Shown here one piece after another: positions 1-64,000 of a stretch of 64,000 nt of DNA. The position numbers were made by a program, and so were the translations under genes. Origin of the DNA: Granulicella sp. L56 (GTDB lineage: Bacteria > Acidobacteriota > Terriglobia > Terriglobales > Acidobacteriaceae); NCBI RefSeq assembly GCF_009765835.1, contig NZ_LMUS01000008.1, positions 27,998 through 91,997 on the forward strand. Reading direction: 5' to 3'. Position 1 is the first letter of the stretch. Each line of letters starts with the position of its first letter. The notes beneath the pieces were generated by a model. The model was given only the letters and a program-made list of their open reading frames with translations. It did not search any database and had not been told where the DNA came from.

Positions 1-964
1 GCGACCCGTTGAAGAAGAGATCGGCATCGTCACCCGGCCTCAATCCCGTCAGCGGATGACGCATCACTCCCATCGTGCATCCCATCGCCGCGGCCACATA
101 AACTTCATCTTCTACGTTCAGCAGGGCCTTCACTTCCGCGTGTCCCTCCGCGCCCTTCAGCATCGCCGCCAGACGATCAAGCGTCGTCGGCAGCGAAAGG
201 ATCGACGTCACATCGTACGTTCTATAAACATCCGTATTGCGCAGAATCACCATGCGCCGCGAGGCCCAAGGCTGCGAGCCAAAGCGCCCATCCTTATGCC
301 AATTTCCATTAACCGCAGACTCCCCATGCACATGCTCCAGCCGCAGCGGAAGACGCATCCGATCACGCAACTGCACCAGCTCGAAATTCGGATCGCCGAT
401 ATCGATCTTCCAATAACGAATCCCAGCGTCATTACTGAGCGTCTCTAAATGACCCCCGCGGTCGCCCTCCGGCGTGTTGCGGCACCACAATGCCGCGCTG
501 CGCCATCCCGCCTCTTTGACCGCACGATTCAACCCTCGCAGCCGTTCGGTAGCATCGCCGGTAAACGAGGGAAACTTCGCCGTCGCCAGCTCGAACGTCG
601 CCATGCCGCCGCTCTCCCATCCATCGTCTAACAGCAGGAAGAGATCGCCGCGAACCTTCCGATAAAACTCCTTCGCCCATCCCCCGACGCCCAATACGTT
701 ATCTTCCGTCATGGCCGCACGGGCCAACTGGGCTCCAGCATCGCCTTCAAGCAGCGTTGCATCGAGCGTTCGAAGGCCATGCCCATACATATAGTTCTGC
801 ACCGCCCATGTGCACCAGTAGTTCGGCGCATCGCACGGCTTCGTGGGTACCAGGTTCATCCCTCGCTTCCGCTCTAATCCAACGCTCTGCGAAAGTCCGG
901 ACATTGCCGGTGCGATCGTCGTCGCAATCGATGCTCCGAGGAACCGCCGTCTGCTCATTCTCAT
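1..964 (-). CDS. Tat-exported glycosidase-like protein, 3' part cut by window edge
   Basis: The reading frame starts at an ATG at 964 (a second ATG is at 958) and stays open to base 1, so about 321 N-terminal residues are visible. The N-terminus MRMSRRRFLGAS is a twin-arginine signal, so the product should be exported folded. The mature part has features that recall alpha-galactosidase-type TIM-barrel glycosidases (clan GH-D): a LFLLLDDGWE stretch near residue 100, a WCRNTPEGD loop, and YWKIDIGD, where a nucleophile Asp would be expected. The family call is inference from these motifs. The C-terminal half lies outside the window. The downstream TonB receptor, on the same strand and upstream in transcription, may import a sugar released by this enzyme, but that is also inference. 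Confidence 0.6.
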   Translation of the reverse strand, partial: MRMSRRRFLGASIATTIAPAMSGLSQSVGLERKRGMNLVPTKPCDAPNYWCTWAVQNYMYGHGLRTLDATLLEGDAGAQLARAAMTEDNVLGVGGWAKEFYRKVRGDLFLLLDDGWESGGMATFELATAKFPSFTGDATERLRGLNRAVKEAGWRSAALWCRNTPEGDRGGHLETLSNDAGIRYWKIDIGDPNFELVQLRDRMRLPLRLEHVHGESAVNGNWHKDGRFGSQPWASRRMVILRNTDVYRTYDVTSILSLPTTLDRLAAMLKGAEGHAEVKALLNVEDEVYVAAAMGCTMGVMRHPLTGLRPGDDADLFFNGS

Positions 965-1052
965 CGTTGTCCCTTTAATTTCATGTAGCGAGGTTGGCTG
1001 GCATCGCGCAAAACAAGCGTAATGCCAGCCACGGAATCAAGACACAGCAGCC

Positions 1053-4000
1053 TCAGAACGTGAAGCGCCCGCCCAACTGTATCTCGCGCGGTGTACCGTT
1101 GGTACCGGTGATCTGCCCGAAACTCGGGTTCTGCGCCGTGCAGCACGTCGTGTTCGGGTTGGAGTAGTGCGGCGTGTTCGTCAGATTGAAGGCGTCCACC
1201 TGAAAGCTCGCGCCCATCTGCTCACGAATCCTCACCGTCTTCGACAGCGATACGTCCGAGTTTCTGTAGCTCGGCCCGAGCACCTTTCCAACGCCCGAGT
1301 TGCCCAGTTGATACTGTGCCGGAGTCGTCAGGCACGTTGTGTCGAACCACTCCGACGTCTTGCCGATCTTTCTGATCGTTGGGCACGCAAGTTCAGCACG
1401 GTTCGAAAAGCCGCTGTTGAGGTTGTCGTTCGAAATGCCGAAGCTCAACGGCTGGCCCGATTGCAGCATCGTAATACTGCTCACCTGCCATCCGCCCAGC
1501 AGCAGATCGATCGGCCGCGAGCTGTTGGCGAGCCACGTTCTGCCATGCCCAAAGGGAAGCTGGTAGACAAAGCTGGCGATGAAGTTGTTCGGCACGTTAG
1601 GCGCCTGGCTCGTTCCCACCGCGCGGTTCAGATTGTCATGCAGGGGATAGAAGACGTTCATGTCGTCGATCTCCTTCGACCACGTATACGAGACGCGGCC
1701 CTCCAGCCCATGCGAGAAGTTCTTCGTCAGCTCCGCCTGCATCGCGTGGTAGATCGACTGCCCATCCGACGTGGCATAGTTGATCGACGTCACCTCTGGC
1801 GCGATGCCATAGTACGGTCGCCGCGGCGTCAGGTCTCCCGGCCCCGGCGCAGGTGTGTCGATGTTGTAGTCGCGATAGAGATTGATCCCTCTCGTCCCCA
1901 CATAGCTCAGGCTGAACGCCGTCGATGGCGTCAACTGCTGCTGGATTCCGAGGTTCCATGTATAAGCATTGTCCGGGCGGAAGTTTCTCGGTATCAGCGT
2001 CACCGAAGAGTTCGGCTGCGGAGTAACCGGCCCTGTCGTCGCCAGCGGAATGAACGCTGGCAACCCCTGCACGCTCACCTGCGTAAACGGCGTGTACGCA
2101 AGCTGCTGGTTCAAATAGTACTGCTGGAAGTACGGGAAGTTGCGCTCCAGGTTGCCGCCGATCGCTCCAAAGTTCCCCGGAAACGTCGTGATGCCAAACG
2201 CTCCGCGCACAGCCGTCCTGCCATTGTTAGGCGAATAAGAAAACCCAACCCGAGGAGCGTAGTTCCCATAGTAGTTGTCTACGTTCGGCGCACGGTTGTT
2301 GTTGCTCGCGATATCCAGCAGCCCCGTCGATAGGTTGAAGTTCGACTGTCGGTTGAACTTGTCGATCGCCTGCGTAATCACGTCCCAGCGCAGCGCCAGA
2401 TTCAGCGTCAGCGATTTCGACATGTGATATTCGTCCTGCGCATACACGCCCGCCAGGTTCGCGCGCGTCGCCGGATCGGTATCGACGAACCCACGATACA
2501 GCGAAGAGGGAATGCCCAGCAGGAAGCTGGCAAAGGCATTTCCACCCACGCTATTGCTGCAGTTCGGCTGCCCCGTGCAACTGCTCGTATAGTCCGCGTT
2601 GAACGAGAAGCTGCCATTCTGGCTCGCATTGGCATTGGTCAACGAAGCCTGCAGCCGCCGATAGTCTTCGCCCACCGTGATCGTATGCTTGCCGAAGACT
2701 CGAATGAAGTTGTCGGTAATCTGGTACACGTTCGTGATGCGGTGCGAGTTCGTCCAATCCTGCGATCCCGTAGGCGCAATGTTGCCTACATCGAAGATCG
2801 CCATGCCCGACGCTCCCGCAAACGCCGCATCATTCCCGTTCGGAATCCCCAGCGCCGTATTCTCGTTGGTCCCAAAGTCGTTGCCAAAATCTTTGGTGTA
2901 AAAACGATTGAACCCGAACCGCAGCTCGTTGGTCGCCTTGGGCGAGAAGGTATGGTCATACCCGACCGCCGTGTTGTGGTCACGCGAAGAGGCATTCACA
3001 TCGCCGATCTGAATGAAGCGCGTCCCCGGCGAAGGGGCCGTCAGATCGCGTCGCTGGTACGACTCGCGCGCAAACAGCCGGTCGCCGTTTCCGAACTGAT
3101 AGTCCGCCTTGGCGTCGAACTGGTGGTTGTTGTCCGTCTCCGCCGTGTTCGCCTTGTAGTTCTGACTGATGCTGTTCTGATTGGTCGCCTCCGGCCAGAT
3201 CGACGCATCGGCAACCATCTTCGCCGCCACCGGATCGAAGCGCGACGCAGGCACCTGGTACGCCGATCCCTGGCTCGTCGTCACAATCGGAAACGGATTG
3301 CCCGTCGACGGATCATAAAGAGTAGGGAACTGGCTGGTGAGAAACTGGCCCTGTTTCATCAGGTCGGTAGGCACGGTCAGGTTATAGGCGATGCCGTTGT
3401 TGAGCAGCAGCCCTTGATAGTCCACAAAGAAGAAAGCCTTGTTACGAATGATCGGCCCGCCCAGCGATCCGCCGAACTCATTCGAGCGGTAAGGAGCCTT
3501 GGTCAGCGCCTGCCACTGAATCGCATTCAGGCTGTCGCTGCGAAAGAACTCATACGCCGATCCGTGAAACTGGTTGGTGCCCGACTTCACAAACGCATTC
3601 ACCTGCGCTCCGCCATACGTGCCAACCGTCGCGTCCGCATTGCTGGTCGAAACCTTCACCTCCTGCAACGAGTCCAGCGCAGGCGTCACGTTGATAAACG
3701 CGTTCAACAGCTCCATATTGCTCACGCCGTCCAGCGTGTAGGTCGTTCCGCCCCACGGCAGCCCGTTCACGCTGGCTGTAATCGAGCCCGACGCTCCAGC
3801 ACCCGCCGCCGCCTCAGGAGCGCTGCCAAAGCCCGTCGCCACCGATCCCGGAACCGTCTGCACCAGTTGCGAGAACACCCGCCCATTCAGCGGCAGGCTC
3901 ACAATCGCGTGCGTATTCAGCACCTCGCCCATCGACGAGCTGGACGTATTCACCAGCGGATTGTCCCCCGTCACCTCGACCGACTGCGTCGCCGAGCCCA

Positions 4001-4421
4001 GTTGCAGCGTCACATCCACGCGCGTCACGCCGTCCACGGTCACCACGTTGCCGCTCGAAACCGTCGTCTGAAACCCGGCTGCGCTCGCCTCTATCTTATA
4101 GTTGCCCGGAGGCAGCAGGTTGGCGATGTACTCTCCGTGGCTGTCCGACGTGAGTTGGCTCACCACCCCCGTATCCTGGTTGGCGACGCTGACCTTCGCT
4201 CCTGGAACCAGCGCTCCAGTCGAGTCCTGAATGGTTCCCTGCAACCGTCCGCTGACACCCTGTCCAAACGACACCGCCGCAAACAGCAGCAAGCACGCCA
4301 CCGCCAGCACCGAACCGCGGAGCGGGAATCGCATAGATCGTGGGAGTTGCAAAACTTGCCGGATCTGTTCGCGCAGCCCGGGTCTACGGACCGCCTCATT
4401 GGCATTTATTGGGAATTGCAT
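1053..4421 (-). CDS. TonB-dependent receptor, Oar-like, with N-terminal carboxypeptidase-regulatory domain
   Basis: This 1122-residue outer-membrane receptor begins at an ATG preceded by a near-perfect AAGGAGG box four bases upstream, which fixes the start. An unusually long N-region of about 30 residues precedes the hydrophobic signal core (roughly 37-52, ending in FGQ). Next come a carboxypeptidase-regulatory-like beta-sandwich (about 57-140, with YANLLPPGNY-type features), a plug domain (about 150-260, containing GGTTYTLDGV and QVNAFVKSGTNQFHG) and a long beta-barrel ending in LGGRFTF. This architecture is strongly expanded in Acidobacteriota and is thought to take up oligosaccharides or other large ligands. 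The substrate cannot be read from the sequence. The glycosidase-like gene follows 88 bases downstream on the same strand. Confidence 0.9.
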   Translation of the reverse strand: MQFPINANEAVRRPGLREQIRQVLQLPRSMRFPLRGSVLAVACLLLFAAVSFGQGVSGRLQGTIQDSTGALVPGAKVSVANQDTGVVSQLTSDSHGEYIANLLPPGNYKIEASAAGFQTTVSSGNVVTVDGVTRVDVTLQLGSATQSVEVTGDNPLVNTSSSSMGEVLNTHAIVSLPLNGRVFSQLVQTVPGSVATGFGSAPEAAAGAGASGSITASVNGLPWGGTTYTLDGVSNMELLNAFINVTPALDSLQEVKVSTSNADATVGTYGGAQVNAFVKSGTNQFHGSAYEFFRSDSLNAIQWQALTKAPYRSNEFGGSLGGPIIRNKAFFFVDYQGLLLNNGIAYNLTVPTDLMKQGQFLTSQFPTLYDPSTGNPFPIVTTSQGSAYQVPASRFDPVAAKMVADASIWPEATNQNSISQNYKANTAETDNNHQFDAKADYQFGNGDRLFARESYQRRDLTAPSPGTRFIQIGDVNASSRDHNTAVGYDHTFSPKATNELRFGFNRFYTKDFGNDFGTNENTALGIPNGNDAAFAGASGMAIFDVGNIAPTGSQDWTNSHRITNVYQITDNFIRVFGKHTITVGEDYRRLQASLTNANASQNGSFSFNADYTSSCTGQPNCSNSVGGNAFASFLLGIPSSLYRGFVDTDPATRANLAGVYAQDEYHMSKSLTLNLALRWDVITQAIDKFNRQSNFNLSTGLLDIASNNNRAPNVDNYYGNYAPRVGFSYSPNNGRTAVRGAFGITTFPGNFGAIGGNLERNFPYFQQYYLNQQLAYTPFTQVSVQGLPAFIPLATTGPVTPQPNSSVTLIPRNFRPDNAYTWNLGIQQQLTPSTAFSLSYVGTRGINLYRDYNIDTPAPGPGDLTPRRPYYGIAPEVTSINYATSDGQSIYHAMQAELTKNFSHGLEGRVSYTWSKEIDDMNVFYPLHDNLNRAVGTSQAPNVPNNFIASFVYQLPFGHGRTWLANSSRPIDLLLGGWQVSSITMLQSGQPLSFGISNDNLNSGFSNRAELACPTIRKIGKTSEWFDTTCLTTPAQYQLGNSGVGKVLGPSYRNSDVSLSKTVRIREQMGASFQVDAFNLTNTPHYSNPNTTCCTAQNPSFGQITGTNGTPREIQLGGRFTF

Positions 4422-4955
4422 ACTGCCTCCTTAATAGCTTTCAGATGAACCTCACTCCGAGCGGCGAACTCTCTCAGCATGTATCCGCTTACATCAAGCG
4501 CCGCGAACCCGGTCAACATTCGACCCATTCCGCGTCACTCGAATCGGAGTCTTCAATAGCCAGAGAACAGTAGCGCCTGAAAAGAAGAACAGTCTAGATA
4601 AACGCAGATACCCGAGTGCTACAACCGACCCAACCCCGCTGATATCTGCAATAAAAACTATAAGTTACAAGGACGTTACGCCACGTTACACGCACCTATT
4701 TTAAGCAGATTCCGTTATAGCGTCACCGCTAACGCAGTCGACAAGCCAACTCGGCCTGTCACTAAAGCACGTCATCTACCGAAGCCGGGGTCCCACCACA
4801 AACCGCACGTCATCTCGACCGAAGGCGGCGCTTTTCCCGTCGTATCGGATAATCTTTGCCCTGTTTTGTTGTCATTCCCGAAGGGAATCTGCGTTTCTTC
4901 CGAGGTTCCATGACTATCCTGGAGAGGAATATTTATAGCCTTTCGCCCACCACCA
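4422..4955. other. Intergenic region upstream of the TonB receptor
   Basis: About 530 bases without a convincing gene. It should contain the promoter of the receptor, which reads leftward. The half nearest 4955 holds a partial copy of the dispersed 'GTCATCTCGACCG' repeat (4806-4828) and a nearby GTCATTCCCGAAGGGAATC-type sequence that resembles other bacterial interspersed repeats. The stretch 4600-4760 is relatively A/T-rich. I see no RNA gene. Confidence 0.5.
4806..4828 (-). repeat. Dispersed repeat family A, partial copy
   Basis: CACGTCATCTCGACCGAAGG matches one end of the repeat found complete at 23275, 28295, 32610, 34329, 46633, 48990 and 54699. Only the 'GTCATCTCGACCG' end is preserved here; the 'GTGGAGAGACCCCTGTATTT' end is missing. 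Confidence 0.75.
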
Positions 4956-6482
4956 CTACTTTTTCGCCGGAGCACCCACCCCACCACCCACAACCAACGC
5001 CGCCGCCGTCCCACGCGGAAAGGGATGGACCGCTGCCAGCTCTGTACTCAACACCTGGTCGCCCTTCTCCAGATGCACCTGCACCAGCGCCTGAAACCAC
5101 GGCATCCCACCCGCACCCCGGCTCACCTTCAGGCCCTTCGTCGCCAGCGCCGCCGTCAGCGACTCCACCCCGGCACGCGACGTAATGAACCGGGTGACGC
5201 CCTCGGTCCCCTTCGTATCCAACCCGCCCAGCACCGCGATATTGTGCCCGGTCACCACGCCCGGCTGGATCGAGATCAGGCTGTAGTCCAGCTTCAGCAC
5301 CTCGGTCTCCGGGTCGCGCTCCGTATGGTAGGCCGAGCTCTCATTCGCCCCCGGATGCGCATTGACAATCGAAGCTCGCCACTCCTCCCGCCGCGAGTCC
5401 GGATTGTCGAACCGGAAGTCTCCCGCCGCCATCAACTGCGCCACCGCAATATTCTGAAACGGCGACCCCAGCAGGATCACCGTATGCTGCTCGAGGTCCT
5501 CCGGGGTGATATTGCGGCTCGTCTTAATGGTTGGCGTCAGCCCCATCTGCGCAAACAAGCCCGCCAGCATGGCCACGCCCTCCAGCTCGCCCGTCCCGGT
5601 ATAGCCATCTTCGTAATAGAGCTGCCCCGCGCTCGCCACCAGCGCCGGGTTCGAGGCGAACTCCCGCGCCAGGTGCGGATCGACCTTCGCACCCCGATTA
5701 TCGCTCGCTCCCTGGCGAAAGCGGAAGAGGTCGTTCGAATCGTCCAGAAGGAAAACCGCATTCGGATAAGCGATGATTGGCGACGGATCGTTGCCAAGAA
5801 GCGCCGCCCAAAAACTCTTCACCGGATCAATTGGGTTACGAGCAGAGTTTCTTGTAGCGAATACGAGACCGTCATGGCTTGCAGTAGGCGACTGATATCT
5901 ACCGGCAAAATATCCAAAAATCAGTGCAAGAAGGAGGGACGGAATCGCCCAAAGAAAAACGCTGAAGTATCGCTGGTAACTGCCAGTCGCTACGTTCTCG
6001 ACAACCTGTCCGCTAATGGAGTCATGATCGGGAGATGGAAGTATGACTGCAACTGCTTCATGGGAGGTTGCTATGAGTCTGTCTCTATCGAAATCCCGAT
6101 ACTCGGGTAAATCTTCCCGTAGCCTGAAGGCCGGATAGTAATGCCCTTTAGGAATATCCATTAGGACCGGATCATGCGCTCCTTCCTCGTCGTAATACTC
6201 TTTTAGCTTCTGCCGCAGCCTATGGGTTTGGACGCGAACAATCGTATCTGTTTTTGGATCAAAATCTGTCTTCCGTCCGAAGGCCTCTACCCCGATTGTG
6301 TATTCTTTGAGTCCTTCGGAGTTTCCTTCAATGGCTCTTGCGCCCAAAAATTGCAACAGTTGTTGAAGCGTCAATGAGTTGCGCAAGGTGCTGGAGCGCA
6401 GAATTCGCTCGAGTTGTTGGCTCCTCTGCTCAGCAGTAGGAGCTTCATCTCTCTCTGGAATCGTTGAGGGGGTATTTGCCAA
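4956..6482 (-). CDS. Membrane protein with N-terminal winged-helix-like regulatory domain
   Basis: A protein of 508 residues. Residues about 20-120 match the cytoplasmic N-terminal module common in Acidobacteriota regulators: LKEYTIGVEAFGR, then DFDPKTDTIVRVQTHRLRQKL, then a closing DIPKGHYYPAF. This module is usually interpreted as a winged-helix DNA-binding or signalling domain. One transmembrane segment follows (about 173-195, WAIPSLLLALIFGYFAG). The remaining 300 residues would be periplasmic and resemble no catalytic family I recognise. The start is a TTG at 6482; the nearby upstream ATG is in a frame that stops at once. A membrane-spanning one-component regulator is the best guess. The ligand and target genes are unknown. 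Confidence 0.6.
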   Translation of the reverse strand: MANTPSTIPERDEAPTAEQRSQQLERILRSSTLRNSLTLQQLLQFLGARAIEGNSEGLKEYTIGVEAFGRKTDFDPKTDTIVRVQTHRLRQKLKEYYDEEGAHDPVLMDIPKGHYYPAFRLREDLPEYRDFDRDRLIATSHEAVAVILPSPDHDSISGQVVENVATGSYQRYFSVFLWAIPSLLLALIFGYFAGRYQSPTASHDGLVFATRNSARNPIDPVKSFWAALLGNDPSPIIAYPNAVFLLDDSNDLFRFRQGASDNRGAKVDPHLAREFASNPALVASAGQLYYEDGYTGTGELEGVAMLAGLFAQMGLTPTIKTSRNITPEDLEQHTVILLGSPFQNIAVAQLMAAGDFRFDNPDSRREEWRASIVNAHPGANESSAYHTERDPETEVLKLDYSLISIQPGVVTGHNIAVLGGLDTKGTEGVTRFITSRAGVESLTAALATKGLKVSRGAGGMPWFQALVQVHLEKGDQVLSTELAAVHPFPRGTAAALVVGGGVGAPAKK

Positions 6483-6639
6483 TTCCGTTTCTCTTATCCC
6501 ATGCTTCTGTTGTCGTGCAAGTTTAACACTTCAGGAACAGTGTTATAGGTGCCTGACCTGGTGGCAGCCAACATTTGAACGCTTGCGATCTGCTCACGCT
6601 TCTGCGGCGCTCCACGCTGACCATGCTCAACGGCAGCGA

Positions 6640-6835
6640 CCTTCCCATCACAGCGCCGCCACCGCGATGAAGCTTACTCTGCACTACGATCATAAGGAAG
6701 TCGGGCTCACCATTGCCGATAACGGCTCTGGCATCGATGAAAATGAGGCAAAGAAAAGAAGGGTAGGGGGCTTCAAAGCATGATGACTCACGGAGCGTCG
6801 CTTCATCGCATTCCGTCCTGGCCGCCGCATTGCTA
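6640..6835 (+). pseudogene. Histidine-kinase C-terminal remnant (NarX/UhpB type)
   Basis: The frame reading HSAATAMKLTLHYDHKEV followed by GLTIADNGSGIDENEA matches the N-box/G1-box region of a HisKA_3-type sensor kinase (compare RHS-x-A-T and L-x-V-x-DNG-x-GID). It has no kinase upstream: the 5' side cannot be read in any frame as the dimerisation domain. Just after GIDENEAKK the similarity continues in the +1 frame as GLQSM, where intact kinases have GLxGMRERA, which implies a frameshift. This is a decayed fragment of about 60 codons, not a functional gene. Confidence 0.5.
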
Positions 6836-6845
6836 CGGGGATGTA

Positions 6846-7316
6846 CTAAAGTTTCTTTCCCATCATCTTGACGAAGTAGAACGTCATCGTCGTTTTTCCC
6901 GTGTTCCGGACGCCGTGCAGTACATTCGCTGCGGCAAACACCATGTCGCCTGTCTTTACCTGCGTCGCGACGCCGTTGACGTAGAATTCCCCGGTCCCTT
7001 CACCCACGATCATAATCTCTTCTTCAGGATGGCGGTGCGGCGGATGAGGTTGCGCTCCCGGCTCCAGCGTGACCAATCCAGCGGCAAGCGCGGCAAGCTG
7101 CCTGGTCGGGCCGTTGAAGTGCACATAAGCTTTCGCACCTGGCGCGGCACCCTCCGCTCGAAGGCCTCTGGCCATGACGACACTGCTCTCAAGGAGAGAG
7201 CCATCTGTCTTCGTATCTACATGTGTAATCTGCTGCCCGGACTGTGCTACCGCCTCTGATAACAGAGCCGCCCCTGAAAATACTGTTGCAGATGTCAGAA
7301 AGTTTCTTCGATTCAT
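6846..7316 (-). CDS. Tat-exported cupin-domain protein
   Basis: A small exported protein of 156 residues. The ATG at 7316 (MNRRNFLTSATV) is preceded by GGAAGAGGAAG and begins a twin-arginine signal that ends near AVAQ. The mature part is a single cupin beta-barrel with the metal-ligand pattern HPPHRHPEEE (first cupin motif, about residues 90-100) and a second motif containing VLHGVRNTG, giving His/Glu ligands typical of mononuclear metal cupins. The enzymatic role is not predictable; many such proteins are annotated only as cupins. It stands alone on its strand, next to the kinase remnant. Confidence 0.75.
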   Translation of the reverse strand: MNRRNFLTSATVFSGAALLSEAVAQSGQQITHVDTKTDGSLLESSVVMARGLRAEGAAPGAKAYVHFNGPTRQLAALAAGLVTLEPGAQPHPPHRHPEEEIMIVGEGTGEFYVNGVATQVKTGDMVFAAANVLHGVRNTGKTTMTFYFVKMMGKKL

Positions 7317-7460
7317 AGCTTCCTCTTCCACAGCAAGTGTATAAAATTTTAGAGTTCAGTTACGAGATGCGCGTTTATCGAGGACGAATCTGATAGCCGT
7401 TATTTGGACGGCTTTACCGGACCCCTTGTTGAACTGATAGGCGCAGCCTTGCTTCGAAGT

Positions 7461-7567
7461 CGGCTGCTGGGAAGTTGCAGTCACTCCCGGGGGACGGTCA
7501 ATCTGGAAACTTCCCCACTAACCGAGTTTTCAGGGCAACAGCTAATCAGGGTCCAGAAAGTATTGCG
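7461..7567. repeat. 107-base repeat, copy 1 (outside island)
   Basis: It aligns without gaps over 107 positions with 16601-16707; I count 17 mismatches by eye, about 84 percent identity. In the second copy the right end encodes the last codons of an XRE regulator on the minus strand (PQYFLDPD-stop), and those codons are intact here too. Copy 1 is therefore the 3' stump of a second XRE gene plus its 3' flank. Confidence 0.8.
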
Positions 7568-7635
7568 AAATCGTACCCACAGAAAAGGCTGGCAGCAGGC
7601 GAACGTCCTCGCACGCTTTTGGACGATAAGTCCAC

Positions 7636-7661
7636 GTAAGTTATCGATGTAAGTTATCGAT
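7636..7661. repeat. Tandem duplication, 2 x 13 bases
   Basis: GTAAGTTATCGAT occurs twice head to tail with no spacer, immediately before a second, unrelated tandem duplication and about 70 bases from the att-like site. Confidence 0.85.
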
Positions 7662-7670
7662 CTAGTTTAA

Positions 7671-7694
7671 TTTGTATAGAACTTTGTATAGAAC
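7671..7694. repeat. Tandem duplication, 2 x 12 bases
   Basis: TTTGTATAGAAC occurs twice head to tail with no spacer. It may be protein-binding sites or replication-slippage products. It lies 35 bases left of the att-like site. Confidence 0.85.
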
Positions 7695-7728
7695 AAGGAT
7701 ATTTAGGGAAGTGCGAGAAAGACTTATC

Positions 7729-7749
7729 TTGGTTGCCCCCGGGGATTCA
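7729..7749. other. Left attachment site of genomic island (tRNA-Gln 3'-end copy)
   Basis: TTGGTTGCCCCC followed by GGGGATTC reproduces the 3' end and T-arm of tRNA-Gln (20271-20292) in the same orientation, differing by one indel and one substitution. Tyrosine-recombinase islands that enter a tRNA 3' end leave such a displaced fragment at the distal end. Two octamers of the type found beside the integrase gene lie 45-65 bases further inside. Together these mark the left boundary of the island. Confidence 0.75.
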
Positions 7750-7790
7750 TGTCTACTGAAAATAAAAGGGATATAGCTATTTCTGTGCAA

Positions 7791-7812
7791 AATACCCGGA
7801 TCAATACCCGCA
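7791..7812 (+). other. Integrase arm-type sites, left end (candidate)
   Basis: AATACCCGGA and AATACCCGCA are direct repeats 12 bases apart. The core octamer TACCCGCA also occurs at 20093-20100 (inverted), 20108-20115 and 20130-20137, beside the integrase start at the other island end. Short repeats inside both ends of an island are the expected layout for arm-type binding sites of P4-like integrases. Function is inferred. Confidence 0.6.
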
Positions 7813-7918
7813 AAAATTTAATCTTGTGGAGAACTTTCTGATTCGATCTCCACATGTTTTTGGGAGTTACATTGCACATCGCAAAGCAAGATTTGTCTTA
7901 AGGGCGGCACATCGAATA

Positions 7919-8365
7919 TTAGAACAGCCGGGAGTCGAAAGGGTGCTCATACATCGCAATAATCTTCAGAAGGTTAACTTCGACGTGTTGCGGGTTGACC
8001 AGTACGTTCCATGTTTCCGGTACAAGCACGCTTGGCACTTGCAACAGCAAGGAACGCTTTTCAGAGAGCCAACGGTCTCCAATCGCTTGCGTAGCGTTAA
8101 TATCCTCGGCCCAATTCGGAGATAACGAATCGGCTTCAACCTTTTCGATGGATAACGACTCAGGCCCTTCAATCCTCAATACCTGGATACGCTCAGGTCG
8201 ATCCTCAGAATCGATCTCGATATGGACGAGTGTTTCGAGCAGAGCCGTCGCAGGATTCAGAGTGCAATAGACGACCGGATGGCCTTTTGTGTGCCAGCGC
8301 CCGGACACATACAGGCCGCCTACTCCATCCAAGCTCTGGTAATTGCTGACTCGCCACAGGATCAT
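7919..8365 (-). CDS. RES-domain toxin
   Basis: A protein of 148 residues from the ATG at 8365; an in-frame TTG at 8386 overlapping the upstream gene is possible. It contains the RES-family signature: an N-terminal LWRV, GGLYVSGRWHTKG with the conserved Arg, VVYCTLNPATALLE with the conserved Tyr and Glu, then LVH. RES toxins degrade or phosphorolyse NAD+ and arrest growth (known for Mycobacterium MbcT and Pseudomonas and Sinorhizobium homologues). The Xre/MbcA/ParS-type antitoxin is encoded directly upstream, with its stop at 8376, so the two are translationally coupled. This is the first cargo module inside the left end of the tRNA-Gln island and probably stabilises it. Confidence 0.85.
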   Translation of the reverse strand: MILWRVSNYQSLDGVGGLYVSGRWHTKGHPVVYCTLNPATALLETLVHIEIDSEDRPERIQVLRIEGPESLSIEKVEADSLSPNWAEDINATQAIGDRWLSEKRSLLLQVPSVLVPETWNVLVNPQHVEVNLLKIIAMYEHPFDSRLF

Positions 8366-8375
8366 AGAACGATAC

Positions 8376-8831
8376 TCACGCGGCAAATCCGTAATCGAGT
8401 TGTAGGAGCATCTCTTCTACCAGCCGTGCTCCTGCTTCTGTGCGCAGCATCTCTAGCGGGCTGCGCCCCTCAAAACGAGACTTCTCCTTGCGTAGCCAGC
8501 GCGCAGCCTTGGCGTCGTCACCGAAGACCTCTTCGGCCAGGGAGGTGATGCGAGCGATCCGAACGGCGCGGTCGGATTCATCGTGGGTCAGAGACTCACG
8601 GCGGGTTTTCCGATGAACCAAGGTCCGGCGTGGAACGATGAAGCTGTAGATTTCTTCATCGCTCATCCCATGATGGGAAAGCGACTCAACCGAAGCGAGA
8701 GGAAGACGTTCATCCACCAAACGGGCAAGATCACGGTCAGAACGCAGCGACGTGACTCCGAGCTTCACCTCAATGCGGCGATAAAACATCGCCGGTTCCC
8801 GCTTTTCACGAACTTCGGCAGTTTGGGCCAT
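8376..8831 (-). CDS. Antitoxin of RES system, Xre/MbcA/ParS family
   Basis: A protein of 151 residues. It has the antitoxin architecture: an Xre-like helical N-terminal part (SLRSDRDLARLVDERLPLASVESL), then the C-terminal toxin-binding module with FGDDAKAARWLRKEK and SPLEMLRTEAGARLVEEML, the hallmark of the Xre/MbcA/ParS toxin-binding domain. It neutralises the RES enzyme encoded next and probably represses the promoter upstream of 8831. The gene order antitoxin-toxin is standard for this family. Confidence 0.85.
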   Translation of the reverse strand: MAQTAEVREKREPAMFYRRIEVKLGVTSLRSDRDLARLVDERLPLASVESLSHHGMSDEEIYSFIVPRRTLVHRKTRRESLTHDESDRAVRIARITSLAEEVFGDDAKAARWLRKEKSRFEGRSPLEMLRTEAGARLVEEMLLQLDYGFAA

Positions 8832-8921
8832 CGCGCCCTCCCAGGCAATCTGCCACGATTATATGGGCACATTGCTCAAACCGCAACCGGGTCGGATCAC
8901 TCACGAGAAGAGCGTTTCTCG

Positions 8922-9494
8922 TTACCTATTTAGCGTGTTGTAGTCCGTCGGCACTTGCGCAGCAGGAGCGTAGGTCAAGCGAATCACGTCTTCGGCGATT
9001 AGTTCGTTCGCAACTAAGCGGAGCGACGGCAGAGGGCCCGAGAAGAACGGCTTGCCGCTACCAAGCACGACAGGGTGCAGGTAGAGTCGATATTCATCAA
9101 TGAGACCAAGGTCGGTGAGGGCTCCAGCCAAGTCCGGGCCCCCGGCTTCAATTTCCCCAACGAGCTGTGCCTTCAGTCCTCGTATCAACGCGTCGATGTC
9201 ATCGGCGACAAGAGTTGCATTGGGCCCGACCGACTTCAACGAGCGCGACACAACCCACTTTGATTGACTGCGCCATGCAGCCGCGTATTCATGTTCTTCC
9301 GCGCCCCAGTTTGCATGGTCTTCATCCCAATAACGCATGATCTGGTACATGCGGCGACCGTACACCATGCCCGAAAGTCCGCGCACATCCTCGATGAAGT
9401 GACGAAAGAGCGCGGGGCGAGGTACAAATTTCTTGTGGTCGTGGTCGACATAGCCGTCCAGCGACTGGTTCAATGCATAGACGAGTTTTGCCAA
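8922..9494 (-). CDS. Dihydrofolate-reductase-like protein (RibD C-terminal family)
   Basis: About 190 residues of the RibD_C/DHFR-like fold: an N-terminal strand KLVYALNQSLDGYVDH, the central GMVYGRRMYQIM segment, an IEAGGPDLAGAL nucleotide-binding loop and a LHPVVLGSGKPFF motif near the C-terminus. These proteins are NADPH-dependent reductases of unassigned substrate and rarely replace FolA. I chose the TTG at 9494 because the GGAGG ribosome site lies eight bases before it; the longer frame would start inside that site. It lies within the island and is not obviously coupled to the neighbouring TA pair. Confidence 0.75.
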   Translation of the reverse strand: MAKLVYALNQSLDGYVDHDHKKFVPRPALFRHFIEDVRGLSGMVYGRRMYQIMRYWDEDHANWGAEEHEYAAAWRSQSKWVVSRSLKSVGPNATLVADDIDALIRGLKAQLVGEIEAGGPDLAGALTDLGLIDEYRLYLHPVVLGSGKPFFSGPLPSLRLVANELIAEDVIRLTYAPAAQVPTDYNTLNR

Positions 9495-10011
9495 GCTACA
9501 GACCTCCAAGCCAGATGTCAGAACACCTCTGAGGCGAGGTTACATAAAGGTGAAACTCGCCGCAATGTCTTTACCCGCTGATCGCTGACGCTAAGCGTGT
9601 TTCCCGATACCTATCCGGCGCACGAACGGTCCGAGGCGGGTCGAAACTTCCCGTAACGGCGTTTCCTGACGGTGGTCTTCTGCGATACCGATCCTGGTGG
9701 CCGAGGGATCGGTGAATGCAGCAATATTGGCGCACGGCTCCTTTAGTGCCCTGAGACACTCTTTGAAGCCCTTATTGTGGCCTTTTCTTGAACTGACGAC
9801 TTCTGCCGTGCAGACGTCTGCTCAAGTGGGAATCGAAGCCGAAGCTGCGTCGTGAGGCAGGACGATTGTCCACGTGTCGAACAGTCTCAGAGACAATTCT
9901 GGCATCTCACTAATGCGGGTTGGACGATTTCAACTCACATTGCGTCCTTCCCTCAGTTTTGATCGGCCCCCAGAGCAAGGTGCCTCCCGGGGTGATGGGG
10001 CTGGAAGATGA
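9495..10011. other. Intergenic region between DHFR-like gene and sensor kinase
   Basis: About 500 bases that presumably hold divergent promoters for the reductase (leftward) and the kinase-regulator pair (rightward). Short open frames here have no recognisable similarity. I find no repeat or RNA gene. Confidence 0.4.
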
Positions 10012-12405
10012 TTGCAAGGCCGCGATGGCCTAGAGGTGAATTTGCAAGACCAGATCTCAATAGACTTGGCGCGCAGTCGCATTATCGGCATCGGAGAGAT
10101 GGCGGATTTAGTACGACAGTACGACTGGAGTTCAACCTCGATTGGACCAGTCGAATCTTGGTCCAGAGAACTCGTCACTATTATCAATCTCACCTTGGCA
10201 TCTTCATCGCCCGCAAGAACGATGTGGGGAACCGACTTAATTTTGATTTATAACGACGCTTACCGTCCCTTTCCGGGCCCGCGCCATCCGTACGCACTTG
10301 GAAAATCTGCTCGCGAAGTTTATCGCGAATCTTGGCATATAGTGGGGCCAATGCTGGAGGAAGCTCTCGCCACTGGACAAACCGTTTTCCACGAAAAGCT
10401 CCTGGTTCCCCTCCCAACGGAATCTGGGCTAAGAGACGCGTATTTGAATTATGCTTTCAATCCGATTTTCGAGGACGGGCGAATTTGTGGGTTGTTCGGC
10501 TCGCTGCACGATGTCACAGGAGAAGTTGTGGCGGTTCGCAAGCTAGCAGAGAGCGAAGCGCGTGCGTCTCGCATTCTGCAAAGCATCGGGGACGCTGTGA
10601 TCGTCACAGACGAACAGGCGCTGATCACCGATATGAATCACGTTGCCGAGACCTTAACCGGCTGGACGTTAGACGATGCGCGAGGTCAGCTCCTTAGCAC
10701 CGTCTTTCACATTGTGGATGAGGAACAGCGTGAACTGGCCGAAAGCCCCGCAGACAAGGTTCGGCGCCTGGGTACCGTCATAGGTCTGGCCAATCACACG
10801 ATCTTGATCGGGAGAAGCGGAATCGAGACCGCGATCGATGACAGCGGAGCGCCGATCAGGGACAAAGATGGCAAGCTGACCGGGATTGTCTTGGTCTTCC
10901 GCGACATCACGGAAAGAAAGATGGCGGAAAGGACGCTAGCCGAAGGGCGAGCAAGGGCCTTTGAAGCTCTCCAGCAGGCTCCTGTCTTCTTTGCGCTTTT
11001 GCAAGGACCCGATCATGTGTTCACCATGGCGAACCCGCCCTACATGCGGTTAGTGAACAACCGCGAGGTCCTGAACAAACCCGTGAGAACCGCCCTACCT
11101 GAAGCTGTTGGGCAGGGCTATATTGAAATCCTCGATAAGGTTTTTCAGGGCGAGCCATTTGTGGGAAGCGGTCTTCGCTTTCAAGTGGACAATAGTGATG
11201 GCTTACCTCCAGATGAACACGTGATCGACTTCCTGTATCAACCATTGCGTGAAACTGACGGCAGTGTGTCAGGAATCATTGTGCTCGGGAATGATGTGAC
11301 GGTCAGAAAGACTGCCGAGGAAGCGATGCAGCGGCTTGCCGCGATTGTGGATTCTTCCGACGATGTGATCCTGAGTAAAGATCTGAACGGAATAATCACG
11401 AGTTGGAATGCGGCCGCAAGCCGCCTGTTCGGCTATACACCTAAGGAAATGATCGGCGAATCTATTCTCAAGCTAATTCCCGAGTCTCTACGATCAGAAG
11501 AAACAGAGTTTCTTGAAAGCGTTCGGGCCGGAAAGCATGTGGAACACTTCGATACAGTTCGTCTTACGAAAGATGGAAACCTTATTGAGGTATCCCTCAC
11601 AATTTCTCCCATCCGAGATGCCGACGGACGCGTCATTGGAGCCTCAAAAATCCTCCGCGACGTCTCCGACCGGAAACGCATCGAACGATCCCTGATTCAA
11701 GCGGAGAAGATTGCGGCTACCGGACGGATGGCAGCAACGATCGCTCACGAGATCAACAATCCCTTGGATGCAGTGGTGAATTTGCTATACCTGCTTCGTC
11801 CGATAATCCATGACCAAGATGGAATCACCTACCTCGCGATGGCGGAGGCCGAACTCGAACGTGTTTCTCATATCGCAAAGCAGACCCTCGGATACTACAG
11901 GGAAAACGCTGCGGCATCGAAGGCATCTCTTAGCGAAATTGCCAAGCACGCAGTTGCCGTCTACTCGCCTCGTTGCACTGCTGCGGGCATCACCATCTCT
12001 ACTTCATTCCGATCTTCACGATTGCTAACGCTGCGCCGCGGCGAGATGACGCAAGTGATATCAAACCTTATTGCAAATTCCATACACGCGATGCCGGATG
12101 GAGGCCATTTATCGCTCATTGTCGAGGACGCCGATCAGCCCGTGAGCGGAATAACACTCAAGATTTCTGACGATGGGGTAGGCATCGCTTCCGGCAACCT
12201 GCTCAAGGTCTTTGAAGCCTTTTTCACAACTCGTACTACCGTTGGCACAGGAATTGGATTGTTCGTCGCGAAGCAATTCATTGAAGGGCACGGCGGATTT
12301 ATCAGCGTTACGAGCCAAGTCAATGCGGAAAACCATGGCACAACGTTCTGCATATATTTGCCACTCCACACACCGTACGAGATTTCGGCTGACGCTCACG
12401 ACTAA
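10012..12405 (+). CDS. Multi-PAS sensor histidine kinase
   Basis: A cytoplasmic kinase of about 797 residues without membrane segments. Four PAS-type domains can be seen: the N-terminal one (GEMADLVRQYDW ... SLHDVTGE, roughly 30-180), one at about 185-305 ending in VFRDITERK, one at about 315-440 ending in GNDVTVRK, and one at about 445-560 ending in ILRDVSDRK. The HisKA box AATIAHEINNPLDA follows, with phosphorylatable His579, then a HATPase_c domain with N-box NLIANSIHAM, SDDGVGI and TGIGL. The start is uncertain: TTG 10012 and GTG 10036 are in frame, and ATG 10099 would remove a conserved upstream segment. A REC protein follows 12 bases downstream. The kinase core is closely similar to that of the nearby phytochrome, which suggests a shared pathway. 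Confidence 0.85.
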   Translation: MQGRDGLEVNLQDQISIDLARSRIIGIGEMADLVRQYDWSSTSIGPVESWSRELVTIINLTLASSSPARTMWGTDLILIYNDAYRPFPGPRHPYALGKSAREVYRESWHIVGPMLEEALATGQTVFHEKLLVPLPTESGLRDAYLNYAFNPIFEDGRICGLFGSLHDVTGEVVAVRKLAESEARASRILQSIGDAVIVTDEQALITDMNHVAETLTGWTLDDARGQLLSTVFHIVDEEQRELAESPADKVRRLGTVIGLANHTILIGRSGIETAIDDSGAPIRDKDGKLTGIVLVFRDITERKMAERTLAEGRARAFEALQQAPVFFALLQGPDHVFTMANPPYMRLVNNREVLNKPVRTALPEAVGQGYIEILDKVFQGEPFVGSGLRFQVDNSDGLPPDEHVIDFLYQPLRETDGSVSGIIVLGNDVTVRKTAEEAMQRLAAIVDSSDDVILSKDLNGIITSWNAAASRLFGYTPKEMIGESILKLIPESLRSEETEFLESVRAGKHVEHFDTVRLTKDGNLIEVSLTISPIRDADGRVIGASKILRDVSDRKRIERSLIQAEKIAATGRMAATIAHEINNPLDAVVNLLYLLRPIIHDQDGITYLAMAEAELERVSHIAKQTLGYYRENAAASKASLSEIAKHAVAVYSPRCTAAGITISTSFRSSRLLTLRRGEMTQVISNLIANSIHAMPDGGHLSLIVEDADQPVSGITLKISDDGVGIASGNLLKVFEAFFTTRTTVGTGIGLFVAKQFIEGHGGFISVTSQVNAENHGTTFCIYLPLHTPYEISADAHD

Positions 12406-12417
12406 GGACGAATTTAC

Positions 12418-13026
12418 ATGGCTGCCAATTCATTTCCATACCGTGTTCTCTTCGTTGAAGATGAACAGAGCCTGCGCGAAACAGGCGAGCTGCTTCTTAA
12501 ATCGAGGGGCTACGAAGTCCTTTGCGCCGAAGATGGCTTTGAGGGCTTGATCGCTCTTAAACGCTCTCTGCCAGACATCATCATCTCGGACCTGCGCATG
12601 CCAAACATGAACGGGTTCGAGTTCCTATCGGTCGTGAGACGGCGTTTCCCCGCCATACCGGTGATCGTAGTCTCCGGCGAATTCACAGGACTGAGTGTTC
12701 CTGAAAGCGTACTCGCGGATGCTTTTTTCCCTAAGGGGAACTACAAGCCCAATGACTTGTTCAGCAAGATCGCGGACCTACTTGAAGAACTGCCGACTCG
12801 TCCAAAACTCGGCAAACCGAGTAAAGCTGCTGTATGGGTCAAAAACGATAAAGGGACAATCGCCGTAACGTGTTCGGAATGTTTACGGACATTTCCAGTT
12901 CCCGACGCGTTGGCGGGTGTAAATGAGGTCGAATGTGACTTCTGCTCGTCCATGATCAGATTTGAGATTATCGGAGAGCCATTTGCTTCTGATGCAGCCC
13001 TGCCATTCGTACGGCGACCTGCCTGA
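12418..13026 (+). CDS. Response regulator with C-terminal zinc-ribbon-like domain
   Basis: A protein of 202 residues. Residues 1-122 form a receiver domain with acidic pocket Glu14/Asp15, phospho-acceptor Asp58 in ISDLRMPNMNG, and Lys106 in FFPKGNY. The C-terminal part has two Cys pairs, C152-x2-C155 and C173-x2-C176, spaced like a zinc ribbon. There is no helix-turn-helix or enzyme domain, so output may be protein-protein or nucleic-acid binding through the ribbon. An AGGA box precedes the ATG. It is the obvious partner of the PAS kinase just upstream and possibly also of the phytochrome kinase, which converges on it and has no receiver of its own nearby. Confidence 0.85.
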   Translation: MAANSFPYRVLFVEDEQSLRETGELLLKSRGYEVLCAEDGFEGLIALKRSLPDIIISDLRMPNMNGFEFLSVVRRRFPAIPVIVVSGEFTGLSVPESVLADAFFPKGNYKPNDLFSKIADLLEELPTRPKLGKPSKAAVWVKNDKGTIAVTCSECLRTFPVPDALAGVNEVECDFCSSMIRFEIIGEPFASDAALPFVRRPA

Positions 13027-13188
13027 GTTTTCGCTCGAACATCTTTCTTAAGCGACCTTTGGATCTTCTCCAAGACGATTTGAACGAACGAGGTCAGTAA
13101 CGTGCGGCCGACTCTCCGGTGCTAATTGGCAACATATGGCAGCAGGATGGTGAGGAGTCCAAGCTAGGCGTCAATGATTTGATTTTGG

Positions 13189-15783
13189 TCAATCTATGGA
13201 TGGATCGGGGTTTCTCGGCAACCGAACTCGAACTTCAGTCCCGATACCAACCTGACTTTTTATGATCAGATTTCCAGCGTGACGTTCCACAATCTCATAG
13301 GAGATGTAGAGGCCAAGGCCGTTGCCAAGGTCGCCTCTCGTGCTGTAGAACGGCTCGAAGAGGTGTCGTAACGCCTCGTCGTCCATGCCGTGCCCGTTAT
13401 CCCAGATTTTGATCTCCGACATGTCGCCATCCTCCCTGGCACTGAGCCTGATTTCACCCCCTACAACCACAGCCTGAATTGCATTCGCTATTAAATTTGC
13501 CAACACCTGCGATATCTGACCGATCGTGCCGTAAACGGGGACATTTTCTCCGCCTTCGATCAGAACATTGACCTCCCGGTTTTTTATCTTGCCAGCGAAG
13601 AGTTGCAGTATGTCTTTGAAAAAATACCCTGCGGTTCTAGACTGTGGTCTCTGGACACTTTCCTTCGACCAGCGAAGTGTCTGCTTTGTGATTCCCGAAA
13701 TTCTCTGCAGCTCACTCTCTGCCGATTCAATATAACCGCGAGCGGTTTCGTCTTCTTTGACTCGATTGTTCAAGAGGTACAGAAGGTTGATAATGGCCTC
13801 CAGCGGGTTGTTGATTTCGTGTGCGACGACGCTGGTCATTCTTCCTGTAAGGGCGAGTTTTTCTGTCATTCGCAGCGCCGCTTCGCGTTGTCGCCGATCG
13901 GTAAGATCGATGCAAGTGCCTGCCCAACCCGCTCTCTTACCATCGGCACGGAAGTATGGGATGGCACGAACCAGATTCCATCGGTCCGCATCATTGGATG
14001 GCGGGTGAAATCGCACTTCCAGCTCAAAGGGGATACCCTCTGTGACGGCGGCTGTCCAAAGCTTGCCGGAGCGGAGTTGGTCTTCTAGCAAAATACGTTC
14101 CTGCTCATACCAACGGCCCTGACTGGCAAAACCCTGTTCGATCCATTTCTGGTTCACAAAGGTGAGCTGACCATCATCATCTGACGTCCAGACGGGGTGA
14201 GGCAAGGCATTGGTTAATTGCAAAAATCGTGCCTCCCCGAGTTGCACGGCTTCTTCCGCACGTCTCAGGCTGATGGTCATGATCGCCCCGCGAAACTCTG
14301 TGGCCGATTCAACCTCAACTTCAGTCCAGGGCTTGCATCTGCCACGGACAAGCTCACTCCAGATTTCAAATGATTTTCTGGGGTTGAGTTTTTGACTCTT
14401 ATCTTCAGTCTTGCCAGGTTCACCAGCCCACCGCACCGTTCGTACTACCTCGGGCCGAAACCACATGAGGTAGCTCTGACGGACGTGAGAGATTCGAACT
14501 ACCAGCAGACCACTAGCAACCTCGCTGAATTCCGATGCCCAACCGATCTCGTTACTAAGACAGTGGCTCTCGAATACTTCGCAATCTGGCCTTCTGTCCA
14601 TCCACTCCGCCAGCCTTTTTAGATCGGAGCCCAAAGGGGTGATCCCGGATACCGTAAATTGCCCATCCATCACGAGCGCTGCACCTTCCGCGTCGGTGAT
14701 CTGGATCAAATCCCCCATCTGGTCCGCCATTGCTAGGAGGTAGTTATTCTCGGCAGCCATTTGGGTCAACATACGACGCTGTACTGCGTGGAAGTGCACC
14801 ATCTGATGCAAACTCGCTGAGGTTGCAAGGCTCGTCAACTGAGTGGCAACCAGCCGGGTCAGCAGATCGCACGCACTGCGCACCAGGTAAGGCACCGTGC
14901 GCGGTTTTTTGTGATGCCCGCTGATGAGTCCCCAGAGCTTTCCTTCGCAGATGATCGAGATCGACATAGAAGACATCGTCCCCATATTGCGCATGTACTC
15001 CAAATGAACGGGAGAGACACTCCGAAGGATCGACATGGAAAGGTCCAGTGACCCTAGCAGTCGTTTATTGAGCCCATGCAGGGGCGACGGAACATAACTT
15101 GCATCCGGAATGATCCGGACTGTATTGAGGACGTATAGGTCGCGGGCCTGTTGCGGAATATCCGAAGCTGGGAATCTGAGATCGAGATAGCTGGGAAGAG
15201 TTCCATCGTTTTGCTCACATAGAACGGTGCCGTGGCCAGCCTCATCGAAGCGATAAAGGAGAATGCGATTGAAACCAGTAAGCTCTCCTATCTGTTCTGT
15301 AATCGCCTGGCAAAGCTCTATTTCGGTGTGAAGGTTATTGAGCTTGCTGACAAAGTTTGTGAAGACCTGATTCGTCATCTCGGGGCTGGTGAGGCGGTCC
15401 GTAAGTTCGAATTCAAGGATACGTTCGCCGTTCACCCGATGGGTCACGATACTGAAGAACCGCCCCCGCATCTGAAACGAGCCCGGGTAGGTAAGGAGCC
15501 CTTTGTCACCGCTGGAGTGGATGACGGCGCTCAGAGCTCCAAGAATCTCGCGCTCGAAAATGGTTTCCAGCGGCGCACCAAGGATCAGTCCTAACGGAAC
15601 TTCGAGGAACTCTTCGGTGTTTTGACTCGCACCGACGACATGTTCATCGCGATCATCCAGCAGTAAAAGGAAGCCATGACGCTGAATACTACCCGGAATA
15701 CGGATTGGCTCGTCTGCGCAATTCTGCCCACTCCGACTGACGTTGTCGGGGATATTTATATCGCCTACAAGGCTAACTTCCAT
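13189..15783 (-). CDS. bphP: Bacteriophytochrome histidine kinase
   Basis: The start is taken at the ATG at 15783, which overlaps the end of the heme oxygenase gene by 11 bases and gives 864 residues; an upstream in-frame start at 15867 is less likely. The photosensory core is complete: PAS with biliverdin-binding Cys22 in NCADEPIRIPGSIQRHG, GAF with RFPASDIPQQARDLYV and the conserved His of WGLISGHH, and PHY with the tongue motif PRKSF. An additional PAS domain (about 510-630) precedes the kinase. His655 in VVAHEINNPLEA is the phosphorylation site, and the HATPase_c domain has WDNGHGMD and LGNGLGLYI. It should sense red/far-red light. With bphO it is a self-sufficient light sensor. It sits in the island beside a paralogous PAS kinase. 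Confidence 0.95.
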   Translation of the reverse strand: MEVSLVGDINIPDNVSRSGQNCADEPIRIPGSIQRHGFLLLLDDRDEHVVGASQNTEEFLEVPLGLILGAPLETIFEREILGALSAVIHSSGDKGLLTYPGSFQMRGRFFSIVTHRVNGERILEFELTDRLTSPEMTNQVFTNFVSKLNNLHTEIELCQAITEQIGELTGFNRILLYRFDEAGHGTVLCEQNDGTLPSYLDLRFPASDIPQQARDLYVLNTVRIIPDASYVPSPLHGLNKRLLGSLDLSMSILRSVSPVHLEYMRNMGTMSSMSISIICEGKLWGLISGHHKKPRTVPYLVRSACDLLTRLVATQLTSLATSASLHQMVHFHAVQRRMLTQMAAENNYLLAMADQMGDLIQITDAEGAALVMDGQFTVSGITPLGSDLKRLAEWMDRRPDCEVFESHCLSNEIGWASEFSEVASGLLVVRISHVRQSYLMWFRPEVVRTVRWAGEPGKTEDKSQKLNPRKSFEIWSELVRGRCKPWTEVEVESATEFRGAIMTISLRRAEEAVQLGEARFLQLTNALPHPVWTSDDDGQLTFVNQKWIEQGFASQGRWYEQERILLEDQLRSGKLWTAAVTEGIPFELEVRFHPPSNDADRWNLVRAIPYFRADGKRAGWAGTCIDLTDRRQREAALRMTEKLALTGRMTSVVAHEINNPLEAIINLLYLLNNRVKEDETARGYIESAESELQRISGITKQTLRWSKESVQRPQSRTAGYFFKDILQLFAGKIKNREVNVLIEGGENVPVYGTIGQISQVLANLIANAIQAVVVGGEIRLSAREDGDMSEIKIWDNGHGMDDEALRHLFEPFYSTRGDLGNGLGLYISYEIVERHAGNLIIKSQVGIGTEVRVRLPRNPDPSID

Positions 15784-16366
15784 CCACGGCCGATTTCCTC
15801 TGCATCCATGTTCCGAAAGTACTAAACATTGCTTTGGCAGAGGCCACCACGGCGTCTGTTTGTTCATCTGGAATTCGCAGCTTCAACATTTCACAGAACT
15901 CCTTCCACAATGGCCCGGTCTGACTGCCGCGACCGCGAAAATACGAACTTCCCTGACCTTCGCTGAGATGAAGTGCTGTTTCGACGTGGCGAGCAATGAA
16001 TTGTCCGCCCAGGGTCGATCCTTCCATGACATACATGGTCCCGAAAAGCCCAGGGAGATCATTCATCTCCGGTAGCGCAGGACGCCGGTCATCTTTTTCA
16101 ACTACCCCGAACCATGCCAGGTCTAGTTCTAGGAGAGGACGTCTCCGTCGGGCGCGGACTGCCGGCTGGAGCCATTCAGGGGCAATCTCAGCAGCTCGCT
16201 CTTCCCAGGCGACGACTACTCCGTATATACGTTGGAGACACTGAACATACTCTGCTACGTTGAGCCCTTGATGCATCAGCGGAACGGTACCCTCCACCTT
16301 GCGATGGTCGACTTCAGTCTCCTGTCTCAATATCTGCATGTCCAAGTCGCGGCGCTCCTCGAACAC
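15773..16366 (-). CDS. bphO: Biliverdin-producing heme oxygenase
   Basis: A BphO-type heme oxygenase of about 190-197 residues. The proximal heme ligand is the His in ETEVDHRKVEG near the N-terminus. The distal-helix region reads GLFGTMYVMEGSTLGGQFIARHV, matching the glycine-rich helix of bacterial heme oxygenases. It opens heme to biliverdin, the chromophore of the phytochrome encoded immediately downstream, with which it overlaps by 11 bases. The start is not certain: GTG 16366, TTG 16345 and ATG 16339 are in frame, and a GAGGAG box is best spaced for TTG 16345. Confidence 0.93.
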   Translation of the reverse strand: MFEERRDLDMQILRQETEVDHRKVEGTVPLMHQGLNVAEYVQCLQRIYGVVVAWEERAAEIAPEWLQPAVRARRRRPLLELDLAWFGVVEKDDRRPALPEMNDLPGLFGTMYVMEGSTLGGQFIARHVETALHLSEGQGSSYFRGRGSQTGPLWKEFCEMLKLRIPDEQTDAVVASAKAMFSTFGTWMQRKSAVDGS

Positions 16367-16600
16367 AATTTTGAGAATGTACTGGTGAAGCCAGTTATAC
16401 GCTTTTTTACCTTCAGAGACCCGAAAAGCTCAGTTCGACAGCATTTCGCGAGGCAATCCACTACCTCTTGCCCTGGTGAGAGTCGGAAACTTGAACCGAT
16501 TCGGGCAAATCAGTAACGGACAATCTTCTTGTCGCGAGAAACTCTTGGATTGACGCGAAATCGCCGAGTGACTCATCGCACCGGATTAGTACCGATATGT

Positions 16601-16707
16601 CGGCTTCTGGGAAGTTGCGGTCACGTCTGGAGTACGGTCAACCCGGAAACTGATCCACTACCCGGGTTTCCCGGGCAACAGTTAATCAGGGTCCAGAAAG
16701 TATTGCG
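16601..16707. repeat. 107-base repeat, copy 2 (inside island)
   Basis: Gap-free match to 7461-7567 (about 84 percent by eye). Its right end overlaps the last codons of the XRE gene on the minus strand, so the conserved unit is an XRE 3' end plus about 80 bases of 3' flank. The remaining bases between 16367 and 16600 hold nothing I recognise. Confidence 0.8.
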
Positions 16708-16948
16708 GAGGCTTCGCATATATCTGAGCAAGTTGAATGAGTTCAAAGACTTCGATGCTGCGCTCGCCCGTCTCGCATTTCGAGAGAAACGAATGCGCCC
16801 TTTCCATGCGTGCAGAGACTTCCCGCTGCGTTAGGCCCGCTTCTTCGCGGGCCGAGATCAGCTTTTCGATAAGTCTGTCGTAAAGAACCTGATGATGCGT
16901 TGTCCTCCCCTTGCGGGAGACTCGTGTCTCAGGCTTCTTCTTCGTCAC
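16682..16948 (-). CDS. XRE-family transcriptional regulator
   Basis: A small DNA-binding protein of 88 residues. An N-terminal basic tail (MTKKKPETRVSRKGR) is followed by a Cro/CI helix-turn-helix (residues about 25-80: REEAGLTQREVSARMERAHSFLSKCETG, then ERSIEVFELIQLAQ). It has no effector domain. It is transcribed toward the phytochrome operon. A short inverted repeat upstream (16978-16991) lies between it and a divergent frameshifted small gene and is a candidate autoregulatory operator. A stump of a second copy of its 3' end lies at 7461-7567. Confidence 0.85.
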   Translation of the reverse strand: MTKKKPETRVSRKGRTTHHQVLYDRLIEKLISAREEAGLTQREVSARMERAHSFLSKCETGERSIEVFELIQLAQIYAKPPQYFLDPD

Positions 16949-16977
16949 CCTTCAAGTGTGGTAAATGCTTGACGAAT

Positions 16978-16991
16978 CCCCTAATAAGGGG
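16978..16991. promoter_or_regulatory. Inverted repeat, candidate operator of XRE regulator
   Basis: CCCCT-AATA-AGGGG is a perfect 5-base inverted repeat, 30 bases upstream of the XRE start and 40 bases upstream of the divergent GTG at 17031. Position and symmetry suit an autoregulated Cro-like repressor. Binding is inferred. Confidence 0.4.
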
Positions 16992-17030
16992 CAATCTGGC
17001 TGTCATCGAATGCCTTTAAGGGAGGTAGAT

Positions 17031-17165
17031 GTGCCGAGAGATTATTTGGAATGTGCCGAGGTCGTGGGCAAAACGATCAAGGCGCTCAGATATACAAGGA
17101 CGATGTAGACGGATGCGAAACTCTTATTGAATTCACGGACGGCACATTCATCTCCAGTTCCGTCT
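17031..17165 (+). pseudogene. Frameshifted small gene divergent from XRE regulator
   Basis: A GTG at 17031 follows an excellent ribosome site (GGGAGGT). It reads PRDYLECAEVVGKTIKALR for 20 codons, then soon hits a stop at 17106. In the adjacent frame the text continues naturally as IYKDDVDGCETLIEFTDG and on to about 17165, consistent with loss of one base near 17092. The intact protein would be a short acidic protein. Beyond 17165 the sequence runs into the antisense of the decayed TonB receptor. I do not recognise a family. Confidence 0.5.
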
Positions 17166-17199
17166 CCCACCAATCTTCCGTCAAGGGGACCTTATTCAA

Positions 17200-18634
17200 G
17201 GGCGGCGTTAGGACTCCCCAGGAATTATTGTTCGCATCGAGCAACGGAGCACTTCCGCCTCCGAAAACAAATGCTCCGTTGAAAGTGTCCGGAACATAAT
17301 CGTGTACGAAGATACCAAGGGCCTGAAGGCCAAATTTTATTTCGTGTTTGCCGTAAAAGACCATTACCTCGTCATCGACTTCAAGATCGCGTTCGCGGTC
17401 ATTCAGGTTCTGGCTGGTCGAGCCGCGCCGGTAAAATAGCCTGCCACTTGAAGTGACGGTGCAGTGGATAGAGGCATCTGCTGAGTTTGCTTCCAAGAAT
17501 AGCCGATTCGAGTCTCATCCAGAGTATTTGGGTTGATCGTAAGTGTGTTGTGCAAGCGCAGATCATACTCGCTCGCTAAGCTGTCATATCCGGCGTCCGC
17601 AAGCATAAGGCCGCCGATGCCCTGGTTGCCGAGGTTGTTGACGTTAGAGGAAAACGATAGTGTCGCAAGATCTTTCGCCGTTACTTGCCAGTCACTACGG
17701 GCAGAAGCGATCCAAAGTCGCTGAGGGGCTTCAACCGACTGATTCACGGGTACTTGGTTTCCGTTTGCATCCAGTGACACCGCTTTGACGACATTAAACT
17801 CGTCGATATCGCGCTTTTCGAGTGCGAGAGAGGAGTCTAGTTTCTTAGGAACGACTGGCCCGCTCAGCTCAAAGCCATAGCGACGTTTACCCGCTGGTGT
17901 TGCGGTCACAGAAAACGGATCGGTCGCGTTAAGGCTGCTGTCGCTATCGGTTAAGAAGAGCGCTCCATGAAATCTGTCCGCCCCGGTCTTCGTGGTGATC
18001 TCGATCCGGCCTCCGTTCCACGCAGGGTTCTGGTATTCGGGCGCAAAGATGTCGGGGTTGACGCGGATCGAAGCAATGGAGCTTTTGGGCGGCATGGCGC
18101 TGGCATTTTGAAACCCGTCCACCACAATCACGGCTGAACTTGGATCGCCGCCCGAACTTGCAGCAAGCACCTGTAATTCTCGCAACAAATCATCTGGGTC
18201 ATCAGGCAATCGCCCGACATCGTCTGCATTCAGAATTGTCGTACCCGGGCCATGATCGGAGTACAACCCTGTCGCGTCCGAGCCGACCGTTATATCGGTT
18301 TCTACATGCGCAATTGCCAATTGGAGATTGAGATGTGCAACTCCTCCAGTCATGTCTTCCAGACATAAGCCGTGCTTGCGGAAAATCCTTCAGCCCGTAC
18401 TGAAATCGCAGCCGAAGCTGGTGAAACGCACGGCAGCAGATAATGGCCGGAGTCATCGGTCGTGGCCTTCTCGCCACCACTTGCCTGCACCAGCGCACCG
18501 GAAATTACTGCTCCGGTCGGGTCCGTGACGTTGCCTTCGACCCGAACGCCATTGGAACACGTCTGCTGGGCCGCCGCCAAAGAAGCGATCGGCACTACAA
18601 CCAATACAGTTATCCAGAGCCACCTTGTATTCAT
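17200..18634 (-). pseudogene. TonB-dependent receptor, frameshifted and truncated
   Basis: Three consecutive minus-strand frames together form the N-terminal part of an Oar-like receptor. Frame 1 (18634 to about 18350) has a signal peptide MNTRWLWITVLVVV and a carboxypeptidase-regulatory domain (VRVEGNVTDPTGAVISGALV). Frame 2 (18353 to 17403) has a plug with AVIVVDGFQN and IEITTKTGADRFHGALF. Frame 3 (about 17430 to 17210) continues the barrel with SQNLNDRERDLEVDDEV. The first break is at an ATGA overlap near 18350, the second near 17425. The remaining several hundred barrel residues are missing; the similarity ends near 17210. It cannot make a receptor and marks decay of the right part of the island. 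Confidence 0.8.
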
Positions 18635-19171
18635 AACCCGTCTGTCTCCTGATCCGAAAATCGCAGAGACTTTGGGCAATATCCAACAGTTTGCAACGAA
18701 GGCAGTGATTTAGGCGGGGAGCAGCTCCTTTTCTGCGATGAATCCTGATCCCCGTGGATGGTCCTCGACACGCCGCTCGTCTGGTGTGCGGCCTTTCGCG
18801 CCGATGAAGCGTATGGAAGCTGTCCGATACTTTCAGACGGCAAGTTGCAGTGTTCGTAGCAGGAAATGGGGGCTTCGTTGCATAGTTCTCGTCCGCACAC
18901 GCAACACATGGCAACTTCTTGACAGGCAATACCAATGGTCGAGCGCGGAGGCCGAACCGGTGCCAACAGATAACTCTAGTCAGCCAAATCGTCTTCTACT
19001 ACGCGTTCATGTGTGCATTCATTGCGCCAATCCATTCCGCAGAGAAGAAGTCGAAGGACGGGTGCATACAACAGTGCTTTTCTCTGTTCGAAATGCGAAG
19101 TGGAAGGGCCGTTGAATATCGAGATTCGTGAAGTAGACGATGATGATCTCAGATATTGAAGGCCGAATGAA
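18635..19171. other. Region between TonB pseudogene and LysR fragment
   Basis: About 540 bases with several short overlapping open frames on both strands, none with recognisable domains or ribosome sites. It probably contains the former promoter of the receptor, with the remainder degenerate sequence. No tRNA or repeat seen. Confidence 0.4.
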
Positions 19172-19693
19172 TCACATGGCGAGCGGAAGTTTTCCCTGAG
19201 CCGTTCGACCGATAACTCCGAACTTCCTACCGGCGGCTTTGACGAACTCATTCACTAGCCGGGATTTGGTATCCTCTCGCATCGCAAGACTTGTGACGAG
19301 ACGAAGACGGGGTTCAGCCAAAGGCCTCATCGTAATGCCGTCACGAGCAATTCTCCATGCCGCCGAGCGCGGCAAAAGCGCAAGTCCGTGATGCTCGCGG
19401 ATCAGTTCAGAGGCTTCTTCGGGGCTGGTGAAGTGGTAGATGTCCGATGGATATGCACCTCTTTCCGCGCCGACAGATTGAATGGTGTCGTACAGATCGG
19501 GGTTTGGGTGCTTCCCGAGCACCATCCAGTTTCGCTTGTGCATCTGCTCCAGGCGAACGTCTCTGTATGCCGACAATTCATCCGCCATCGGCATTGCAAT
19601 GTAAAAGGGCTTGTCCGCAATGTTCAGGACGCTAAGCTGTGGTTTTTGGGGGACACCGGTTATCACGGCAAGATCCAATGTGCCTGTACCGTG
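19172..19693 (-). pseudogene. LysR-type regulator, effector-binding half only
   Basis: The frame begins within the sequence GTLDLAVITGVPQ and covers about 170 residues of a periplasmic-binding-like LysR effector domain (strands VLNIADKPFYIAMP, EEASELIREHHGLALLP and MREDTKSRLVNEFVKAAG) with a natural stop. The N-terminal helix-turn-helix half is absent. At about 19693 the sequence changes abruptly to that of an integrase in another frame. This is the 3' half of a gene left by a deletion or recombination, without its own start signals. Confidence 0.8.
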
Positions 19694-20076
19694 TCGGCAT
19701 GGCGCGGAGACTTATCAACAGACCACCATGCCCACCATTTACGGGCAATCTTCTCAAAGCTGCTTTCAGCTTCCCGCTGCGGGTCGCCGATTTCTTTTTG
19801 CTTGGCCTGAGCCTCCGCCTTGCGCTCCGCCATGGGATCGACGCCAGCAGCCAATGTCTTTCGAGCGGCGAAATGCAGCTCGCGGGCGTCTTTAAGCGAG
19901 ACGAGTGGGTATTCGCCAAACGCCATCATCTTTTCTTTGCCCTCGAAGTAGTAGCGCCAGCGCCATAGCTTCGTACCGGATGGAGGAATCAGCAAGCAAA
20001 GGCCGCCGCCATCGGTCATTTTGTACGGTTTGCCAGCAGGCTTCGCGTTCTCAATCTCCCGGATCGTGAGTGCCAT
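19694..20076 (-). pseudogene. Tyrosine-recombinase integrase, N-terminal fragment
   Basis: From the ATG at 20076 the product starts MALTIREIENAKPAGKPYK and contains the arm-DNA-binding domain of P4-type integrases (DUF4102): MTDGGGLCLLIPPSG, LWRWRYYFEGKEKMMAFGEYP, SLKDAREL. It then enters the core-binding region (ARKWWAWWSVDKSPRHADTV). At about 19694 it is cut and joined to a LysR fragment. The whole catalytic domain with the Arg-His-Arg-Tyr residues is missing. The 3' end of tRNA-Gln lies 196 bases upstream on the same strand, the usual position of such an integrase, so the island at 7.73-20.29 kb was inserted by this enzyme but can no longer excise by it. Confidence 0.85.
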
Positions 20077-20090
20077 CATGAGCCTCCAAT

Positions 20091-20137
20091 ATTGCGGGTA
20101 CATTCGATACCCGCAATTTGTACTCACTATACCCGCA
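20091..20137. other. Integrase arm-type sites, right end (candidate)
   Basis: TGCGGGTA at 20093-20100 forms an inverted repeat with TACCCGCA at 20108-20115 (10-base arms, 7-base spacer). A third copy, TACCCGCA, is at 20130-20137. The same octamer lies just inside the left end (7805-7812). The cluster is between the integrase start and the tRNA, as expected for arm sites, and may also serve autoregulation of the integrase promoter. Confidence 0.6.
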
Positions 20138-20271
20138 TCCGTACCGCAAGAAAGTCAGGCTTCCGCCGAACCGTATCGCACCTCTGCGAACGTTAAATTT
20201 CCGCAAGTTGGACAAAACAAAACGCTCCGAGAGTTCGGAGCGGTTCAGGGCAGTTCGGGGAAGTATTGGAT

Positions 20272-20345
20272 TGGTTGCCCCCCAGGGATTCGAACCCCGA
20301 TTGGCCGAGTCAGAGTCGGCAGTCCTACCATTGAACGAGGGGGCA
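20272..20345 (-). tRNA. tRNA-Gln (anticodon CTG)
   Basis: The reverse strand folds into a complete cloverleaf of 74 bases including an encoded CCA: acceptor TGCCCCC paired with GGGGGCA, D-arm GTTC/GGAC with GGTAGG, anticodon stem GCCGA/TCGGC with loop CTCTGAC (anticodon CTG at 20313-20311), and T-loop TTCGAAT. U1-A72 is typical of tRNA-Gln. Its 3' end is the right-hand attachment site of the island; the displaced copy is at 7729-7749. Confidence 0.95.
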
Positions 20346-20447
20346 ACAGGTGATGCAGGCGCCGCGAACATGTGCTCACCGACTGCCTTGTTAGAGTGTA
20401 CGGGGAGCCTCGATTCTGGTCAATCTCCCTTGGGCTAGAATGCGAAG

Positions 20448-20948
20448 ATGGATAACGAGATAGCTGCAAATTTCCTTGATTTTTCCTGTCGCAGGCTGGA
20501 CATGGTTGCCACCAATATGAAGATCTGTCTGAGCAAGTTGACCGATCAGCAGATCTGGTCCCGTGGCGGCCCGCATGAGAATGCAGTGGGCAACATCGTC
20601 CTGCATCTCTGCGGAAATATCCGGCAATGGGCCATCCATGGAGTCGGCGGCGCAAAGGACATTCGTGTGCGCGATGCCGAGTTCAGCGCCGACGGCGGCC
20701 TGACCGGAGCAGAGCTGTCCGAGATGTTTGCCGCAACGGTAGCCGAGGCACGCAACGCCATCGCAACCCTGCCGCACGAGCGTCTCACCGACCGCACTGC
20801 TCCGCAACCCGGACGTCCTGAAGTCAGCGTGCTCGAGGCCATCTATCAGGTCGTCGCCCATGCTCACGAGCACATGGGCCAAATCATTCTGGTGACCAAG
20901 CAGATGATCGCTACCGACCTCGATCTAACCACGCCCCGGCCCCGTTGA
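20448..20948 (+). CDS. DinB-family protein
   Basis: A four-helix DinB-like protein of 166 residues. The metal-binding His triad is visible: NIVLHLCGNIRQW (first His, about 54), and VVAHAHEHMGQI near residue 140 with the other two. Such proteins are metal-dependent thiol transferases or hydrolases, often for bacillithiol or related substrates, and many are of unknown role. It lies just outside the island, past tRNA-Gln, on the opposite strand, and starts the conserved chromosomal part on this side. Confidence 0.8.
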   Translation: MDNEIAANFLDFSCRRLDMVATNMKICLSKLTDQQIWSRGGPHENAVGNIVLHLCGNIRQWAIHGVGGAKDIRVRDAEFSADGGLTGAELSEMFAATVAEARNAIATLPHERLTDRTAPQPGRPEVSVLEAIYQVVAHAHEHMGQIILVTKQMIATDLDLTTPRPR

Positions 20949-20963
20949 AACACGGCAGTGGCA

Positions 20964-22163
20964 CTATTCCACTGGCAGCTTGGCCTTGTACCCATCGCGG
21001 GTGATGATCGAGTACTTCAGCGATTTGCCCTTTTCGTCCTGCATCCGCAGGGGGTGCCCTTCGTTGTCCACAAGCAGCACCTGAATCTTGCGATAGGAGC
21101 CATCGTTCTTCATATTCGTAGGCCGATAGGTCAGAACGTACTGGTTGCGGATCGAGTTATTGATCTGCGAAAAGATATCAGGAAGTTCGCCTTGAAAAAC
21201 TGGACTGAAGCTCAACCCCCCGGTCATGGCGGCGAAGGTCTTGAGCTGGTTCTGCGCCTGGAGATAATTCAGATCGCTCATGCCTCCGCGGCCGCCGCGC
21301 ATTTCGTTGATGAGCGCCCCGGTGCCGATCGAAAAGATAGTGACATTCGGCGTGGCCTTGACCTTGGCCAAAATCTTATCCAGCGTCAGCTTGGAGAAGG
21401 TATCGCGCCCGCTGCCGATCAGGATGACGTACTTGCGTCCTTCGATTCGACTGAGCCGATCAAGCGTCTCGTACAGCGCGTCGAACATGTCGGTATCCGA
21501 GAAGCCCGGAATCGTCAGCGATTGCAATGCCTGTGCAACCAGGTCCTTGTTGTTCGTAAAGTCAGTGAGGATGTGGGTGCGCAGATCATAGGTCACCACG
21601 GCGACATAGTCATCAGGACGTAGCGTGCGAAAGAAGCTGTACGACGCATTCTGCATGTCGTTGATGAGGTAATAGCTGTTGGCCGCGAACTCCAGCAGCA
21701 TCACTGCGGTAATCGGCGTCTGCGTCATGCGAACACTGGTGATCGTCTGCGGAACGCCATCTTCGAGCACAAGAAAGTTGCCAGCCTTCAAGCCGGGGAC
21801 AAACTGGTGCGTCTTATCGAGGATGACGTTGACGTTCAGGTTGACGATCGGCACATCGACGCGCAGTGAGAAGGTCTCGTTATCAGGATTTTTGACCGTA
21901 GGCTCGGCGGGTGCAGGCGGCGGAGGCTCCGTGTCCTCCGGCTTTTTACGGATGACAAGCGGACCGTTGTCGGTCTGCGGTCCACCTTCGTCTGTATTCT
22001 GATCGGGCTTGGTCTGTTGTGCAGGGGGCGTCTGCGCGGACGGAGCGCTCTGCGCCTGTATCGCCGGAGTCGGCATCGCAAATGCAAGCGCCGCCGCAAA
22101 AGCTAGGACAGTGCATGGAAGGCAGAGGCAGTTCGCGCGAAAGCTCATCGTCAGGCTCATCAT
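20964..22163 (-). CDS. Secreted von Willebrand factor A-domain protein (Acidobacterial type)
   Basis: About 399 residues from the ATG at 22163, chosen because GGAGTAGAG lies before it; the open frame reaches further upstream but overlaps the neighbouring kinase. A hydrophobic signal (about 12-33) ends near IQAQSA, then a Pro/Gln-rich linker. The core (about 95-370) matches the VWFA-related domain described from Acidobacteria: VDVPIVNLNVNVILDKTHQFV, LLEFAANSYYLI, and YEFRRPDDYVAV-like features. The canonical MIDAS DxSxS is not obvious, as is common in this subfamily. A role in cell-surface adhesion or protein assembly is possible but unproven. It is downstream of the PfkB kinase on the same strand. 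Confidence 0.8.
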   Translation of the reverse strand: MMSLTMSFRANCLCLPCTVLAFAAALAFAMPTPAIQAQSAPSAQTPPAQQTKPDQNTDEGGPQTDNGPLVIRKKPEDTEPPPPAPAEPTVKNPDNETFSLRVDVPIVNLNVNVILDKTHQFVPGLKAGNFLVLEDGVPQTITSVRMTQTPITAVMLLEFAANSYYLINDMQNASYSFFRTLRPDDYVAVVTYDLRTHILTDFTNNKDLVAQALQSLTIPGFSDTDMFDALYETLDRLSRIEGRKYVILIGSGRDTFSKLTLDKILAKVKATPNVTIFSIGTGALINEMRGGRGGMSDLNYLQAQNQLKTFAAMTGGLSFSPVFQGELPDIFSQINNSIRNQYVLTYRPTNMKNDGSYRKIQVLLVDNEGHPLRMQDEKGKSLKYSIITRDGYKAKLPVE

Positions 22164-22239
22164 GGAAAACTCTACTCCGTACCGTTGGACGGCGCTCAGC
22201 GAGACGGGTGAGGAACCTTGGGTCCCGGACGCGGCTGCG

Positions 22240-23202
22240 CTATCTGGTTCCTTCTTCAATCACTGTGGGAACATAGTTCGCCGCAGGGTAGTGGGTGCCG
22301 GTTGCCATCAGCTTCTCAACCGTCTCGACTGTTCGAACGCCGCCTCGAGCACCGACCGCCATGCAGTTCAACGCGCCCGCGGCGCAGGCAAAGTCGAGTT
22401 GCCGGTCCAGCGGCCAGCCCTGATGTAGTCCATAGATGAAGCCTGCGCGGAACGTATCTCCCGCCCCGGTCGTATCGGCCACCGGTACCCGATAGGCAGG
22501 GGTATAGTGAAGCTGCTTGCCATCCCAGGCCAGCACGCCGTCCTCTCCCAACGTGGCCGCCGCCAGCTTGCAGTTGTAGCGGCGATGCATTCTGCGCAGT
22601 GCCGTCTCCAGGTCAGACTCCTTCATCAGGCGGCACGGGAACTCCTTGTTCACGATCAAATAATCGACATTCTCCATCAACTGCTCCACGCCTGGATAAA
22701 GCTCGTCCAGATCGGCGATGACAGGGATCCCAGCTTCGCGGGCCCATCCCGTCGCAACGGTCGCGGTGGCCGTATCGTAGCCGTCCACATGCAGCGCGCG
22801 TGCATTCACAATCCATTCGCGATCGAGGTTGCCGGGTTTCAGGTCGAGCCGCTCGTCCTTTCGCCAAAGCACGGTGCGGTCGCCGCCTCCGTCCACCAGG
22901 ATCACCGACTGCCGGCTGGCGCAATTCGGAACCGAAATGATCTGCGTCTCCACGCCTGCCTCGGCGAAGGCATTGCGATGGAGCATCGCGGCGCTGTCGT
23001 CGCCCAGGCTGCCGATATATCGCGTGCTCATGCCCCATTGCTGGCAGGCAACCACCGTGCTTGCAACCTGCCCACCCGGCAGCACATCCGCTGTACTGAA
23101 CTCCACCTTCGAGCCCTGCACCGGATAGTTTGCAAGCGCGATAACCGTATCGGTGGCGTTCAGTCCTACGCCAACAAGGTCAACCTTCGACAAATTCGTC
23201 AT
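22240..23202 (-). CDS. PfkB-family carbohydrate kinase
   Basis: About 320 residues of the ribokinase fold, starting at the ATG at 23202 (MTNLSKVDLVGVGLNATD); the longer frame runs into an upstream repeat and is not plausible. PfkB signature 1 is around GGQVASTVVACQQWG. Signature 2 is ADTTGAGDTFRAGFIYGL near the C-terminus, with the catalytic Asp in GAGD. It phosphorylates a sugar or nucleoside with ATP. The substrate is not predictable; the best-known relatives act on ribose, fructose or adenosine. The upstream intergenic region carries a full copy of repeat family A. The VWA gene follows 76 bases downstream. Confidence 0.85.
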   Translation of the reverse strand: MTNLSKVDLVGVGLNATDTVIALANYPVQGSKVEFSTADVLPGGQVASTVVACQQWGMSTRYIGSLGDDSAAMLHRNAFAEAGVETQIISVPNCASRQSVILVDGGGDRTVLWRKDERLDLKPGNLDREWIVNARALHVDGYDTATATVATGWAREAGIPVIADLDELYPGVEQLMENVDYLIVNKEFPCRLMKESDLETALRRMHRRYNCKLAAATLGEDGVLAWDGKQLHYTPAYRVPVADTTGAGDTFRAGFIYGLHQGWPLDRQLDFACAAGALNCMAVGARGGVRTVETVEKLMATGTHYPAANYVPTVIEEGTR

Positions 23203-23274
23203 CTTGTTAATGTAAATGCTGTGTGACTTTGTGTGACAAACGCCAAACCGCCTGCTGCCTGTCAGCCACACATG

Positions 23275-23367
23275 CACGTCATCTCGACCGGAAGTGCGGG
23301 GTCCCCGACGAGCTTGCTCGTTGGGGTGCAAGCGTAGCGCAGTGGAGAGACCCTGTACCTGTATTTG
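23275..23367 (+). repeat. Dispersed repeat family A, complete copy with insert
   Basis: Starts CACGTCATCTCGACCGGAAG and ends GTGGAGAGACCCTGTACCTG then TATTTGCC. The middle holds a longer G/C-rich insert with an inverted part (GACGAGCTTGCTCGT). It lies between the kinase and the divergent hemD. Confidence 0.85.
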
Positions 23368-23459
23368 CCTTTGTTTTCTTTTACCCAACCTGCCCGGCTA
23401 CAGCTTTAAACCGCCTCTCAGACGCCTCGCCATCTTTCCCAACTACAATCGCTGAACAG

Positions 23460-24278
23460 ATGCTTGCCCTGCAAAATAAACGCATCCTCGTCACCCGCAC
23501 CCGCCAACAGGCCTCCGATCTTGCCGCCCGGCTTGAGGCCCTTGGCGCGACCCCTATCCTTATCCCTACCATCGAGATCGTCCCCCCTCAAAGCTATGCC
23601 CTCCTCGACTCCGCCCTCGCCCAGATAGAAACCTACGACTGGCTGCTCTTCACCAGCGCCAACGCCGTAGAAGTCTTCCACCAGCGCCTGCCAAAGAATC
23701 TGGGTGCCCCACGTCCCGATTCTGGGACGTGGGTTTCCGGAAGCCATCGATCTCCAAAGATTGCCGCCATAGGCCCAGCCACCGCACGAGCAGTGCAGGG
23801 AATCGGTCTCCCCGTCGACTTCATCCCGCCAAAATACGTCGCCGAATCGCTGGCCGAAGCCCTCGCTCCCGAAGCCCATGGCAAGCGCTTCCTCCTCATC
23901 CGCGCAGCCGAAGCCCGCGACATCCTCCCCGAAGCACTCACCACCGCCGGAGCCACCGTCACCATCGCCGAGGCCTACCGCAACCAGATCCCACCCGAGT
24001 CCATCCCCGCGCTCCGGCAACTCTTCGCCACGCCAGCCAGCTATCCAGACGCCATCACCTTCACCAGCGCCTCCACCGCTCGCAACTTCGTCTCCCTGCT
24101 CGAAGCCGCCGATCTCAGCCTCCCCTCTCAAATCGCGCTCGCTTCCATAGGCCCCATTACCTCCCAAGCTCTCAGCGACCTCGGCCTCGAACCCTCCATC
24201 GAAGCACCCGCCGCAACCATTGACGCCCTGATCCAGTCGCTGCTCGCCTATTTCACCCCGTCAGACCAACTCCGCTGA
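23460..24278 (+). CDS. hemD: Uroporphyrinogen-III synthase with palindromic repeat inserted in frame
   Basis: The start is taken at the ATG at 23460 (MLALQNKRILVTRTRQQ); 273 residues. The fold shows two alpha/beta domains: LLFTSANAVEVF, then KIAAIGPATARAVQ, FLLIRAAEARDILPEAL, and DAITFTSASTARNFVSL close to the C-terminus. It cyclises hydroxymethylbilane to uroporphyrinogen III for heme and other tetrapyrroles. Residues about 81-97 (GAPRPDSGTWVSGSHRS) have no counterpart I expect in the family and are encoded by a 10-base-arm palindrome at 23708-23733 that also occurs outside genes at 43658-43683. The frame is kept, so the protein may still work. Confidence 0.85.
   Translation: MLALQNKRILVTRTRQQASDLAARLEALGATPILIPTIEIVPPQSYALLDSALAQIETYDWLLFTSANAVEVFHQRLPKNLGAPRPDSGTWVSGSHRSPKIAAIGPATARAVQGIGLPVDFIPPKYVAESLAEALAPEAHGKRFLLIRAAEARDILPEALTTAGATVTIAEAYRNQIPPESIPALRQLFATPASYPDAITFTSASTARNFVSLLEAADLSLPSQIALASIGPITSQALSDLGLEPSIEAPAATIDALIQSLLAYFTPSDQLR
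23702..23741 (+). repeat. Dispersed palindromic repeat family C, copy inside hemD
   Basis: CCCACGTCCC (23708-23717) pairs perfectly with GGGACGTGGG (23724-23733) across a 6-base loop and is flanked by GGGTGCC and TTTCCGG. The same unit, with CCCATGTCCC/GGGACATGGG arms and flanks in reverse orientation, is at 43658-43683. It adds about 15 codons to hemD without breaking the frame. Confidence 0.8.
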
Positions 24279-24357
24279 TACGGCTTGTCTTTGTCAAAGA
24301 AAGCTGCGTATCCTTCTTCCGCGTCCTCAAGCCTGAAAGACGCAGAAAGCAGAGCGC

Positions 24358-25317
24358 ATGCATCCTCCGTCTCGATCGCCGCGCCGCAGCGCTTTCGTTG
24401 TCGCCGCCATGCTGGCCATGATCGTAGTGCCTGCAATCTTCACGCTGCGCACGGTACACGTCTCCGCGCTTGTCCCAGCAGTGGCCACGACTCCCAGCGC
24501 CTCTCCCTATGGCTATACCATCAGCCTTCTCCTGTTTATTGTCCCTATCCTGGTCATAGCGTTCTGGCTTCTCCCGCAAGAGCAGATCAAGATCTCAAAG
24601 AAGAGCTTCGTCTGGACCATCGGACTTCTGTTTCCCGTAGGCGCGTTGCTCGATTTCTTCTTTGCCCGATATTTCTTTGTCTTTCCCAACCCCGGCGCAA
24701 CGCTCGGAATCAAGGCTCCTGCCCTCGGCGCTCCGGTTCCTATCGAAGAGTATGCCTTCTACCTCACCGGCTTTCTCTGCGTCCTGCTGCTCTACATCTG
24801 GCTCGATGAATACTGGCTGGCGGCCTACAACGTCGAAGGCGCATCAGCCCAGCGAAAAGAATTTCGCCGCCTTCTCAAGTTCCACCCCAAGTCGATGATT
24901 TTAGCCATCGTCCTTGTCGCCGGAGCCATCCTCTTCAAGAAGTACCTATCCGGCTCAACCGCAGGCTTCCCCGGCTACTTCATCTTCCTCACCCTCACCG
25001 CGCTTGTACCCTCATCAGCCCTGCTCCCCTCGGCACGCCCCGTCATTAATTGGAGAGCATTCAGCCTCGCCGCCTTCTTCGTCCTTCTCGTCAGCCTCAT
25101 GTGGGAGGTCACCCTGGCCATCCCCTACGGCTGGTGGAACTTTCGCGCCGAGCAGATGCTGGGAGTCAGCATCACCGCCTGGGGATGCCTCCCCATCGAA
25201 GAGGTCTGTCTCTGGATGGCCGTCACCTACGCCACCATCATCGTCTATGAGACCGTGAAGTACTGGCAAAGTTCGGGAAGGTCAATGCGCCACGCCTTCT
25301 TCGGCGATCCGCTCTAG
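24358..25317 (+). CDS. Lycopene-cyclase-domain membrane protein (CrtYc/CrtYd-like)
   Basis: A polytopic membrane protein of 319 residues with about seven hydrophobic segments. Two repeated halves each carry the PxEE motif of the CrtYc/CrtYd and fungal/archaeal lycopene cyclase family: APVPIEEYAFYLTG (about residue 125) and GCLPIEEVCLW (about residue 275). Fused versions cyclise lycopene to beta-carotene; other members have different or unknown substrates. No other carotenoid gene is present in the window. It ends overlapping the convergent nth gene by 4 bases. The family call is good; the reaction is inferred. Confidence 0.7.
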   Translation: MHPPSRSPRRSAFVVAAMLAMIVVPAIFTLRTVHVSALVPAVATTPSASPYGYTISLLLFIVPILVIAFWLLPQEQIKISKKSFVWTIGLLFPVGALLDFFFARYFFVFPNPGATLGIKAPALGAPVPIEEYAFYLTGFLCVLLLYIWLDEYWLAAYNVEGASAQRKEFRRLLKFHPKSMILAIVLVAGAILFKKYLSGSTAGFPGYFIFLTLTALVPSSALLPSARPVINWRAFSLAAFFVLLVSLMWEVTLAIPYGWWNFRAEQMLGVSITAWGCLPIEEVCLWMAVTYATIIVYETVKYWQSSGRSMRHAFFGDPL

Positions 25318-26090
25318 CGCGAGGTCCAGGTCTTATCGGAGGAGTTGCAGAGTTTTTCGAGCGTACAGTCCACACATCGCGGCTTACGCGCAATACAAAT
25401 CTGCCGCCCATGATGAATCAGCTCATGCGAGAAGGCGATCCAGTGGTCCTGCGGAATGATCTTCATCATGTCCCGCTCGACTTTCTCAGGAGCGGTCTCC
25501 TTCGTCAATTCAAGCCGATATGTAAGCCGCATAACATGCGTATCGACAACAACTCCCACGGCAATATTAAACCATGACCCGAGCACAACGTTCGCCGTCT
25601 TGCGAGCCACACCCGGCAGCCGCAGCAGCTCTTCCATCGTCTGAGGAACCTTGCCGCCAAACTCCTCGACCACGACCTTGGCTGCACCCTTAATCGACTT
25701 CGCCTTATTGCGAAAGAAACCAGTGGTGCGAATCAGCTCTTCAAGCTCATGCAGCGAGGCAGCAGCCATCGCTTTGGGAGTAGGAAACGCCTTGAACAGC
25801 GCAGGCGTAACCAGATTCACCCGAACGTCCGTACACTGAGCCGAAAGAATCGTGGCAACAGTCAGCTCCCATGCATTGCGATGGATCAGCGCGCAGACCA
25901 CGCCGGGATAAGTCTTCTCCAGCACATCGAGAATTGCCGCCACCCGTGCCGGGGCAAGCGGATTCGCCGTCTTGCCAGCCTTCTTCTTCGCAGAGACGGG
26001 CTCGGTAGCAGCAATCGCCCGCGCCTTCTTCCCCACAGGCGACTGCTGCACCGGCTTGACCCCTGCCGTTACCTTGGTACGAGCCATCAT
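25314..26090 (-). CDS. nth: Endonuclease III
   Basis: 258 residues with a basic, Ala/Lys-rich N-terminal extension of about 45 residues before the conserved core. The helix-hairpin-helix motif LLRLPGVARKTANVVL carries the expected catalytic Lys, and VVDTHVMRL the catalytic Asp. The C-terminal Cys pattern C-x6-C-x2-C-x5-C (CIARKPRCVDCTLEKLC) binds a 4Fe-4S cluster. It removes oxidised pyrimidines in base-excision repair. It starts three bases after the hemQ stop and is probably co-transcribed with it. The core aligns end to end with the family. Confidence 0.95.
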   Translation of the reverse strand: MMARTKVTAGVKPVQQSPVGKKARAIAATEPVSAKKKAGKTANPLAPARVAAILDVLEKTYPGVVCALIHRNAWELTVATILSAQCTDVRVNLVTPALFKAFPTPKAMAAASLHELEELIRTTGFFRNKAKSIKGAAKVVVEEFGGKVPQTMEELLRLPGVARKTANVVLGSWFNIAVGVVVDTHVMRLTYRLELTKETAPEKVERDMMKIIPQDHWIAFSHELIHHGRQICIARKPRCVDCTLEKLCNSSDKTWTSR

Positions 26091-26093
26091 GTC

Positions 26094-26915
26094 CTATCCC
26101 AACCGGTTCAACATCTCTTCCGCAGGCACCCGAACGCAACTGAAGATCGGAGTGTCCTTCAGCGTATAGAGACTGATCTCGGTTTCGCGCAACTGCTGTA
26201 CAAGGTCCACGAAGTCCTCGGGGAAGTTCGTCTCAAACGCCACCACGAACTCCTGATCGTCGATGCCGAACGAGTACGTCGTATTCAGCTTCACCCGTGG
26301 ATAGCTCAACCCGATGCGAATATGCTCATCCATCAGCCGCTTGCGCTCTTCAAGCGACAGCAGATACCAGGGCCGCGTCTTCCAGAACGGATAGATGAAG
26401 ATGTACTTCTGCCCGCCGGGACGAATCGCGCCACGGCTCTCGCCTTCGCTCTCATCAACGCGGTCGATCTGGTACTGCGAGCGCTTGGTCATCGCCAGAA
26501 AATTGTGCGGCGAATCGAGATATCCGCCCAGCGCCGTTCCCATCAGCTCGCTGCGCATCTGGTTCATCTCATCGACGGCATAACCAATCGACCACACACA
26601 CATATCCACATCGCCGCGCGTTCCCACAGTCGAATAGGTCAGCGAAAGAAACTCGCCCAGCCTGTTCCACCGCGCCAGAACGGCGGCAAACTCGGCCTTG
26701 TGCTTCGCTTTCTCTTCCTTGGGCAGCCGACGCCACTCGGGCATTACTTTATAGAAGCTGAAGGCCACGATCTGCCGCTTCACCGGCGGTTTCGAAGGAT
26801 CATGCGGTGCCGCGCCATAGCTGCTTGCCGGGCGTCCCGTCGCAGCCGAAGACGGTTTTACTACGCTCGTCTGCGACTCTTGTGCTTCCTGTTTCGGTGC
26901 AATTGTCTCTGCCAT
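26094..26915 (-). CDS. hemQ: Coproheme decarboxylase / chlorite-dismutase family
   Basis: 273 residues from the ATG at 26915. After a low-complexity N-terminus of about 45 residues comes the Cld/HemQ fold: VAFSFYKVMPEWRRLP, an inner segment KYIFIYPFWKTRPWYLL, and the heme-binding region RLMDEHIRIGLSYP with the proximal His, then LNTTYSFGIDDQEFVVAFETN. HemQ oxidatively decarboxylates coproheme to heme b in the coproporphyrin-dependent pathway. There is no chlorite-detoxifying signal peptide. hemD lies 1.8 kb away on the other strand, and the phytochrome and heme oxygenase consume heme, but the genes are not in one operon. Confidence 0.88.
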   Translation of the reverse strand: MAETIAPKQEAQESQTSVVKPSSAATGRPASSYGAAPHDPSKPPVKRQIVAFSFYKVMPEWRRLPKEEKAKHKAEFAAVLARWNRLGEFLSLTYSTVGTRGDVDMCVWSIGYAVDEMNQMRSELMGTALGGYLDSPHNFLAMTKRSQYQIDRVDESEGESRGAIRPGGQKYIFIYPFWKTRPWYLLSLEERKRLMDEHIRIGLSYPRVKLNTTYSFGIDDQEFVVAFETNFPEDFVDLVQQLRETEISLYTLKDTPIFSCVRVPAEEMLNRLG

Positions 26916-26991
26916 CTCTCGATTGTCTCCCGAACCCGCGCACGCTGGCAAAGAGCCGTATTTTCACGCCAAACCGCTATACTGCACCTGC

Positions 26992-27618
26992 ATGTCAGAA
27001 AAAATCATTGCCCTCCTCGTCGGCGCCATCGCCAGTGGTGGCTACCTGAGCGTCATCGTGCTCATGGCCATCCAGTCCGCCTGCATCCCCATTCCGTCTG
27101 AAGTCATCATGCCGCTGGCTGGCTACGCTCTGGCCCACACCCAGCTCCAGCTCATCATCCTGGCGACCGTCGCCTCGCTGGCCTCGAACCTCGGCTCCAT
27201 CCCCGCCTACTGGGTGGGCGCGCGCGGAGGCCGTCCCATGGTCGAGCGATACGGCAGCTATCTTCTCCTCAGCCGCCGCGACCTCGACCTCGTCGACCAC
27301 TTCTTCGCGCGCTACGGCTCCATCACCGTTCTCATCGGCAGAATGCTTCCCATCGTACGCACCTTCATCGCCTTTCCGGCGGGCGTCGCGAAGATGAACC
27401 AGCTCCGTTTCCACATCTACACCTTCATCGGCTCATGGCCGTGGTGCTACGTGCTCGCCTACGTCGGCATGAAGCTCGGAGCGCAGTTCAACACCAACCC
27501 GCGCTTCAAAGAGATCTTCCACCGCTTCCACCTCGGCGTCGAGGCCGTCATCGTCATCGCATTTATCTGGTTCGTCATCTCGCACTGGAAGAACCGCATC
27601 CGCACCGAAGCGGCATAA
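26992..27618 (+). CDS. DedA-family membrane protein
   Basis: 208 residues with four to five membrane segments, starting at the ATG at 26992. The family signatures are present: IQSACIPIPSEVIMPLAGYA in the N-terminal half and HFFARYGSITVLIGRMLPIVRTFIAFPAG in the centre, which contains the conserved Arg residues. DedA proteins act in membrane homeostasis, and several are undecaprenyl-phosphate or phospholipid flippases. It is divergent from hemQ with about 75 bases between the starts. No operon partner downstream on this strand except a small exported protein 90 bases on. Confidence 0.88.
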   Translation: MSEKIIALLVGAIASGGYLSVIVLMAIQSACIPIPSEVIMPLAGYALAHTQLQLIILATVASLASNLGSIPAYWVGARGGRPMVERYGSYLLLSRRDLDLVDHFFARYGSITVLIGRMLPIVRTFIAFPAGVAKMNQLRFHIYTFIGSWPWCYVLAYVGMKLGAQFNTNPRFKEIFHRFHLGVEAVIVIAFIWFVISHWKNRIRTEAA

Positions 27619-27706
27619 CCTTCAACGCGACAAAAAAGATTGAGTTGAAAAACACAACTCGTCTTCAATTGTTGGGTCTATTATGGCGGTCGAGGAGAAT
27701 AAATAT

Positions 27707-28165
27707 ATGTCCATCCGTAAGATACTCGCACTCTCTGCACTGGGCGCCGCGCTGGTTATCGGTACCACTACCGTTGCCCCCGCACAGGTCTCCATCAACA
27801 TCGGTGTCGCTCCGGTATGCCCCTACGGGTACTTCGACTACGCCCCCTACGACTGCTCTCCCTACGGCTACTACGGCCCCGACTGGTTTGCAGGCGGAGT
27901 CTTTCTCGGAGCCGGTCCATGGTTCCACGGTCCGAGCGGCTTCTATGGCCACGTCGATAACCGCTACGATCCTCGTCATGGCTACAGAGGCCCCACGCCC
28001 GGGCGCGGAGTCCAGCCATTCAATCACTTTCAAGGAAACGAAGCGCGTGACGGACGCGGCCATGTAGGCGCTGCTGGCCATGACGCCAGCAGCGAACACA
28101 GCGCAGGGTTCCGTGGCGCAGGCCGTCCCGGCGGCGGCGGCGGTCATGCCGGCGGTCACCGTTAG
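27707..28165 (+). CDS. Small exported Gly/Tyr/Pro-rich protein
   Basis: 152 residues. A GAGGAG box precedes the ATG at 27707. A standard signal peptide (MSIRKILALSALGAALVIG, cleavage near APAQ) is followed by a short segment rich in Tyr, Pro and Gly (VCPYGYFDYAPYDCSPYGYYG), and a Gly/His-rich tail (GGGGGHAGGH). It has two Cys in the mature part, which could form a disulphide. Similar proteins are frequent and poorly characterised in Acidobacteria. A clear terminator follows. Probably periplasmic or cell-surface; no function assigned. Confidence 0.75.
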   Translation: MSIRKILALSALGAALVIGTTTVAPAQVSINIGVAPVCPYGYFDYAPYDCSPYGYYGPDWFAGGVFLGAGPWFHGPSGFYGHVDNRYDPRHGYRGPTPGRGVQPFNHFQGNEARDGRGHVGAAGHDASSEHSAGFRGAGRPGGGGGHAGGHR

Positions 28166-28187
28166 ACCATTGAAATAGGCAAAGACA

Positions 28188-28216
28188 AAGGCCCGCTGCT
28201 AATCAGCGGGCCTTTT
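28188..28216 (+). terminator. Rho-independent terminator
   Basis: AAGGCCCGCTG (28188-28198) pairs with CAGCGGGCCTT (28204-28214) across a 5-base loop and ends in a TTTT run. It follows the small exported protein by about 20 bases. Confidence 0.9.
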
Positions 28217-28294
28217 GCTGCGCGGGCTTTGCATTGTGCGGTAGCCGCTCAATGTTCCCTGCATAAACTAAAAAAACTCACCTAACTCAAAGCC

Positions 28295-28360
28295 CACGTC
28301 ATCTCGACCGAAGCCGCGCAGTTTTATCGCGCGGCGCAGTGGAGAGATCCCTGTATTTCG
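28295..28360 (+). repeat. Dispersed repeat family A, complete copy
   Basis: Begins CACGTCATCTCGACCGAAGC, has an inner inverted part CCGCGCAG ... CGCGCGGC and ends GTGGAGAGATCCCTGTATTT. Confidence 0.85.
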
Positions 28361-28585
28361 CTGTTGCCGTTGCCTGTTCTTTCTATATCGTCATTGCCTT
28401 TCTCTAGCTCGCAATCTCGCATCGAAAGAACCGCACCCACCCTAAACATGCTTGATTTCCCCGTAAAATGAGTTATCGCTAACGCCTAGACAATCGTCCA
28501 CTTTGTTTGCGCCTGCACTTTTCGTGAGCAATACTGAGGTTTCCGCACCCACGGAAAATTGCCTCACGAAGGATTTTGCTCAGTT

Positions 28586-29926
28586 ATGTCTACTCCCGAA
28601 GCCGCCACACCCAGCGCGGCCAGCATCAAGCCTGCAACAGGAAAATTGGGCGTCATGGTTCCCGGTATGGGAGCTGTCGCCACCACCCTTATCGCCGGCG
28701 TAGAAGCCGTTCGCCGTGGACTGGCCAAGCCCATCGGCTCCACCACGCAGATGAGCACCATCCGCCTCGGCAAGCGCAACGAAGGCCGCACCCCGCTCAT
28801 CAAAGACTTCGCTCCCATCGCGCAGCTCGATGATCTCGTCTTCACCGGATGGGACATCTTCGGCGGCAACCTCTACGACGCAGCCAAGACCGCGCAGGTG
28901 CTCGATCGCGACCAGCTCGAACAGATTCGCCCTTACCTCGAATCCATCGAGCCGATGCCTGCTGCCTTCGACCAGCACTACGTCAAGCGCCTTGAAGGCA
29001 AGAAGATCAAGACCGGCAAGAACAAGTGCGACCTCGCCAACCAGATTCGCAACGACATCGCCGAGTTCAAGACCAAGACCGACCGGCAGGTGATGATCTG
29101 GACCGGCTCAACCGAAATCTTTATCAAGCCCAGCGCCGTTCACCAGACGCTCGAAGCCTTCGAGAAGGGTCTCGTCGAGGACGATCCGAACATCTCGCCC
29201 TCGATGCTCTACGCCTGGGCCGCCCTCAAAGAGGGCATTCCCTTCGCCAACGGTGCGCCGAATTTGACCGTCGATATTCCTGCGTTGCAGGAGCTTTCGA
29301 AGAAGATGAACGCTCCCATCTGCGGCAAGGACTTCAAGACCGGCCAGACCTTCATCAAGACCGTCCTCGCCCCGGCCTTCAAGGTTCGCAACATCGGTGT
29401 CAGCGGCTGGTATTCCACCAACATTCTGGGCAACCGCGACGGCGAAGTGCTCGACGATCCTGAGTCGTTCAAGACCAAGGAAGAGTCGAAGCTGGGCGTG
29501 TTGGACTACATCTTCCAGCCGGAGTTGCACCCCGATCTTTACAAGGACCTTTATCACAAAGTTCGCATTAACTATTACCCGCCGCGTGGTGATAATAAAG
29601 AGGGTTGGGACAACATCGATATCTTTGGCTGGCTCGGCTATCCGATGCAGCTCAAGGTGGATTTTCTCTGTCGCGACTCCATCCTCGCCGCTCCTTTGGC
29701 GCTCGATCTGATCCTCTTCATGGACCTTGCGGCACGGACGCCAAGCCTGCGTGGGCTGGGCATTCAGGAGTGGTTGAGCTTCTACTTCAAGGCACCGCAA
29801 CATGCGGAAGGACTGTACCCAGAGCACGATCTTTTCATCCAGCACACCAAGCTGAAGAACACGCTTCGGCACATCATGGGCGAAGACCTCATCACTCATC
29901 TGGGGCTTGAATATTACGACCAGTAA
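28586..29926 (+). CDS. ino1: Myo-inositol-1-phosphate synthase
   Basis: 446 residues from the ATG at 28586. The N-terminal NAD-binding site reads GKLGVMVPGMGAVATTLIAG. The catalytic middle contains SMLYAWAALKEGIPFANGAPN, GKDFKTGQTFIKTVLAP, then GVSGWYSTNILGNRDGEVLDDP, with the Lys/Asp residues used for the intramolecular aldol. The C-terminal SFYFKAPQ is in place. It converts glucose-6-phosphate to inositol-1-phosphate for phosphatidylinositol or other inositol compounds. It lies alone with its own promoter and a palindromic terminator-like structure downstream. Length and motifs agree with the long bacterial/eukaryotic-type enzyme. Confidence 0.93.
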   Translation: MSTPEAATPSAASIKPATGKLGVMVPGMGAVATTLIAGVEAVRRGLAKPIGSTTQMSTIRLGKRNEGRTPLIKDFAPIAQLDDLVFTGWDIFGGNLYDAAKTAQVLDRDQLEQIRPYLESIEPMPAAFDQHYVKRLEGKKIKTGKNKCDLANQIRNDIAEFKTKTDRQVMIWTGSTEIFIKPSAVHQTLEAFEKGLVEDDPNISPSMLYAWAALKEGIPFANGAPNLTVDIPALQELSKKMNAPICGKDFKTGQTFIKTVLAPAFKVRNIGVSGWYSTNILGNRDGEVLDDPESFKTKEESKLGVLDYIFQPELHPDLYKDLYHKVRINYYPPRGDNKEGWDNIDIFGWLGYPMQLKVDFLCRDSILAAPLALDLILFMDLAARTPSLRGLGIQEWLSFYFKAPQHAEGLYPEHDLFIQHTKLKNTLRHIMGEDLITHLGLEYYDQ

Positions 29927-29938
29927 CCGGTAAATCGG

Positions 29939-29980
29939 CTCTTTAGTGGTTACAGTTTTAAAAATGTAACCACTAAAGAG
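29939..29980. terminator. Long hairpin after ino1, probably bidirectional terminator
   Basis: CTCTTTAGTGGTTACA (29939-29954) pairs perfectly with TGTAACCACTAAAGAG (29965-29980); the 10-base loop is GTTTTAAAAA. It lies between the convergent ino1 and DAHP synthase genes. The T-run is inside the loop rather than after the stem, so it may instead be an mRNA-stabilising hairpin. Confidence 0.6.
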
Positions 29981-30029
29981 GCATTTAAAGGGTTACAGCA
30001 AAAGCTGTAGCTCTTTTCGTTTTTCGAGA

Positions 30030-31109
30030 CTAGGGTTTTGCGATAGCAGGATCGGTTCGCCGCTTGCAGACGGCTCTGGCAAGTTCGCGCAGGAGCGTTT
30101 GGGTCTCGGGCCAGTCGATGCAGGCATCGGTAATGCTTTGTCCATAGACAAGCGTCTTGCCGTTGATGAGAGACTGCGATCCGGCGACGAGATTGCTTTC
30201 GATCATGACGCCTTGAATGTGACGATGCGCGCCGGTCGCAATCTGCTCCGAGACGGAATGGGACACCTGAGCCTGCTTGCGATGGTCTTTGCCACTGTTG
30301 GCGTGGCTGAAGTCGATCATGATGCGCGGCTTGACGCCCGCCTTTTCCATCTGCGCTGCTGTCGACGCGACCGATTCAGCGTCGTAGTTGGTGATCTGAC
30401 GTCCACCGCGCAGGATGACATGGCAGTCCGGATTGCCGGAGGTCAGAAGGATCGCGGATTGGCCCGTTTCAGTTGTTCCCAGAAAAGTATGAGGGTTGCT
30501 TGCCGAAAGAATGGCCTCAATCGCGATCTGTACATTGCCTGAGGTGCCGTTCTTGAAGCCGACCGGGCAGGAGAGTCCGGAGGCGAGCTGGCGATGCACC
30601 TGGCTCTCTGTTGTCCGTGCGCCGATGGCTCCCCAGCTAACGAGATCGGACATGTACTGCGGCGAGATCATGTCGAGGAACTCGGTGCCAGCCGGTACTC
30701 CCATCTCTGCCAGATCGAGGAGAAGGCGGCGGGCGATACGCAGACCGTCGCTAATGCGGAACGATTCATCGAAGTAAGGATCGTTGATCAGGCCCTTCCA
30801 GCCCAAAGTGGTGCGCGGCTTTTCGAAGTAGACACGCATCACCAGCATGAGTTCGCCGGAGAGCTCTGCAATAGCGGCCTTCAGCAATTCCGCATACTCG
30901 CGGGCAGCGATTGGATCGTGAATGGAGCAAGGGCCGACGACAACGATGAGGCGGTCATCCGCCCCGTTGAGGATGTCCACGATTTGGCGACGCGCCTCAA
31001 AGACAGTGCGCGAGGCGTTATCGGTCACGGGCAATTCCTCTTCGAGGAAGATGGGAGGAAGAACAACTCTGCTGGATTTGATCCTGAGGTTATTTGTGGG
31101 ATATGTCAT
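30030..31109 (-). CDS. 3-deoxy-7-phosphoheptulonate synthase (class I)
   Basis: 359 residues, typical length for the AroF/G/H type. It begins MTYPTNNLRIKSSR. Diagnostic segments are VVVGPCSIHDPIAAREYA (PEP/metal site, with Cys), LMLVMRVYFEKPRTTLGWKG, GVPAGTEFLD and FKNGTSGNVQIAIEA, then ILRGG and IMIDFSHANSGKDH with the metal-binding His. It condenses PEP and erythrose-4-phosphate at the start of the shikimate pathway, in the cytoplasm. The feedback specificity (Phe, Tyr or Trp) cannot be read. It is on the same strand as, and downstream of, mtgA and engB with small gaps, possibly one transcript. Confidence 0.95.
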   Translation of the reverse strand: MTYPTNNLRIKSSRVVLPPIFLEEELPVTDNASRTVFEARRQIVDILNGADDRLIVVVGPCSIHDPIAAREYAELLKAAIAELSGELMLVMRVYFEKPRTTLGWKGLINDPYFDESFRISDGLRIARRLLLDLAEMGVPAGTEFLDMISPQYMSDLVSWGAIGARTTESQVHRQLASGLSCPVGFKNGTSGNVQIAIEAILSASNPHTFLGTTETGQSAILLTSGNPDCHVILRGGRQITNYDAESVASTAAQMEKAGVKPRIMIDFSHANSGKDHRKQAQVSHSVSEQIATGAHRHIQGVMIESNLVAGSQSLINGKTLVYGQSITDACIDWPETQTLLRELARAVCKRRTDPAIAKP

Positions 31110-31174
31110 AGGTGCTCAATCAGGATACTAGGTGTGGGCGATCCTGCTGCGGGCAAACCAGCTCGAAGTGAGGG

Positions 31175-31882
31175 CTACCATCCCATCTGGCTCATGCGCC
31201 TCAGAATAATTGAGCTGTAGCTGTTCATGCGCTCGGGCCGCCGCTTCAGAGGAGCGGGCAAGATTGCGGCGAGCCGTGCCCCTTGTTGCCGGCCTACCTT
31301 CGCTGCCGGGGTCCTGTAGTAGAAACGAGACGCCGACTCTGCACCATAGATGCCAGGGCCCCATTCAACGACGTTGAGGTAGATCTCCAGAATGCGGCGC
31401 TTGCCGAGGACAAGTTCAGCCACGGGCACCAGCGTGGCCTCTGCGCCCTTGCGGAGGAACGAGCGGCCTGTTCCGAAGAAGAGGTTTTTTACGAGTTGCT
31501 GCGTAATGGTGGAGCCTCCGCGTGTGCGATCACCTTCCATATCGTCTTTGGCGGCGATTTGGATCGCGTGCCAATCGAACCCATGATGCTGGTAGAAGCG
31601 CGCGTCTTCCGCAGCGATGACGGCATGCTGGAGATCAGGTGAAATTCGGCTCAGCGGAATGAATTTGTAGCGTTCGCTGTACGGCTTGCGGAGAACCCAT
31701 GCCTGCAAACGACGCTGGACATGCACCGCCGTTGTGGGCGGATCGATCCATCGGGCGGCCAGAAGCGTCAGCGCGGCAAGCGACCACAACAGCGCCAGAC
31801 CGATGAGAAGCCATCGAAGGAAGAAGAGAAGGGATCTCTTCCGAGGCGGGATTTGAGGCTGCGTGTCTGGTGTGGTCGTCAC
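31175..31882 (-). CDS. mtgA: Monofunctional peptidoglycan glycosyltransferase
   Basis: 235 residues. A basic N-terminus and one transmembrane anchor (about 17-42, LFFLRWLLIGLALLWSLAALTLL) are followed by a GT51 domain with IAAEDARFYQHHGFDW (catalytic Glu), RGGSTITQQLVKNLF and RKGAEATLVPVAELVLGKRRILEIYLN. The transpeptidase domain is absent, as expected for MtgA. It polymerises lipid II at the membrane. The start is GTG at 31882. It follows engB by about 20 bases on the same strand. Confidence 0.93.
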   Translation of the reverse strand: MTTTPDTQPQIPPRKRSLLFFLRWLLIGLALLWSLAALTLLAARWIDPPTTAVHVQRRLQAWVLRKPYSERYKFIPLSRISPDLQHAVIAAEDARFYQHHGFDWHAIQIAAKDDMEGDRTRGGSTITQQLVKNLFFGTGRSFLRKGAEATLVPVAELVLGKRRILEIYLNVVEWGPGIYGAESASRFYYRTPAAKVGRQQGARLAAILPAPLKRRPERMNSYSSIILRRMSQMGW

Positions 31883-31904
31883 GGTTCAGGATCGTATGTT
31901 GGGC

Positions 31905-32516
31905 TTAGCCTGCGACACTCATCAACCGCTGCCACAAGGCTTTCGTTCCTGCATCCGTCTTGGCGGAGACGGTGAGAATCTCATCCACGCCATGCTCCCG
32001 CTTCAGAGCGGCGACCGACTTGGCCAGCACATTATTCGAGAGCTTGTCGGCCTTAGTCCCCACTACCAGATAGGGCCGCTGCGTCTGTTTGAAGTAGTCG
32101 ATCAACTGCGAATCGCTGGGCTGCGGCGGGATATTCGTATCGACGAGGCAGATGCAGAGCGCCAGTTCATCGCGGTCGGCAAGGTAGGGCTCGATGAATT
32201 TGGGCCACTCCGCCGAGATCGACTTCGAGATCTTCGCGTAGCCGTAGCCCGGCAGATCGGCGAAGATCAGGGTCGGCTTCTGCTTCATCTTGTCGCCCGC
32301 GCCCTCGTGCAGCGCAAAGAAGTTGATCGCTCGCGTCCGCCCCGGCGTGGACGACGTATGCGCCTGTTTCGATCCCAGCAACGAGTTGATCAGCGAGGAC
32401 TTGCCGACGTTCGAGCGCCCTAGAAATGCCACCTCCGGCGCTCCGTAGGTTTTGGCATCGGAAGGGAAGTGGGCAACGTCGGTTGCGGAGAGCAGAAAGA
32501 CTGGAGTCAGCGGCAT
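31905..32516 (-). CDS. engB: Ribosome-biogenesis GTPase EngB/YihA
   Basis: 203 residues with all GTPase motifs: G1 GRSNVGKSSLI, G2 around TSSTPGRTRAINFF, G3 DLPGYGYAKIS, G4 VGTKADKL and G5 TVSAKTDAG. EngB acts in assembly of the large ribosomal subunit. The length agrees with the family and the N-terminus is a normal ATG. It is the first gene of a leftward group (engB-mtgA-DAHP synthase). Confidence 0.95.
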   Translation of the reverse strand: MPLTPVFLLSATDVAHFPSDAKTYGAPEVAFLGRSNVGKSSLINSLLGSKQAHTSSTPGRTRAINFFALHEGAGDKMKQKPTLIFADLPGYGYAKISKSISAEWPKFIEPYLADRDELALCICLVDTNIPPQPSDSQLIDYFKQTQRPYLVVGTKADKLSNNVLAKSVAALKREHGVDEILTVSAKTDAGTKALWQRLMSVAG

Positions 32517-32609
32517 GGCTTCAGTCTATCTCTCCTGCGTCTGGAAGATTGAAGGCTGAAGGCTTAACACCGATTTGCGCCGATGACACCGATTAGAACA
32601 GGCGAAGGC

Positions 32610-32658
32610 GAAATACAAGGGGCTCTCCACTGCGCTTCGCTTCGGTCGAGATGACGCG
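32610..32658 (-). repeat. Dispersed repeat family A, complete copy
   Basis: Plus-strand GAAATACAAGGGGCTCTCCAC, then TGCGCTTCGCTTCGGTCGAG and ATGACGCG. Read on the minus strand it can give VISTEAKRSGE-type peptides, which are often mis-annotated as proteins. Confidence 0.9.
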
Positions 32659-32737
32659 GTTTTGGGGTGGGACTGTGCAGAAAAAAGCGCACCCGGCAGC
32701 GAAGCCGGATGCGCTTTCTCGAAGGAGAAGGATCGAA

Positions 32738-33556
32738 TTACCGTACGGTGAGCGGTGAGGTAAGCCGGAAGGTGACCTGCGACTCTGCCGGAATGACGAC
32801 GTCCTTGTTGCCAGTGAACGCCGAACCTGCGGTGCCAGCACCAGCGCCAGCGAGACCGCCGATCAGAGCGCCCTTGCCCCCGCCTGCGATACCGCCGATG
32901 ATGGCTCCCAGCCCAGTGCCGCCGCCCGCCAGAACGGCAGTTCGCTTGCCCTTGCCCTGTGTGACCTGCTCAAACTCGGAGGTCTGCACCGGGATTCCGG
33001 CGATCGAAGTTAGCTGAATGCCCAGGGCTCCTGCTCCCTTGAAGCGCCCTTGCCCTTTGGCGGCAACGACAGTTCCGGCGACCCGCGTGCCCCGCTTGAA
33101 GACGCTGCCGCCGCCTCTTGTGTGCAACGGCCCAGTCAAGACGCCGCTGAAGCTGTCGCCCACATTATTTTGCTTTGCACTGAGTGTCTGGGAGAGGCTG
33201 ACCCGCACCACCGCACCGGTGGGCACAACGCTCGCTACAGGTGCGGGAGGAGGCGCTGGAGCTGCCGCCGGGGTTTCCGCTGGAGCTGCCGCTGTCATCG
33301 GAGCTGGAGCCGGAGCTGCCGGGGCTGCTGCCGGGGCCGTGGCGGGAGTGCCGGCCGCCGGAGCCTGCGCGGGCTGATTTGCGGCCTGTGCGGGCGCTGT
33401 GCCCGCCGGATACGTCACCGAGCCATCGGCATTCGTAATGGAGCCGTCCGCATTCTTCGTCCCCGCAGAGGGCGGCGTGCTGTGGCATCCGCTGAGAATC
33501 ATCGCTGTGCCCAGCGCCAAAGCGCCCCATATCTTCATTGGCTTGGAACCTGTCAT
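32738..33556 (-). CDS. Glycine-zipper lipoprotein
   Basis: 272 residues. The ATG at 33556 is preceded by GGAGG seven bases upstream. The signal peptide ends in a lipobox (ILSGC, Cys about 23), so the product should be lipid-anchored in the envelope. A long Ala/Pro-rich linker (about 50-110) leads to a folded domain (about 112-200: VVRVSLSQTLSAKQNNVGDSF, then GTRVAGTVVAAKGQGRFKGAG). A glycine zipper follows (AIIGGIAGGGKGALIGGLAGAG, about 218-240), then a beta-rich end VTFRLTSPLTVR. Glycine-zipper lipoproteins are associated with the outer membrane. The function is unknown. Confidence 0.8.
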   Translation of the reverse strand: MTGSKPMKIWGALALGTAMILSGCHSTPPSAGTKNADGSITNADGSVTYPAGTAPAQAANQPAQAPAAGTPATAPAAAPAAPAPAPMTAAAPAETPAAAPAPPPAPVASVVPTGAVVRVSLSQTLSAKQNNVGDSFSGVLTGPLHTRGGGSVFKRGTRVAGTVVAAKGQGRFKGAGALGIQLTSIAGIPVQTSEFEQVTQGKGKRTAVLAGGGTGLGAIIGGIAGGGKGALIGGLAGAGAGTAGSAFTGNKDVVIPAESQVTFRLTSPLTVR

Positions 33557-33824
33557 GGTCTTCCTCCATAGGTTTTGGCGGGAGGCCGCGACTCTAAGGC
33601 CTCTCTTGCCGTTTGTTGCACCCTAACACCTTAGAGCAAAGTCAACCAGAGCGAAACTGCTAAGTTTTCATGAAAAGCATGAACAGGAAGTTGTGCTTCG
33701 TCGGGCTGCATCCTCCAAGGGCTAGAGCCCCGAATCTGCGGTAGACGCGTGATAGCCCCAATACGAAAGTCTCGGGGTACCTGGAAGCAGTGACGGCTGT
33801 AATGGCAATCGCGAAGTACGGTTG

Positions 33825-34163
33825 TTACTGGGCTGCCAGGTCGAAGACCTTTTCCATGATGACCCACTTCTGTCCCGGCGCGGATTGCGGCAGCTCCTGC
33901 TGGAAGTGCTCCATGAGGCGTTCCCACTCCTGCACTTTGGCATTGGCGGCGTCCGCGGCGGCCTTTGCTGACAGGGAGAACTCATCGTCCACGTCCATGA
34001 TCATGAATAGCCGCGTTCCGGCCAGGTAAATCTCCATATCGACGATTCCCGCATCCAACAGACTCTTCTTCACCTCTGGCCAGATTTTGACGTGATAGCG
34101 CTTGTACTCCACGATGGCGGTCTCGTCGTTCTTGAGATCCAGGGTTAAACAATGACGTGGCAT
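33825..34163 (-). CDS. L-rhamnose/L-fucose mutarotase family protein
   Basis: 112 residues of the RhaM/DUF718 fold: RHCLTLDLKNDETAIVEYKR, then WPEVKKSLLDAGIVDMEIYLAGTRLFMIMDVDD, and a C-terminal WVIMEKVFDL. A GGAGG box precedes the ATG. It interconverts the anomers of a 6-deoxy-L-hexose. Because it is divergent from an L-fuconate-type catabolic operon 320 bases away, L-fucose is the more likely substrate here than L-rhamnose; this is an inference from context. Confidence 0.8.
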   Translation of the reverse strand: MPRHCLTLDLKNDETAIVEYKRYHVKIWPEVKKSLLDAGIVDMEIYLAGTRLFMIMDVDDEFSLSAKAAADAANAKVQEWERLMEHFQQELPQSAPGQKWVIMEKVFDLAAQ

Positions 34164-34483
34164 TCTTCCTCCGCATGATTTTCATCGACTTTGTCAGTAA
34201 CGGGCAAAGCCAACCGCAGGGTAACATTTCTCATTGAAAAGTGTTTCTAGATGTAATGCGGGTTTTTAAAATTGTCCTGGCTGGCGATTGATTTTGATGG
34301 AAAGAACGGTCAGCGGCGGGAGCAAAGGCGAAATACAGGGGTCTCTCCACTACGCTGCGCTCCGGTCGAGATGATATGTTTTTAGAGTTTTGGACGGGTT
34401 TTATGGAGACCCCATAAATATCTTTCAGTAGATTCACTTAAACGCGTTATTCTTTCATCTGTAGATTGATCGGATTTCAGCCA
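34164..34483. promoter_or_regulatory. Divergent regulatory region of the fucose genes
   Basis: About 320 bases between the mutarotase (leftward) and the SDR gene (rightward). It contains a copy of repeat family A (34329-34378) and, 36 bases before the SDR start, the palindrome AACGCGTT (34441-34448), whose central CpG symmetry resembles LacI-family operators. No regulator gene lies in the cluster. Confidence 0.4.
34329..34378 (-). repeat. Dispersed repeat family A, complete copy
   Basis: Plus-strand CGAAATACAGGGGTCTCTCC, ACTACGCTGCGCTCCGGTCG, AGATGATATG. Almost identical to the copies at 46633 and 54699 at both ends. Confidence 0.9.
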
Positions 34484-35233
34484 ATGATAGATGCTTTTCG
34501 CCTGGAAAATAAAATTGCTCTCGTGACCGGTGGCGCCAGCGGCATCGGCGCTGCGACCGCCCGCGAACTCGCCCGTGCGGGTGCGCATGTCCTGATCGCC
34601 GACCTTAACCTTGCCGCAGCGCAGACGCTGGCGAGCGAGCTGTCGAATGCGAAAGCGGTCGCGATGGATGTGACCGACTCCGCTTCGATCGCTGCCGCCT
34701 TCGCAAGTATTCCCCAGCTCGACATCCTCGTCAACAACGCAGGAATCGGCCTGGTGGGCGACATTACCCGCACATCGGAGGAAGACTTTGCCCGGGTGAT
34801 GCGGGTCAACGTGAACAGCGTCTTCCTGGTCACGCAGGCGGCGTTTCCTCTGCTGCTGGCCTCGCATGGCAGCATCGTCAACATCGGTTCGGTGGCGGCG
34901 ACGGTCGGCGTGAAGCAGCGCTTCGCCTACTGCGCCAGCAAGGGCGCCGTGCTGGCCATGACGCGGCAGATCGCGGTCGACTATCCTAAGGAGCTGCGGA
35001 TCAACTGCATCGCTCCGGGCACCGTGCAGACGCCCTTCGTCGAGGGCTATCTCGACAAGTATCACGCCCATGAGAAGGAGAAGGTGCGCGCCGAACTGGT
35101 TGCCCGTCAGCCGATTGGCCGCCTCGGCACACCCGAGGACATCGCCTCGCTGGTCCGCTATCTGTGTTCGCGCGAGGCCGAGTTCATCAACGGCGCACTA
35201 ATCCCTATCGACGGCGGCTGGACGGCAGCCTGA
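34484..35233 (+). CDS. SDR dehydrogenase, probably 2-keto-3-deoxy-L-fuconate dehydrogenase
   Basis: 249 residues from the ATG at 34484; a TTG at 34466 is possible. Classical short-chain dehydrogenase: Rossmann glycine motif TGGASGIGAATARELA, ADLNLA after beta-2 (Asp favouring NAD+), NNAGIG, catalytic Ser in IVNIGSVAA and Tyr/Lys in YCASKGAV, then the C-terminal PxDGG-type end IPIDGGWTAA. In the non-phosphorylative fucose pathway of Xanthomonas an SDR of this kind oxidises 2-keto-3-deoxy-L-fuconate. The next two genes encode the enzymes that act before and after that step, so the assignment rests mainly on context. Confidence 0.75.
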   Translation: MIDAFRLENKIALVTGGASGIGAATARELARAGAHVLIADLNLAAAQTLASELSNAKAVAMDVTDSASIAAAFASIPQLDILVNNAGIGLVGDITRTSEEDFARVMRVNVNSVFLVTQAAFPLLLASHGSIVNIGSVAATVGVKQRFAYCASKGAVLAMTRQIAVDYPKELRINCIAPGTVQTPFVEGYLDKYHAHEKEKVRAELVARQPIGRLGTPEDIASLVRYLCSREAEFINGALIPIDGGWTAA

Positions 35234-35305
35234 TCTCCGGACCAACTGCTGCCTCTCACCTTCACAGACTGGACGCTGAAATTCAAAAGACAGGAAAGCT
35301 ACAAG

Positions 35306-36610
35306 TTGAACGACATTCTTATCACTGCAATCCGCGTCATCGATCTCCGTTTCCCGACGTCGCTCGAACACATCGGCTCTGACGCCGTCAATAAAGACCC
35401 TGACTACTCTGCTGCCTATTGCATCCTCGAGACGAATTCGGAGCTCGAAGGCCACGGTCTCTCGTTTACGCTCGGGCGCGGCACTGACCTTGTGGTGCAG
35501 GCTGCGGAGTATCTCTCGCGCTACGCTGTCAACCGTACCCTGGCGTCGATCACCGACGACTTTCGCGCCTTTGCCCGTCAGCTTACCGACGACACCCAGT
35601 TCCGCTGGCTGGGACCGGAAAAGGGAGTCATCCAACTGGCTGCCGCGGCGCTGATTAATGCGGTCTGGGACCTCTATGCGCGGGCGGAGAAGAAGCCGCT
35701 GTGGCAACTGCTCTCGGAGATGGAACCCGCACAACTTGTGAAGGCGATTGACTTTCGCTACATCGACGATGCGCTGTCAGAAGAAGAGGCGCTTGACCTG
35801 CTTACGGCCCGCCGCAAGGGGCAGGCGGAGCGGCTGGCGCTGCTCAAGGAGAAGGGCTATCCCGCGTATACGACCTCGGTGGGGTGGTTTGGCTATAGCG
35901 AAGAGAAGATTCGGCGGCTCTCGAAAGAGGCGCTGGCCGACGGCTGGAGGTACTTCAAGCTGAAGGTGGGCGGCGACGCTGCGGACGATCTTCGCCGGGG
36001 GCACATCGTTCGTGAGGAGATCGGCTGGACCAACAAGCTGATGGTCGATGCCAACCAGAAGTGGGGCGTGCTCGAGGCCATCACACGGACGCGCCAGCTC
36101 GCCGAGCTTCAGCCGTGGTGGATGGAAGAGCCGACGAATCCGGACGACATTCTTGGCCATGCGCGCATTCGCCGCGAGGTGCCTGAAGTCCGCATTGCCA
36201 CTGGGGAACACGTTCATAATCGCATCATGTTCAAGCAACTGCTTCAGGCCAAGGCTATCGACGTGCTGCAGCTCGACAGTTGCCGAGTGGCCGGGGTGAA
36301 TGAGAACCTTGCCATTATACTTATGGCGGCCAAATTCGATGTCCCAGTCTGTCCTCATGCCGGGGGCGTCGGCCTTTGCGAGTACGTGCAGCATCTCTCC
36401 GTCTTCGATTTCCTCAGCGTCTCGGCCACGCTCGAAAACCGCGTGATCGAGTTCGTCGATCATCTGCACGAACACTTCATCGATCCCGTTCGCATCAAAG
36501 ATGGGCATTACCTTCTGCCGCAGCAGCCCGGCTACAGCATTCAGATTCGCGAAGAATCTCTAACCCGCTTCGCCTATCCGCACGGCGAAGCCTGGAGCGC
36601 CTCCAAGTGA
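35306..36610 (+). CDS. L-fuconate dehydratase
   Basis: 434 residues of the enolase superfamily, mandelate-racemase subgroup. The N-terminal capping domain (about 1-130) includes HIGSDAVNKDPDYSAAY, characteristic of the fuconate branch. The barrel carries FKLKVGG (catalytic Lys), LMVDANQKW and WMEEPTNPDD and IATGEHVHN (the three metal ligands Asp, Glu, Glu), and CPHAGGVGL (His). It dehydrates L-fuconate to 2-keto-3-deoxy-L-fuconate. Translation appears to begin at TTG 35306 behind AGGAAAG. Its stop overlaps the next gene (GTGA), giving coupling. Confidence 0.9.
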   Translation: MNDILITAIRVIDLRFPTSLEHIGSDAVNKDPDYSAAYCILETNSELEGHGLSFTLGRGTDLVVQAAEYLSRYAVNRTLASITDDFRAFARQLTDDTQFRWLGPEKGVIQLAAAALINAVWDLYARAEKKPLWQLLSEMEPAQLVKAIDFRYIDDALSEEEALDLLTARRKGQAERLALLKEKGYPAYTTSVGWFGYSEEKIRRLSKEALADGWRYFKLKVGGDAADDLRRGHIVREEIGWTNKLMVDANQKWGVLEAITRTRQLAELQPWWMEEPTNPDDILGHARIRREVPEVRIATGEHVHNRIMFKQLLQAKAIDVLQLDSCRVAGVNENLAIILMAAKFDVPVCPHAGGVGLCEYVQHLSVFDFLSVSATLENRVIEFVDHLHEHFIDPVRIKDGHYLLPQQPGYSIQIREESLTRFAYPHGEAWSASK

Positions 36611-37530
36611 AATTCGTCACCTTCTCGTCCAGAGCTGAATCCACAAACGCACAGCCCAGAACTCTTGGTGAGTCTGTCCCTGCCGAATTGCTGAACTGCG
36701 GCGTTGCCACCCCCGGCCTGCTGGTCACCGGCAAGGACGGCGAGCAGGAGGTGGTAGGCCTCTCGTCGCTGGGCTACCGCTCGGTGCGTAACATCATCGA
36801 GGCTGGCCCTGACGCGCTCGACAGGGTCCGCAAGATCGAGTCCAGCGCGCCGCGGGTTCCGCTCTCCCGCGCTACGCTTCATGCTCCTATCCCGCGCCCG
36901 CCGCGCGTCTTCGCCATCGGCCTGAACTACCAGAAGCATGCCGATGAATCGAAGATGGCCGTGCAGAAGGTGCCGACCGTCTTCATGAAGCTGACCAGTT
37001 CCATCATCGGCCCGGATGCGCTCATCATCCTGCCGAAGATCAGCACCCAGCCTGACTACGAGGCTGAGTTCGCCGTCGTCATCGGCAAGCGTGGCTACCA
37101 GATCGCCGAGAAGGACTGGAAGGAGTACGTCTTCGGCTACACCATCGTCAACGACGTCAGCGCCCGCGACGTGCAGCTTGCCACCAGCCAGTGGACGCTC
37201 GGCAAATCTTTCCCAACATTTACGCCGATGGGTCCGGCGATCGTCACTGCTGATGAGGTTCCCGATCCTCATGCGCTGGACATCTCGCTGACCATCAATG
37301 GGGAGACGCTGCAAAGCTCCAATACCAGCGATCTGATCTTCAAAATTCCCGCTCTGATCGCGCATCTTTCAAGCCTCACACCGCTCGAGGCGGGGGACAT
37401 TATCAGCACGGGAACCCCGGAGGGCGTAGGCCTTGGCCGCAAGCCACAGCGCTGGCTCAATCCGGACGAAGAGATCGTCATCACCGTCGAGAAGGTAGGG
37501 CAGCTCCGCAACCGCACCATTGCGGAGTAG
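36607..37530 (+). CDS. Fumarylacetoacetate-hydrolase-family protein, probably 2,4-diketo-3-deoxy-L-fuconate hydrolase
   Basis: 307 residues from a GTG that overlaps the dehydratase stop (GTGA). The FAH catalytic domain (about 95-305) is recognisable: FAIGLNYQKHADES, then PDYEAEFAVVIGK (metal-binding Glu), GYTIVNDVSARDVQ (metal-binding Asp) and DIISTGTPEGVGLG. The expected reaction in this operon is hydrolytic cleavage of the diketo acid to pyruvate and lactate, completing fucose oxidation. Other FAH-family reactions are possible, but the neighbours favour this one. A strong hairpin follows downstream. Confidence 0.85.
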   Translation: MKFVTFSSRAESTNAQPRTLGESVPAELLNCGVATPGLLVTGKDGEQEVVGLSSLGYRSVRNIIEAGPDALDRVRKIESSAPRVPLSRATLHAPIPRPPRVFAIGLNYQKHADESKMAVQKVPTVFMKLTSSIIGPDALIILPKISTQPDYEAEFAVVIGKRGYQIAEKDWKEYVFGYTIVNDVSARDVQLATSQWTLGKSFPTFTPMGPAIVTADEVPDPHALDISLTINGETLQSSNTSDLIFKIPALIAHLSSLTPLEAGDIISTGTPEGVGLGRKPQRWLNPDEEIVITVEKVGQLRNRTIAE

Positions 37531-37563
37531 GACCGACCTGCAACTGTTTTCCATTCACTTTCG

Positions 37564-37612
37564 GACAGCTCGTGGCTGATAGCGCGCATTATCAGCCACG
37601 AGCTGTCTTTCG
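37564..37612 (+). terminator. Strong terminator hairpin after the fucose operon
   Basis: An 18-base perfect stem: GACAGCTCGTGGCTGATA (37564-37581) pairs with TATCAGCCACGAGCTGTC (37590-37607) across an 8-base loop, followed by TTTCGTT. It separates the fucose genes from pncB. Confidence 0.85.
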
Positions 37613-37715
37613 TTCTGCCAGACGATGACAAACTTCAACCCTTCCAAGGACATGGAACACCAGGATCTCTTGCGAAAAGCTTGCGTGTTGCGGGGTTGCA
37701 GGGGAGACTGGTGGC

Positions 37716-39020
37716 ATGAATGTTAATTTTGCCGAGCGGGCGCATAACCATAACTGGAAGCTGGACCCGATTGTGCGGTCGCTGCTGGATACGGATTTTT
37801 ATAAGCTGCTGATGCTGCAGTTCATCTGGAAAAATTTTCCCACGGTGCATGTGACCAGCGAGGTGGTGAACCGGACGGTTTCGGTGAAGCTGGCGGAGCG
37901 GGTAAGCGCGGCGGCGCTGATCGAACAGATGGAGCATGTGCGCGGGCTGCGGTTTCGCAGGAGCGAGATGGTCTGGCTGGCCGGTAATACGTTTTATGGG
38001 ACGCGGAGCATCTTCGAGCCGAAGTTTCTGGAGTGGCTGGAGCGTGATTTCAGGCTGAGTGACTACGAGGTCACCGAGCATGACGGGCAGTTGGTGCTGC
38101 GGTTCAGCGGGCTTTGGGCCGAGGTGACGATGTGGGAGATCTATGCGCTGGCGATTGTGAGCGAGCTGAAGACGCGGTCGGCGCTGGCGGAGCTGAATGA
38201 GCTGGAGCTGGACGTTCTGTATGCGCGGGCCAAGACACGGTTATGGGCCAAGGTGGAGTTGTTGCGCGGCGTGAAGGACCTGGAGTTGTCGGACTTTGGG
38301 ACGCGGCGGCGGCATAGCTTTTTGTGGCAGGAGTATGCGGTGCAGACACTGCGGGCCGGGTTGGGTACTCGACTGACGGGTACTTCGAATACGTCGCTGG
38401 CTTATAAACACGATCTGGAAGCGATTGGAACGAATGCTCATGAGCTGCCGATGGCGATGGCGGCAATGGCGACCAGCGATGCGGATTTGCGGGCTTCGCA
38501 GTATAAGGTGCTGGAGCTTTGGCAGCAGAGTTACGGCGGCGCGTTGCTGGTGATGCTGCCGGATACGTTTGGGACGACACAGTTTTTGGAGGGCGCTCCG
38601 GATTGGGTGGCGGATTGGACGGGGCAGCGGGTGGACAGCAAGGATCCGATGGTAGCGGGGGATGAATATATTGCGTGGCTGATGCGGCGGGGGAGGGATG
38701 CTCGGGGAAAACGGCTGATCGCTTCGGATGGTTTGGATGTGGGAGATATTGTTCGGCTGGATGGATATTTTCGCGGGCGGATTCGGTTAAGCGCCGGGTG
38801 GGGGACTTTGCTGACGAATGATTTTCGTGGGTGCCATCCGCGAGGGGAAGATACGCTGGAGCCGATCAGTCTGGTGTGCAAATTGATGACGGTGGAAGGG
38901 AAGCCGGCGGTGAAGCTAAGTGATAATTCGCATAAGTCGACGGGGCCTGTGGAGGAGATTGCGCGGTATCGGCGGGTGTTTGGGAGTGTCGCGGTGGAGG
39001 GGGCTGGGGTGGTGGTTTGA
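37716..39020 (+). CDS. pncB: Nicotinate phosphoribosyltransferase
   Basis: 434 residues, similar in length to the E. coli type. The ATG follows a GGGAGA box. Conserved segments: LLDTDFYKLLMLQFIWKNFP near the N-terminus, WEIYALAIVSEL, DFGTRRRHSFLWQ, and TGTSNTSLAYKHDLEAIGTNAHELPM containing the phosphorylatable His. It makes nicotinate mononucleotide from nicotinate and PRPP in NAD salvage. Codon use here and in the next gene looks richer in G-ending codons than in the preceding operon. No other NAD gene is near. Confidence 0.93.
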   Translation: MNVNFAERAHNHNWKLDPIVRSLLDTDFYKLLMLQFIWKNFPTVHVTSEVVNRTVSVKLAERVSAAALIEQMEHVRGLRFRRSEMVWLAGNTFYGTRSIFEPKFLEWLERDFRLSDYEVTEHDGQLVLRFSGLWAEVTMWEIYALAIVSELKTRSALAELNELELDVLYARAKTRLWAKVELLRGVKDLELSDFGTRRRHSFLWQEYAVQTLRAGLGTRLTGTSNTSLAYKHDLEAIGTNAHELPMAMAAMATSDADLRASQYKVLELWQQSYGGALLVMLPDTFGTTQFLEGAPDWVADWTGQRVDSKDPMVAGDEYIAWLMRRGRDARGKRLIASDGLDVGDIVRLDGYFRGRIRLSAGWGTLLTNDFRGCHPRGEDTLEPISLVCKLMTVEGKPAVKLSDNSHKSTGPVEEIARYRRVFGSVAVEGAGVVV

Positions 39021-39054
39021 TGACCCTTTATTTGTGTCCGGATATACTGCGGGC

Positions 39055-39987
39055 ATGATTAAGTTTGGTGGTTGGGCTCGGGTTTTTGTGGCGGCGGCGA
39101 TGGTTCCTTTGGTGACGGTGCAGCCTTCGTTTGGGTGGGGGGCCGATGGGCACTCGATGATTGACAAGCTGGCGGCGGCGAATCTGCCGCACGATGTTCC
39201 GGCGTTTCTGCGGGATGGCGGGGCGCTGGATGCGATGAACTATCTGGGGCCGGAGCCGGACCGGTGGCGGAACAGGGCTGAGAGGGAGTTGGACGGGGAG
39301 CAGGCTCCCGACCACTTTATCGATCTGGAGCGGGCCGATATGGTGGGAACGCTTCCGAAGTGGCGCTATGACTTTATTCGCGATCTGGCGAAGCAGCAGA
39401 AGCTGCATCCGAATCTGCCGTTGACGCCGGAGAAGGTGGGGATGCAGCCCTGGCAGGTGGAGGAGGTCTATCAGAGGCTCAAAGTTGGGTTTAGGGAGTA
39501 TCGCAAGCTGGTTGCAGCCAATGAAGATACGAAACCGGCTGAGCTGGCGATTGTGTTTTATGCGGCTTGGCTGGGGCATTATGTTGGGGATGGGTCGATG
39601 CCGCTGCATACGACGATTCAGTACAACGGGTGGACGGGGCCGAATCCGAATGGGTATACGACGGAGCACCATATCCACTCGAAGTTCGAGAGCACGTTTG
39701 TGTCGGCGAATGTGAAGCCGGAGGATGTGGCTCCGCTGGTGGCGGCGGCGCAGACCAAGGCGCTGGGGGATGAGTGGGACGACTACATGATCTATCTGCG
39801 GCATACGAACTCGCTGGTGGAGAGGACGTATCAGGTCGATAAGGCGGGCGGGTTTGACGGTGCCGGAACTCCGGAGGGGAAGTCGTTTACGGAAGAGCGG
39901 CTGGCGGCAGGAGCGATTGAGCTGCGGGACATGATCTATACGGCGTGGCTGCGGAGCGCCGATCCGGTGCAGGAGTTTCATGGGTAG
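39055..39987 (+). CDS. Secreted S1/P1-type nuclease-like protein
   Basis: 310 residues from the ATG at 39055. A signal peptide (about 1-27, VFVAAAMVPLVTVQPSFG) is cut just before Trp of WGADGHSMID. In zinc-dependent S1/P1 nucleases and phospholipase C the mature protein begins with this Trp, which ligates zinc. Other likely ligands are in WLGHYVGDGSMPLHTT and HHIHSKFE. It would be a periplasmic or secreted trinuclear zinc phosphoesterase for nucleic acids or phospholipids. The sequence DHFIDLERADM in the N-terminal third also suits the family. It starts 34 bases after pncB and may be co-transcribed, though the functions differ. Confidence 0.75.
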   Translation: MIKFGGWARVFVAAAMVPLVTVQPSFGWGADGHSMIDKLAAANLPHDVPAFLRDGGALDAMNYLGPEPDRWRNRAERELDGEQAPDHFIDLERADMVGTLPKWRYDFIRDLAKQQKLHPNLPLTPEKVGMQPWQVEEVYQRLKVGFREYRKLVAANEDTKPAELAIVFYAAWLGHYVGDGSMPLHTTIQYNGWTGPNPNGYTTEHHIHSKFESTFVSANVKPEDVAPLVAAAQTKALGDEWDDYMIYLRHTNSLVERTYQVDKAGGFDGAGTPEGKSFTEERLAAGAIELRDMIYTAWLRSADPVQEFHG

Positions 39988-40099
39988 AGTGGAAGAACGT
40001 ACGCCGATATTTCGTTCCTGATTGGTGAGACATCCGCGGCGGCTTGGTGCTCGGCGAACCAAAGGAAGAGATAACTCTGATTCGCCGAACAATCTGCGT

Positions 40100-40924
40100 C
40101 TACGACTTTATGAATTCGAGAAGATCGGCATTGATCTGGTCGGCATGTGTGGTCGGCATTCCGTGCGGCAGGCCCTGGTAAACCTTCAAGGTGCCGTTCT
40201 TCAGGAGCTTGGCGGCCAGCGGGCCTGAATCGGCGAACGGCACGATCTGGTCGTCCTCGCTATGCATCACCAGTACCGGAACGGTGATCTGCTTGAGGTC
40301 TTCGGTGAGGTCGGTCTCCGACAAGGCCTTGATGCAGTCGTATTGCGCCTTGGTTCCACCCATCATTCCCTGGCGCCACCAGTTATCGATCACCCCTTGC
40401 GAAACCTTTGCACCGGGACGATTGAAACCGTAGAAGGGACCCTCAGGGACATCGCGATAGAACTGGGCGCGGTTGGCCATGCCTGCGCGAAAGCCGTCGA
40501 AGAACTCGATCGGCAGGCCGCCCGGATTTGACGCCGACTTGATCATGACCGGAGTGATGGCGCTGATCAAGACCGCTTTGGCAACGCGGCCGTTGCCTCC
40601 GTACTGGGCGACATAGCGGGCCACTTCGCCGCCGCCTGTCGAGTGGCCGATATGGATAGCGTCTTTGAGGTCGAGATGCTCCACCAGCGCGGCGCTATCG
40701 GCCGCATAGGTGTCCATGTCGTTGCCGAGATCGGTCTGGCTCGACCGGCCATGGCCACGACGATCATGCGCGATGACACGGTATCCGCGGAGCAGGAAGA
40801 ACAGCATCTGGCTGTCCCAATCGTCCGCGCTGAGCGGCCAGCCGTGGTGAAATACGATTGGCTGACCTGTTCCCCAATCCTTGTAGTAGATCTCTGTACC
40901 GTCCTTCACTGTAAAGCTGCTCAT
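40100..40924 (-). CDS. Alpha/beta hydrolase (non-heme chloroperoxidase-like)
   Basis: 274 residues, full-length alpha/beta-hydrolase. The oxyanion region is [17 protein letters not shown], the nucleophile elbow GHSTGGGEV (Ser), with Asp in [12 protein letters not shown] and catalytic His in [13 protein letters not shown]. These residues place it with the cofactor-free haloperoxidase/esterase subgroup; real substrates are likely esters or lactones. A GGAGAG box precedes the ATG. It stands alone, with an upstream region shared with the divergent DUF1080 gene. Confidence 0.88.
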
Positions 40925-41280
40925 GACTCGCTCTCCTGTCGGGTTGTGTGCTCTTGTTCGTTAAGTTGATAGCCGGATCCATGATTTTTTACCGGTACTA
41001 TGCCGGGTCAGTTGACGATAATAGGGGCCGATGGAACCCGGGGTATGATCCAATCTTCGGTTCAGTACTGGAAACGCTCGTCTCGGAAGTAACGAAATAC
41101 CAACTCGCCATTAGCAGAGGCCAGTCGTTCGATAGAGCATTCGTTTCGCATCAATTAGTGCTGCCAACTCTTATATACCAATTCGAGGCTGTAGCCGTCG
41201 GTGCCCAGAACATTCGCTGCGTAATAGCGCGGGTCGTAGTACAGCCGCGCTCCGGGCCCATGCGGCAACGAAAAGCAACT
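40925..41280. other. Divergent intergenic region
   Basis: About 355 bases between the alpha/beta hydrolase and the DUF1080 protein. No gene, repeat or hairpin recognised. It must contain both promoters. Confidence 0.4.
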
Positions 41281-41292
41281 ATGCTGTTGCGT

Positions 41293-42057
41293 ATGAAAAA
41301 AGTCCATGCTCTTGTCGCACTAAGTGTCTCTTTCGCCGTTTCCCTGGCTTTCGCACAGAAGCCAAACACACTGACACCGAAGGAAAAGGCCGATGGCTGG
41401 CGGCTGCTCTTCGACGGCAAGACGACCGACGGTTGGCGCAGTGCTCGCGGCGGCGGCTTCCCCAAAACCGGCTGGGCGGTGAAGGATGGCACCATCACGG
41501 TGACTGAGACGGGCGGCGAAGAGTCCGGCAACGGCGGCGACATTGTGACGACGCGCACCTACTCGGACTTTGAGCTGTCGGTGGACTTCAAGACGTCTCC
41601 GGGAGCGAACTCTGGGATCATGTACTTCGTGGACCTGAACCTGTTGCCGTGGAAGAACGGTCACGGCTCGCCTATCGGCTTCGAGTATCAGGTGTTGGAT
41701 GACGCACTGCACCCGGATGCGAAGCGGGGCGTGAACGGCGACCGCACCGTTGCTTCGCTTTACGACATGATTCCCGCCGCAGCCGACAAGCCGATCAAGC
41801 CAGTCGGTGAATGGAACACCGCCCGCATTGTGGTGCACGGCAAACACGGGGAACACTGGCTGAACGGCGTCAAGGTATTGGAGTACGACCGCGACTCGCC
41901 GAAGTTCAAGGCCATCCTCGCTGAGAGCAAGTACCACGTCTTTCCAAGCTACGGTCAAGCGGCCAGCGGATACATTCTTCTGCAGGACCACGGCTTTCCT
42001 GTGTGGTTCCGAAATATTAAGATTCGAGAGATTAGGGGAGGTGCGTCGGCGGATTAA
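41293..42057 (+). CDS. Secreted DUF1080 protein (3-keto-disaccharide hydrolase family)
   Basis: 254 residues from ATG 41293 (MKKVHALVALSVSFA); ATG 41281 is an in-frame alternative. A signal peptide ends near AFAQ. The rest is one concanavalin-like jelly-roll with the family landmarks WRLLFDGKTTDGWRS, WAVKDGTITVTE, GGDIVTTRTYSDFELSVDFK, ANSGIMYFV, FEYQVLDD and GYILLQDHGFPVWFRNIKI. Members studied elsewhere hydrolyse 3-keto-glycosides outside or at the surface of the cell. No 3-keto dehydrogenase gene is near. The call is by family. Confidence 0.85.
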   Translation: MKKVHALVALSVSFAVSLAFAQKPNTLTPKEKADGWRLLFDGKTTDGWRSARGGGFPKTGWAVKDGTITVTETGGEESGNGGDIVTTRTYSDFELSVDFKTSPGANSGIMYFVDLNLLPWKNGHGSPIGFEYQVLDDALHPDAKRGVNGDRTVASLYDMIPAAADKPIKPVGEWNTARIVVHGKHGEHWLNGVKVLEYDRDSPKFKAILAESKYHVFPSYGQAASGYILLQDHGFPVWFRNIKIREIRGGASAD

Positions 42058-42094
42058 GCCCAATTTGAGGAGCAGCCGGAGCGTGGAAGCTGCG

Positions 42095-42110
42095 GCCTAA
42101 AGCTTTAGGC
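42095..42110. terminator. Palindrome between convergent genes, possible terminator
   Basis: GCCTAAAGCTTTAGGC is a perfect 16-base palindrome followed by TCGATTTT, in the 66-base gap between convergent genes. With a 4-base loop the stem is only 6 pairs, so terminator function is tentative. Confidence 0.4.
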
Positions 42111-42123
42111 TCGATTTTGCTGA

Positions 42124-42699
42124 CTACGAATCGGCGCGTTCGAGGGAGAGGTGCGGGGTGTGGATGAGGGGGTACTCGTGGTGCTCGATGCGGACGAGGA
42201 GACGGCGGAGGAATGGCGTGATGGACAGCGCGATGATGGGGACCATCACGACGGAGAGGCAGAGCCACAGGACAAGGGCGTGCCACTCCCACGTCCATAG
42301 CTGACGGGTGAGGGCGATGGGGTTGCTGCGAGCGGCGTGGATGAGCGCTTTGGCAGTGAATGGCATGGGCGCGGTGTGGAAGACTACGTCGCCGAGGCGG
42401 ATGAAGGGGATGAGGAGAAGGAGTTCGAGCGGGTAGGCGAGATGGTTGGCCAGTTGCGAGGCGGCGACGTTGAGGCGCAAGAGAAATGCCGCGGCGAGGC
42501 AGAGGATGGTGGTGCTGCCGAGGACGGGGTTGATGCCGATCAGCAGGCCGACGGCGATGCTCCAGGCGAGCTTGCGAGGAGAGGCGCCCATGCGGAGCAG
42601 CGCGAAGATAGGAAGGGCGACACGGCGGTAAGCCCAGTTGTGATGGAGCGGCGGGGGGCTCGGTTGGCTACTGGATGGGTTCACGTCGCTCAAAGTCAC
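42124..42699 (-). CDS. DUF2062 membrane protein
   Basis: 191 residues with three to four hydrophobic segments. The family core is PRKLAWSIAVGLLIGINPVLGSTTILCLAAAF, then LRLNVAASQLANHLAYPLELLLLIPFIRLG. Proteins of this family are membrane proteins of unknown role. Translation begins at GTG 42699. It is divergent from the acyltransferase at 42757, with only 57 bases between the starts, so the two probably share a promoter region and may both be concerned with lipids, which is inference. Confidence 0.8.
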   Translation of the reverse strand: MTLSDVNPSSSQPSPPPLHHNWAYRRVALPIFALLRMGASPRKLAWSIAVGLLIGINPVLGSTTILCLAAAFLLRLNVAASQLANHLAYPLELLLLIPFIRLGDVVFHTAPMPFTAKALIHAARSNPIALTRQLWTWEWHALVLWLCLSVVMVPIIALSITPFLRRLLVRIEHHEYPLIHTPHLSLERADS

Positions 42700-42756
42700 T
42701 CGTTACAGGATAGACTGCGCAACGAGGGTTTGTAGCCGCTATTTGGGAGGCGAGGG

Positions 42757-43557
42757 TTGAGTGTAGCGAGTTTCTTGCGGTCGTTGGGGCGCAGTATGCG
42801 GTTGGCGGGGATGTTTACGGTGGCTGGGACGGAGCTGCTGGTGAAGCGTCCGGAGACGCGTGAGGCCAGGGCCGATTGGCTGCATCGTTTTGCGGCGGGG
42901 GCGATTCGAGGGCTGGGGATCGAGGTCGATGTGGTGGGGACGTTTCCCGAGCATGGAGCCGTGATCTCGAACCATCTGGGGTATCTGGATATTGTGGTGT
43001 TTGCGGCGCTGCATTCGTGTGTCTTTGTGTCGAAGGCGGAGTTGGAGACGGTTCCGGTGCTGGGCTGGATGACGACGATGGCGGGGACGGTGTATGTCGC
43101 GCGAGGGCATGGCGGGTCGGCGGTGAAGGCACGCAGCGGGATGCAGGCGGCGGCGGATGCGGGTTTGCCGGTAGTGTTTTTTCCTGAAGGAACAACGACG
43201 AATGGGAGCGGGCTGCTGAAGTTTCACAGCGGCTTGCTGGCGCAGGCGATGGAGAGCGGGATGCCCGTTACGGCGGCTTATTTGCATTACAACCTGGGGG
43301 CGGCTAATGATGCGACGGTGGCGGACGATGTCTGCTATTGGGGCGATGCGAAGATGCTGCCGCATATCTTTAAGCTGCTTGGATTGCGCGGGCTGAGGGT
43401 AGAGGTGCGATTTGCGGAGAGGCCGATTAAGTTTTCGAGCGATGTGATGCATCGCAAGCTGGCGGCGATCGAGGCACGGATGGCGGTGGCGGCGTTGGGA
43501 GATTCGACCCTTGCGGAAAGCGATATGGGTCGGGCCTTCAGCCCTCGGTTTTATTGA
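42757..43557 (+). CDS. 1-acyl-sn-glycerol-3-phosphate acyltransferase-like protein
   Basis: 266 residues of the PlsC/LPLAT family. The HX4D motif is in SNHLGYLDI, the substrate loop in VFFPEGTTTNG, with VYVARG between them. It probably acylates lysophosphatidate or a related lipid at the membrane; one hydrophobic region is near the N-terminus. Translation begins at TTG 42757 behind GGGAGG. The last residues (MGRAFSPRFY) are encoded by a dispersed intergenic repeat (family B, also at 55264), so the original stop codon seems to have been replaced when the repeat inserted. Confidence 0.88.
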   Translation: MSVASFLRSLGRSMRLAGMFTVAGTELLVKRPETREARADWLHRFAAGAIRGLGIEVDVVGTFPEHGAVISNHLGYLDIVVFAALHSCVFVSKAELETVPVLGWMTTMAGTVYVARGHGGSAVKARSGMQAAADAGLPVVFFPEGTTTNGSGLLKFHSGLLAQAMESGMPVTAAYLHYNLGAANDATVADDVCYWGDAKMLPHIFKLLGLRGLRVEVRFAERPIKFSSDVMHRKLAAIEARMAVAALGDSTLAESDMGRAFSPRFY

Positions 43558-43611
43558 TGAATGGTACCTGGGGCCGTGCCCCAGGCTGGTATAGGGCGCG
43601 CCGTTGGCGCT
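43525..43611 (+). repeat. Dispersed repeat family B, copy 1
   Basis: ATGGGTCGGGCCTTCAGCCC, then TCGG, a variable stretch, ATGGTACCTGGGGCCGTGCC, CCAGGCTGGTATAGGG and CCGTTGGCGCT. Copy 2 is at 55264-55354. The centre CCTGGGGC-CGT-GCCCCAGG is palindromic. Confidence 0.85.
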
Positions 43612-43657
43612 GGGTGGGGTGTGCGGCTGAAGCTGCGGAGATGTGAGGAGTGGAAAT

Positions 43658-43691
43658 CCCATGTCCCAGAGGCGGGACATGGGGCACCCGG
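43658..43691 (-). repeat. Dispersed palindromic repeat family C, intergenic copy
   Basis: CCCATGTCCC (43658-43667) pairs with GGGACATGGG (43674-43683), 6-base loop, followed by GCACCCGG. It is the reverse-oriented relative of the palindrome inside hemD. It sits between convergent genes and may also act as a terminator. Confidence 0.8.
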
Positions 43692-43701
43692 ATGGCTGTA
43701 G

Positions 43702-44532
43702 TTATTTTGTTGCTATTTGGGGGATGAGGGCGGTGAGGAGGCTGGTGAACTGGTGCTCGACGCGGCGGCCCGTCTCCATTACTTCTTCGTGGTTGATGGC
43801 TTCGTTGAGGACTCCGGCGGCCATGTTGGTGACGAGAGAGATGCCGAGGACCTCGATGCCCATGTGGCGAGCGATGATGACCTCGTGGACGGTGGACATG
43901 CCGACGAGGTCGGCTCCGAGGGTGCGGAAGGCGCGGATCTCGGCGGGGGTCTCGTAGCTGGGACCGAGGACGGCGAGGTAGACGCCTTCGGCGAGGGGGA
44001 TGTTTTGTTTTGCGGCTTCGGTTTGGGCGAGGGTGCGTAGCTGTGCCGAGTAGGCCGTGGTCATGTCGAAGAAGCGCGGGCCAAACTTCGCTTCGTTGGG
44101 GCCGAGGGCTGCGTTCGAGCCGGTGAGGTTGATGTGGTCGGAGATAGCTACGAGGCTGCCCTGCTTGTAGCTGGTGTTAATGGCTCCGGCGGCGTTGGTG
44201 ACGATGAGGGATTTGCATCCAAGCAGGCCGAGGACGCGGGTGGGGAAGGTGACTTCGGAGAGTGGGTAGCCTTCATAGGCGTGGACGCGGCCCTGCATGA
44301 CGGCTACGGGGACTCCGGCGATGTGGCCGAGGATGAGCTTGCCGGAGTGGCCTTCGACCGTGGATTGAGGGAAGTGGGGGATATCTCTATAGCTAATAGC
44401 GATAGGGTCTTCGACCTGCGAGGCGAAGTTGCCGAGGCCGGAGCCGAGGATAATGCCGAGGCGCGGGGTCAGCGTGGTGAGGGAGCGAATATGGTCGGCG
44501 GCGGCGGTGGCTTTTATATATAGGCTAGTCAT
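43702..44532 (-). CDS. Purine nucleoside phosphorylase (trimeric type)
   Basis: 276 residues from ATG 44532. Signature segments of the trimeric PNP/MTAP family: RLGIILGSGLGNFA with the phosphate-binding Ser, GHSGKLILGHIAGVPVAVMQGRVHAYEGY, LIVTNAAGAIN, LGPSYETPAEIRA with the base-binding Glu, and VGMSTVHEVIIARHMG, then a C-terminal N in SLVTNMAAG. It cleaves inosine or guanosine and deoxy forms to free base and ribose-1-phosphate. With the NupC-type carrier, thymidine phosphorylase and cytidine deaminase in the next 11 kb it suggests a nucleoside-scavenging lifestyle, although the genes are not in one operon. Confidence 0.93.
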   Translation of the reverse strand: MTSLYIKATAAADHIRSLTTLTPRLGIILGSGLGNFASQVEDPIAISYRDIPHFPQSTVEGHSGKLILGHIAGVPVAVMQGRVHAYEGYPLSEVTFPTRVLGLLGCKSLIVTNAAGAINTSYKQGSLVAISDHINLTGSNAALGPNEAKFGPRFFDMTTAYSAQLRTLAQTEAAKQNIPLAEGVYLAVLGPSYETPAEIRAFRTLGADLVGMSTVHEVIIARHMGIEVLGISLVTNMAAGVLNEAINHEEVMETGRRVEHQFTSLLTALIPQIATK

Positions 44533-44569
44533 AGACGTGCTCTTCACAGTTTAGCGATGCTACGATCCT

Positions 44570-45199
44570 ATGGCACTCTGCTCCGTCTATGGTCGGCTTG
44601 TTTCTACGACGGAGCGCCCGACGAGTATTACCGAAAGGCAGGACCGGATGGAGAGAGAAGCCGTGAACCCAGATGCGGAGGATACTGAGGTTGCGAAGAC
44701 ACTCGCTTCGATTCATACAGAGTCGGGCGCTAGTCTCTACGATCTGGCGTCGGCTTCGCCGGTGCTGCTGATCTTTCTGCGGCATTTTGGATGCTCGTTT
44801 TGCAGGCAGGCGATCAGTGATGTAGCCGGCCTGCGTGGTGAGTTGGATCGGCGCGGTGTTCGGCCTGTGTTTGTTCATATGGGGACGCCTGAACGGGCGA
44901 AACCATTCTTCGATTATTACGGGATTGGGGATGTAGAGCGGGTCAGTGATCCGGAGGCGACGGTGTACCGAAATCCGGTGTTCGCACTGCATCGAATTAA
45001 TCCGCTGCGGAGTTTGTTTCAGGCTGCGGTCTGGATGGGGTGGTTGAAAGGCTCGATCTTCAAGCATGGGATCGGGGCCATTAAGGAAGACGGGCATCAG
45101 ATGCAGGGCATCTTTTATCTAGATGGGCCGAAGATTGTGCGCGAGTTTCGCTATCGGACGATCGCTGATGAGCCGGATTACCTGAAGCTGATTCGTTGA
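44570..45199 (+). CDS. Peroxiredoxin-like protein (AhpC/TSA, SelL-related)
   Basis: The start is uncertain: ATG 44570 gives 209 residues, ATG 44648 gives 183. The thioredoxin-like domain has SPVLLIFLRHFGCSFCRQAISD, a CxxC-type redox pair, then PVFVHMGTPERAKPFFDYYGI and VSDPEATVYR, which match the PRX-like-2/SelL group of AhpC-TSA proteins. A thiol peroxidase or reductase role is likely; the substrate is unknown. It is divergent from the PNP gene. Confidence 0.75.
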   Translation: MALCSVYGRLVSTTERPTSITERQDRMEREAVNPDAEDTEVAKTLASIHTESGASLYDLASASPVLLIFLRHFGCSFCRQAISDVAGLRGELDRRGVRPVFVHMGTPERAKPFFDYYGIGDVERVSDPEATVYRNPVFALHRINPLRSLFQAAVWMGWLKGSIFKHGIGAIKEDGHQMQGIFYLDGPKIVREFRYRTIADEPDYLKLIR

Positions 45200-45240
45200 G
45201 CCGGTAGCTGCTTGAGGTTTTTACTGCTTATTTTTACTGC

Positions 45241-46476
45241 TTAGTGGATGAGCATGGAGACGATAGCGGCGGACATGAGGTTGGCCAGGGTTCCGGCGAC
45301 CATGGCGCGGAGGCCAAGGCGGGCTAGATCGTTGCGGCGTTCGGGGATGAGGGCGCCGATGCCTCCGATCTGGATGCCGATGGAGCTGAGGTTGGCGAAG
45401 CCGCAGAGGGCGAAGGTGGTGATGGTGAAGCTGCGAGGGGAGATTAATGCTCGCTGCGCGCCGAGGTCGGTGTAAGCTATGAGCTCGTTGAGAACGGTGC
45501 GGGTTCCGAGGAGGTTGCCGACGAGTTTGGCCTCGTGCCAGGGGATGCCGATGAGCCAGGCTACGGGCGCGAAGAAGAAGCCGAGGACGGCGTTGAGGCT
45601 TACAGGAAAGGGAATGTGGTGTGGGGCAAGAAGATTGTGGACTCCGCCGAATATTCCGTTGGTGAGCGAGACCAGCGCGAGGAAGCTGATGAGCATGATG
45701 GCGACGTTGAAGGCGAGCGCGCCGCCGTCGATGGTGCCGCGGGCGATGGCTCCGATGAAGTTCTCGTTGCTGTGCTCGTCGTTGGGCGGCATTTTTACGA
45801 TGCCTGCGGTGGCGGGAACTTCGGTCTCGGGGACGAGCATCTTGGCGATGAGGATGGTGCCGGGTGCGGTCATGATGACTGCCGCAAGTAAATCCGACGC
45901 GTGGATGCCGTAGGCGATGTAGGCCGCCATGATTCCGCCGGAGACGTGGGCCATGCCGGAGGTCATGATGGTCATCAGCTCGGAGTAGGTGGCTCCGTTG
46001 AGGAAGGGGCGGATGGTGAGCGGGGCCTCAGTCTGTCCCATGAAGATGCTGGCGGCGACGTTGGTGGACTCGGCTCCGGAGATGCCCATGGTCTTTTGCA
46101 TGACCCAGGCGAAGGCGCGGATGACGAGTTGCATGAAGCCGATGTAGTAGAGCACCGCGAAGAAGGCAGAGATGAAGATGATGGTAGGCAGGACGCGGAA
46201 GGCGAAGATCGCGACTGCCGCATTGCTGCCGCCGAGTGGGCCGAAGACCATCTCTGAACCGGCGACGGAGTGCTCGAGCAGCATGTTGACGGCGCTGCCT
46301 GCGGCGGCGAGGAAGCGCTGACCGAGGGAGGAGTCGAGCACGATGAAGGCGAAGAGGAATTGCAGGCCGAGTCCCCAGGCTACGGTGCGCCAGCGGATGG
46401 CGCGACGGTTGGTGGAGAAGACGTAGGCGACGCCGATGAAGACGATGAGTCCGAGAAGTCCGGTGAAACGAGCCAA
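45241..46476 (-). CDS. Concentrative nucleoside transporter (NupC/CNT family)
   Basis: About 411 residues with eight or more membrane segments. The CNT landmarks are present: GGSNAAVAIFAFRVLPTIIFISAFFAVLYYIG, SGAESTNVAASIFMGQTEAPL with the substrate-binding Gln-Thr-Glu, MTSGMAHVSGGIMAAYI, and GTRTVLNELIAY, ALCGFANLSSIGIQIGG near the C-terminus. It imports nucleosides with H+ or Na+. I take TTG 46476 as start because AGGAG lies six bases before it. It probably feeds the phosphorylases and the deaminase encoded nearby. Confidence 0.92.
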   Translation of the reverse strand: MARFTGLLGLIVFIGVAYVFSTNRRAIRWRTVAWGLGLQFLFAFIVLDSSLGQRFLAAAGSAVNMLLEHSVAGSEMVFGPLGGSNAAVAIFAFRVLPTIIFISAFFAVLYYIGFMQLVIRAFAWVMQKTMGISGAESTNVAASIFMGQTEAPLTIRPFLNGATYSELMTIMTSGMAHVSGGIMAAYIAYGIHASDLLAAVIMTAPGTILIAKMLVPETEVPATAGIVKMPPNDEHSNENFIGAIARGTIDGGALAFNVAIMLISFLALVSLTNGIFGGVHNLLAPHHIPFPVSLNAVLGFFFAPVAWLIGIPWHEAKLVGNLLGTRTVLNELIAYTDLGAQRALISPRSFTITTFALCGFANLSSIGIQIGGIGALIPERRNDLARLGLRAMVAGTLANLMSAAIVSMLIH

Positions 46477-46632
46477 AGGGTGCTCCTGCAAAGGTAAGGC
46501 GCGGGCGAAATCTTTGATGAGTGTACCGGTTGGAGGGAGAGCTATCCAACGATTTCGTGATTCTCGGTTGAGTCGTGTGGGAAGCTGGACGAAACTGCGG
46601 CTGCGGAATGGGTGGTGGCAGGAACTACAAAA

Positions 46633-46683
46633 GCGAAATACAGGGGCCTCTCCACTCCGCTTCGCTCCGGTCGAGATGACGTG
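46633..46683 (-). repeat. Dispersed repeat family A, complete copy
   Basis: Plus-strand GCGAAATACAGGGGCCTCTC, CACTCCGCTTCGCTCCGGTC, GAGATGACGTG, in the gap between the diguanylate cyclase and the nucleoside transporter. Confidence 0.9.
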
Positions 46684-46796
46684 CGGTTGAGGCGGGTGTT
46701 TTTACTGTATCGGCAAATGCTTCGGTTCCCGGCGCATCGGCTCAGTTCACCCTGGCGTTTTATCGTTTCCGAAGGGGATGTAGCGCAGGTGAGACT

Positions 46797-48068
46797 TTAC
46801 TGTAAATGAGCAGAGGCTACATCGAGGTTGATCTGAGAAAGCGTGGCGGGTTTTTGTTTGAGGGCATACATGCGACGGTCTGCGGTGCTGAGCAGCTTGG
46901 TTGCGTCTTCCGCATCGTCGGGGTAGATGGCGATGCCGAGGCTGGCCGTCATGGTGAAAGCTCGTCCGTCGATGAGGATGGGCCTTTGGATGGAGTTTTG
47001 GATGGTGCTCAAAAGTTGATCGAGAATGTGGACGTCTGTGATGTCGGGAGCTATTAAGGTGAACTCGTCGCCTCCGAGGCGCGCGAGGATATTGCGGGCA
47101 GGCAGGTCTTCGAGAAGGTTCTTCGCGACGCCGCAGAGGATTTGATCGCCAGCCTGATGGCCAAGAGTGTCGTTGATCTTCTTGAAGCCATCCAGATCGA
47201 AGATGAGCAGGGCGAGATGGTCGTTGAGACGGCGGCAGTGGGTGAGGGCAGTATCGAGGTGATCTTCGAAGGAGCGGCGGTTGGGCAAGCCAGTGAGGTG
47301 ATCGTGCATTGCGAGCCATTGGTTGCTCGAGAGCTGCTCTTCCAGCATGACGAGAATCATGCCGATGGTGATGAGGGTCTTCTGCATGTTCCAGACGTGC
47401 GAGGCAATATCAGCATAGGCGCGGTAGTACACGATAAACGGATGCACGAAGAAGCAGAGGGCCCAGGTGAAAAATCCTGTCAGGATCGCAAGTCTTCCCG
47501 TGCTGTGCCGAGGAAGGCGGTGAAGGTATTTAATTCCGGCGATGGCGTAGACGCCACTGAGGCTCCAATAGACTGCCTGCCGATACTCGCCGTAGTGGAT
47601 CAGCAGACCGATGCCAAGCCATCCGGACAGATGAACGAGGGTGACAAGCCAGGTACGGCGCAGGTAGAGGGAGCTGGCTCCCGCGATAAAAAGACCAGAT
47701 GCAATTGCCGGAAAGTAGGGAATCGGATTAGAGATGTGCAGACCATAGAGGGTATCGATGGTCAGCAAAGGAAGGGTGTTCAGTGTCAGGTAGATTAAAC
47801 GGACTCGTGAGGGAATCGGATGTCTTCTGGAATCCCAGGTAAAGACCAAGCCCGCGATGAGATAGCAGTCGAGGACGACGACGTGAAGAATCCTGTCTGG
47901 CATGCCGTCCTTCGCATAGAAGATGTGGGCGCAGGACTCGACCAGGGTAATGAGAAGCCCGAGCAGCCAGATGTCCGCTTGTTCATGCGGATGGCGTCTG
48001 CGCATGAGAAGGAGGATGACGATGAGAATCGCCAGTGCTGAGAGATCGGGAAGAAAGGCGTAGTTCAT
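46797..48068 (-). CDS. Membrane diguanylate cyclase (GGDEF)
   Basis: 423 residues. The N-terminal half (about 1-235) is a membrane sensor with seven or eight hydrophobic helices and no known named domain. A short helix leads to the GGDEF domain (about 255-415): HDHLTGLPNRRSFEDHL, LIFDLDGFKKINDTLGHQAGD, and the active-site loop ARLGGDEFTLI. The catalytic motif is intact, so it should make cyclic di-GMP. A possible RxxD inhibitory site is not seen in the usual place. ATG 48068 is preferred over TTG 48071 because of the GGAG box. The signal sensed is unknown. Confidence 0.9.
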   Translation of the reverse strand: MNYAFLPDLSALAILIVILLLMRRRHPHEQADIWLLGLLITLVESCAHIFYAKDGMPDRILHVVVLDCYLIAGLVFTWDSRRHPIPSRVRLIYLTLNTLPLLTIDTLYGLHISNPIPYFPAIASGLFIAGASSLYLRRTWLVTLVHLSGWLGIGLLIHYGEYRQAVYWSLSGVYAIAGIKYLHRLPRHSTGRLAILTGFFTWALCFFVHPFIVYYRAYADIASHVWNMQKTLITIGMILVMLEEQLSSNQWLAMHDHLTGLPNRRSFEDHLDTALTHCRRLNDHLALLIFDLDGFKKINDTLGHQAGDQILCGVAKNLLEDLPARNILARLGGDEFTLIAPDITDVHILDQLLSTIQNSIQRPILIDGRAFTMTASLGIAIYPDDAEDATKLLSTADRRMYALKQKPATLSQINLDVASAHLQ

Positions 48069-48222
48069 CAAGCTCCGTACAACTAATGGTTCAGTTGGTA
48101 GTCAAACGGGCCCGTTAAGTCGATGCTCTTATGAAAGAGTTGTTAACTACAGATTATCTGCCAATCAAGTATCGCGAATCCATTTATTTTTGCGGCCATT
48201 TGAAGGATTCATGGCAATTGGA

Positions 48223-48786
48223 TCAGGCGCGAGGCGTTGGAGGACGCGCGGGGTTGCCAACGACGGTCGCGCCGGGCGGAACGTTTCGGGTGACTACGCT
48301 GCCCGCGCCGATGATGGCGTCGTCGCCGATGGTGATGCCGGGAAGGATGATGGCTCCGCCGCCGATCCATACGTTGGCACCGATGCGGACGGGGCGACCG
48401 CTCTCAAGGCTGGTGCGGCGAGCTTCGGGATCGCGAGGATGGTCGGCGGCGTAGATCTGGACGGCGGGGCCGATCTGGGTCTGGTCACCGATTTCGATGG
48501 AGGAGACGTCGAGCAGGACGCAGTTGAAGTTAAGGAAGACGCCGCTGCCGAGGCGGATGTTGTAGCCATAGTCGCAGAAAAATGGCGGACGGATGACGGA
48601 GCCGTGACCGCAGGCGGCGAGGAGTTGGCCGAGCAGAGGGGTATGAGTCACCCTGTGGTGGGGCGTGGTGTTGTATTGGTAGAGCAGGGCGGTGGCGTGG
48701 TTGCGGTCGGCGATGAGAGTGGGGTCGCCAGCGTCGTAGAGCTCGCCCGAGAGCATCTTTTCTTTTTCGGTTTTTTCTGGCTGCAT
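48223..48786 (-). CDS. Maltose/galactoside O-acetyltransferase-type protein
   Basis: 187 residues. The N-terminal maltose-acetyltransferase helical domain (KEKMLSGELYDAGDPTLIADR) precedes a left-handed beta-helix of hexapeptide repeats (about 70-180: FNCVLLDVSSIEIGDQTQIGP, then VRIGANVWIGGGAIILPGITIGDDAIIGAGSVVTRNVP). The catalytic His is in AADHPRDPEARR. It transfers acetyl from acetyl-CoA to a sugar. GGGGGA precedes the ATG. It is close to the family length. No sugar gene is adjacent. Confidence 0.9.
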   Translation of the reverse strand: MQPEKTEKEKMLSGELYDAGDPTLIADRNHATALLYQYNTTPHHRVTHTPLLGQLLAACGHGSVIRPPFFCDYGYNIRLGSGVFLNFNCVLLDVSSIEIGDQTQIGPAVQIYAADHPRDPEARRTSLESGRPVRIGANVWIGGGAIILPGITIGDDAIIGAGSVVTRNVPPGATVVGNPARPPTPRA

Positions 48787-48989
48787 GATGTCCCCCTCCC
48801 CCTCAAAAGTCCTAAAGTCTTCGAAGTAGATATTCCAGGTCTGGACTTCGATGCTTTGAAATTTTCAGGTTAAAAGTAAAAATCCAGTCGTGGCCGGACT
48901 GGATTTCGGTTTCTTTCGCTGTGTTAATTATAGCGAGCGTGTCAATAGGGGATTGGGAGACTGTTGCGTCAGTTCAAAATCATAAAGAC

Positions 48990-49054
48990 GCGAATACAGG
49001 GGTATCTCCACTGTCACTATTCGACTTCGCTCAGGGGCCGGTTGAGATGACGTG
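48990..49054 (-). repeat. Dispersed repeat family A, copy with insert
   Basis: Plus-strand GCGAATACAGGGGTATCTCC, then ACTGTCACTATTCGACTTCG, CTCAGGGGCCGGTTGAGATG, ACGTG. The middle is about 14 bases longer than in the short copies. Confidence 0.8.
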
Positions 49055-49074
49055 AGTCTTGATTGGATTTCCTT

Positions 49075-49103
49075 CACTGCGCGGCTTCGGTAGAGATGAC
49101 GTG
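49075..49103 (-). repeat. Dispersed repeat family A, partial copy
   Basis: CACTGCGCGGCTTCGGTAGA followed by GATGACGTG, 20 bases after a longer copy in the same orientation. Confidence 0.7.
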
Positions 49104-49122
49104 GATTGTGGCTGATATTGCT

Positions 49123-51717
49123 TCAGAGTCTTTGGACAGGTTCCTGATGGCTGCCGAGATGGCGGATGCTGTCTTCAAAGTTTTGTGTCAGCTCTGCCGG
49201 GGTGGAGTGCTCGTCGGCTGGGATGACTTTGCCGAGATGGATCTCCAGATGGCCGGAGCGTAGCCAGCCATTTTTTTTCATTTGATCGAAGCCGATGAGA
49301 GCTATGGGCAGCACAGGGACGCGTGACTCCTGTGCGAGCAGGCCTATGCCGGGGCGGAAGGGGTGCAGCTTTGCTTCGGGGCTGCGGGTGCCTTCGGGAA
49401 AGATCAGCACGGAGTAGCCGTTGTCCATGGCCCCGCCCGCGTGTTCGAAGCTGCACTGAAATCCGCGCAGGCGGGGCAGCGGAAAGACGTTGAACAGCGC
49501 GGTGACCAGCCAGTAGCCTGCCGGAGCCAGCAGGTTGAGGAGAGTGTTCGGTTGGTTTTGGCCGCGACGGAGATCAAGCAACATCTCGCCGGACATGGCG
49601 ATTGCGGTTCGGTGGCGCAATCGCGCGGGCAGCGCATAGAGGATGAGTGCTCCATCGTAGGCGGTGACGTGATTGGCGATGATGAGCAATGGACCTTGCG
49701 GGGCGTGGTCGGATGGGCGCACTATTTTGGGTGCTGCCAATAGCCGGATGAGTGGTCGCATGACAAGCTCGATGAATGCGATGCGCGCGGCTTTGATGGG
49801 CCAGGACCAGGGCCAGCGGGGATAGATGTGGCTGGGCGCTGTGGGCTCTGGTTTAGTGATTGGAGCGTGCGGGGTAACGGTGGAGGGCTCTGCTATGGGG
49901 GGAGCGGTCTCGTTGTGGATCAACTGGCGCAGGTCGCCGAGGGTGATGGCCTTTGCAATTGCATCGTCGTTGAGCTCGAGTTGTAGCTGATGTTCTAATT
50001 CGGATTGCAATTGGACGCGCCCGAGGCTGTCCAGATGCAGGTCTTCGGAGAGGCGAAGATGGTCGTTAGGGTGAGAGATGGGTTCGCCGGTTACTGCGGC
50101 GATTAATTTGAGCAGGATGTCTTCGTCAGTGGAGGGGGATGGTTGAGACTGTTGCTGATGGAGGATGGTCTCGCAGGCCCACTGCGTGACATCTCTTCGT
50201 AACTGCTTGCCGGTTGAGGTGTAGGGGAATTGCAGTTGCCGCCACTTCAGCACGCGGCGAATTTGCTGATGGTTGGCCAGTGCGCGGTTTGCGGTGGCGA
50301 CGGCTGTCTGTAACTCCTCGTCGCTTCCGTAGAAGAGTACGACTGCTATTGGTTCTGCGCCCCCGACTGTGGTTGCGCATGGGACGACTACGCATCCGCG
50401 CACGCCGGGCTGGGCATTCATCGCCTCTTCAAGGTCGGCGGGATGTATGTTCATGCCAGCGGCAGTGACAATTACGTCGCCTCTTCTGCCGAGGAAGCGC
50501 AGCTCGCCGGAGGGGTTCTCGGCTGCGAGATCGCCTGTTGCCAGCCACTCGCTTTCGCGAGGATGCATTGTGCCGTTCTGCCATGTGGACGCGGAAAGCA
50601 TATCGCCACGCACGAGAATTTCGCCTTCGCTGCTGAGGCGCACCTCGCGGCCGGGCAATGCCTTTCCGATAGTTCCATGCGCTACGCGGAAGGGATGATT
50701 GAGTGTGATCAGCGCGGCGGTTTCGGTCATTCCATAGCCTTGTATCAGCGCCAGGCCCAGTTGATTCCAGAAGCGCTCGAGGTCGGTGGGGAGGGTTGCG
50801 CCGCCGGAGATGATGGCCCAGAATTTCCAGCCGAGCGCGCGGTGCACGGAGCGGAATTTCCACCAGCGCTTTAAGGGGGGGAGTGTGTTTGCCTGCTCTA
50901 ATTTTTCGGGGGTGAGATTGAATTGTGTCAGTAGATGGGCGCGCAGCAGGTGGAGGACGCGTGGTACGGCTATGAGTACCGAGATGCGTTCGCGATGGAT
51001 GAGGTGGATCGTGCGCCTGGCCTCAAGTTGTTCGACGAAGTGCACCTCTGCGGCAAGGAGCGGAGGTATCCAGAGACCCATGAATTGGCCAAAGACATGG
51101 CTGAGAGGAAGGGTGTGCAGAAAACGCAGGGGGTGGACCCAGCGCTCGTAGCGGCAGTACTTTGCTATCTCGACTTCGATGGGTTGAAGGCTGGCCAGTA
51201 CGTTGCGGTGGGTATGGACGATGCCCTTTGGCTCGGAGGTCGTGCCCGAAGTGAAGATGATTTGGAAAGGAGTCTGATCGTTGACGGCGCTGCTTACTGC
51301 GAAGTTTGGGTGTGCGGGGAGACGTGTGGCCATCGCTGAAAGTTCGAGCTGCGGCAGGTCGGTCTTGAGCGATGCGAGGAGAGGCTGGTCGCAGACGATG
51401 AGCTTTGGCGTGACGTCGTTCAAGATGCGTTGGGCGAAGGAGGTTGAACCTGCGGCGTCGAGCGGGACGGCGATGACTCCCCGCAGCAGGCAGCCGAAGA
51501 ATGCGGCGATCCACTCTGCGGAGTTCGCGCCCCAGAGGACGACTCGCTCGCCCGGTGCGATGCCGCGATGATCGATCTCTGCGGCGAAACGGCCTGCGAG
51601 GTTTGCGATTTCGCCGTAAGTGGTTCGATCACTGCGATTGCCGCGATGGGCCACTACCGCCGTTTGGGCAGCGTGCTGGCGGAGCTCGTGCACGAGGCTG
51701 GCCAGATGAGCGCGCAC
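49123..51717 (-). CDS. Fused AMP-ligase, acyl-carrier-protein and acyltransferase
   Basis: 864 residues, start GTG 51717. Domain order: ANL adenylating enzyme (about 1-510; FTSGTTSEPKG P-loop, GYGMTETAALI, LATGDLA, and TSTGKQLRRD with the catalytic Lys), a small acyl-carrier domain (about 525-600; EDLHLDSLGRVQL with phosphopantetheine Ser564), a Pro-rich linker, and a LPLAT acyltransferase (about 645-860; IIANHVTAYDG with His683 of HX4D, VLIFPEGTRSPEA). The chain suggests activation of a fatty acid, loading on the built-in carrier and transfer to a lipid acceptor. E. coli Aas combines the same two enzymes in the opposite order and without the carrier. The acceptor is unknown. Confidence 0.9.
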   Translation of the reverse strand: MRAHLASLVHELRQHAAQTAVVAHRGNRSDRTTYGEIANLAGRFAAEIDHRGIAPGERVVLWGANSAEWIAAFFGCLLRGVIAVPLDAAGSTSFAQRILNDVTPKLIVCDQPLLASLKTDLPQLELSAMATRLPAHPNFAVSSAVNDQTPFQIIFTSGTTSEPKGIVHTHRNVLASLQPIEVEIAKYCRYERWVHPLRFLHTLPLSHVFGQFMGLWIPPLLAAEVHFVEQLEARRTIHLIHRERISVLIAVPRVLHLLRAHLLTQFNLTPEKLEQANTLPPLKRWWKFRSVHRALGWKFWAIISGGATLPTDLERFWNQLGLALIQGYGMTETAALITLNHPFRVAHGTIGKALPGREVRLSSEGEILVRGDMLSASTWQNGTMHPRESEWLATGDLAAENPSGELRFLGRRGDVIVTAAGMNIHPADLEEAMNAQPGVRGCVVVPCATTVGGAEPIAVVLFYGSDEELQTAVATANRALANHQQIRRVLKWRQLQFPYTSTGKQLRRDVTQWACETILHQQQSQPSPSTDEDILLKLIAAVTGEPISHPNDHLRLSEDLHLDSLGRVQLQSELEHQLQLELNDDAIAKAITLGDLRQLIHNETAPPIAEPSTVTPHAPITKPEPTAPSHIYPRWPWSWPIKAARIAFIELVMRPLIRLLAAPKIVRPSDHAPQGPLLIIANHVTAYDGALILYALPARLRHRTAIAMSGEMLLDLRRGQNQPNTLLNLLAPAGYWLVTALFNVFPLPRLRGFQCSFEHAGGAMDNGYSVLIFPEGTRSPEAKLHPFRPGIGLLAQESRVPVLPIALIGFDQMKKNGWLRSGHLEIHLGKVIPADEHSTPAELTQNFEDSIRHLGSHQEPVQRL

Positions 51718-51974
51718 CGTTCCATCATAGTTGTTATGGGGCAGGTGCGGTGGCGATCTCGTGGATGCGGAGTGGGTGAGCTAAATGCGAAAGATGCAGC
51801 ATGTTTCCCCAAAGAGTTTTTCGTGGTTTTTTATCTAGACGGCGAGACGTTATGGTGGAAGAAAGCATCATAGGAGAAACGCTAATGCTTCCTGTGCGAT
51901 CAATTGATGAAATCAAGGGCCGTACGTCGAGGTGGCCTTCCATGTAACCAAACTTTCGATAGACCGGAGATACG

Positions 51975-53228
51975 ATGACCTTGTTGCTGGTGCAGATGAC
52001 TACAGTATTGCTGACCGCCCTTCTCTGCGGGTGGATCGCTCGCAAGCTCGGCCAGGCGAGGGTTATTGGCGAGATCTTAGGCGGCATTCTGATTGGCCCG
52101 TCGGTCTTTGGCCGTGTCGCGCCGCATAGCTGGGCAACATTGTTTCCTCAAAGCTCTTTTGGCTCGTTCGAGATATTGAGCACGATTGGACTGATCCTCT
52201 TTCTCTTTCTCATTGGAAGTGAACTCGACTACGAGCATCTGCGCCAGCAGAAGGGGACAGCCACGCTTGCGAGTGGGATGAGCATCCTGTTCCCGTTCAT
52301 CATGGCGGCGATTGTTGCTCATCCGCTGCGCATTCGATTTGCCCCGGATGGAATTGGCAGTATTCCCTTCGTCCTTTTCCTCGGCATCTCGATGAGCATC
52401 ACGGCCTTTCCGGTATTGGCCCGCATACTGGAAGAAAGAGGACTGCAATCGACGCCGTTGGGCACGACTGCGCTGATGTGCGCCGCAGTGGATGATGTAT
52501 GCGCGTGGATGCTGCTTGCAATTGCTCTGACGCTGCTTCCTCATAGTGAGCACTCAATGGGTTTGCACTACAGATTTCTGCTTTTGTGCGGATATCTTGT
52601 CATCATGCTGGGCGTCGTTCGTCCGCTTGGAAACTGGCTCGTCAGACGCAAGGACAGTATTGGATTTTCTTATGAGCTTCTGGGGATTATTGTCGCCGTC
52701 GCACTTTCTTCCGCGGCAGCGACGGAGGCGATCGGCGTGCATCCTCTGTTTGGCGCGTTTCTGGCGGGTGTTTGCTTTCCACGGATCAAGAGTTGGCAGG
52801 TCGCAATCAGAACGCGTGTGGACACGATCGTATCGGTACTGCTTCTGCCGCTCTTCTTTGCTTTGACGGGGATGCGGACACGGTTGGATCTGCTGACCGG
52901 AAACAAAATATGGTTCTGGATGGGGGTTGTTCTGATTGTCGCTGTCGCCGGAAAGATGGGAGGCGCAGTGCTCGCGGCGCGGTGGACCGGGCAGTCGTGG
53001 CAGAATGCGGTGGCCTTGGGAGCTTTGCTCAATACCCGTGGTCTGGTGGAGTTGATTGTTCTGAATATCGCCTATAACGCTCATGTCTTTTCGCCGACAC
53101 TGTTTACCATGCTGGTTGTTATGGCGTTGGTTACGACCATGATCACGACGCCGGTGCTCAACCTGCTTGGTATTGAAGACCGGGGCCAGAAGGGCCAGGA
53201 TCTTGCGGTTCTGGCTTCAGCCGATTGA
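51975..53228 (+). CDS. Cation/proton antiporter, CPA2 family
   Basis: 417 residues with about twelve membrane segments. Conserved features: RVIGEILGGILIGPSVFG in the N-terminal part, then FLFLIGSELDYE, SITAFPVLARILEERG and ALMCAAVDDVCAWMLLA, in which the paired Asp residues form the ion site, then HPLFGAFLAGVCFP and ALLNTRGLVELIVLN. It should exchange K+ or Na+ for H+. There is no C-terminal TrkA-N domain. A GGAG box lies five bases before the ATG. It stands alone. Confidence 0.92.
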   Translation: MTLLLVQMTTVLLTALLCGWIARKLGQARVIGEILGGILIGPSVFGRVAPHSWATLFPQSSFGSFEILSTIGLILFLFLIGSELDYEHLRQQKGTATLASGMSILFPFIMAAIVAHPLRIRFAPDGIGSIPFVLFLGISMSITAFPVLARILEERGLQSTPLGTTALMCAAVDDVCAWMLLAIALTLLPHSEHSMGLHYRFLLLCGYLVIMLGVVRPLGNWLVRRKDSIGFSYELLGIIVAVALSSAAATEAIGVHPLFGAFLAGVCFPRIKSWQVAIRTRVDTIVSVLLLPLFFALTGMRTRLDLLTGNKIWFWMGVVLIVAVAGKMGGAVLAARWTGQSWQNAVALGALLNTRGLVELIVLNIAYNAHVFSPTLFTMLVVMALVTTMITTPVLNLLGIEDRGQKGQDLAVLASAD

Positions 53229-53263
53229 GGCATCGAGATTCTTTGATGTCAGGCCGAGCAAGA

Positions 53264-54646
53264 TCAGGTTAGTTCGTTTGCCGTGATGATTTCGCGGATG
53301 AGGGGTTGGAGATTTGGTGGGGTTGTAGAGATTTGTAACGTTTTCTGGAGCATATGTTCAGGCTCTTCCAAGAGGGACTTTTCTTCCGAGAAGAGAGTGA
53401 CAAGCGGCTGGCCTTTTTTGAGGTGATCGCCTAGCTTGGCGTGCATCTCGATGCCTGCGTGGGCGCTGACGGGATCGCCGGGTTTGGCGCGGCCTGCTCC
53501 AAGACGCTGGACGGCCCAGCCTACTTGTTTGCAGTCCATGCTGCTGAGGTAGCCATCCTGCGAGGCGGTGAGGGTGCGCGTGGCGGTGGGTTTGTGGAAG
53601 GCTGCGGGGTCTTCGAAGATGGTGGTGTCGCCGCCCTGGGCTGCGATGATCTTGAGCCACGCCTTGTAGGCTTCGCCGCTGGTGAGGATTTCGTCGGAGA
53701 GCTTGGCGCCTGCTTCTGGAGTGGCGGCGTGACCGGCGAGGTGGAGCATCCATCCGGAGAGGATGTTCGAGAGTTCGATGAGGTCGGCGGACATTCGATG
53801 GCGTTTGCCCTGCATGATGTCGACGCACTCCCATACTTCGACCCAGTTGCCGGAGAAGCGGCCTAAGGGCTCCTCCATGGAGGTGAGGAGCGCGGCGGTG
53901 CGGGTGCCGGAGGCTTCGCCGGTGCGGACCATGAGTTCGGCGAGGAATTTTGATTTTTCGTAGGTGGGCATGAAAGCTCCGCTGCCTACTTTGACGTCGA
54001 GGACGAGGGCGTTGAGGCTCTCGGCGAGCTTCTTGCTCATGATGCTGGCGCAGATGAGGAAGGGAGATTCGACGGTGCCGGTGTGGTCGCGGAGGGCGTA
54101 GAGGATGCGGTCGGCGGGAACGATGCGCGGGGTCTGGCCGATGAGGGCGGCTCCGCACTCTTTTAATAAAGATGTGAGTTGCTGGAGGTTGAGCTGGGTG
54201 TCGAAGCCGGGGATGGTTTCTAGTTTGTCGAGCGTGCCGCCGGTGTGGCCAAGCGAGCGACCGCTGATCATGGGGACGCAGATGCCGGGGACTCCGGCGG
54301 GGGTGGGTGATGCGAGGCCTGCGGCGGCGAGGATGGGGGCGATGAGCAGGGAGGTTTTGTCGCCGACTCCGCCGGTGGAGTGCTTGTCTACCGTGAAGGT
54401 GTGGAGGGGCGCGGCATCAAAGGTTTCGCCGGAGAAGCGCATGGCAGTGGTGAGCGTGGCGAGTTCGCGGGTGTCGAAGCCGCGCTGGAAGACGGCCATG
54501 AGGAAGCTGGCGATCTGAGCGTCGGTGACTAATTGTTTTTCTGGCGTGCGGTCTACGATGGCGCGGATGAAGGATTGGATCTCGGCGTCGGTGAGGGCGA
54601 GGCCGTCGCGCTTGTGGAGGATGACGTCGATGGGATGGATGGTCAT
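53264..54646 (-). CDS. Pyrimidine-nucleoside (thymidine) phosphorylase
   Basis: 460 residues with the three-domain plan of family NP-II: DVILHKRDGLALTDAEIQSFI and TRELATLTTAMRFSGE at the N-terminus, then VDKHSTGGVGDKTSLLIAPI (phosphate site, conserved Lys-His-Ser), SGRSLGHTGGTLDKLE, and LVLDVKVGSGAFM with catalytic Lys. The C-terminal domain ends with an HAKLGDHLKKGQPLVTLFS-like biotinyl-type fold. It cleaves thymidine and uridine to base and (deoxy)ribose-1-phosphate. The cytidine deaminase gene lies 150 bases upstream on the same strand, so the two probably act in sequence on pyrimidine nucleosides. Confidence 0.93.
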   Translation of the reverse strand: MTIHPIDVILHKRDGLALTDAEIQSFIRAIVDRTPEKQLVTDAQIASFLMAVFQRGFDTRELATLTTAMRFSGETFDAAPLHTFTVDKHSTGGVGDKTSLLIAPILAAAGLASPTPAGVPGICVPMISGRSLGHTGGTLDKLETIPGFDTQLNLQQLTSLLKECGAALIGQTPRIVPADRILYALRDHTGTVESPFLICASIMSKKLAESLNALVLDVKVGSGAFMPTYEKSKFLAELMVRTGEASGTRTAALLTSMEEPLGRFSGNWVEVWECVDIMQGKRHRMSADLIELSNILSGWMLHLAGHAATPEAGAKLSDEILTSGEAYKAWLKIIAAQGGDTTIFEDPAAFHKPTATRTLTASQDGYLSSMDCKQVGWAVQRLGAGRAKPGDPVSAHAGIEMHAKLGDHLKKGQPLVTLFSEEKSLLEEPEHMLQKTLQISTTPPNLQPLIREIITANELT

Positions 54647-54698
54647 GGCTTGTCTTGTCTATTAGAGCAGTATCGAGGGAATGGAGTTAAGGGCAACG

Positions 54699-54759
54699 GC
54701 AAAATACAGGGGTCTCTCCGCTGCGGCGGCAAAAGGCCGCCTTCGGTCGAGATGACGTG
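54699..54759 (-). repeat. Dispersed repeat family A, complete copy
   Basis: Plus-strand CAAAATACAGGGGTCTCTCC, GCTGCGGCGGCAAAAGGCCG, CCTTCGGTCGAGATGACGTG, between thymidine phosphorylase and cytidine deaminase. Confidence 0.9.
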
Positions 54760-54796
54760 CTCTTTTGGGGGGATGACTTCTTAAACTTTTCCGGCG

Positions 54797-55228
54797 CTAT
54801 TGCTTCAGTACGAAAGCTGCGGGGAGGAGGTCGGCGATGGTGGCGTGGTTGAAGGTGCCGTCTTGATTGGGGAAGAAGATGATGGTGTTTGGGGTGCTGA
54901 ATTCGAGGATGGTTTGGCGGCAGGCTCCGCAGGGTTGGCTGGCGGCATGGTTGAGGTTGGCGACGGCGATGGCGCGGATGCGGAGGTCAGGGCCGTGGAG
55001 AGCGACGGCGGAGGTGATGGCAGTCTGCTCGGCGCAGGTGGTGAGGCGGTAGGAGGCGTTTTCTACGTTGCAGCCGGTGACGATGGAGCCGTCTTCGAGG
55101 AGAACAGCGGCGCCTACGCGGAAGTGACTATAGGGGGCGTAGGCGTTCTTAGCGGCGGCGGCAGCTTTCTGCTGGAGCTGCTCGATCAGAGAGGGGGTGA
55201 GGTCGGCGGTTGGATTCGACGGCATGTT
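54797..55228 (-). CDS. cdd: Cytidine deaminase
   Basis: 143 residues from ATG 55228 (MPSNPTADLTPS), typical for the small tetrameric enzyme. Zinc site: GCNVENASYRLTTCAEQTAI provides one Cys and the catalytic Glu, and PCGACRQTILEF the other two Cys. YAPYSHFRVGAAVLLEDG is the N-terminal signature. It converts cytidine and deoxycytidine to uridine forms, which thymidine phosphorylase (downstream) cleaves. A dispersed repeat B lies immediately upstream (55264-55354). Confidence 0.93.
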   Translation of the reverse strand, partial: NMPSNPTADLTPSLIEQLQQKAAAAAKNAYAPYSHFRVGAAVLLEDGSIVTGCNVENASYRLTTCAEQTAITSAVALHGPDLRIRAIAVANLNHAASQPCGACRQTILEFSTPNTIIFFPNQDGTFNHATIADLLPAAFVLKQ

Positions 55229-55263
55229 TGTGAGGCTAATCGGTGCCTGGATGAATGGCAAGG

Positions 55264-55354
55264 CATGGGGCGGGCCTTCAGCCCTCGGCTCGATTGGTTT
55301 ACATGGTACCTGGGCCGATGGCCCAGGCTGGTATAGGGTTGTGTCGTTGGCGCT
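55264..55354 (+). repeat. Dispersed repeat family B, copy 2
   Basis: ATGGGGCGGGCCTTCAGCCC, TCGG, variable part, ATGGTACCTGGGCCGATGGC, CCAGGCTGGTATAGGG and GTCGTTGGCGCT. It matches 43525-43611; here the central stem CCTGGGCC-GAT-GGCCCAGG is also palindromic, with compensated changes. It separates cdd from cheA. Confidence 0.85.
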
Positions 55355-55449
55355 CGATAGTATAAGGCGCGCTGTTAGTGTTGCGTGGGTATCCAGATAG
55401 GCAAGTGCGGGTGGCTAATGATTTAGTTGTGTCTACCGATAAATAGTTT

Positions 55450-57585
55450 GTGGATGACCTGACCAAAGAATTTATCGCAGAGAGCCAGGAAGGGCTGGAC
55501 CGGATGGAACGGTGCCTGACTGAGCTTGAGGTGCGGCCTGACGACGAGGAGCTGGTGGGAGAGATCTTCCGCTCGGTGCATACGATCAAAGGGACGACCG
55601 GGTTTCTGGGCTTTGACCGGCTGGAGAAGCTGGCGCATACCGGGGAGCATCTGCTGGGCTCGCTGCGGGATGGCAAGCTGGCGGTGACTTCGGAGCTGAT
55701 TAGCGGGCTGCTGAGTCTGCTGGATGGATTGCGCGCCATTCTTGCCCTGATTGAAGAGACGGGCGGCGAAGGGACGAGGGCTAATGATGAAGACGGCGAA
55801 TTGATCGCCGAGCTTACGGCTTTGAACGGGGCTGCGCCGCCTCCGGTAGAGGTAGGGCAGCATGTAGAGGCTGAGGTCCATGCGGCGGCAACGCCTGCGG
55901 CGGGTACGGCTTCTGCGGCGGCGATGGGTGGCGGCGACAAGACGCTGCGTATTGATGTCGATGTGCTCAACCGCATGATGAATCTGGTGGGTGAGCTGGT
56001 GCTGACGCGCAACCAGATGTTGCAGAGCAATACAGAGGCTGCGAATTTTCCTGAGCTGGCGCGGCGGTTGGACAGCGTTACGGCGGACCTGCGCGAGACG
56101 GTGATGCAGGCGCGTATGCAGCCGGTGGGAAATTTGTTCGGCAAGTTTCCGCGGCTGGTGAGAGATCTGGCGCGGACCTGCGGACGCGATGTAAGGATCG
56201 AGTTCAGCGGGCAGGAGACGGGGCTGGACAAGAGCCTACTCGAGGCGATTAAGGATCCGCTGACCCATGCGGTGCGGAACGCCGTCGATCACGGAATTGA
56301 AGCGCCGCATGTTCGCGTGCTGGCGGGTAAATCTGCCGAGGGATGCGTGAAGCTGAGGGCGTTTCATCAGGGCGGCTCGGTGGTGATCGAAGTTGCGGAT
56401 GATGGCGCGGGTATTGGCATCGAGCGCGTGCTGGCGAAGGCGGTGGAGCGCAATCTGGTGACGGCAGAGCAGGCTGCGGGGATGTCGGAGCGGGAGGCGT
56501 TGCAGCTTATTTTTCTGCCTGGGTTTTCGACGGCGGCGGCGGTGACGACTGTGTCGGGGCGCGGCGTCGGTATGGACGTGGTGCGCGCGAATGTCGAGAA
56601 GGTGGGCGGCAGCGTTGAAGTGGAATCGAAGATGGGGCAGGGAACGACGCTGCGGTTGCGGGTTCCGCTGACGCTGGCAATTGTTCCCGCGCTGGTGGTG
56701 CGAAGCGGTGGGCAGAGCTTTGCGTTGCCGCAGACTGCGCTGGTGGAGCTGGTGTATGTGCCCAGGCGTGATGCACAAAAGGCAGTCGAAAAGATTGGTG
56801 CGGCCGAGCTTTACCGGCTGCGGGAGCGGCTGCTGCCGATGGTGTGGCTGGACCGGCTGCTCGGGTTGGATTCGCAGTGGACCGACGAGGCGCACGGATT
56901 TTATCTGGCGGTGCTGGAGGCAGAGGGTTGCCGCTATGGACTGGTGGTCGATGACTTGCTGGCTCCGGAAGAGATTGTCGTGAAGCCGCTGTCGTCGGTG
57001 CTGCGCGAGATTGGCTTGTTCTCTGGAGCGACGGTGCTGGGGAATGGAACGCTGGCGCTGATTCTTGACATCGCGGCGACTGCTGCTCGTGCGGGAGTGA
57101 AGCCGACGGAAGAAGAGGTGGAGGAGATTGAGGTGGCGAAGGTGGAAGATGCAGCGGATGTTTCGTTCATGGTCTTTGAAGAGCGCGTGAAAGAACGCAC
57201 CGCGCTGCCTCTGGATGTCGTGGAGCGGATTGAGAGCGTGCCGCTGACGCAGATTGAGTATGCGGGCGGGCGGGCGCTGTTGCAGTACCGTGGCGATCTG
57301 CTGCCTTTGCGCGATGACGGCAATGTGTTGGCGGAGATGGAGGCGAGTGCGCAGACGGGCGACGAAGCTTTGGTGACGGTACTGATCTGCGCCAATGCGG
57401 GTGTGGGCGGACGGCACAGGATCGGCATGGTGGTGCGGCGGGTGCTCGATGTCTCTACGGGCAGGATGCTGGATCAGGATGCAGCGTCGGAGGGGATGGA
57501 GATGGCGTTGGTAAAGGAGAAGCTGACGATGGTTCATCACCAGTTCGGCATGAAGGCGGCGGCGGGCTGGAAGGAGGTTGCGTGA
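55450..57585 (+). CDS. cheA: Chemotaxis histidine kinase CheA, P2-less, with two CheW-like domains
   Basis: 711 residues from GTG 55450. Hpt domain with phosphorylation site His44 (SVHTIKGTTGFLG), then only a short Ala-rich linker where the CheY/CheB-binding P2 domain would usually be. Dimerisation helix (IDVDVLNRMMNLVGELVLTRNQML), HATPase_c (HAVRNAVDHGIE, VADDGAGI, GRGVGMDV) and two C-terminal CheW-like domains (about 415-545 and 575-700). It donates phosphate to the CheY and CheB encoded next. There is no ribosome site of note, and the start is GTG. The stop overlaps cheW (GTGA), so translation is coupled. Confidence 0.92.
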   Translation: MDDLTKEFIAESQEGLDRMERCLTELEVRPDDEELVGEIFRSVHTIKGTTGFLGFDRLEKLAHTGEHLLGSLRDGKLAVTSELISGLLSLLDGLRAILALIEETGGEGTRANDEDGELIAELTALNGAAPPPVEVGQHVEAEVHAAATPAAGTASAAAMGGGDKTLRIDVDVLNRMMNLVGELVLTRNQMLQSNTEAANFPELARRLDSVTADLRETVMQARMQPVGNLFGKFPRLVRDLARTCGRDVRIEFSGQETGLDKSLLEAIKDPLTHAVRNAVDHGIEAPHVRVLAGKSAEGCVKLRAFHQGGSVVIEVADDGAGIGIERVLAKAVERNLVTAEQAAGMSEREALQLIFLPGFSTAAAVTTVSGRGVGMDVVRANVEKVGGSVEVESKMGQGTTLRLRVPLTLAIVPALVVRSGGQSFALPQTALVELVYVPRRDAQKAVEKIGAAELYRLRERLLPMVWLDRLLGLDSQWTDEAHGFYLAVLEAEGCRYGLVVDDLLAPEEIVVKPLSSVLREIGLFSGATVLGNGTLALILDIAATAARAGVKPTEEEVEEIEVAKVEDAADVSFMVFEERVKERTALPLDVVERIESVPLTQIEYAGGRALLQYRGDLLPLRDDGNVLAEMEASAQTGDEALVTVLICANAGVGGRHRIGMVVRRVLDVSTGRMLDQDAASEGMEMALVKEKLTMVHHQFGMKAAAGWKEVA

Positions 57586-58118
57586 ATATCTCCAGGGGAA
57601 GCGTGATGGATGAGATGCAGGACGAAGATGATGCGGTGTCGTTGTGCTCGCTGTTTTCGGGGAGCGAGAGCTTTGGCATCGACACGCGCAAGATTCGTGA
57701 GGTGCTGGGCAAGCGCGAGTTGCAGCAGGTGCCGATGGCTCCGGCGTACATCGGGGGAGTGGTGCCGTATCGCGGCGAGGTACTGACGACGGTGAACCTT
57801 CGCGCGCTGTTGGGAATGAGTGAGAACAGCGCGGCGAGCTGCATTTTGGTTTTGGAAGACGATGAAGTTGCGGAACGATTTGGCCTGATGGTGGATGAGG
57901 TGGGCGGTGTGGTGACGGTGAACCGGCGAATGCTGGAGGCGAATCCGTGCACGCTGGAGGCGCGAGGGAAGTGGCTGTTCGACGGGGCTTACAAGATGCA
58001 GACGGGATTGATGGTGCAACTGGATCCGGCGAAGCTGCGGCCATCGCGGCTGTCGGAGACAGGGCTGTTCAAACAAGGTAGGACGGGAGCCATGGATGCG
58101 AGCACTGATAGTCGATGA
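57582..58118 (+). CDS. cheW: Chemotaxis scaffold CheW
   Basis: 178 residues. GTG 57582 overlaps the cheA stop by four bases and follows a strong AAGGAGG box, better than the ATG at 57606. Single CheW beta-barrel domain: VSLCSLFSGSESFGIDTRKIREVL, then VPMAPAYIGGVVPYRGEVLTTVNLRALLG and a C-terminal helix. It links CheA to receptors. No receptor gene is in the window. Its end overlaps the cheY start by 23 bases. Confidence 0.9.
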   Translation: MNISRGSVMDEMQDEDDAVSLCSLFSGSESFGIDTRKIREVLGKRELQQVPMAPAYIGGVVPYRGEVLTTVNLRALLGMSENSAASCILVLEDDEVAERFGLMVDEVGGVVTVNRRMLEANPCTLEARGKWLFDGAYKMQTGLMVQLDPAKLRPSRLSETGLFKQGRTGAMDASTDSR

Positions 58119-58467
58119 TTCGAGTTTTATCCGCGATTATCTGCGGCAGCTTCTCGACCGGATGGGAATTACGTGCGAAGAGGCTGTGAATGGAAGCAAT
58201 GCGCTTGAGGTGCTGGCGGGGGCGCAGGCGTTCGATTTAATGCTTCTGGATGTGAATATGCCGGTGATGAATGGGCTGGAGTGCGTGAAGGCTCTGCGCG
58301 AGGCGCATCTGGGGCCGGAGATGAAGGTCATGATGGTAACGACTGAGGCGGACAACTCTTTCATAACGACCGCGCTGGATAACGGCGCGGATGAGTTTTT
58401 AATGAAGCCCTTTACGCCGGAGAGCCTGCGCGAAAAGATGGCTTTGCTTGGATTCGCAGCGACCTAG
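58096..58467 (+). CDS. cheY: Single-domain response regulator CheY
   Basis: 123 residues, a stand-alone receiver. ATG 58096 follows GGGAG. Acidic pocket Asp7/Asp8, phospho-acceptor Asp52 in LLDVNMPVMNG, Thr near 79 in MVTTEAD, and Lys near 102 in FLMKPFTPE. It would carry the CheA phosphate to a motor or other output. It overlaps cheW and is followed by cheB. Confidence 0.93.
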   Translation: MRALIVDDSSFIRDYLRQLLDRMGITCEEAVNGSNALEVLAGAQAFDLMLLDVNMPVMNGLECVKALREAHLGPEMKVMMVTTEADNSFITTALDNGADEFLMKPFTPESLREKMALLGFAAT

Positions 58468-58495
58468 CGAAGAGAGATTGAAAAGGGTGGAAGTA

Positions 58496-59707
58496 ATGGG
58501 GATCTCAAGCGAACAGCCGCTTCGTGTTCTTGCGGCAGACGACTCCGCGGTGATGCGCGGAATTATGCGAAAGCTCTTCGAGATGCACGCGGAGGACAAG
58601 TTGAGTAGGCTGCCGCCGATGGAGTTGTGCGGTACAGCGCAGGATGGCGTCGAATGCATGGAGGCAGTGGCGCGTCTGGCGCCGGATGCTTTGGTCTTGG
58701 ATTTGGAGATGCCTCGGTTGAATGGGCTGGATGTTCTGGACCGGTTGCGAGATGCAAATCCGGCACTTCCGGTGATTATGTGCAGTTCTTATACCGAGCG
58801 GGGTGCGCAATCGACGCTGGAGGCGCTGGCACGCGGGGCTGCGGACTATGTGATGAAGCCGAGCGAGCAGCGTGATCTGGCTGCAGCGTTGCAATCGCTG
58901 GCGCAGCAGTTGCTGCCGAAGATCGCGGCGTTGACGAAAGGACGCAGGCGGAAGAGTGAAGAGAATGTTGCGCAGGCTGCGCAGAGCGCCAGGGGTGGCG
59001 ATGGACGGAGAGAGTCGCCGATTGAAGTCGTGGTGATTGGGCTGTCGACGGGCGGGCCGTCAGCGCTGGAGCAGATGTTGCCGCGGTTGCCGTCGAATTT
59101 TCCGGTGCCGGTGCTGATTGTGCAGCATATGCCAAAACTCTTTACGGGAGCGCTGGCGGAGAGGCTGAACAAATGCTGCGCGTTGCAAGTGAGGCAGGCT
59201 TACGACGGAGAAGCGGTTGTGCCGGGTACGGTGTGGCTGGCTCCGGGCGACTCGCATATGGAGGTGGCTGCGCGGAAGATGGGATTTGGTCTCGATGACG
59301 CCGACTCGAAGGAACGTGGAGCGAGAGTGAAGTTGCACCAGCAGGAGCCGCTGAATCATTGCCGGCCCTCGGTGGATTATTTGTTTCATTCGGCGGCGAG
59401 GCTTTATGGCGCTGGTGCGCTGGCGTTGATGATGACCGGTATGGGCGCGGATGGATTGGGTGGCGCACGAGCGGTGCATGAGGCGGGTGGCGTGGTGCTG
59501 GCGCAGGATGAGGCTACGTCGGCGGTGTGGGGAATGCCTGGGCGAGTCGCAGAGGCGGGGATTGCGGATGCCATTTTGCCGCTGGCCACGATTGCGGGCG
59601 AGTTGCGTCAAAGAGTGAATGCGGGGCGGCCGATGCGGTTGGCACAGGCTGAACACGCGGCAAGTACGACGGGTTCGCGGCGGGAGGGGATGCATGACTT
59701 GCTCTGA
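58496..59707 (+). CDS. cheB: Chemotaxis methylesterase CheB
   Basis: 403 residues from ATG 58496. The receiver domain (about 1-130) has ADDSAVMRGI and Asp69 in LVLDLEMPRLNG. A basic linker (LTKGRRRKS) follows, and then the methylesterase/deamidase domain (about 190-380): GLSTGGPSALEQML with the catalytic Ser, VQHMPKLFTGALAERL with the His, and MMTGMGADGLGGARAVH with the Asp. It demethylates receptors in adaptation. Its end overlaps the cheR start by 14 bases. Confidence 0.92.
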   Translation: MGISSEQPLRVLAADDSAVMRGIMRKLFEMHAEDKLSRLPPMELCGTAQDGVECMEAVARLAPDALVLDLEMPRLNGLDVLDRLRDANPALPVIMCSSYTERGAQSTLEALARGAADYVMKPSEQRDLAAALQSLAQQLLPKIAALTKGRRRKSEENVAQAAQSARGGDGRRESPIEVVVIGLSTGGPSALEQMLPRLPSNFPVPVLIVQHMPKLFTGALAERLNKCCALQVRQAYDGEAVVPGTVWLAPGDSHMEVAARKMGFGLDDADSKERGARVKLHQQEPLNHCRPSVDYLFHSAARLYGAGALALMMTGMGADGLGGARAVHEAGGVVLAQDEATSAVWGMPGRVAEAGIADAILPLATIAGELRQRVNAGRPMRLAQAEHAASTTGSRREGMHDLL

Positions 59708-60521
59708 TTCTGACTACGCGTATCTTCGTGAACTGGTGTTGCAACAGTCGGCCAATCGTATCGATCCATCGCGCAATGCGCTGTTCGATGCACGGCTGAA
59801 GCCGATTGCACAGAAGGCGGGTGCTTCAAATCTCAAGGACTTTGTGAGTATCCTGAAGGTCGATCGAGCGCCGCATCTTCATCGCGCCGTGGCTGAGGCG
59901 ATGACGATTAATGAGACGAGTTTTTTTCGCGATCTGAAACCGTTTGAGATGCTGCGAGAGACGATCCTTCCCCGGTTGATTGAGCAGCGGAGCGAACAGC
60001 GGCGGCTGCGCATATGGAGCGCCGCCAGCTCGACTGGGCAGGAAGCGTACAGTATCGCGATGTTGATTGCAGAACATTTTCCCATGACTGCAGGGTGGGA
60101 CGTGAAGATTATTGGGACAGATATTTCGCAGTATGTGATCGACTATGCGCGACGAGGGCGTTATCGGCGGCTGGAGGTGAATCGAGGGTTGCCTGCGCGG
60201 ATGCTGTTGAAGTATCTGGTGCGCGATGGCGAAGAGTGGATGATCTCGGATCGGATTCGCTCGATGTGTGAGTTTCAGTATGCAAACTTGTGTGAGGCCC
60301 TGCCCAAGTTGCCGGTGTTTGACCTCGTGATGTTGCGAAACGTGCTGCTTTACTTTCCGTCGCAGGACCGGAGCTATCTCTTCAAGGATGTCTACCGGTT
60401 GATGGCTCCAGATGGTTGCCTGGTGTTGGGAAATGCGGAGCAGGCGGAGGATTCGTCGGACCTGTTTGAGGTGGAGTTCGCTTCGAACTCCTATTGCTAT
60501 CGCCCTGTTGCTGGAGCCTGA
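59694..60521 (+). CDS. cheR: Chemotaxis methyltransferase CheR
   Basis: 275 residues from ATG 59694, which follows GGGAGGGG inside the cheB end. N-terminal all-helical domain (about 1-75), then the SAM-binding domain: MTINETSFFRDLKPFE, WSAASSTGQEAYSIAML (usual form CSTGEEPYS), IIGTDISQYVIDYARRG, and VMLRNVLLYF, ending FASNSYCYRPV. It methylates receptors, opposing CheB. It is the last gene of the che operon; 72 bases separate it from the helicase. Confidence 0.92.
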   Translation: MTCSDSDYAYLRELVLQQSANRIDPSRNALFDARLKPIAQKAGASNLKDFVSILKVDRAPHLHRAVAEAMTINETSFFRDLKPFEMLRETILPRLIEQRSEQRRLRIWSAASSTGQEAYSIAMLIAEHFPMTAGWDVKIIGTDISQYVIDYARRGRYRRLEVNRGLPARMLLKYLVRDGEEWMISDRIRSMCEFQYANLCEALPKLPVFDLVMLRNVLLYFPSQDRSYLFKDVYRLMAPDGCLVLGNAEQAEDSSDLFEVEFASNSYCYRPVAGA

Positions 60522-60593
60522 TTAGGAACGCGAAATGGTTTCAGTGCATCTTATAGATGTGCGGCAGGAAATGCTACTGGTGCACGTTGAACG

Positions 60594-63500
60594 ATGCCGC
60601 GAGCCTCCTCCAGTTCGAAGAAGAAAAGCGTAGAGACGCTCAACCGCGCGGACGCTGCGCTTTCGCTGTTTCATCCGATTACAGAGAAGTGGTTCAGGGC
60701 GGTCTTTGATGGACCGACGCCTCCGCAGGTGGAGGGGTGGCCGGCGATTGCTCGCGGAGATTCGACGCTGATTCTGGCACCAACGGGAACGGGCAAGACG
60801 CTGACGGCGTTTCTTTGGTGCCTCGATCAATTGATGCTGCGGACGGCTGCGAATGCAGCGCGCGGGTGCCGAGTGGTTTATCTTTCGCCGCTGAAGGCGC
60901 TGGCTGTGGATGTGGAGAGAAATTTGCGCTCTCCGCTGGCTGGGATTGCCAACATGGCGAAACGTGATGGCGTAGAGGTCCGAATTCCGGAGATCAGCGT
61001 TCGCACCGGGGACACTTCGCAGAAGGAGCGGGCGAGGTTTCGGCGGCATCCGGGGGAGATTCTGATTACGACTCCGGAGAGCCTGTATCTGCTGCTGACT
61101 TCAGAGGCGGGTGAGGCCTTGCGGACGGTGGAGACGGTGATTGTGGATGAGATTCACGCGCTGGTCCCGAGCAAGCGTGGGGCGCATATGGCGGTTTCGC
61201 TGGAGCGGCTGGAGGCTTTGACAGGAAAGAAGCTACAGCGGATCGGCTTGTCGGCTACGCAGAGGCCGCTCGAAGAGGTGGCACGGTTTCTTGGGGGAGC
61301 GGAAGGGCAGGGAATTGTAGCGGATACGGTTACAGAAGAACCGCTCGCCGATGTGTTGATGAATGCGGCCAGCGATGATGAGGTGAAGGCGGACGTGGGC
61401 GTGAACGCTCCGCGATATCGTCCGGTGACGGTGGTGAATGCTGGCGCGAGGAAGGTGCTGGAGCTGAAGGTGGAGGTTCCGGTGGAAGATATGGCGCGGC
61501 TGGGGGAGATTGAAGAGCAGCCGAGTGGACCGGCTTCGCAGGGACCGAAGCGGACTTCGATCTGGCAGTCTATTTATCCGCGGTTGCTGGAGATTATTCA
61601 GGGGCGGACTTCGACGCTGATCTTTGTGAATGCGCGACGAGTAGCGGAGCGGCTTGCCGGAGCGCTGAATGATTTGGCTGGCGAAGCGATTGCGCGGGCG
61701 CATCATGGATCGTTGGCGGCGGCGCAGCGGAGCGAGATTGAGGAGATGTTGAAGGCGGGAAAGATTAAGGCGCTAATCGCTACGTCCTCGCTGGAACTGG
61801 GCATTGATATGGGTGCGATCGATCTGGTGATTCAGATTGAGGCTCCGCCTTCGGTGGCGAGTGGGATGCAGCGGATCGGGCGAGCGGGGCATCAGGTGGG
61901 AGCGCCTTCGCATGGGATTATCTTTCCGAAGTATCGTGCGGATTTGATTGCGTGTGCTGCGGTGACGCGGGCGATGCATGAAGGCCATGTGGAGTCGACT
62001 CGATTTCTACGGAATCCTTTGGATGTGTTGGCGCAGCAGATAGTGGCGGTGATTGCACATCCGCCGCTGGGTCTTGCGGATGCAGAAAGGCGGACGGCGC
62101 ATAAGACGGATGAGGAAGAGAGCCCGGGGATCAGCTACGAGGCTCTGTTTGCGCTGATGCGGAGCGCGGCTCCGTTTGCGGGTTTGAGTAGGAGTGTCTT
62201 CGACGGTGTGCTGGATATGCTGGCGGGGCGGTATCCGTCGGATGAGTTTGCGGAGCTGCGACCAAGGGTTACGTGGGACCGGACGCGAAACTGGATTACG
62301 CCGCGTGCGGGGGTGAAGCGGATTGCGATTTTGAATGGCGGGACGATTCCGGATCGCGGAATGTATGGGGTTTTTCTTTCGGGGGAGCGGAGTAAGCTGG
62401 TTCGCGTGGGCGAGCTGGATGAGGAGATGGTGTTCGAGACGAAGCCGGGCGAGGTGTTTACGCTGGGTGCTTCGGCGTGGAGGATTGACGAGATTACGCA
62501 TGACCGCGTGCTGGTTTCGCCTGCTCCGGGTGAGGCGGGTAAGATGCCTTTCTGGCATGGAGACCGCGCGGGGAGGCCGCTGGAGTTTGGGCGCAGGATT
62601 GGCGCACTGGTGCGGGAGCTGCGGGAGACTCCACGAAGTGTGGCAATTACTCGGCTGACACAGGAGCATGATCTGGAGGCTGGCGCGGCGGAGAATGTGC
62701 TGCGGTATCTGGCCGATCAGGAGTTGGCTACGGTGATTGTGCCGGATGACCGGAATATTGTGATCGAGCGCGTCCGCGATGAGTTGGGTGACTGGCGCGT
62801 GTGCGTGCTGACTCCGTTTGGCAGTAGGATTCATGCGCCTTGGGCGATGGCGGCTACAGCGAAGATTCGCGCGCATGGCGGGCCGGATGTAGAGACGATG
62901 TGGAGCGAGGATGGGTTTGTGCTGCGGTTTCCGGAGACGGAAGAAGCTCCGGCGATTGAGCCGATTTTATTGCAGCCGGAAGAGGCTGCGGAGCTGGTGC
63001 TGCAACAGTTGGGATCGACGGCGCTGTTTGCGGCGAAGTTTAGGGAGAGTGCGGCGCGGGCTTTGCTGTTGCCGAGACGACGGATGGATGGGCGAACTCC
63101 GCTGTGGCAGCAGAGGAAGCGGTCGTATGACTTGCTGAGTGTGGCCAGCCGGTATCCTTCGTTTCCGATTTTGCTTGAAGCTTATCGCGAGTGCCTGCGG
63201 GATGTGTTCGATATGCCTGCGTTAATGGAGACGCTGCGGCTGATGGAGAACCGGTCGGTGAGGGTGCATACAGTGGATTCGCGGACGCCGAGCCCGTTTG
63301 CATCGGCGTTACTGTTCAGCTATGTGGCGAACTATATCTATGACGGCGATGCTCCGCTGGCAGAGAGGCGGGCGCAAGCGCTATCGATCGATCAGGACCA
63401 GTTACGGGAGTTGATGGGCGATGCCGATCTTCGCGAGTTGCTGGATGCGAATGCGATTGAGGAGACGGAGGAGCAGCTGCAATGCGTGGTGGAGAACTAC

Positions 63501-64000
63501 AAGGCGCGGACAATGGATGGGGTGCATGATCTGCTGTTGCGGCTTGGGGATTTGACGCGGGACGAATTACGAGCGCGATGTGTGAACGATGGGGTTGCTG
63601 AGAGTGTAGCGAAGCTGATGCGCGCACGGCGTGTACTTGAGGTGCAGTTCGCCGGAGGGAAGCGACTGATCGCGGTGGAGGATGCTGCGAAATATCGGGA
63701 TGCGCTTGGAGTGCCGCTGCCTCCGGGATTGCCTACGGCGTTTCTGGAGGCTGCTCCCGAGGCTGTGGTCGATCTGCTGCGGCGGTTTGCGCGGACCCAT
63801 GGGCCGTTTACTTCGCATGATGCCGTGGGGCGGTTTGATCTGCCAGTGGAGAGTGTTGACGCGGTTTTGCAGCGACTGGTGCAGGCGGGGCGAGTTGTGG
63901 AGGGTGGATTTCGTCCGGGTGGGATTCATCGCGAGTGGTGCGACAACGAGGTGCTGCGAACGATTCGGCGGAAGTCGCTGGCGCAGTTGCGTAAGGAGGT
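60594..64000 (+). CDS. Lhr-type DEAD/DEAH helicase, 3' end beyond window
   Basis: An open frame from ATG 60594 to the window edge (over 1,135 residues). RecA1: Walker A LAPTGTGKTLTAFLW, YLSPLKALAVDVERNL, VRTGDTSQKERARFRR, TTPESLYLLL, Walker B VIVDEIHALVPSKRGAH and LSATQRPLEEVARFLGG. RecA2: TLIFVNARRVAERLA, HHGSL, IATSSLELGIDMGAID and QRIGRAGHQVG. The downstream part resembles the long accessory region of Lhr/Lhr-like helicases. These are 3'-to-5' DNA/RNA helicases in repair. The exact subgroup and the C-terminus cannot be seen. The terminal distance from cheR suggests a separate transcript. Confidence 0.9.
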   Translation, partial: MPRASSSSKKKSVETLNRADAALSLFHPITEKWFRAVFDGPTPPQVEGWPAIARGDSTLILAPTGTGKTLTAFLWCLDQLMLRTAANAARGCRVVYLSPLKALAVDVERNLRSPLAGIANMAKRDGVEVRIPEISVRTGDTSQKERARFRRHPGEILITTPESLYLLLTSEAGEALRTVETVIVDEIHALVPSKRGAHMAVSLERLEALTGKKLQRIGLSATQRPLEEVARFLGGAEGQGIVADTVTEEPLADVLMNAASDDEVKADVGVNAPRYRPVTVVNAGARKVLELKVEVPVEDMARLGEIEEQPSGPASQGPKRTSIWQSIYPRLLEIIQGRTSTLIFVNARRVAERLAGALNDLAGEAIARAHHGSLAAAQRSEIEEMLKAGKIKALIATSSLELGIDMGAIDLVIQIEAPPSVASGMQRIGRAGHQVGAPSHGIIFPKYRADLIACAAVTRAMHEGHVESTRFLRNPLDVLAQQIVAVIAHPPLGLADAERRTAHKTDEEESPGISYEALFALMRSAAPFAGLSRSVFDGVLDMLAGRYPSDEFAELRPRVTWDRTRNWITPRAGVKRIAILNGGTIPDRGMYGVFLSGERSKLVRVGELDEEMVFETKPGEVFTLGASAWRIDEITHDRVLVSPAPGEAGKMPFWHGDRAGRPLEFGRRIGALVRELRETPRSVAITRLTQEHDLEAGAAENVLRYLADQELATVIVPDDRNIVIERVRDELGDWRVCVLTPFGSRIHAPWAMAATAKIRAHGGPDVETMWSEDGFVLRFPETEEAPAIEPILLQPEEAAELVLQQLGSTALFAAKFRESAARALLLPRRRMDGRTPLWQQRKRSYDLLSVASRYPSFPILLEAYRECLRDVFDMPALMETLRLMENRSVRVHTVDSRTPSPFASALLFSYVANYIYDGDAPLAERRAQALSIDQDQLRELMGDADLRELLDANAIEETEEQLQCVVENYKARTMDGVHDLLLRLGDLTRDELRARCVNDGVAESVAKLMRARRVLEVQFAGGKRLIAVEDAAKYRDALGVPLPPGLPTAFLEAAPEAVVDLLRRFARTHGPFTSHDAVGRFDLPVESVDAVLQRLVQAGRVVEGGFRPGGIHREWCDNEVLRTIRRKSLAQLRKE

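Follow-up and report, generated by a model that had tools for sequence, protein, structure and literature searches.

A decayed tRNA-Gln element carrying a predicted bphO-bphP light-sensor pair in Granulicella sp. L56

Four intact genes for signal transduction lie among broken genes in the soil acidobacterium Granulicella sp. L56, which raises the question of whether a light sensor arrived there as mobile cargo and whether the four genes form a single signaling module. Within the window (the whole stretch of 64,000 nucleotides that was analyzed), the list of open reading frames confirmed the genes where the initial annotation had placed them. These consist of a separate two-component sensor, a multi-PAS histidine kinase (10012–12405, plus strand, 797 aa, TTG start); a receiver protein (12418–13026, plus strand, 202 aa, Response_reg); the bacteriophytochrome gene bphP (13189–15783, minus strand); and the heme oxygenase gene bphO (15773–16366, minus strand, 197 aa), which is predicted to supply biliverdin. 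The explanation that we favor, at a probability of roughly 0.8, is that a decayed tRNA-Gln element carries a self-contained, transferred bphO-bphP pair together with an independent PAS kinase/receiver pair. This reading draws on what the sequence shows about the genes present, the ends of the element, sites with and without an insertion, conflict between trees, and constraint.

Boundaries and decay of the tRNA-Gln element

The right boundary is set by a tRNA-Gln gene (CTG anticodon, 20272–20345, minus strand), whose 3' end forms one attachment site. The 21 nt at this end recur once with up to three edits in 92 kb, on the same strand at 7730–7749, and no such recurrence appeared in 60 random 92-kb sequences. 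This distal attachment site is a degenerate copy with two substitutions and one deletion; exact 14-mers of the tRNA end matched nowhere else as a second site, and the copy was found by a search allowing indels. The locus therefore has both a tRNA 3' end and a direct repeat, albeit an imperfect one. The sequence TGCGGGTAT occurs four times in 92 kb, and three of these occurrences lie immediately inside the two ends, at 7804–7812 near the left end and twice near the right end (at 20107 and 20129, spanning 20107–20137), all on the minus strand. We consider these to be candidate arm-type sites for an integrase.

Unoccupied sites were found in relatives. Outside the left copy, the DNA can be aligned to the flank of tRNA-Gln in the sister genome G023 with a score of 88, compared to a mean of 36.7 and a maximum of 56 for 200 single-base shuffles, 35 for the element side, and 34 for G001. 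The match spans ∼120 bp outside the left end, and nothing more was common to both genomes further left across the 39 kb compared. In G001, the left flank and tRNA-Gln are 128 bp apart, giving a closed site, though over an interval that measures 22.5 kb in the L56 contig. Because the difference is 22.5 kb and not 12.5 kb, ∼10 kb more was gained or lost at the G001 site. In addition, GC content is 53.2% in the 12.5-kb element and 59% in the remaining window, and the element is lower than all 109 other overlapping 12.5-kb segments examined, whose minimum is 54.2%. Taken together, these features indicate that the island is real and that its boundaries can be assigned at 7730–20271. A 109-bp direct repeat (7459–7567 and 16599–16707) was also considered as the element ends and was rejected, as one of its copies falls beyond the left attachment site. 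A search of a plasmid collection returned no near match to the element; for BphP it returned 121 records with E < 1e-40, all less than 60% identical and none covering 80% of the query.

The element is decayed: its integrase remnant (19663–20079, minus strand) retains the N-terminal Arm-DNA-bind_3 domain alone and the catalytic domain is gone. Joined to this remnant is a LysR gene reduced to part of its substrate-binding domain (19172–19678, minus strand), and an outer-membrane receptor gene (Pfam OMP_b-brl_4, 17086–18353, minus strand) is broken into pieces. A helix-turn-helix regulator (16682–16948, minus strand) lies upstream of bphO. At the inner left end is a RES toxin/Xre-MbcA-ParS antitoxin pair (7919–8831, minus strand). 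A RibD_C, dihydrofolate-reductase-like protein was identified by Pfam at 8922–9509 (minus strand). Our current hypothesis is that a tyrosine-integrase-type element inserted into tRNA-Gln(CTG) at its 3' end and subsequently decayed, while its signaling cargo stayed intact.

Sequence and constraint of BphP and BphO

The longest bphP open reading frame (13189–15867, minus strand) encodes 892 aa, and an ATG at 15783 yields a protein of 864 aa. With this start, the overlap between bphO and bphP is exactly the 11 bases reported in the initial annotation. The start is supported by 8 of 19 bphO-bphP pairs (L56, G002, G063, G009, G045, G067a, G263, and G283), in which an ATG occupies the same position with respect to the bphO stop codon. 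Of the 21 main-type copies, G055 and G067b were left out of this comparison, their bphO being remote or interrupted.

BphP has the Pfam domain order PAS_2-GAF-PHY-PAS_4-HisKA-HATPase_c, in which PAS_2, GAF, and PHY as well as the HisKA and HATPase_c domains of the kinase output score above their cut-offs. The PHY match (E = 1.1e-49) indicates that the identity of BphP is not a chance match. The chromophore residue Cys22, PASDIP, GAF His260, His290, PRKSF, and HEINNPL can be read directly in the sequence, and all 12 genus copies are invariant at C22, D208, I209, P210, H260, H290, P468, R469, S471, F472, and H655, so that the motifs described as kept in the initial annotation are indeed present. 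Residues 20–511 align to solved BphP structures (best E 7.7e-108), and the region of the chromophore and tongue motifs was aligned with structure 6bap. BphP scores 301.8 bits against the NCBIfam BphP equivalog NF041576, under the cut-off of 1040. We take this model to describe one BphP subgroup; membership in the wider bacteriophytochrome family therefore rests on the domains and motifs. BphO matches PF01126 (Heme_oxygenase) with 56.1 bits against a cut-off of 23, and pa-HO (1sk7, E 8e-05) was its sole relative of solved structure to be found.

From these sequences, we infer that BphO would open heme to biliverdin, which BphP would bind at Cys22, and that red/far-red light would switch the PAS-linked histidine kinase of BphP. 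The photochemistry, the kinase activity, and the output of BphP are predictions, as is its partner, which is most likely a response regulator phosphorylated in trans.

The broken integrase, LysR, and receptor genes around the sensor could suggest that it is a passenger heading for decay as well, and bphO is interrupted in G067b and has stops within its matches in G077 and G049. However, all four frames are intact in L56, and dN/dS for bphO and bphP is 0.13–0.16 relative to G063 and G002, an average over branches to other species with which very recent relaxation remains compatible. These values point to purifying selection on both genes, and we regard passenger decay as quite unlikely. The contrast drawn in the initial annotation between an intact sensor and its truncated neighbors thus holds.

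Probable movement of the bphO-bphP pair

The distribution of the pair is patchy. A PHY domain was found in 13 of 62 genus genomes and BphO in 12 of the 62, every one of them PHY-positive; PHY was not found in G023 or G001, which are nearest to L56 by rpoB (98.4 and 97.6%) among the 30 compared. bphO adjoins bphP in 20 of 21 main-type loci, one of which is the interrupted case of G067b. DNA homology to G063, G002, and G263 stops at 13213–13216 and 16358–16458 (rechecked over 1–20400), and the flanks of the G002 pair are 23 bp apart in L56, where that site is closed. Because homology ends at the edges of the pair and the G002 site is closed in L56, the transferred unit appears to be bphO-bphP. 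The many different places at which bphO-bphP sits in related species suggest that it spread by gene transfer, probably repeatedly.

The BphP tree conflicts with the species tree, as represented by the single marker rpoB, both trees having been built under the simpler LG+G4 model. The BphP of G263, which belongs to another genus, is nested among copies from the genus of L56. AU tests on groups that were all defined post hoc, once identity tables or trees were available, reject, on the BphP data, genus copies without G263 (p 2e-5), G002 with G045 and G049 (2e-38), and G002 with G045 (2e-4), and they reject, on the rpoB data, the BphP groups (3e-58 and 2e-72). Moreover, identity between G002 and G045 is 99.1% for rpoB and 69% for BphP, and their copies are at different loci. 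This conflict, together with the element ends and the lower GC content, argues against vertical inheritance accompanied by numerous losses and rearrangements, in which bphOP would be ancestral in the family and its mobility only apparent. In support of that alternative, photosensory-core relatives occur family-wide (20 of the 29 matched genomes in family f1, not all main-type), and some copies share surroundings. In four g16 genomes (G376, G190, G227, and G318), bphOP adjoins tRNA-Pro; flanking genes are common to G190 and G227 and to G283 and G269; G011 and G077a have two ABC-transporter genes in common on one side; and G049 and G067b have three neighbors in common, arranged differently. Copies with a common site or neighbors may therefore be vertically inherited there. 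As an account of the whole distribution, vertical inheritance is strongly disfavored and in our view very improbable, and horizontal acquisition of bphP is supported. The initial proposal that the sensor is mobile cargo is thus borne out by the element ends, GC content, patchiness, and tree conflict; relatives have no single stable locus in common, even though some share a site or neighbors. An integrase like that of the element was not found near the other 20 copies in one phmmer search.

The four genes were also proposed to travel as a module and, based on their close kinase cores, to constitute one phosphorelay in which the 12418–13026 receiver would be phosphorylated by BphP as well as by the PAS kinase, combining light with a second signal. 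They do lie next to each other on one element, in convergent orientation, and HEINNPL and NLLYLL are present in both DHp domains. However, neither proposal held up. Across the other 20 main-type loci that were read, three of them on contigs of less than 17 kb (one of these 4.2 kb), bphOP is nowhere flanked by this PAS kinase and receiver. The PAS kinase ranks eighth among the non-self L56 matches to BphP (23 of 61 L56 candidates scored), and its DHp identity of 36/71 is third of ten L56 kinases compared (16–38/71) and thus not above the others. By Pfam, it contains PAS_4, PAS, and HATPase_c, with HisKA slightly below the cut-off (25 versus 26.9 bits). The natural partner of the receiver is likely the PAS kinase, as the receiver starts 12 bp after it on the same strand; its C-terminal stretch has a CxxC...CxxC pattern, with the Cys pairs read by eye. 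Receiver homologs (70–73%) in G015, G009, and G007 have neither a PAS-kinase match above 45% nor a BphO match in their ∼1.5-kb flanks. Receivers of another family adjoin bphOP in three loci (G016, G049, and G067b) and lie within the stretch read at G045 and G077a, so receiver linkage to bphOP is not always absent. On balance, a shared phosphorelay is unlikely, and we prefer two independent two-component systems, of which the PAS kinase/receiver pair would converge on bphP by chance.

More tentatively, and at somewhat worse than even odds, bphO-bphP in Acidobacteriaceae might be a portable, output-agnostic light-input cassette of ∼3.2 kb that lacks its own partner, is dropped at ever new loci, and is plugged into the receiver network of any host. 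In eight other copies, identity to L56 BphP is 48–70/71 in the DHp domain and 55–93/119 in the ATP domain; under the cassette reading, DHp would be better kept because it must dock to a family-wide host receiver.

Comparison with known systems

To our knowledge, the soil bacteria concerned include no known phototrophs. The L56 element is an example of light-sensor movement among such bacteria in which the boundaries are defined and unoccupied sites are at hand, and it comes with a set of related species that carry bphOP at different loci or lack it. Two questions thereby become testable: whether a sensor kinase lacking a dedicated response regulator can be useful, and what use soil Acidobacteriota make of red light.

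Integrative elements with P4-type integrases occupy tRNA 3' ends, and the L56 element resembles them in having an Arm-domain integrase next to the 3' end of a tRNA gene, a direct repeat of that end, and candidate arm sites. Unlike these elements, it has lost the integrase catalytic domain and is thus not self-mobile now. The classical kinase-type bphO-bphP operon is known from Deinococcus and Pseudomonas. Like this operon, the L56 pair encodes a heme oxygenase and a PAS-GAF-PHY histidine kinase in overlapping genes on one strand; unlike it, the L56 BphP has an extra PAS domain between PHY and HisKA, falls far short of the NCBIfam equivalog, and has no conserved cognate receiver beside it.

Phytochrome-bearing photosynthesis gene clusters, which contain BrBphP, have been described (PMC10569730), and a tRNA-bounded island with a photosynthesis cluster (PMC7656271) is like the L56 element in its tRNA bounds. 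In the islands described in these accounts, the phytochrome regulates linked photosynthesis genes; a Pfam scan of 20 window proteins in L56 found no photosynthesis protein. The initial annotation suggested that light sensing as mobile cargo would be notable. The case in an acidobacterium stands, but phytochromes as island cargo are already known from Bradyrhizobium, where, according to the account in PMC3899966, they are on acquired islands of some strains only (BRADO1262 of ORS278 and one in ORS375), as in L56. BRADO1262 is described there as traveling with phycocyanobilin and gas-vesicle genes and binding phycocyanobilin (PMC3899966). The L56 island adds another case, which differs from BRADO1262 in its bphO-bphP pair, its predicted Cys22 biliverdin site, and its phylum.

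The bphO-bphP sensor and its distribution

Conflict between the BphP and rpoB trees, together with the bounds of the surrounding element, bears out the initial annotation in reading the predicted light sensor of Granulicella sp. L56 (G000; other G numbers are compared genomes, with a and b marking two copies in one genome, and L numbers are loci) as horizontally acquired island cargo. The sensor is real, intact, and carried on a bounded but decayed element. Its mobile unit is the pair of bphO (heme oxygenase; 15773-16366, minus strand) and bphP (bacteriophytochrome kinase; 13189-15783, minus strand), hereafter bphOP, and not a four-gene module. An ORF listing and Pfam matches supported the positions and expected domains of this pair, a PAS kinase (10012-12405, plus strand), and a receiver (12418-13026, plus strand). 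Two ATG codons, at 15867 and 15783, are candidate starts of bphP. We place the start at 15783 because an ATG lies at the identical offset from the bphO stop in 8 of 19 bphO-bphP pairs examined and because this codon yields both the Cys22 numbering and the 11-nt overlap with bphO that had been claimed. BphP residues 20 to 511, the photosensory core, are alignable to solved bacteriophytochromes. The motif residues, which had been described as kept, are indeed invariant across 12 genus copies, and dN/dS is 0.13 to 0.16 for bphO and bphP in comparisons with G063 and G002 (silent sites are near or at saturation in pairs with G045 and G009). On this sequence evidence, we take the predicted sensor to be intact and to have evolved under constraint.

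Among the 62 genomes of the genus, 13 encode a phytochrome (PHY) domain, in 15 copies, and 12 encode BphO, every one of them PHY-positive; the thirteenth PHY genome, G005, contains a divergent PHY protein only. The genomes nearest to G000 by rpoB among 30 compared (the G016 sequence is partial) are G023 (98.4%) and G001 (97.6%), and PHY is absent from both. In a class-wide draw, relatives of the photosensory core at E ≤1e-30 were present in 29 of 399 genomes. Surroundings were read for 21 main-type copies, 12 from the genus and 9 from the family. The copies of G070, G077b, and G005, with 30-35% core identity to the window BphP, are outside this count and the trees, and those of G266, G152, G329, G338, and G096 (39-47% identical) are in the trees and outside the surroundings-based counts.

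A decayed element at tRNA-Gln(CTG)

An integrase remnant, in which the Arm domain is the sole domain left, adjoins tRNA-Gln(CTG) (20272-20345), and its reading frame ends where a LysR fragment is joined to it. Homology of G023 and G001 to the window contig begins at the tRNA end, position 20271, and the contig's left flank ends 128 bp from the tRNA in G001 as compared to 22.5 kb in G000. A degenerate copy of the tRNA-Gln end lies at 7730-7749, on the same strand as the tRNA, and is the sole second match to that end at ≤3 edits in the 92 kb searched. The ∼120 bp outside this copy match DNA beside the tRNA-Gln of G023 well above shuffles; in the same comparison, element-side DNA and G001 scored at chance level. 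Based on the tRNA-end copy, the G023 flank match, the closed G001 flank, and the placement of TGCGGGTAT (four sites in 92 kb, three of them just within the two element ends), we read 7730-20271 as a 12.5-kb element. Its GC content is 53.2% versus 58.8% in the remainder of the window. The element carries a RES/Xre toxin-antitoxin pair, a RibD_C protein, the PAS kinase, the receiver, bphP, bphO, and an HTH protein, along with receptor, LysR, and integrase genes that were reported as broken and that the domain scan confirmed to be so.

G000 also has ∼10 kb more than G001 in the stretch that runs from the conserved left flank, which starts to the left of the window, up to the tRNA-end copy at 7730; an intact outer-membrane receptor (1053-4421) lies in this stretch. 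This difference is separate from the element and could be either an insertion in G000 or a loss in G001. Because the left flank includes a short N run, outside the window, its continuity rests on the assembly. A 109-bp direct repeat (84%) is found at 7459-7567 and 16599-16707, the only two copies in a whole-genome search. The repeat covers the end of the HTH gene (its final codons) plus the sequence that follows, with one copy within the element and the other just outside, and is perhaps left over from a related element that sat at this tRNA before. Short dispersed repeats were also seen, at 5237-5410 of locus L022 (matched in dozens of rows across G045, G046, and G014) and at about 23263-23376 of the window (many match rows in G001).

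Transfer and stability of the pair

Trees were built under LG+G4 from 26 BphP rows and 29 rpoB rows, and a check of BphP against the host tree returned conflict, not congruence. G002 and G045 are 99.1% identical in rpoB and 69% in BphP, at loci that differ, and the BphP of G263, from another genus, is nested inside the genus copies. AU tests, for groups all chosen once identity tables or trees were known, rejected on BphP data the genus copies as a single clade excluding G263 (p 2e-5), G002+G045+G049 (p 2e-38), and G002+G045 (p 2e-4), and on rpoB data G000+G063+G002 (p 2e-72) and G000+G063+G002+G263 (p 3e-58). Across window positions 1-20400, the DNA in common with the G063, G002, and G263 loci consists only of bphO, bphP, and ≤92 bp before bphO; matches to the other 17 loci are confined to bphOP, although three of these loci also match a kinase motif briefly, at 11702-11798. 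BphO adjoins bphP in 20 of the 21 main-type loci, and bphO is interrupted in G067b. In G055, bphO (48% identical; G055:C4:208181) is on a different contig from bphP (L072), so the pair can separate.

The alternative, a stable locus shared by relatives, finds support for some copies only. A tRNA-Pro(GGG) site of bphOP is common to G376, G190, G227, and G318, genomes of another genus; flanking genes are in common between G190 and G227 and between G283 and G269; G011 and G077a have two ABC-transporter genes in common on one side; and G049 and G067b have three neighbours in common. These shared sites and neighbours argue against a purely mobile picture, and the pair is therefore in places stable, or has moved together with its neighbours. 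In G000, 23 bp separate the sequences that flank the G002 copy, and its site is occupied by other genes in G014 and G063. At the tRNA-Pro loci (L249, L251, L252, and L255), bphOP lies ≤ about 1 kb from the tRNA, a second tRNA-side location.

Partner genes and known systems

The receiver starts 12 bp after the PAS kinase on a common strand, tail to tail with bphP. The proposal that the four genes travel together did not hold, since a window-type PAS kinase or receiver stands beside bphOP in none of the 20 other main-type loci. Elsewhere than bphOP, PAS-kinase relatives (E <1e-80) occur in 7 of 25 genomes, including G000, and receiver relatives at 70-73% in 3 of 25. Other-family receivers adjoin bphOP in G016, G049, and G067b; in G045 and G077a, other receivers are present at a greater distance from the pair. 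The closeness of the two kinase cores had been taken as a sign of a single relay. However, seven other G000 kinases match the BphP kinase core better than the window PAS kinase does (23 of 61 G000 candidates scored), and over the 71-residue DHp helix region, identity of BphP to the PAS kinase is 36/71 versus 16-38/71 for nine other kinases, two of them higher. Because the partners are unlinked elsewhere and the kinase-core and DHp rankings are as described, we find no evidence for a single relay, and it is more likely that BphP has its partner in trans.

The C-terminal CxxC...CxxC stretch of the receiver appears zinc-ribbon-like by eye and is kept in the G015 and G009 relatives. The closest PAS-kinase relative among the 25 genomes, at L078 (G002:C10) 8854-11554 (80% and 72% over two parts), looks like a pseudogene because its frames are split and a stop lies inside. 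At L074 (G049) 12879-16063 and L070 (G067b) 9783-12808, a protein judged by eye to be KaiC-like stands beside bphOP, together with a PAS histidine kinase; across these genomes they are 72% and 60% alike, in differing arrangements.

No report of a bphO-bphP pair in Acidobacteriaceae was found in titles and abstract openings, with most subscription journals outside the coverage, or among the best 15 of 160 items on lateral transfer and soil phytochromes; in the one Edaphobacter/Acidobacteriaceae paper matching phytochrome, the word stands in the reference list only. A table for a large acidobacterial genome counts nine genes labelled bacteriophytochrome (PMC3174227). BRADO1262 of Bradyrhizobium ORS278 and another phytochrome, in ORS375, are reported to be on horizontally acquired islands (PMC3899966), and photosynthesis islands are described as bounded by tRNA, with BrBphP inside such clusters (PMC7656271, PMC10569730).
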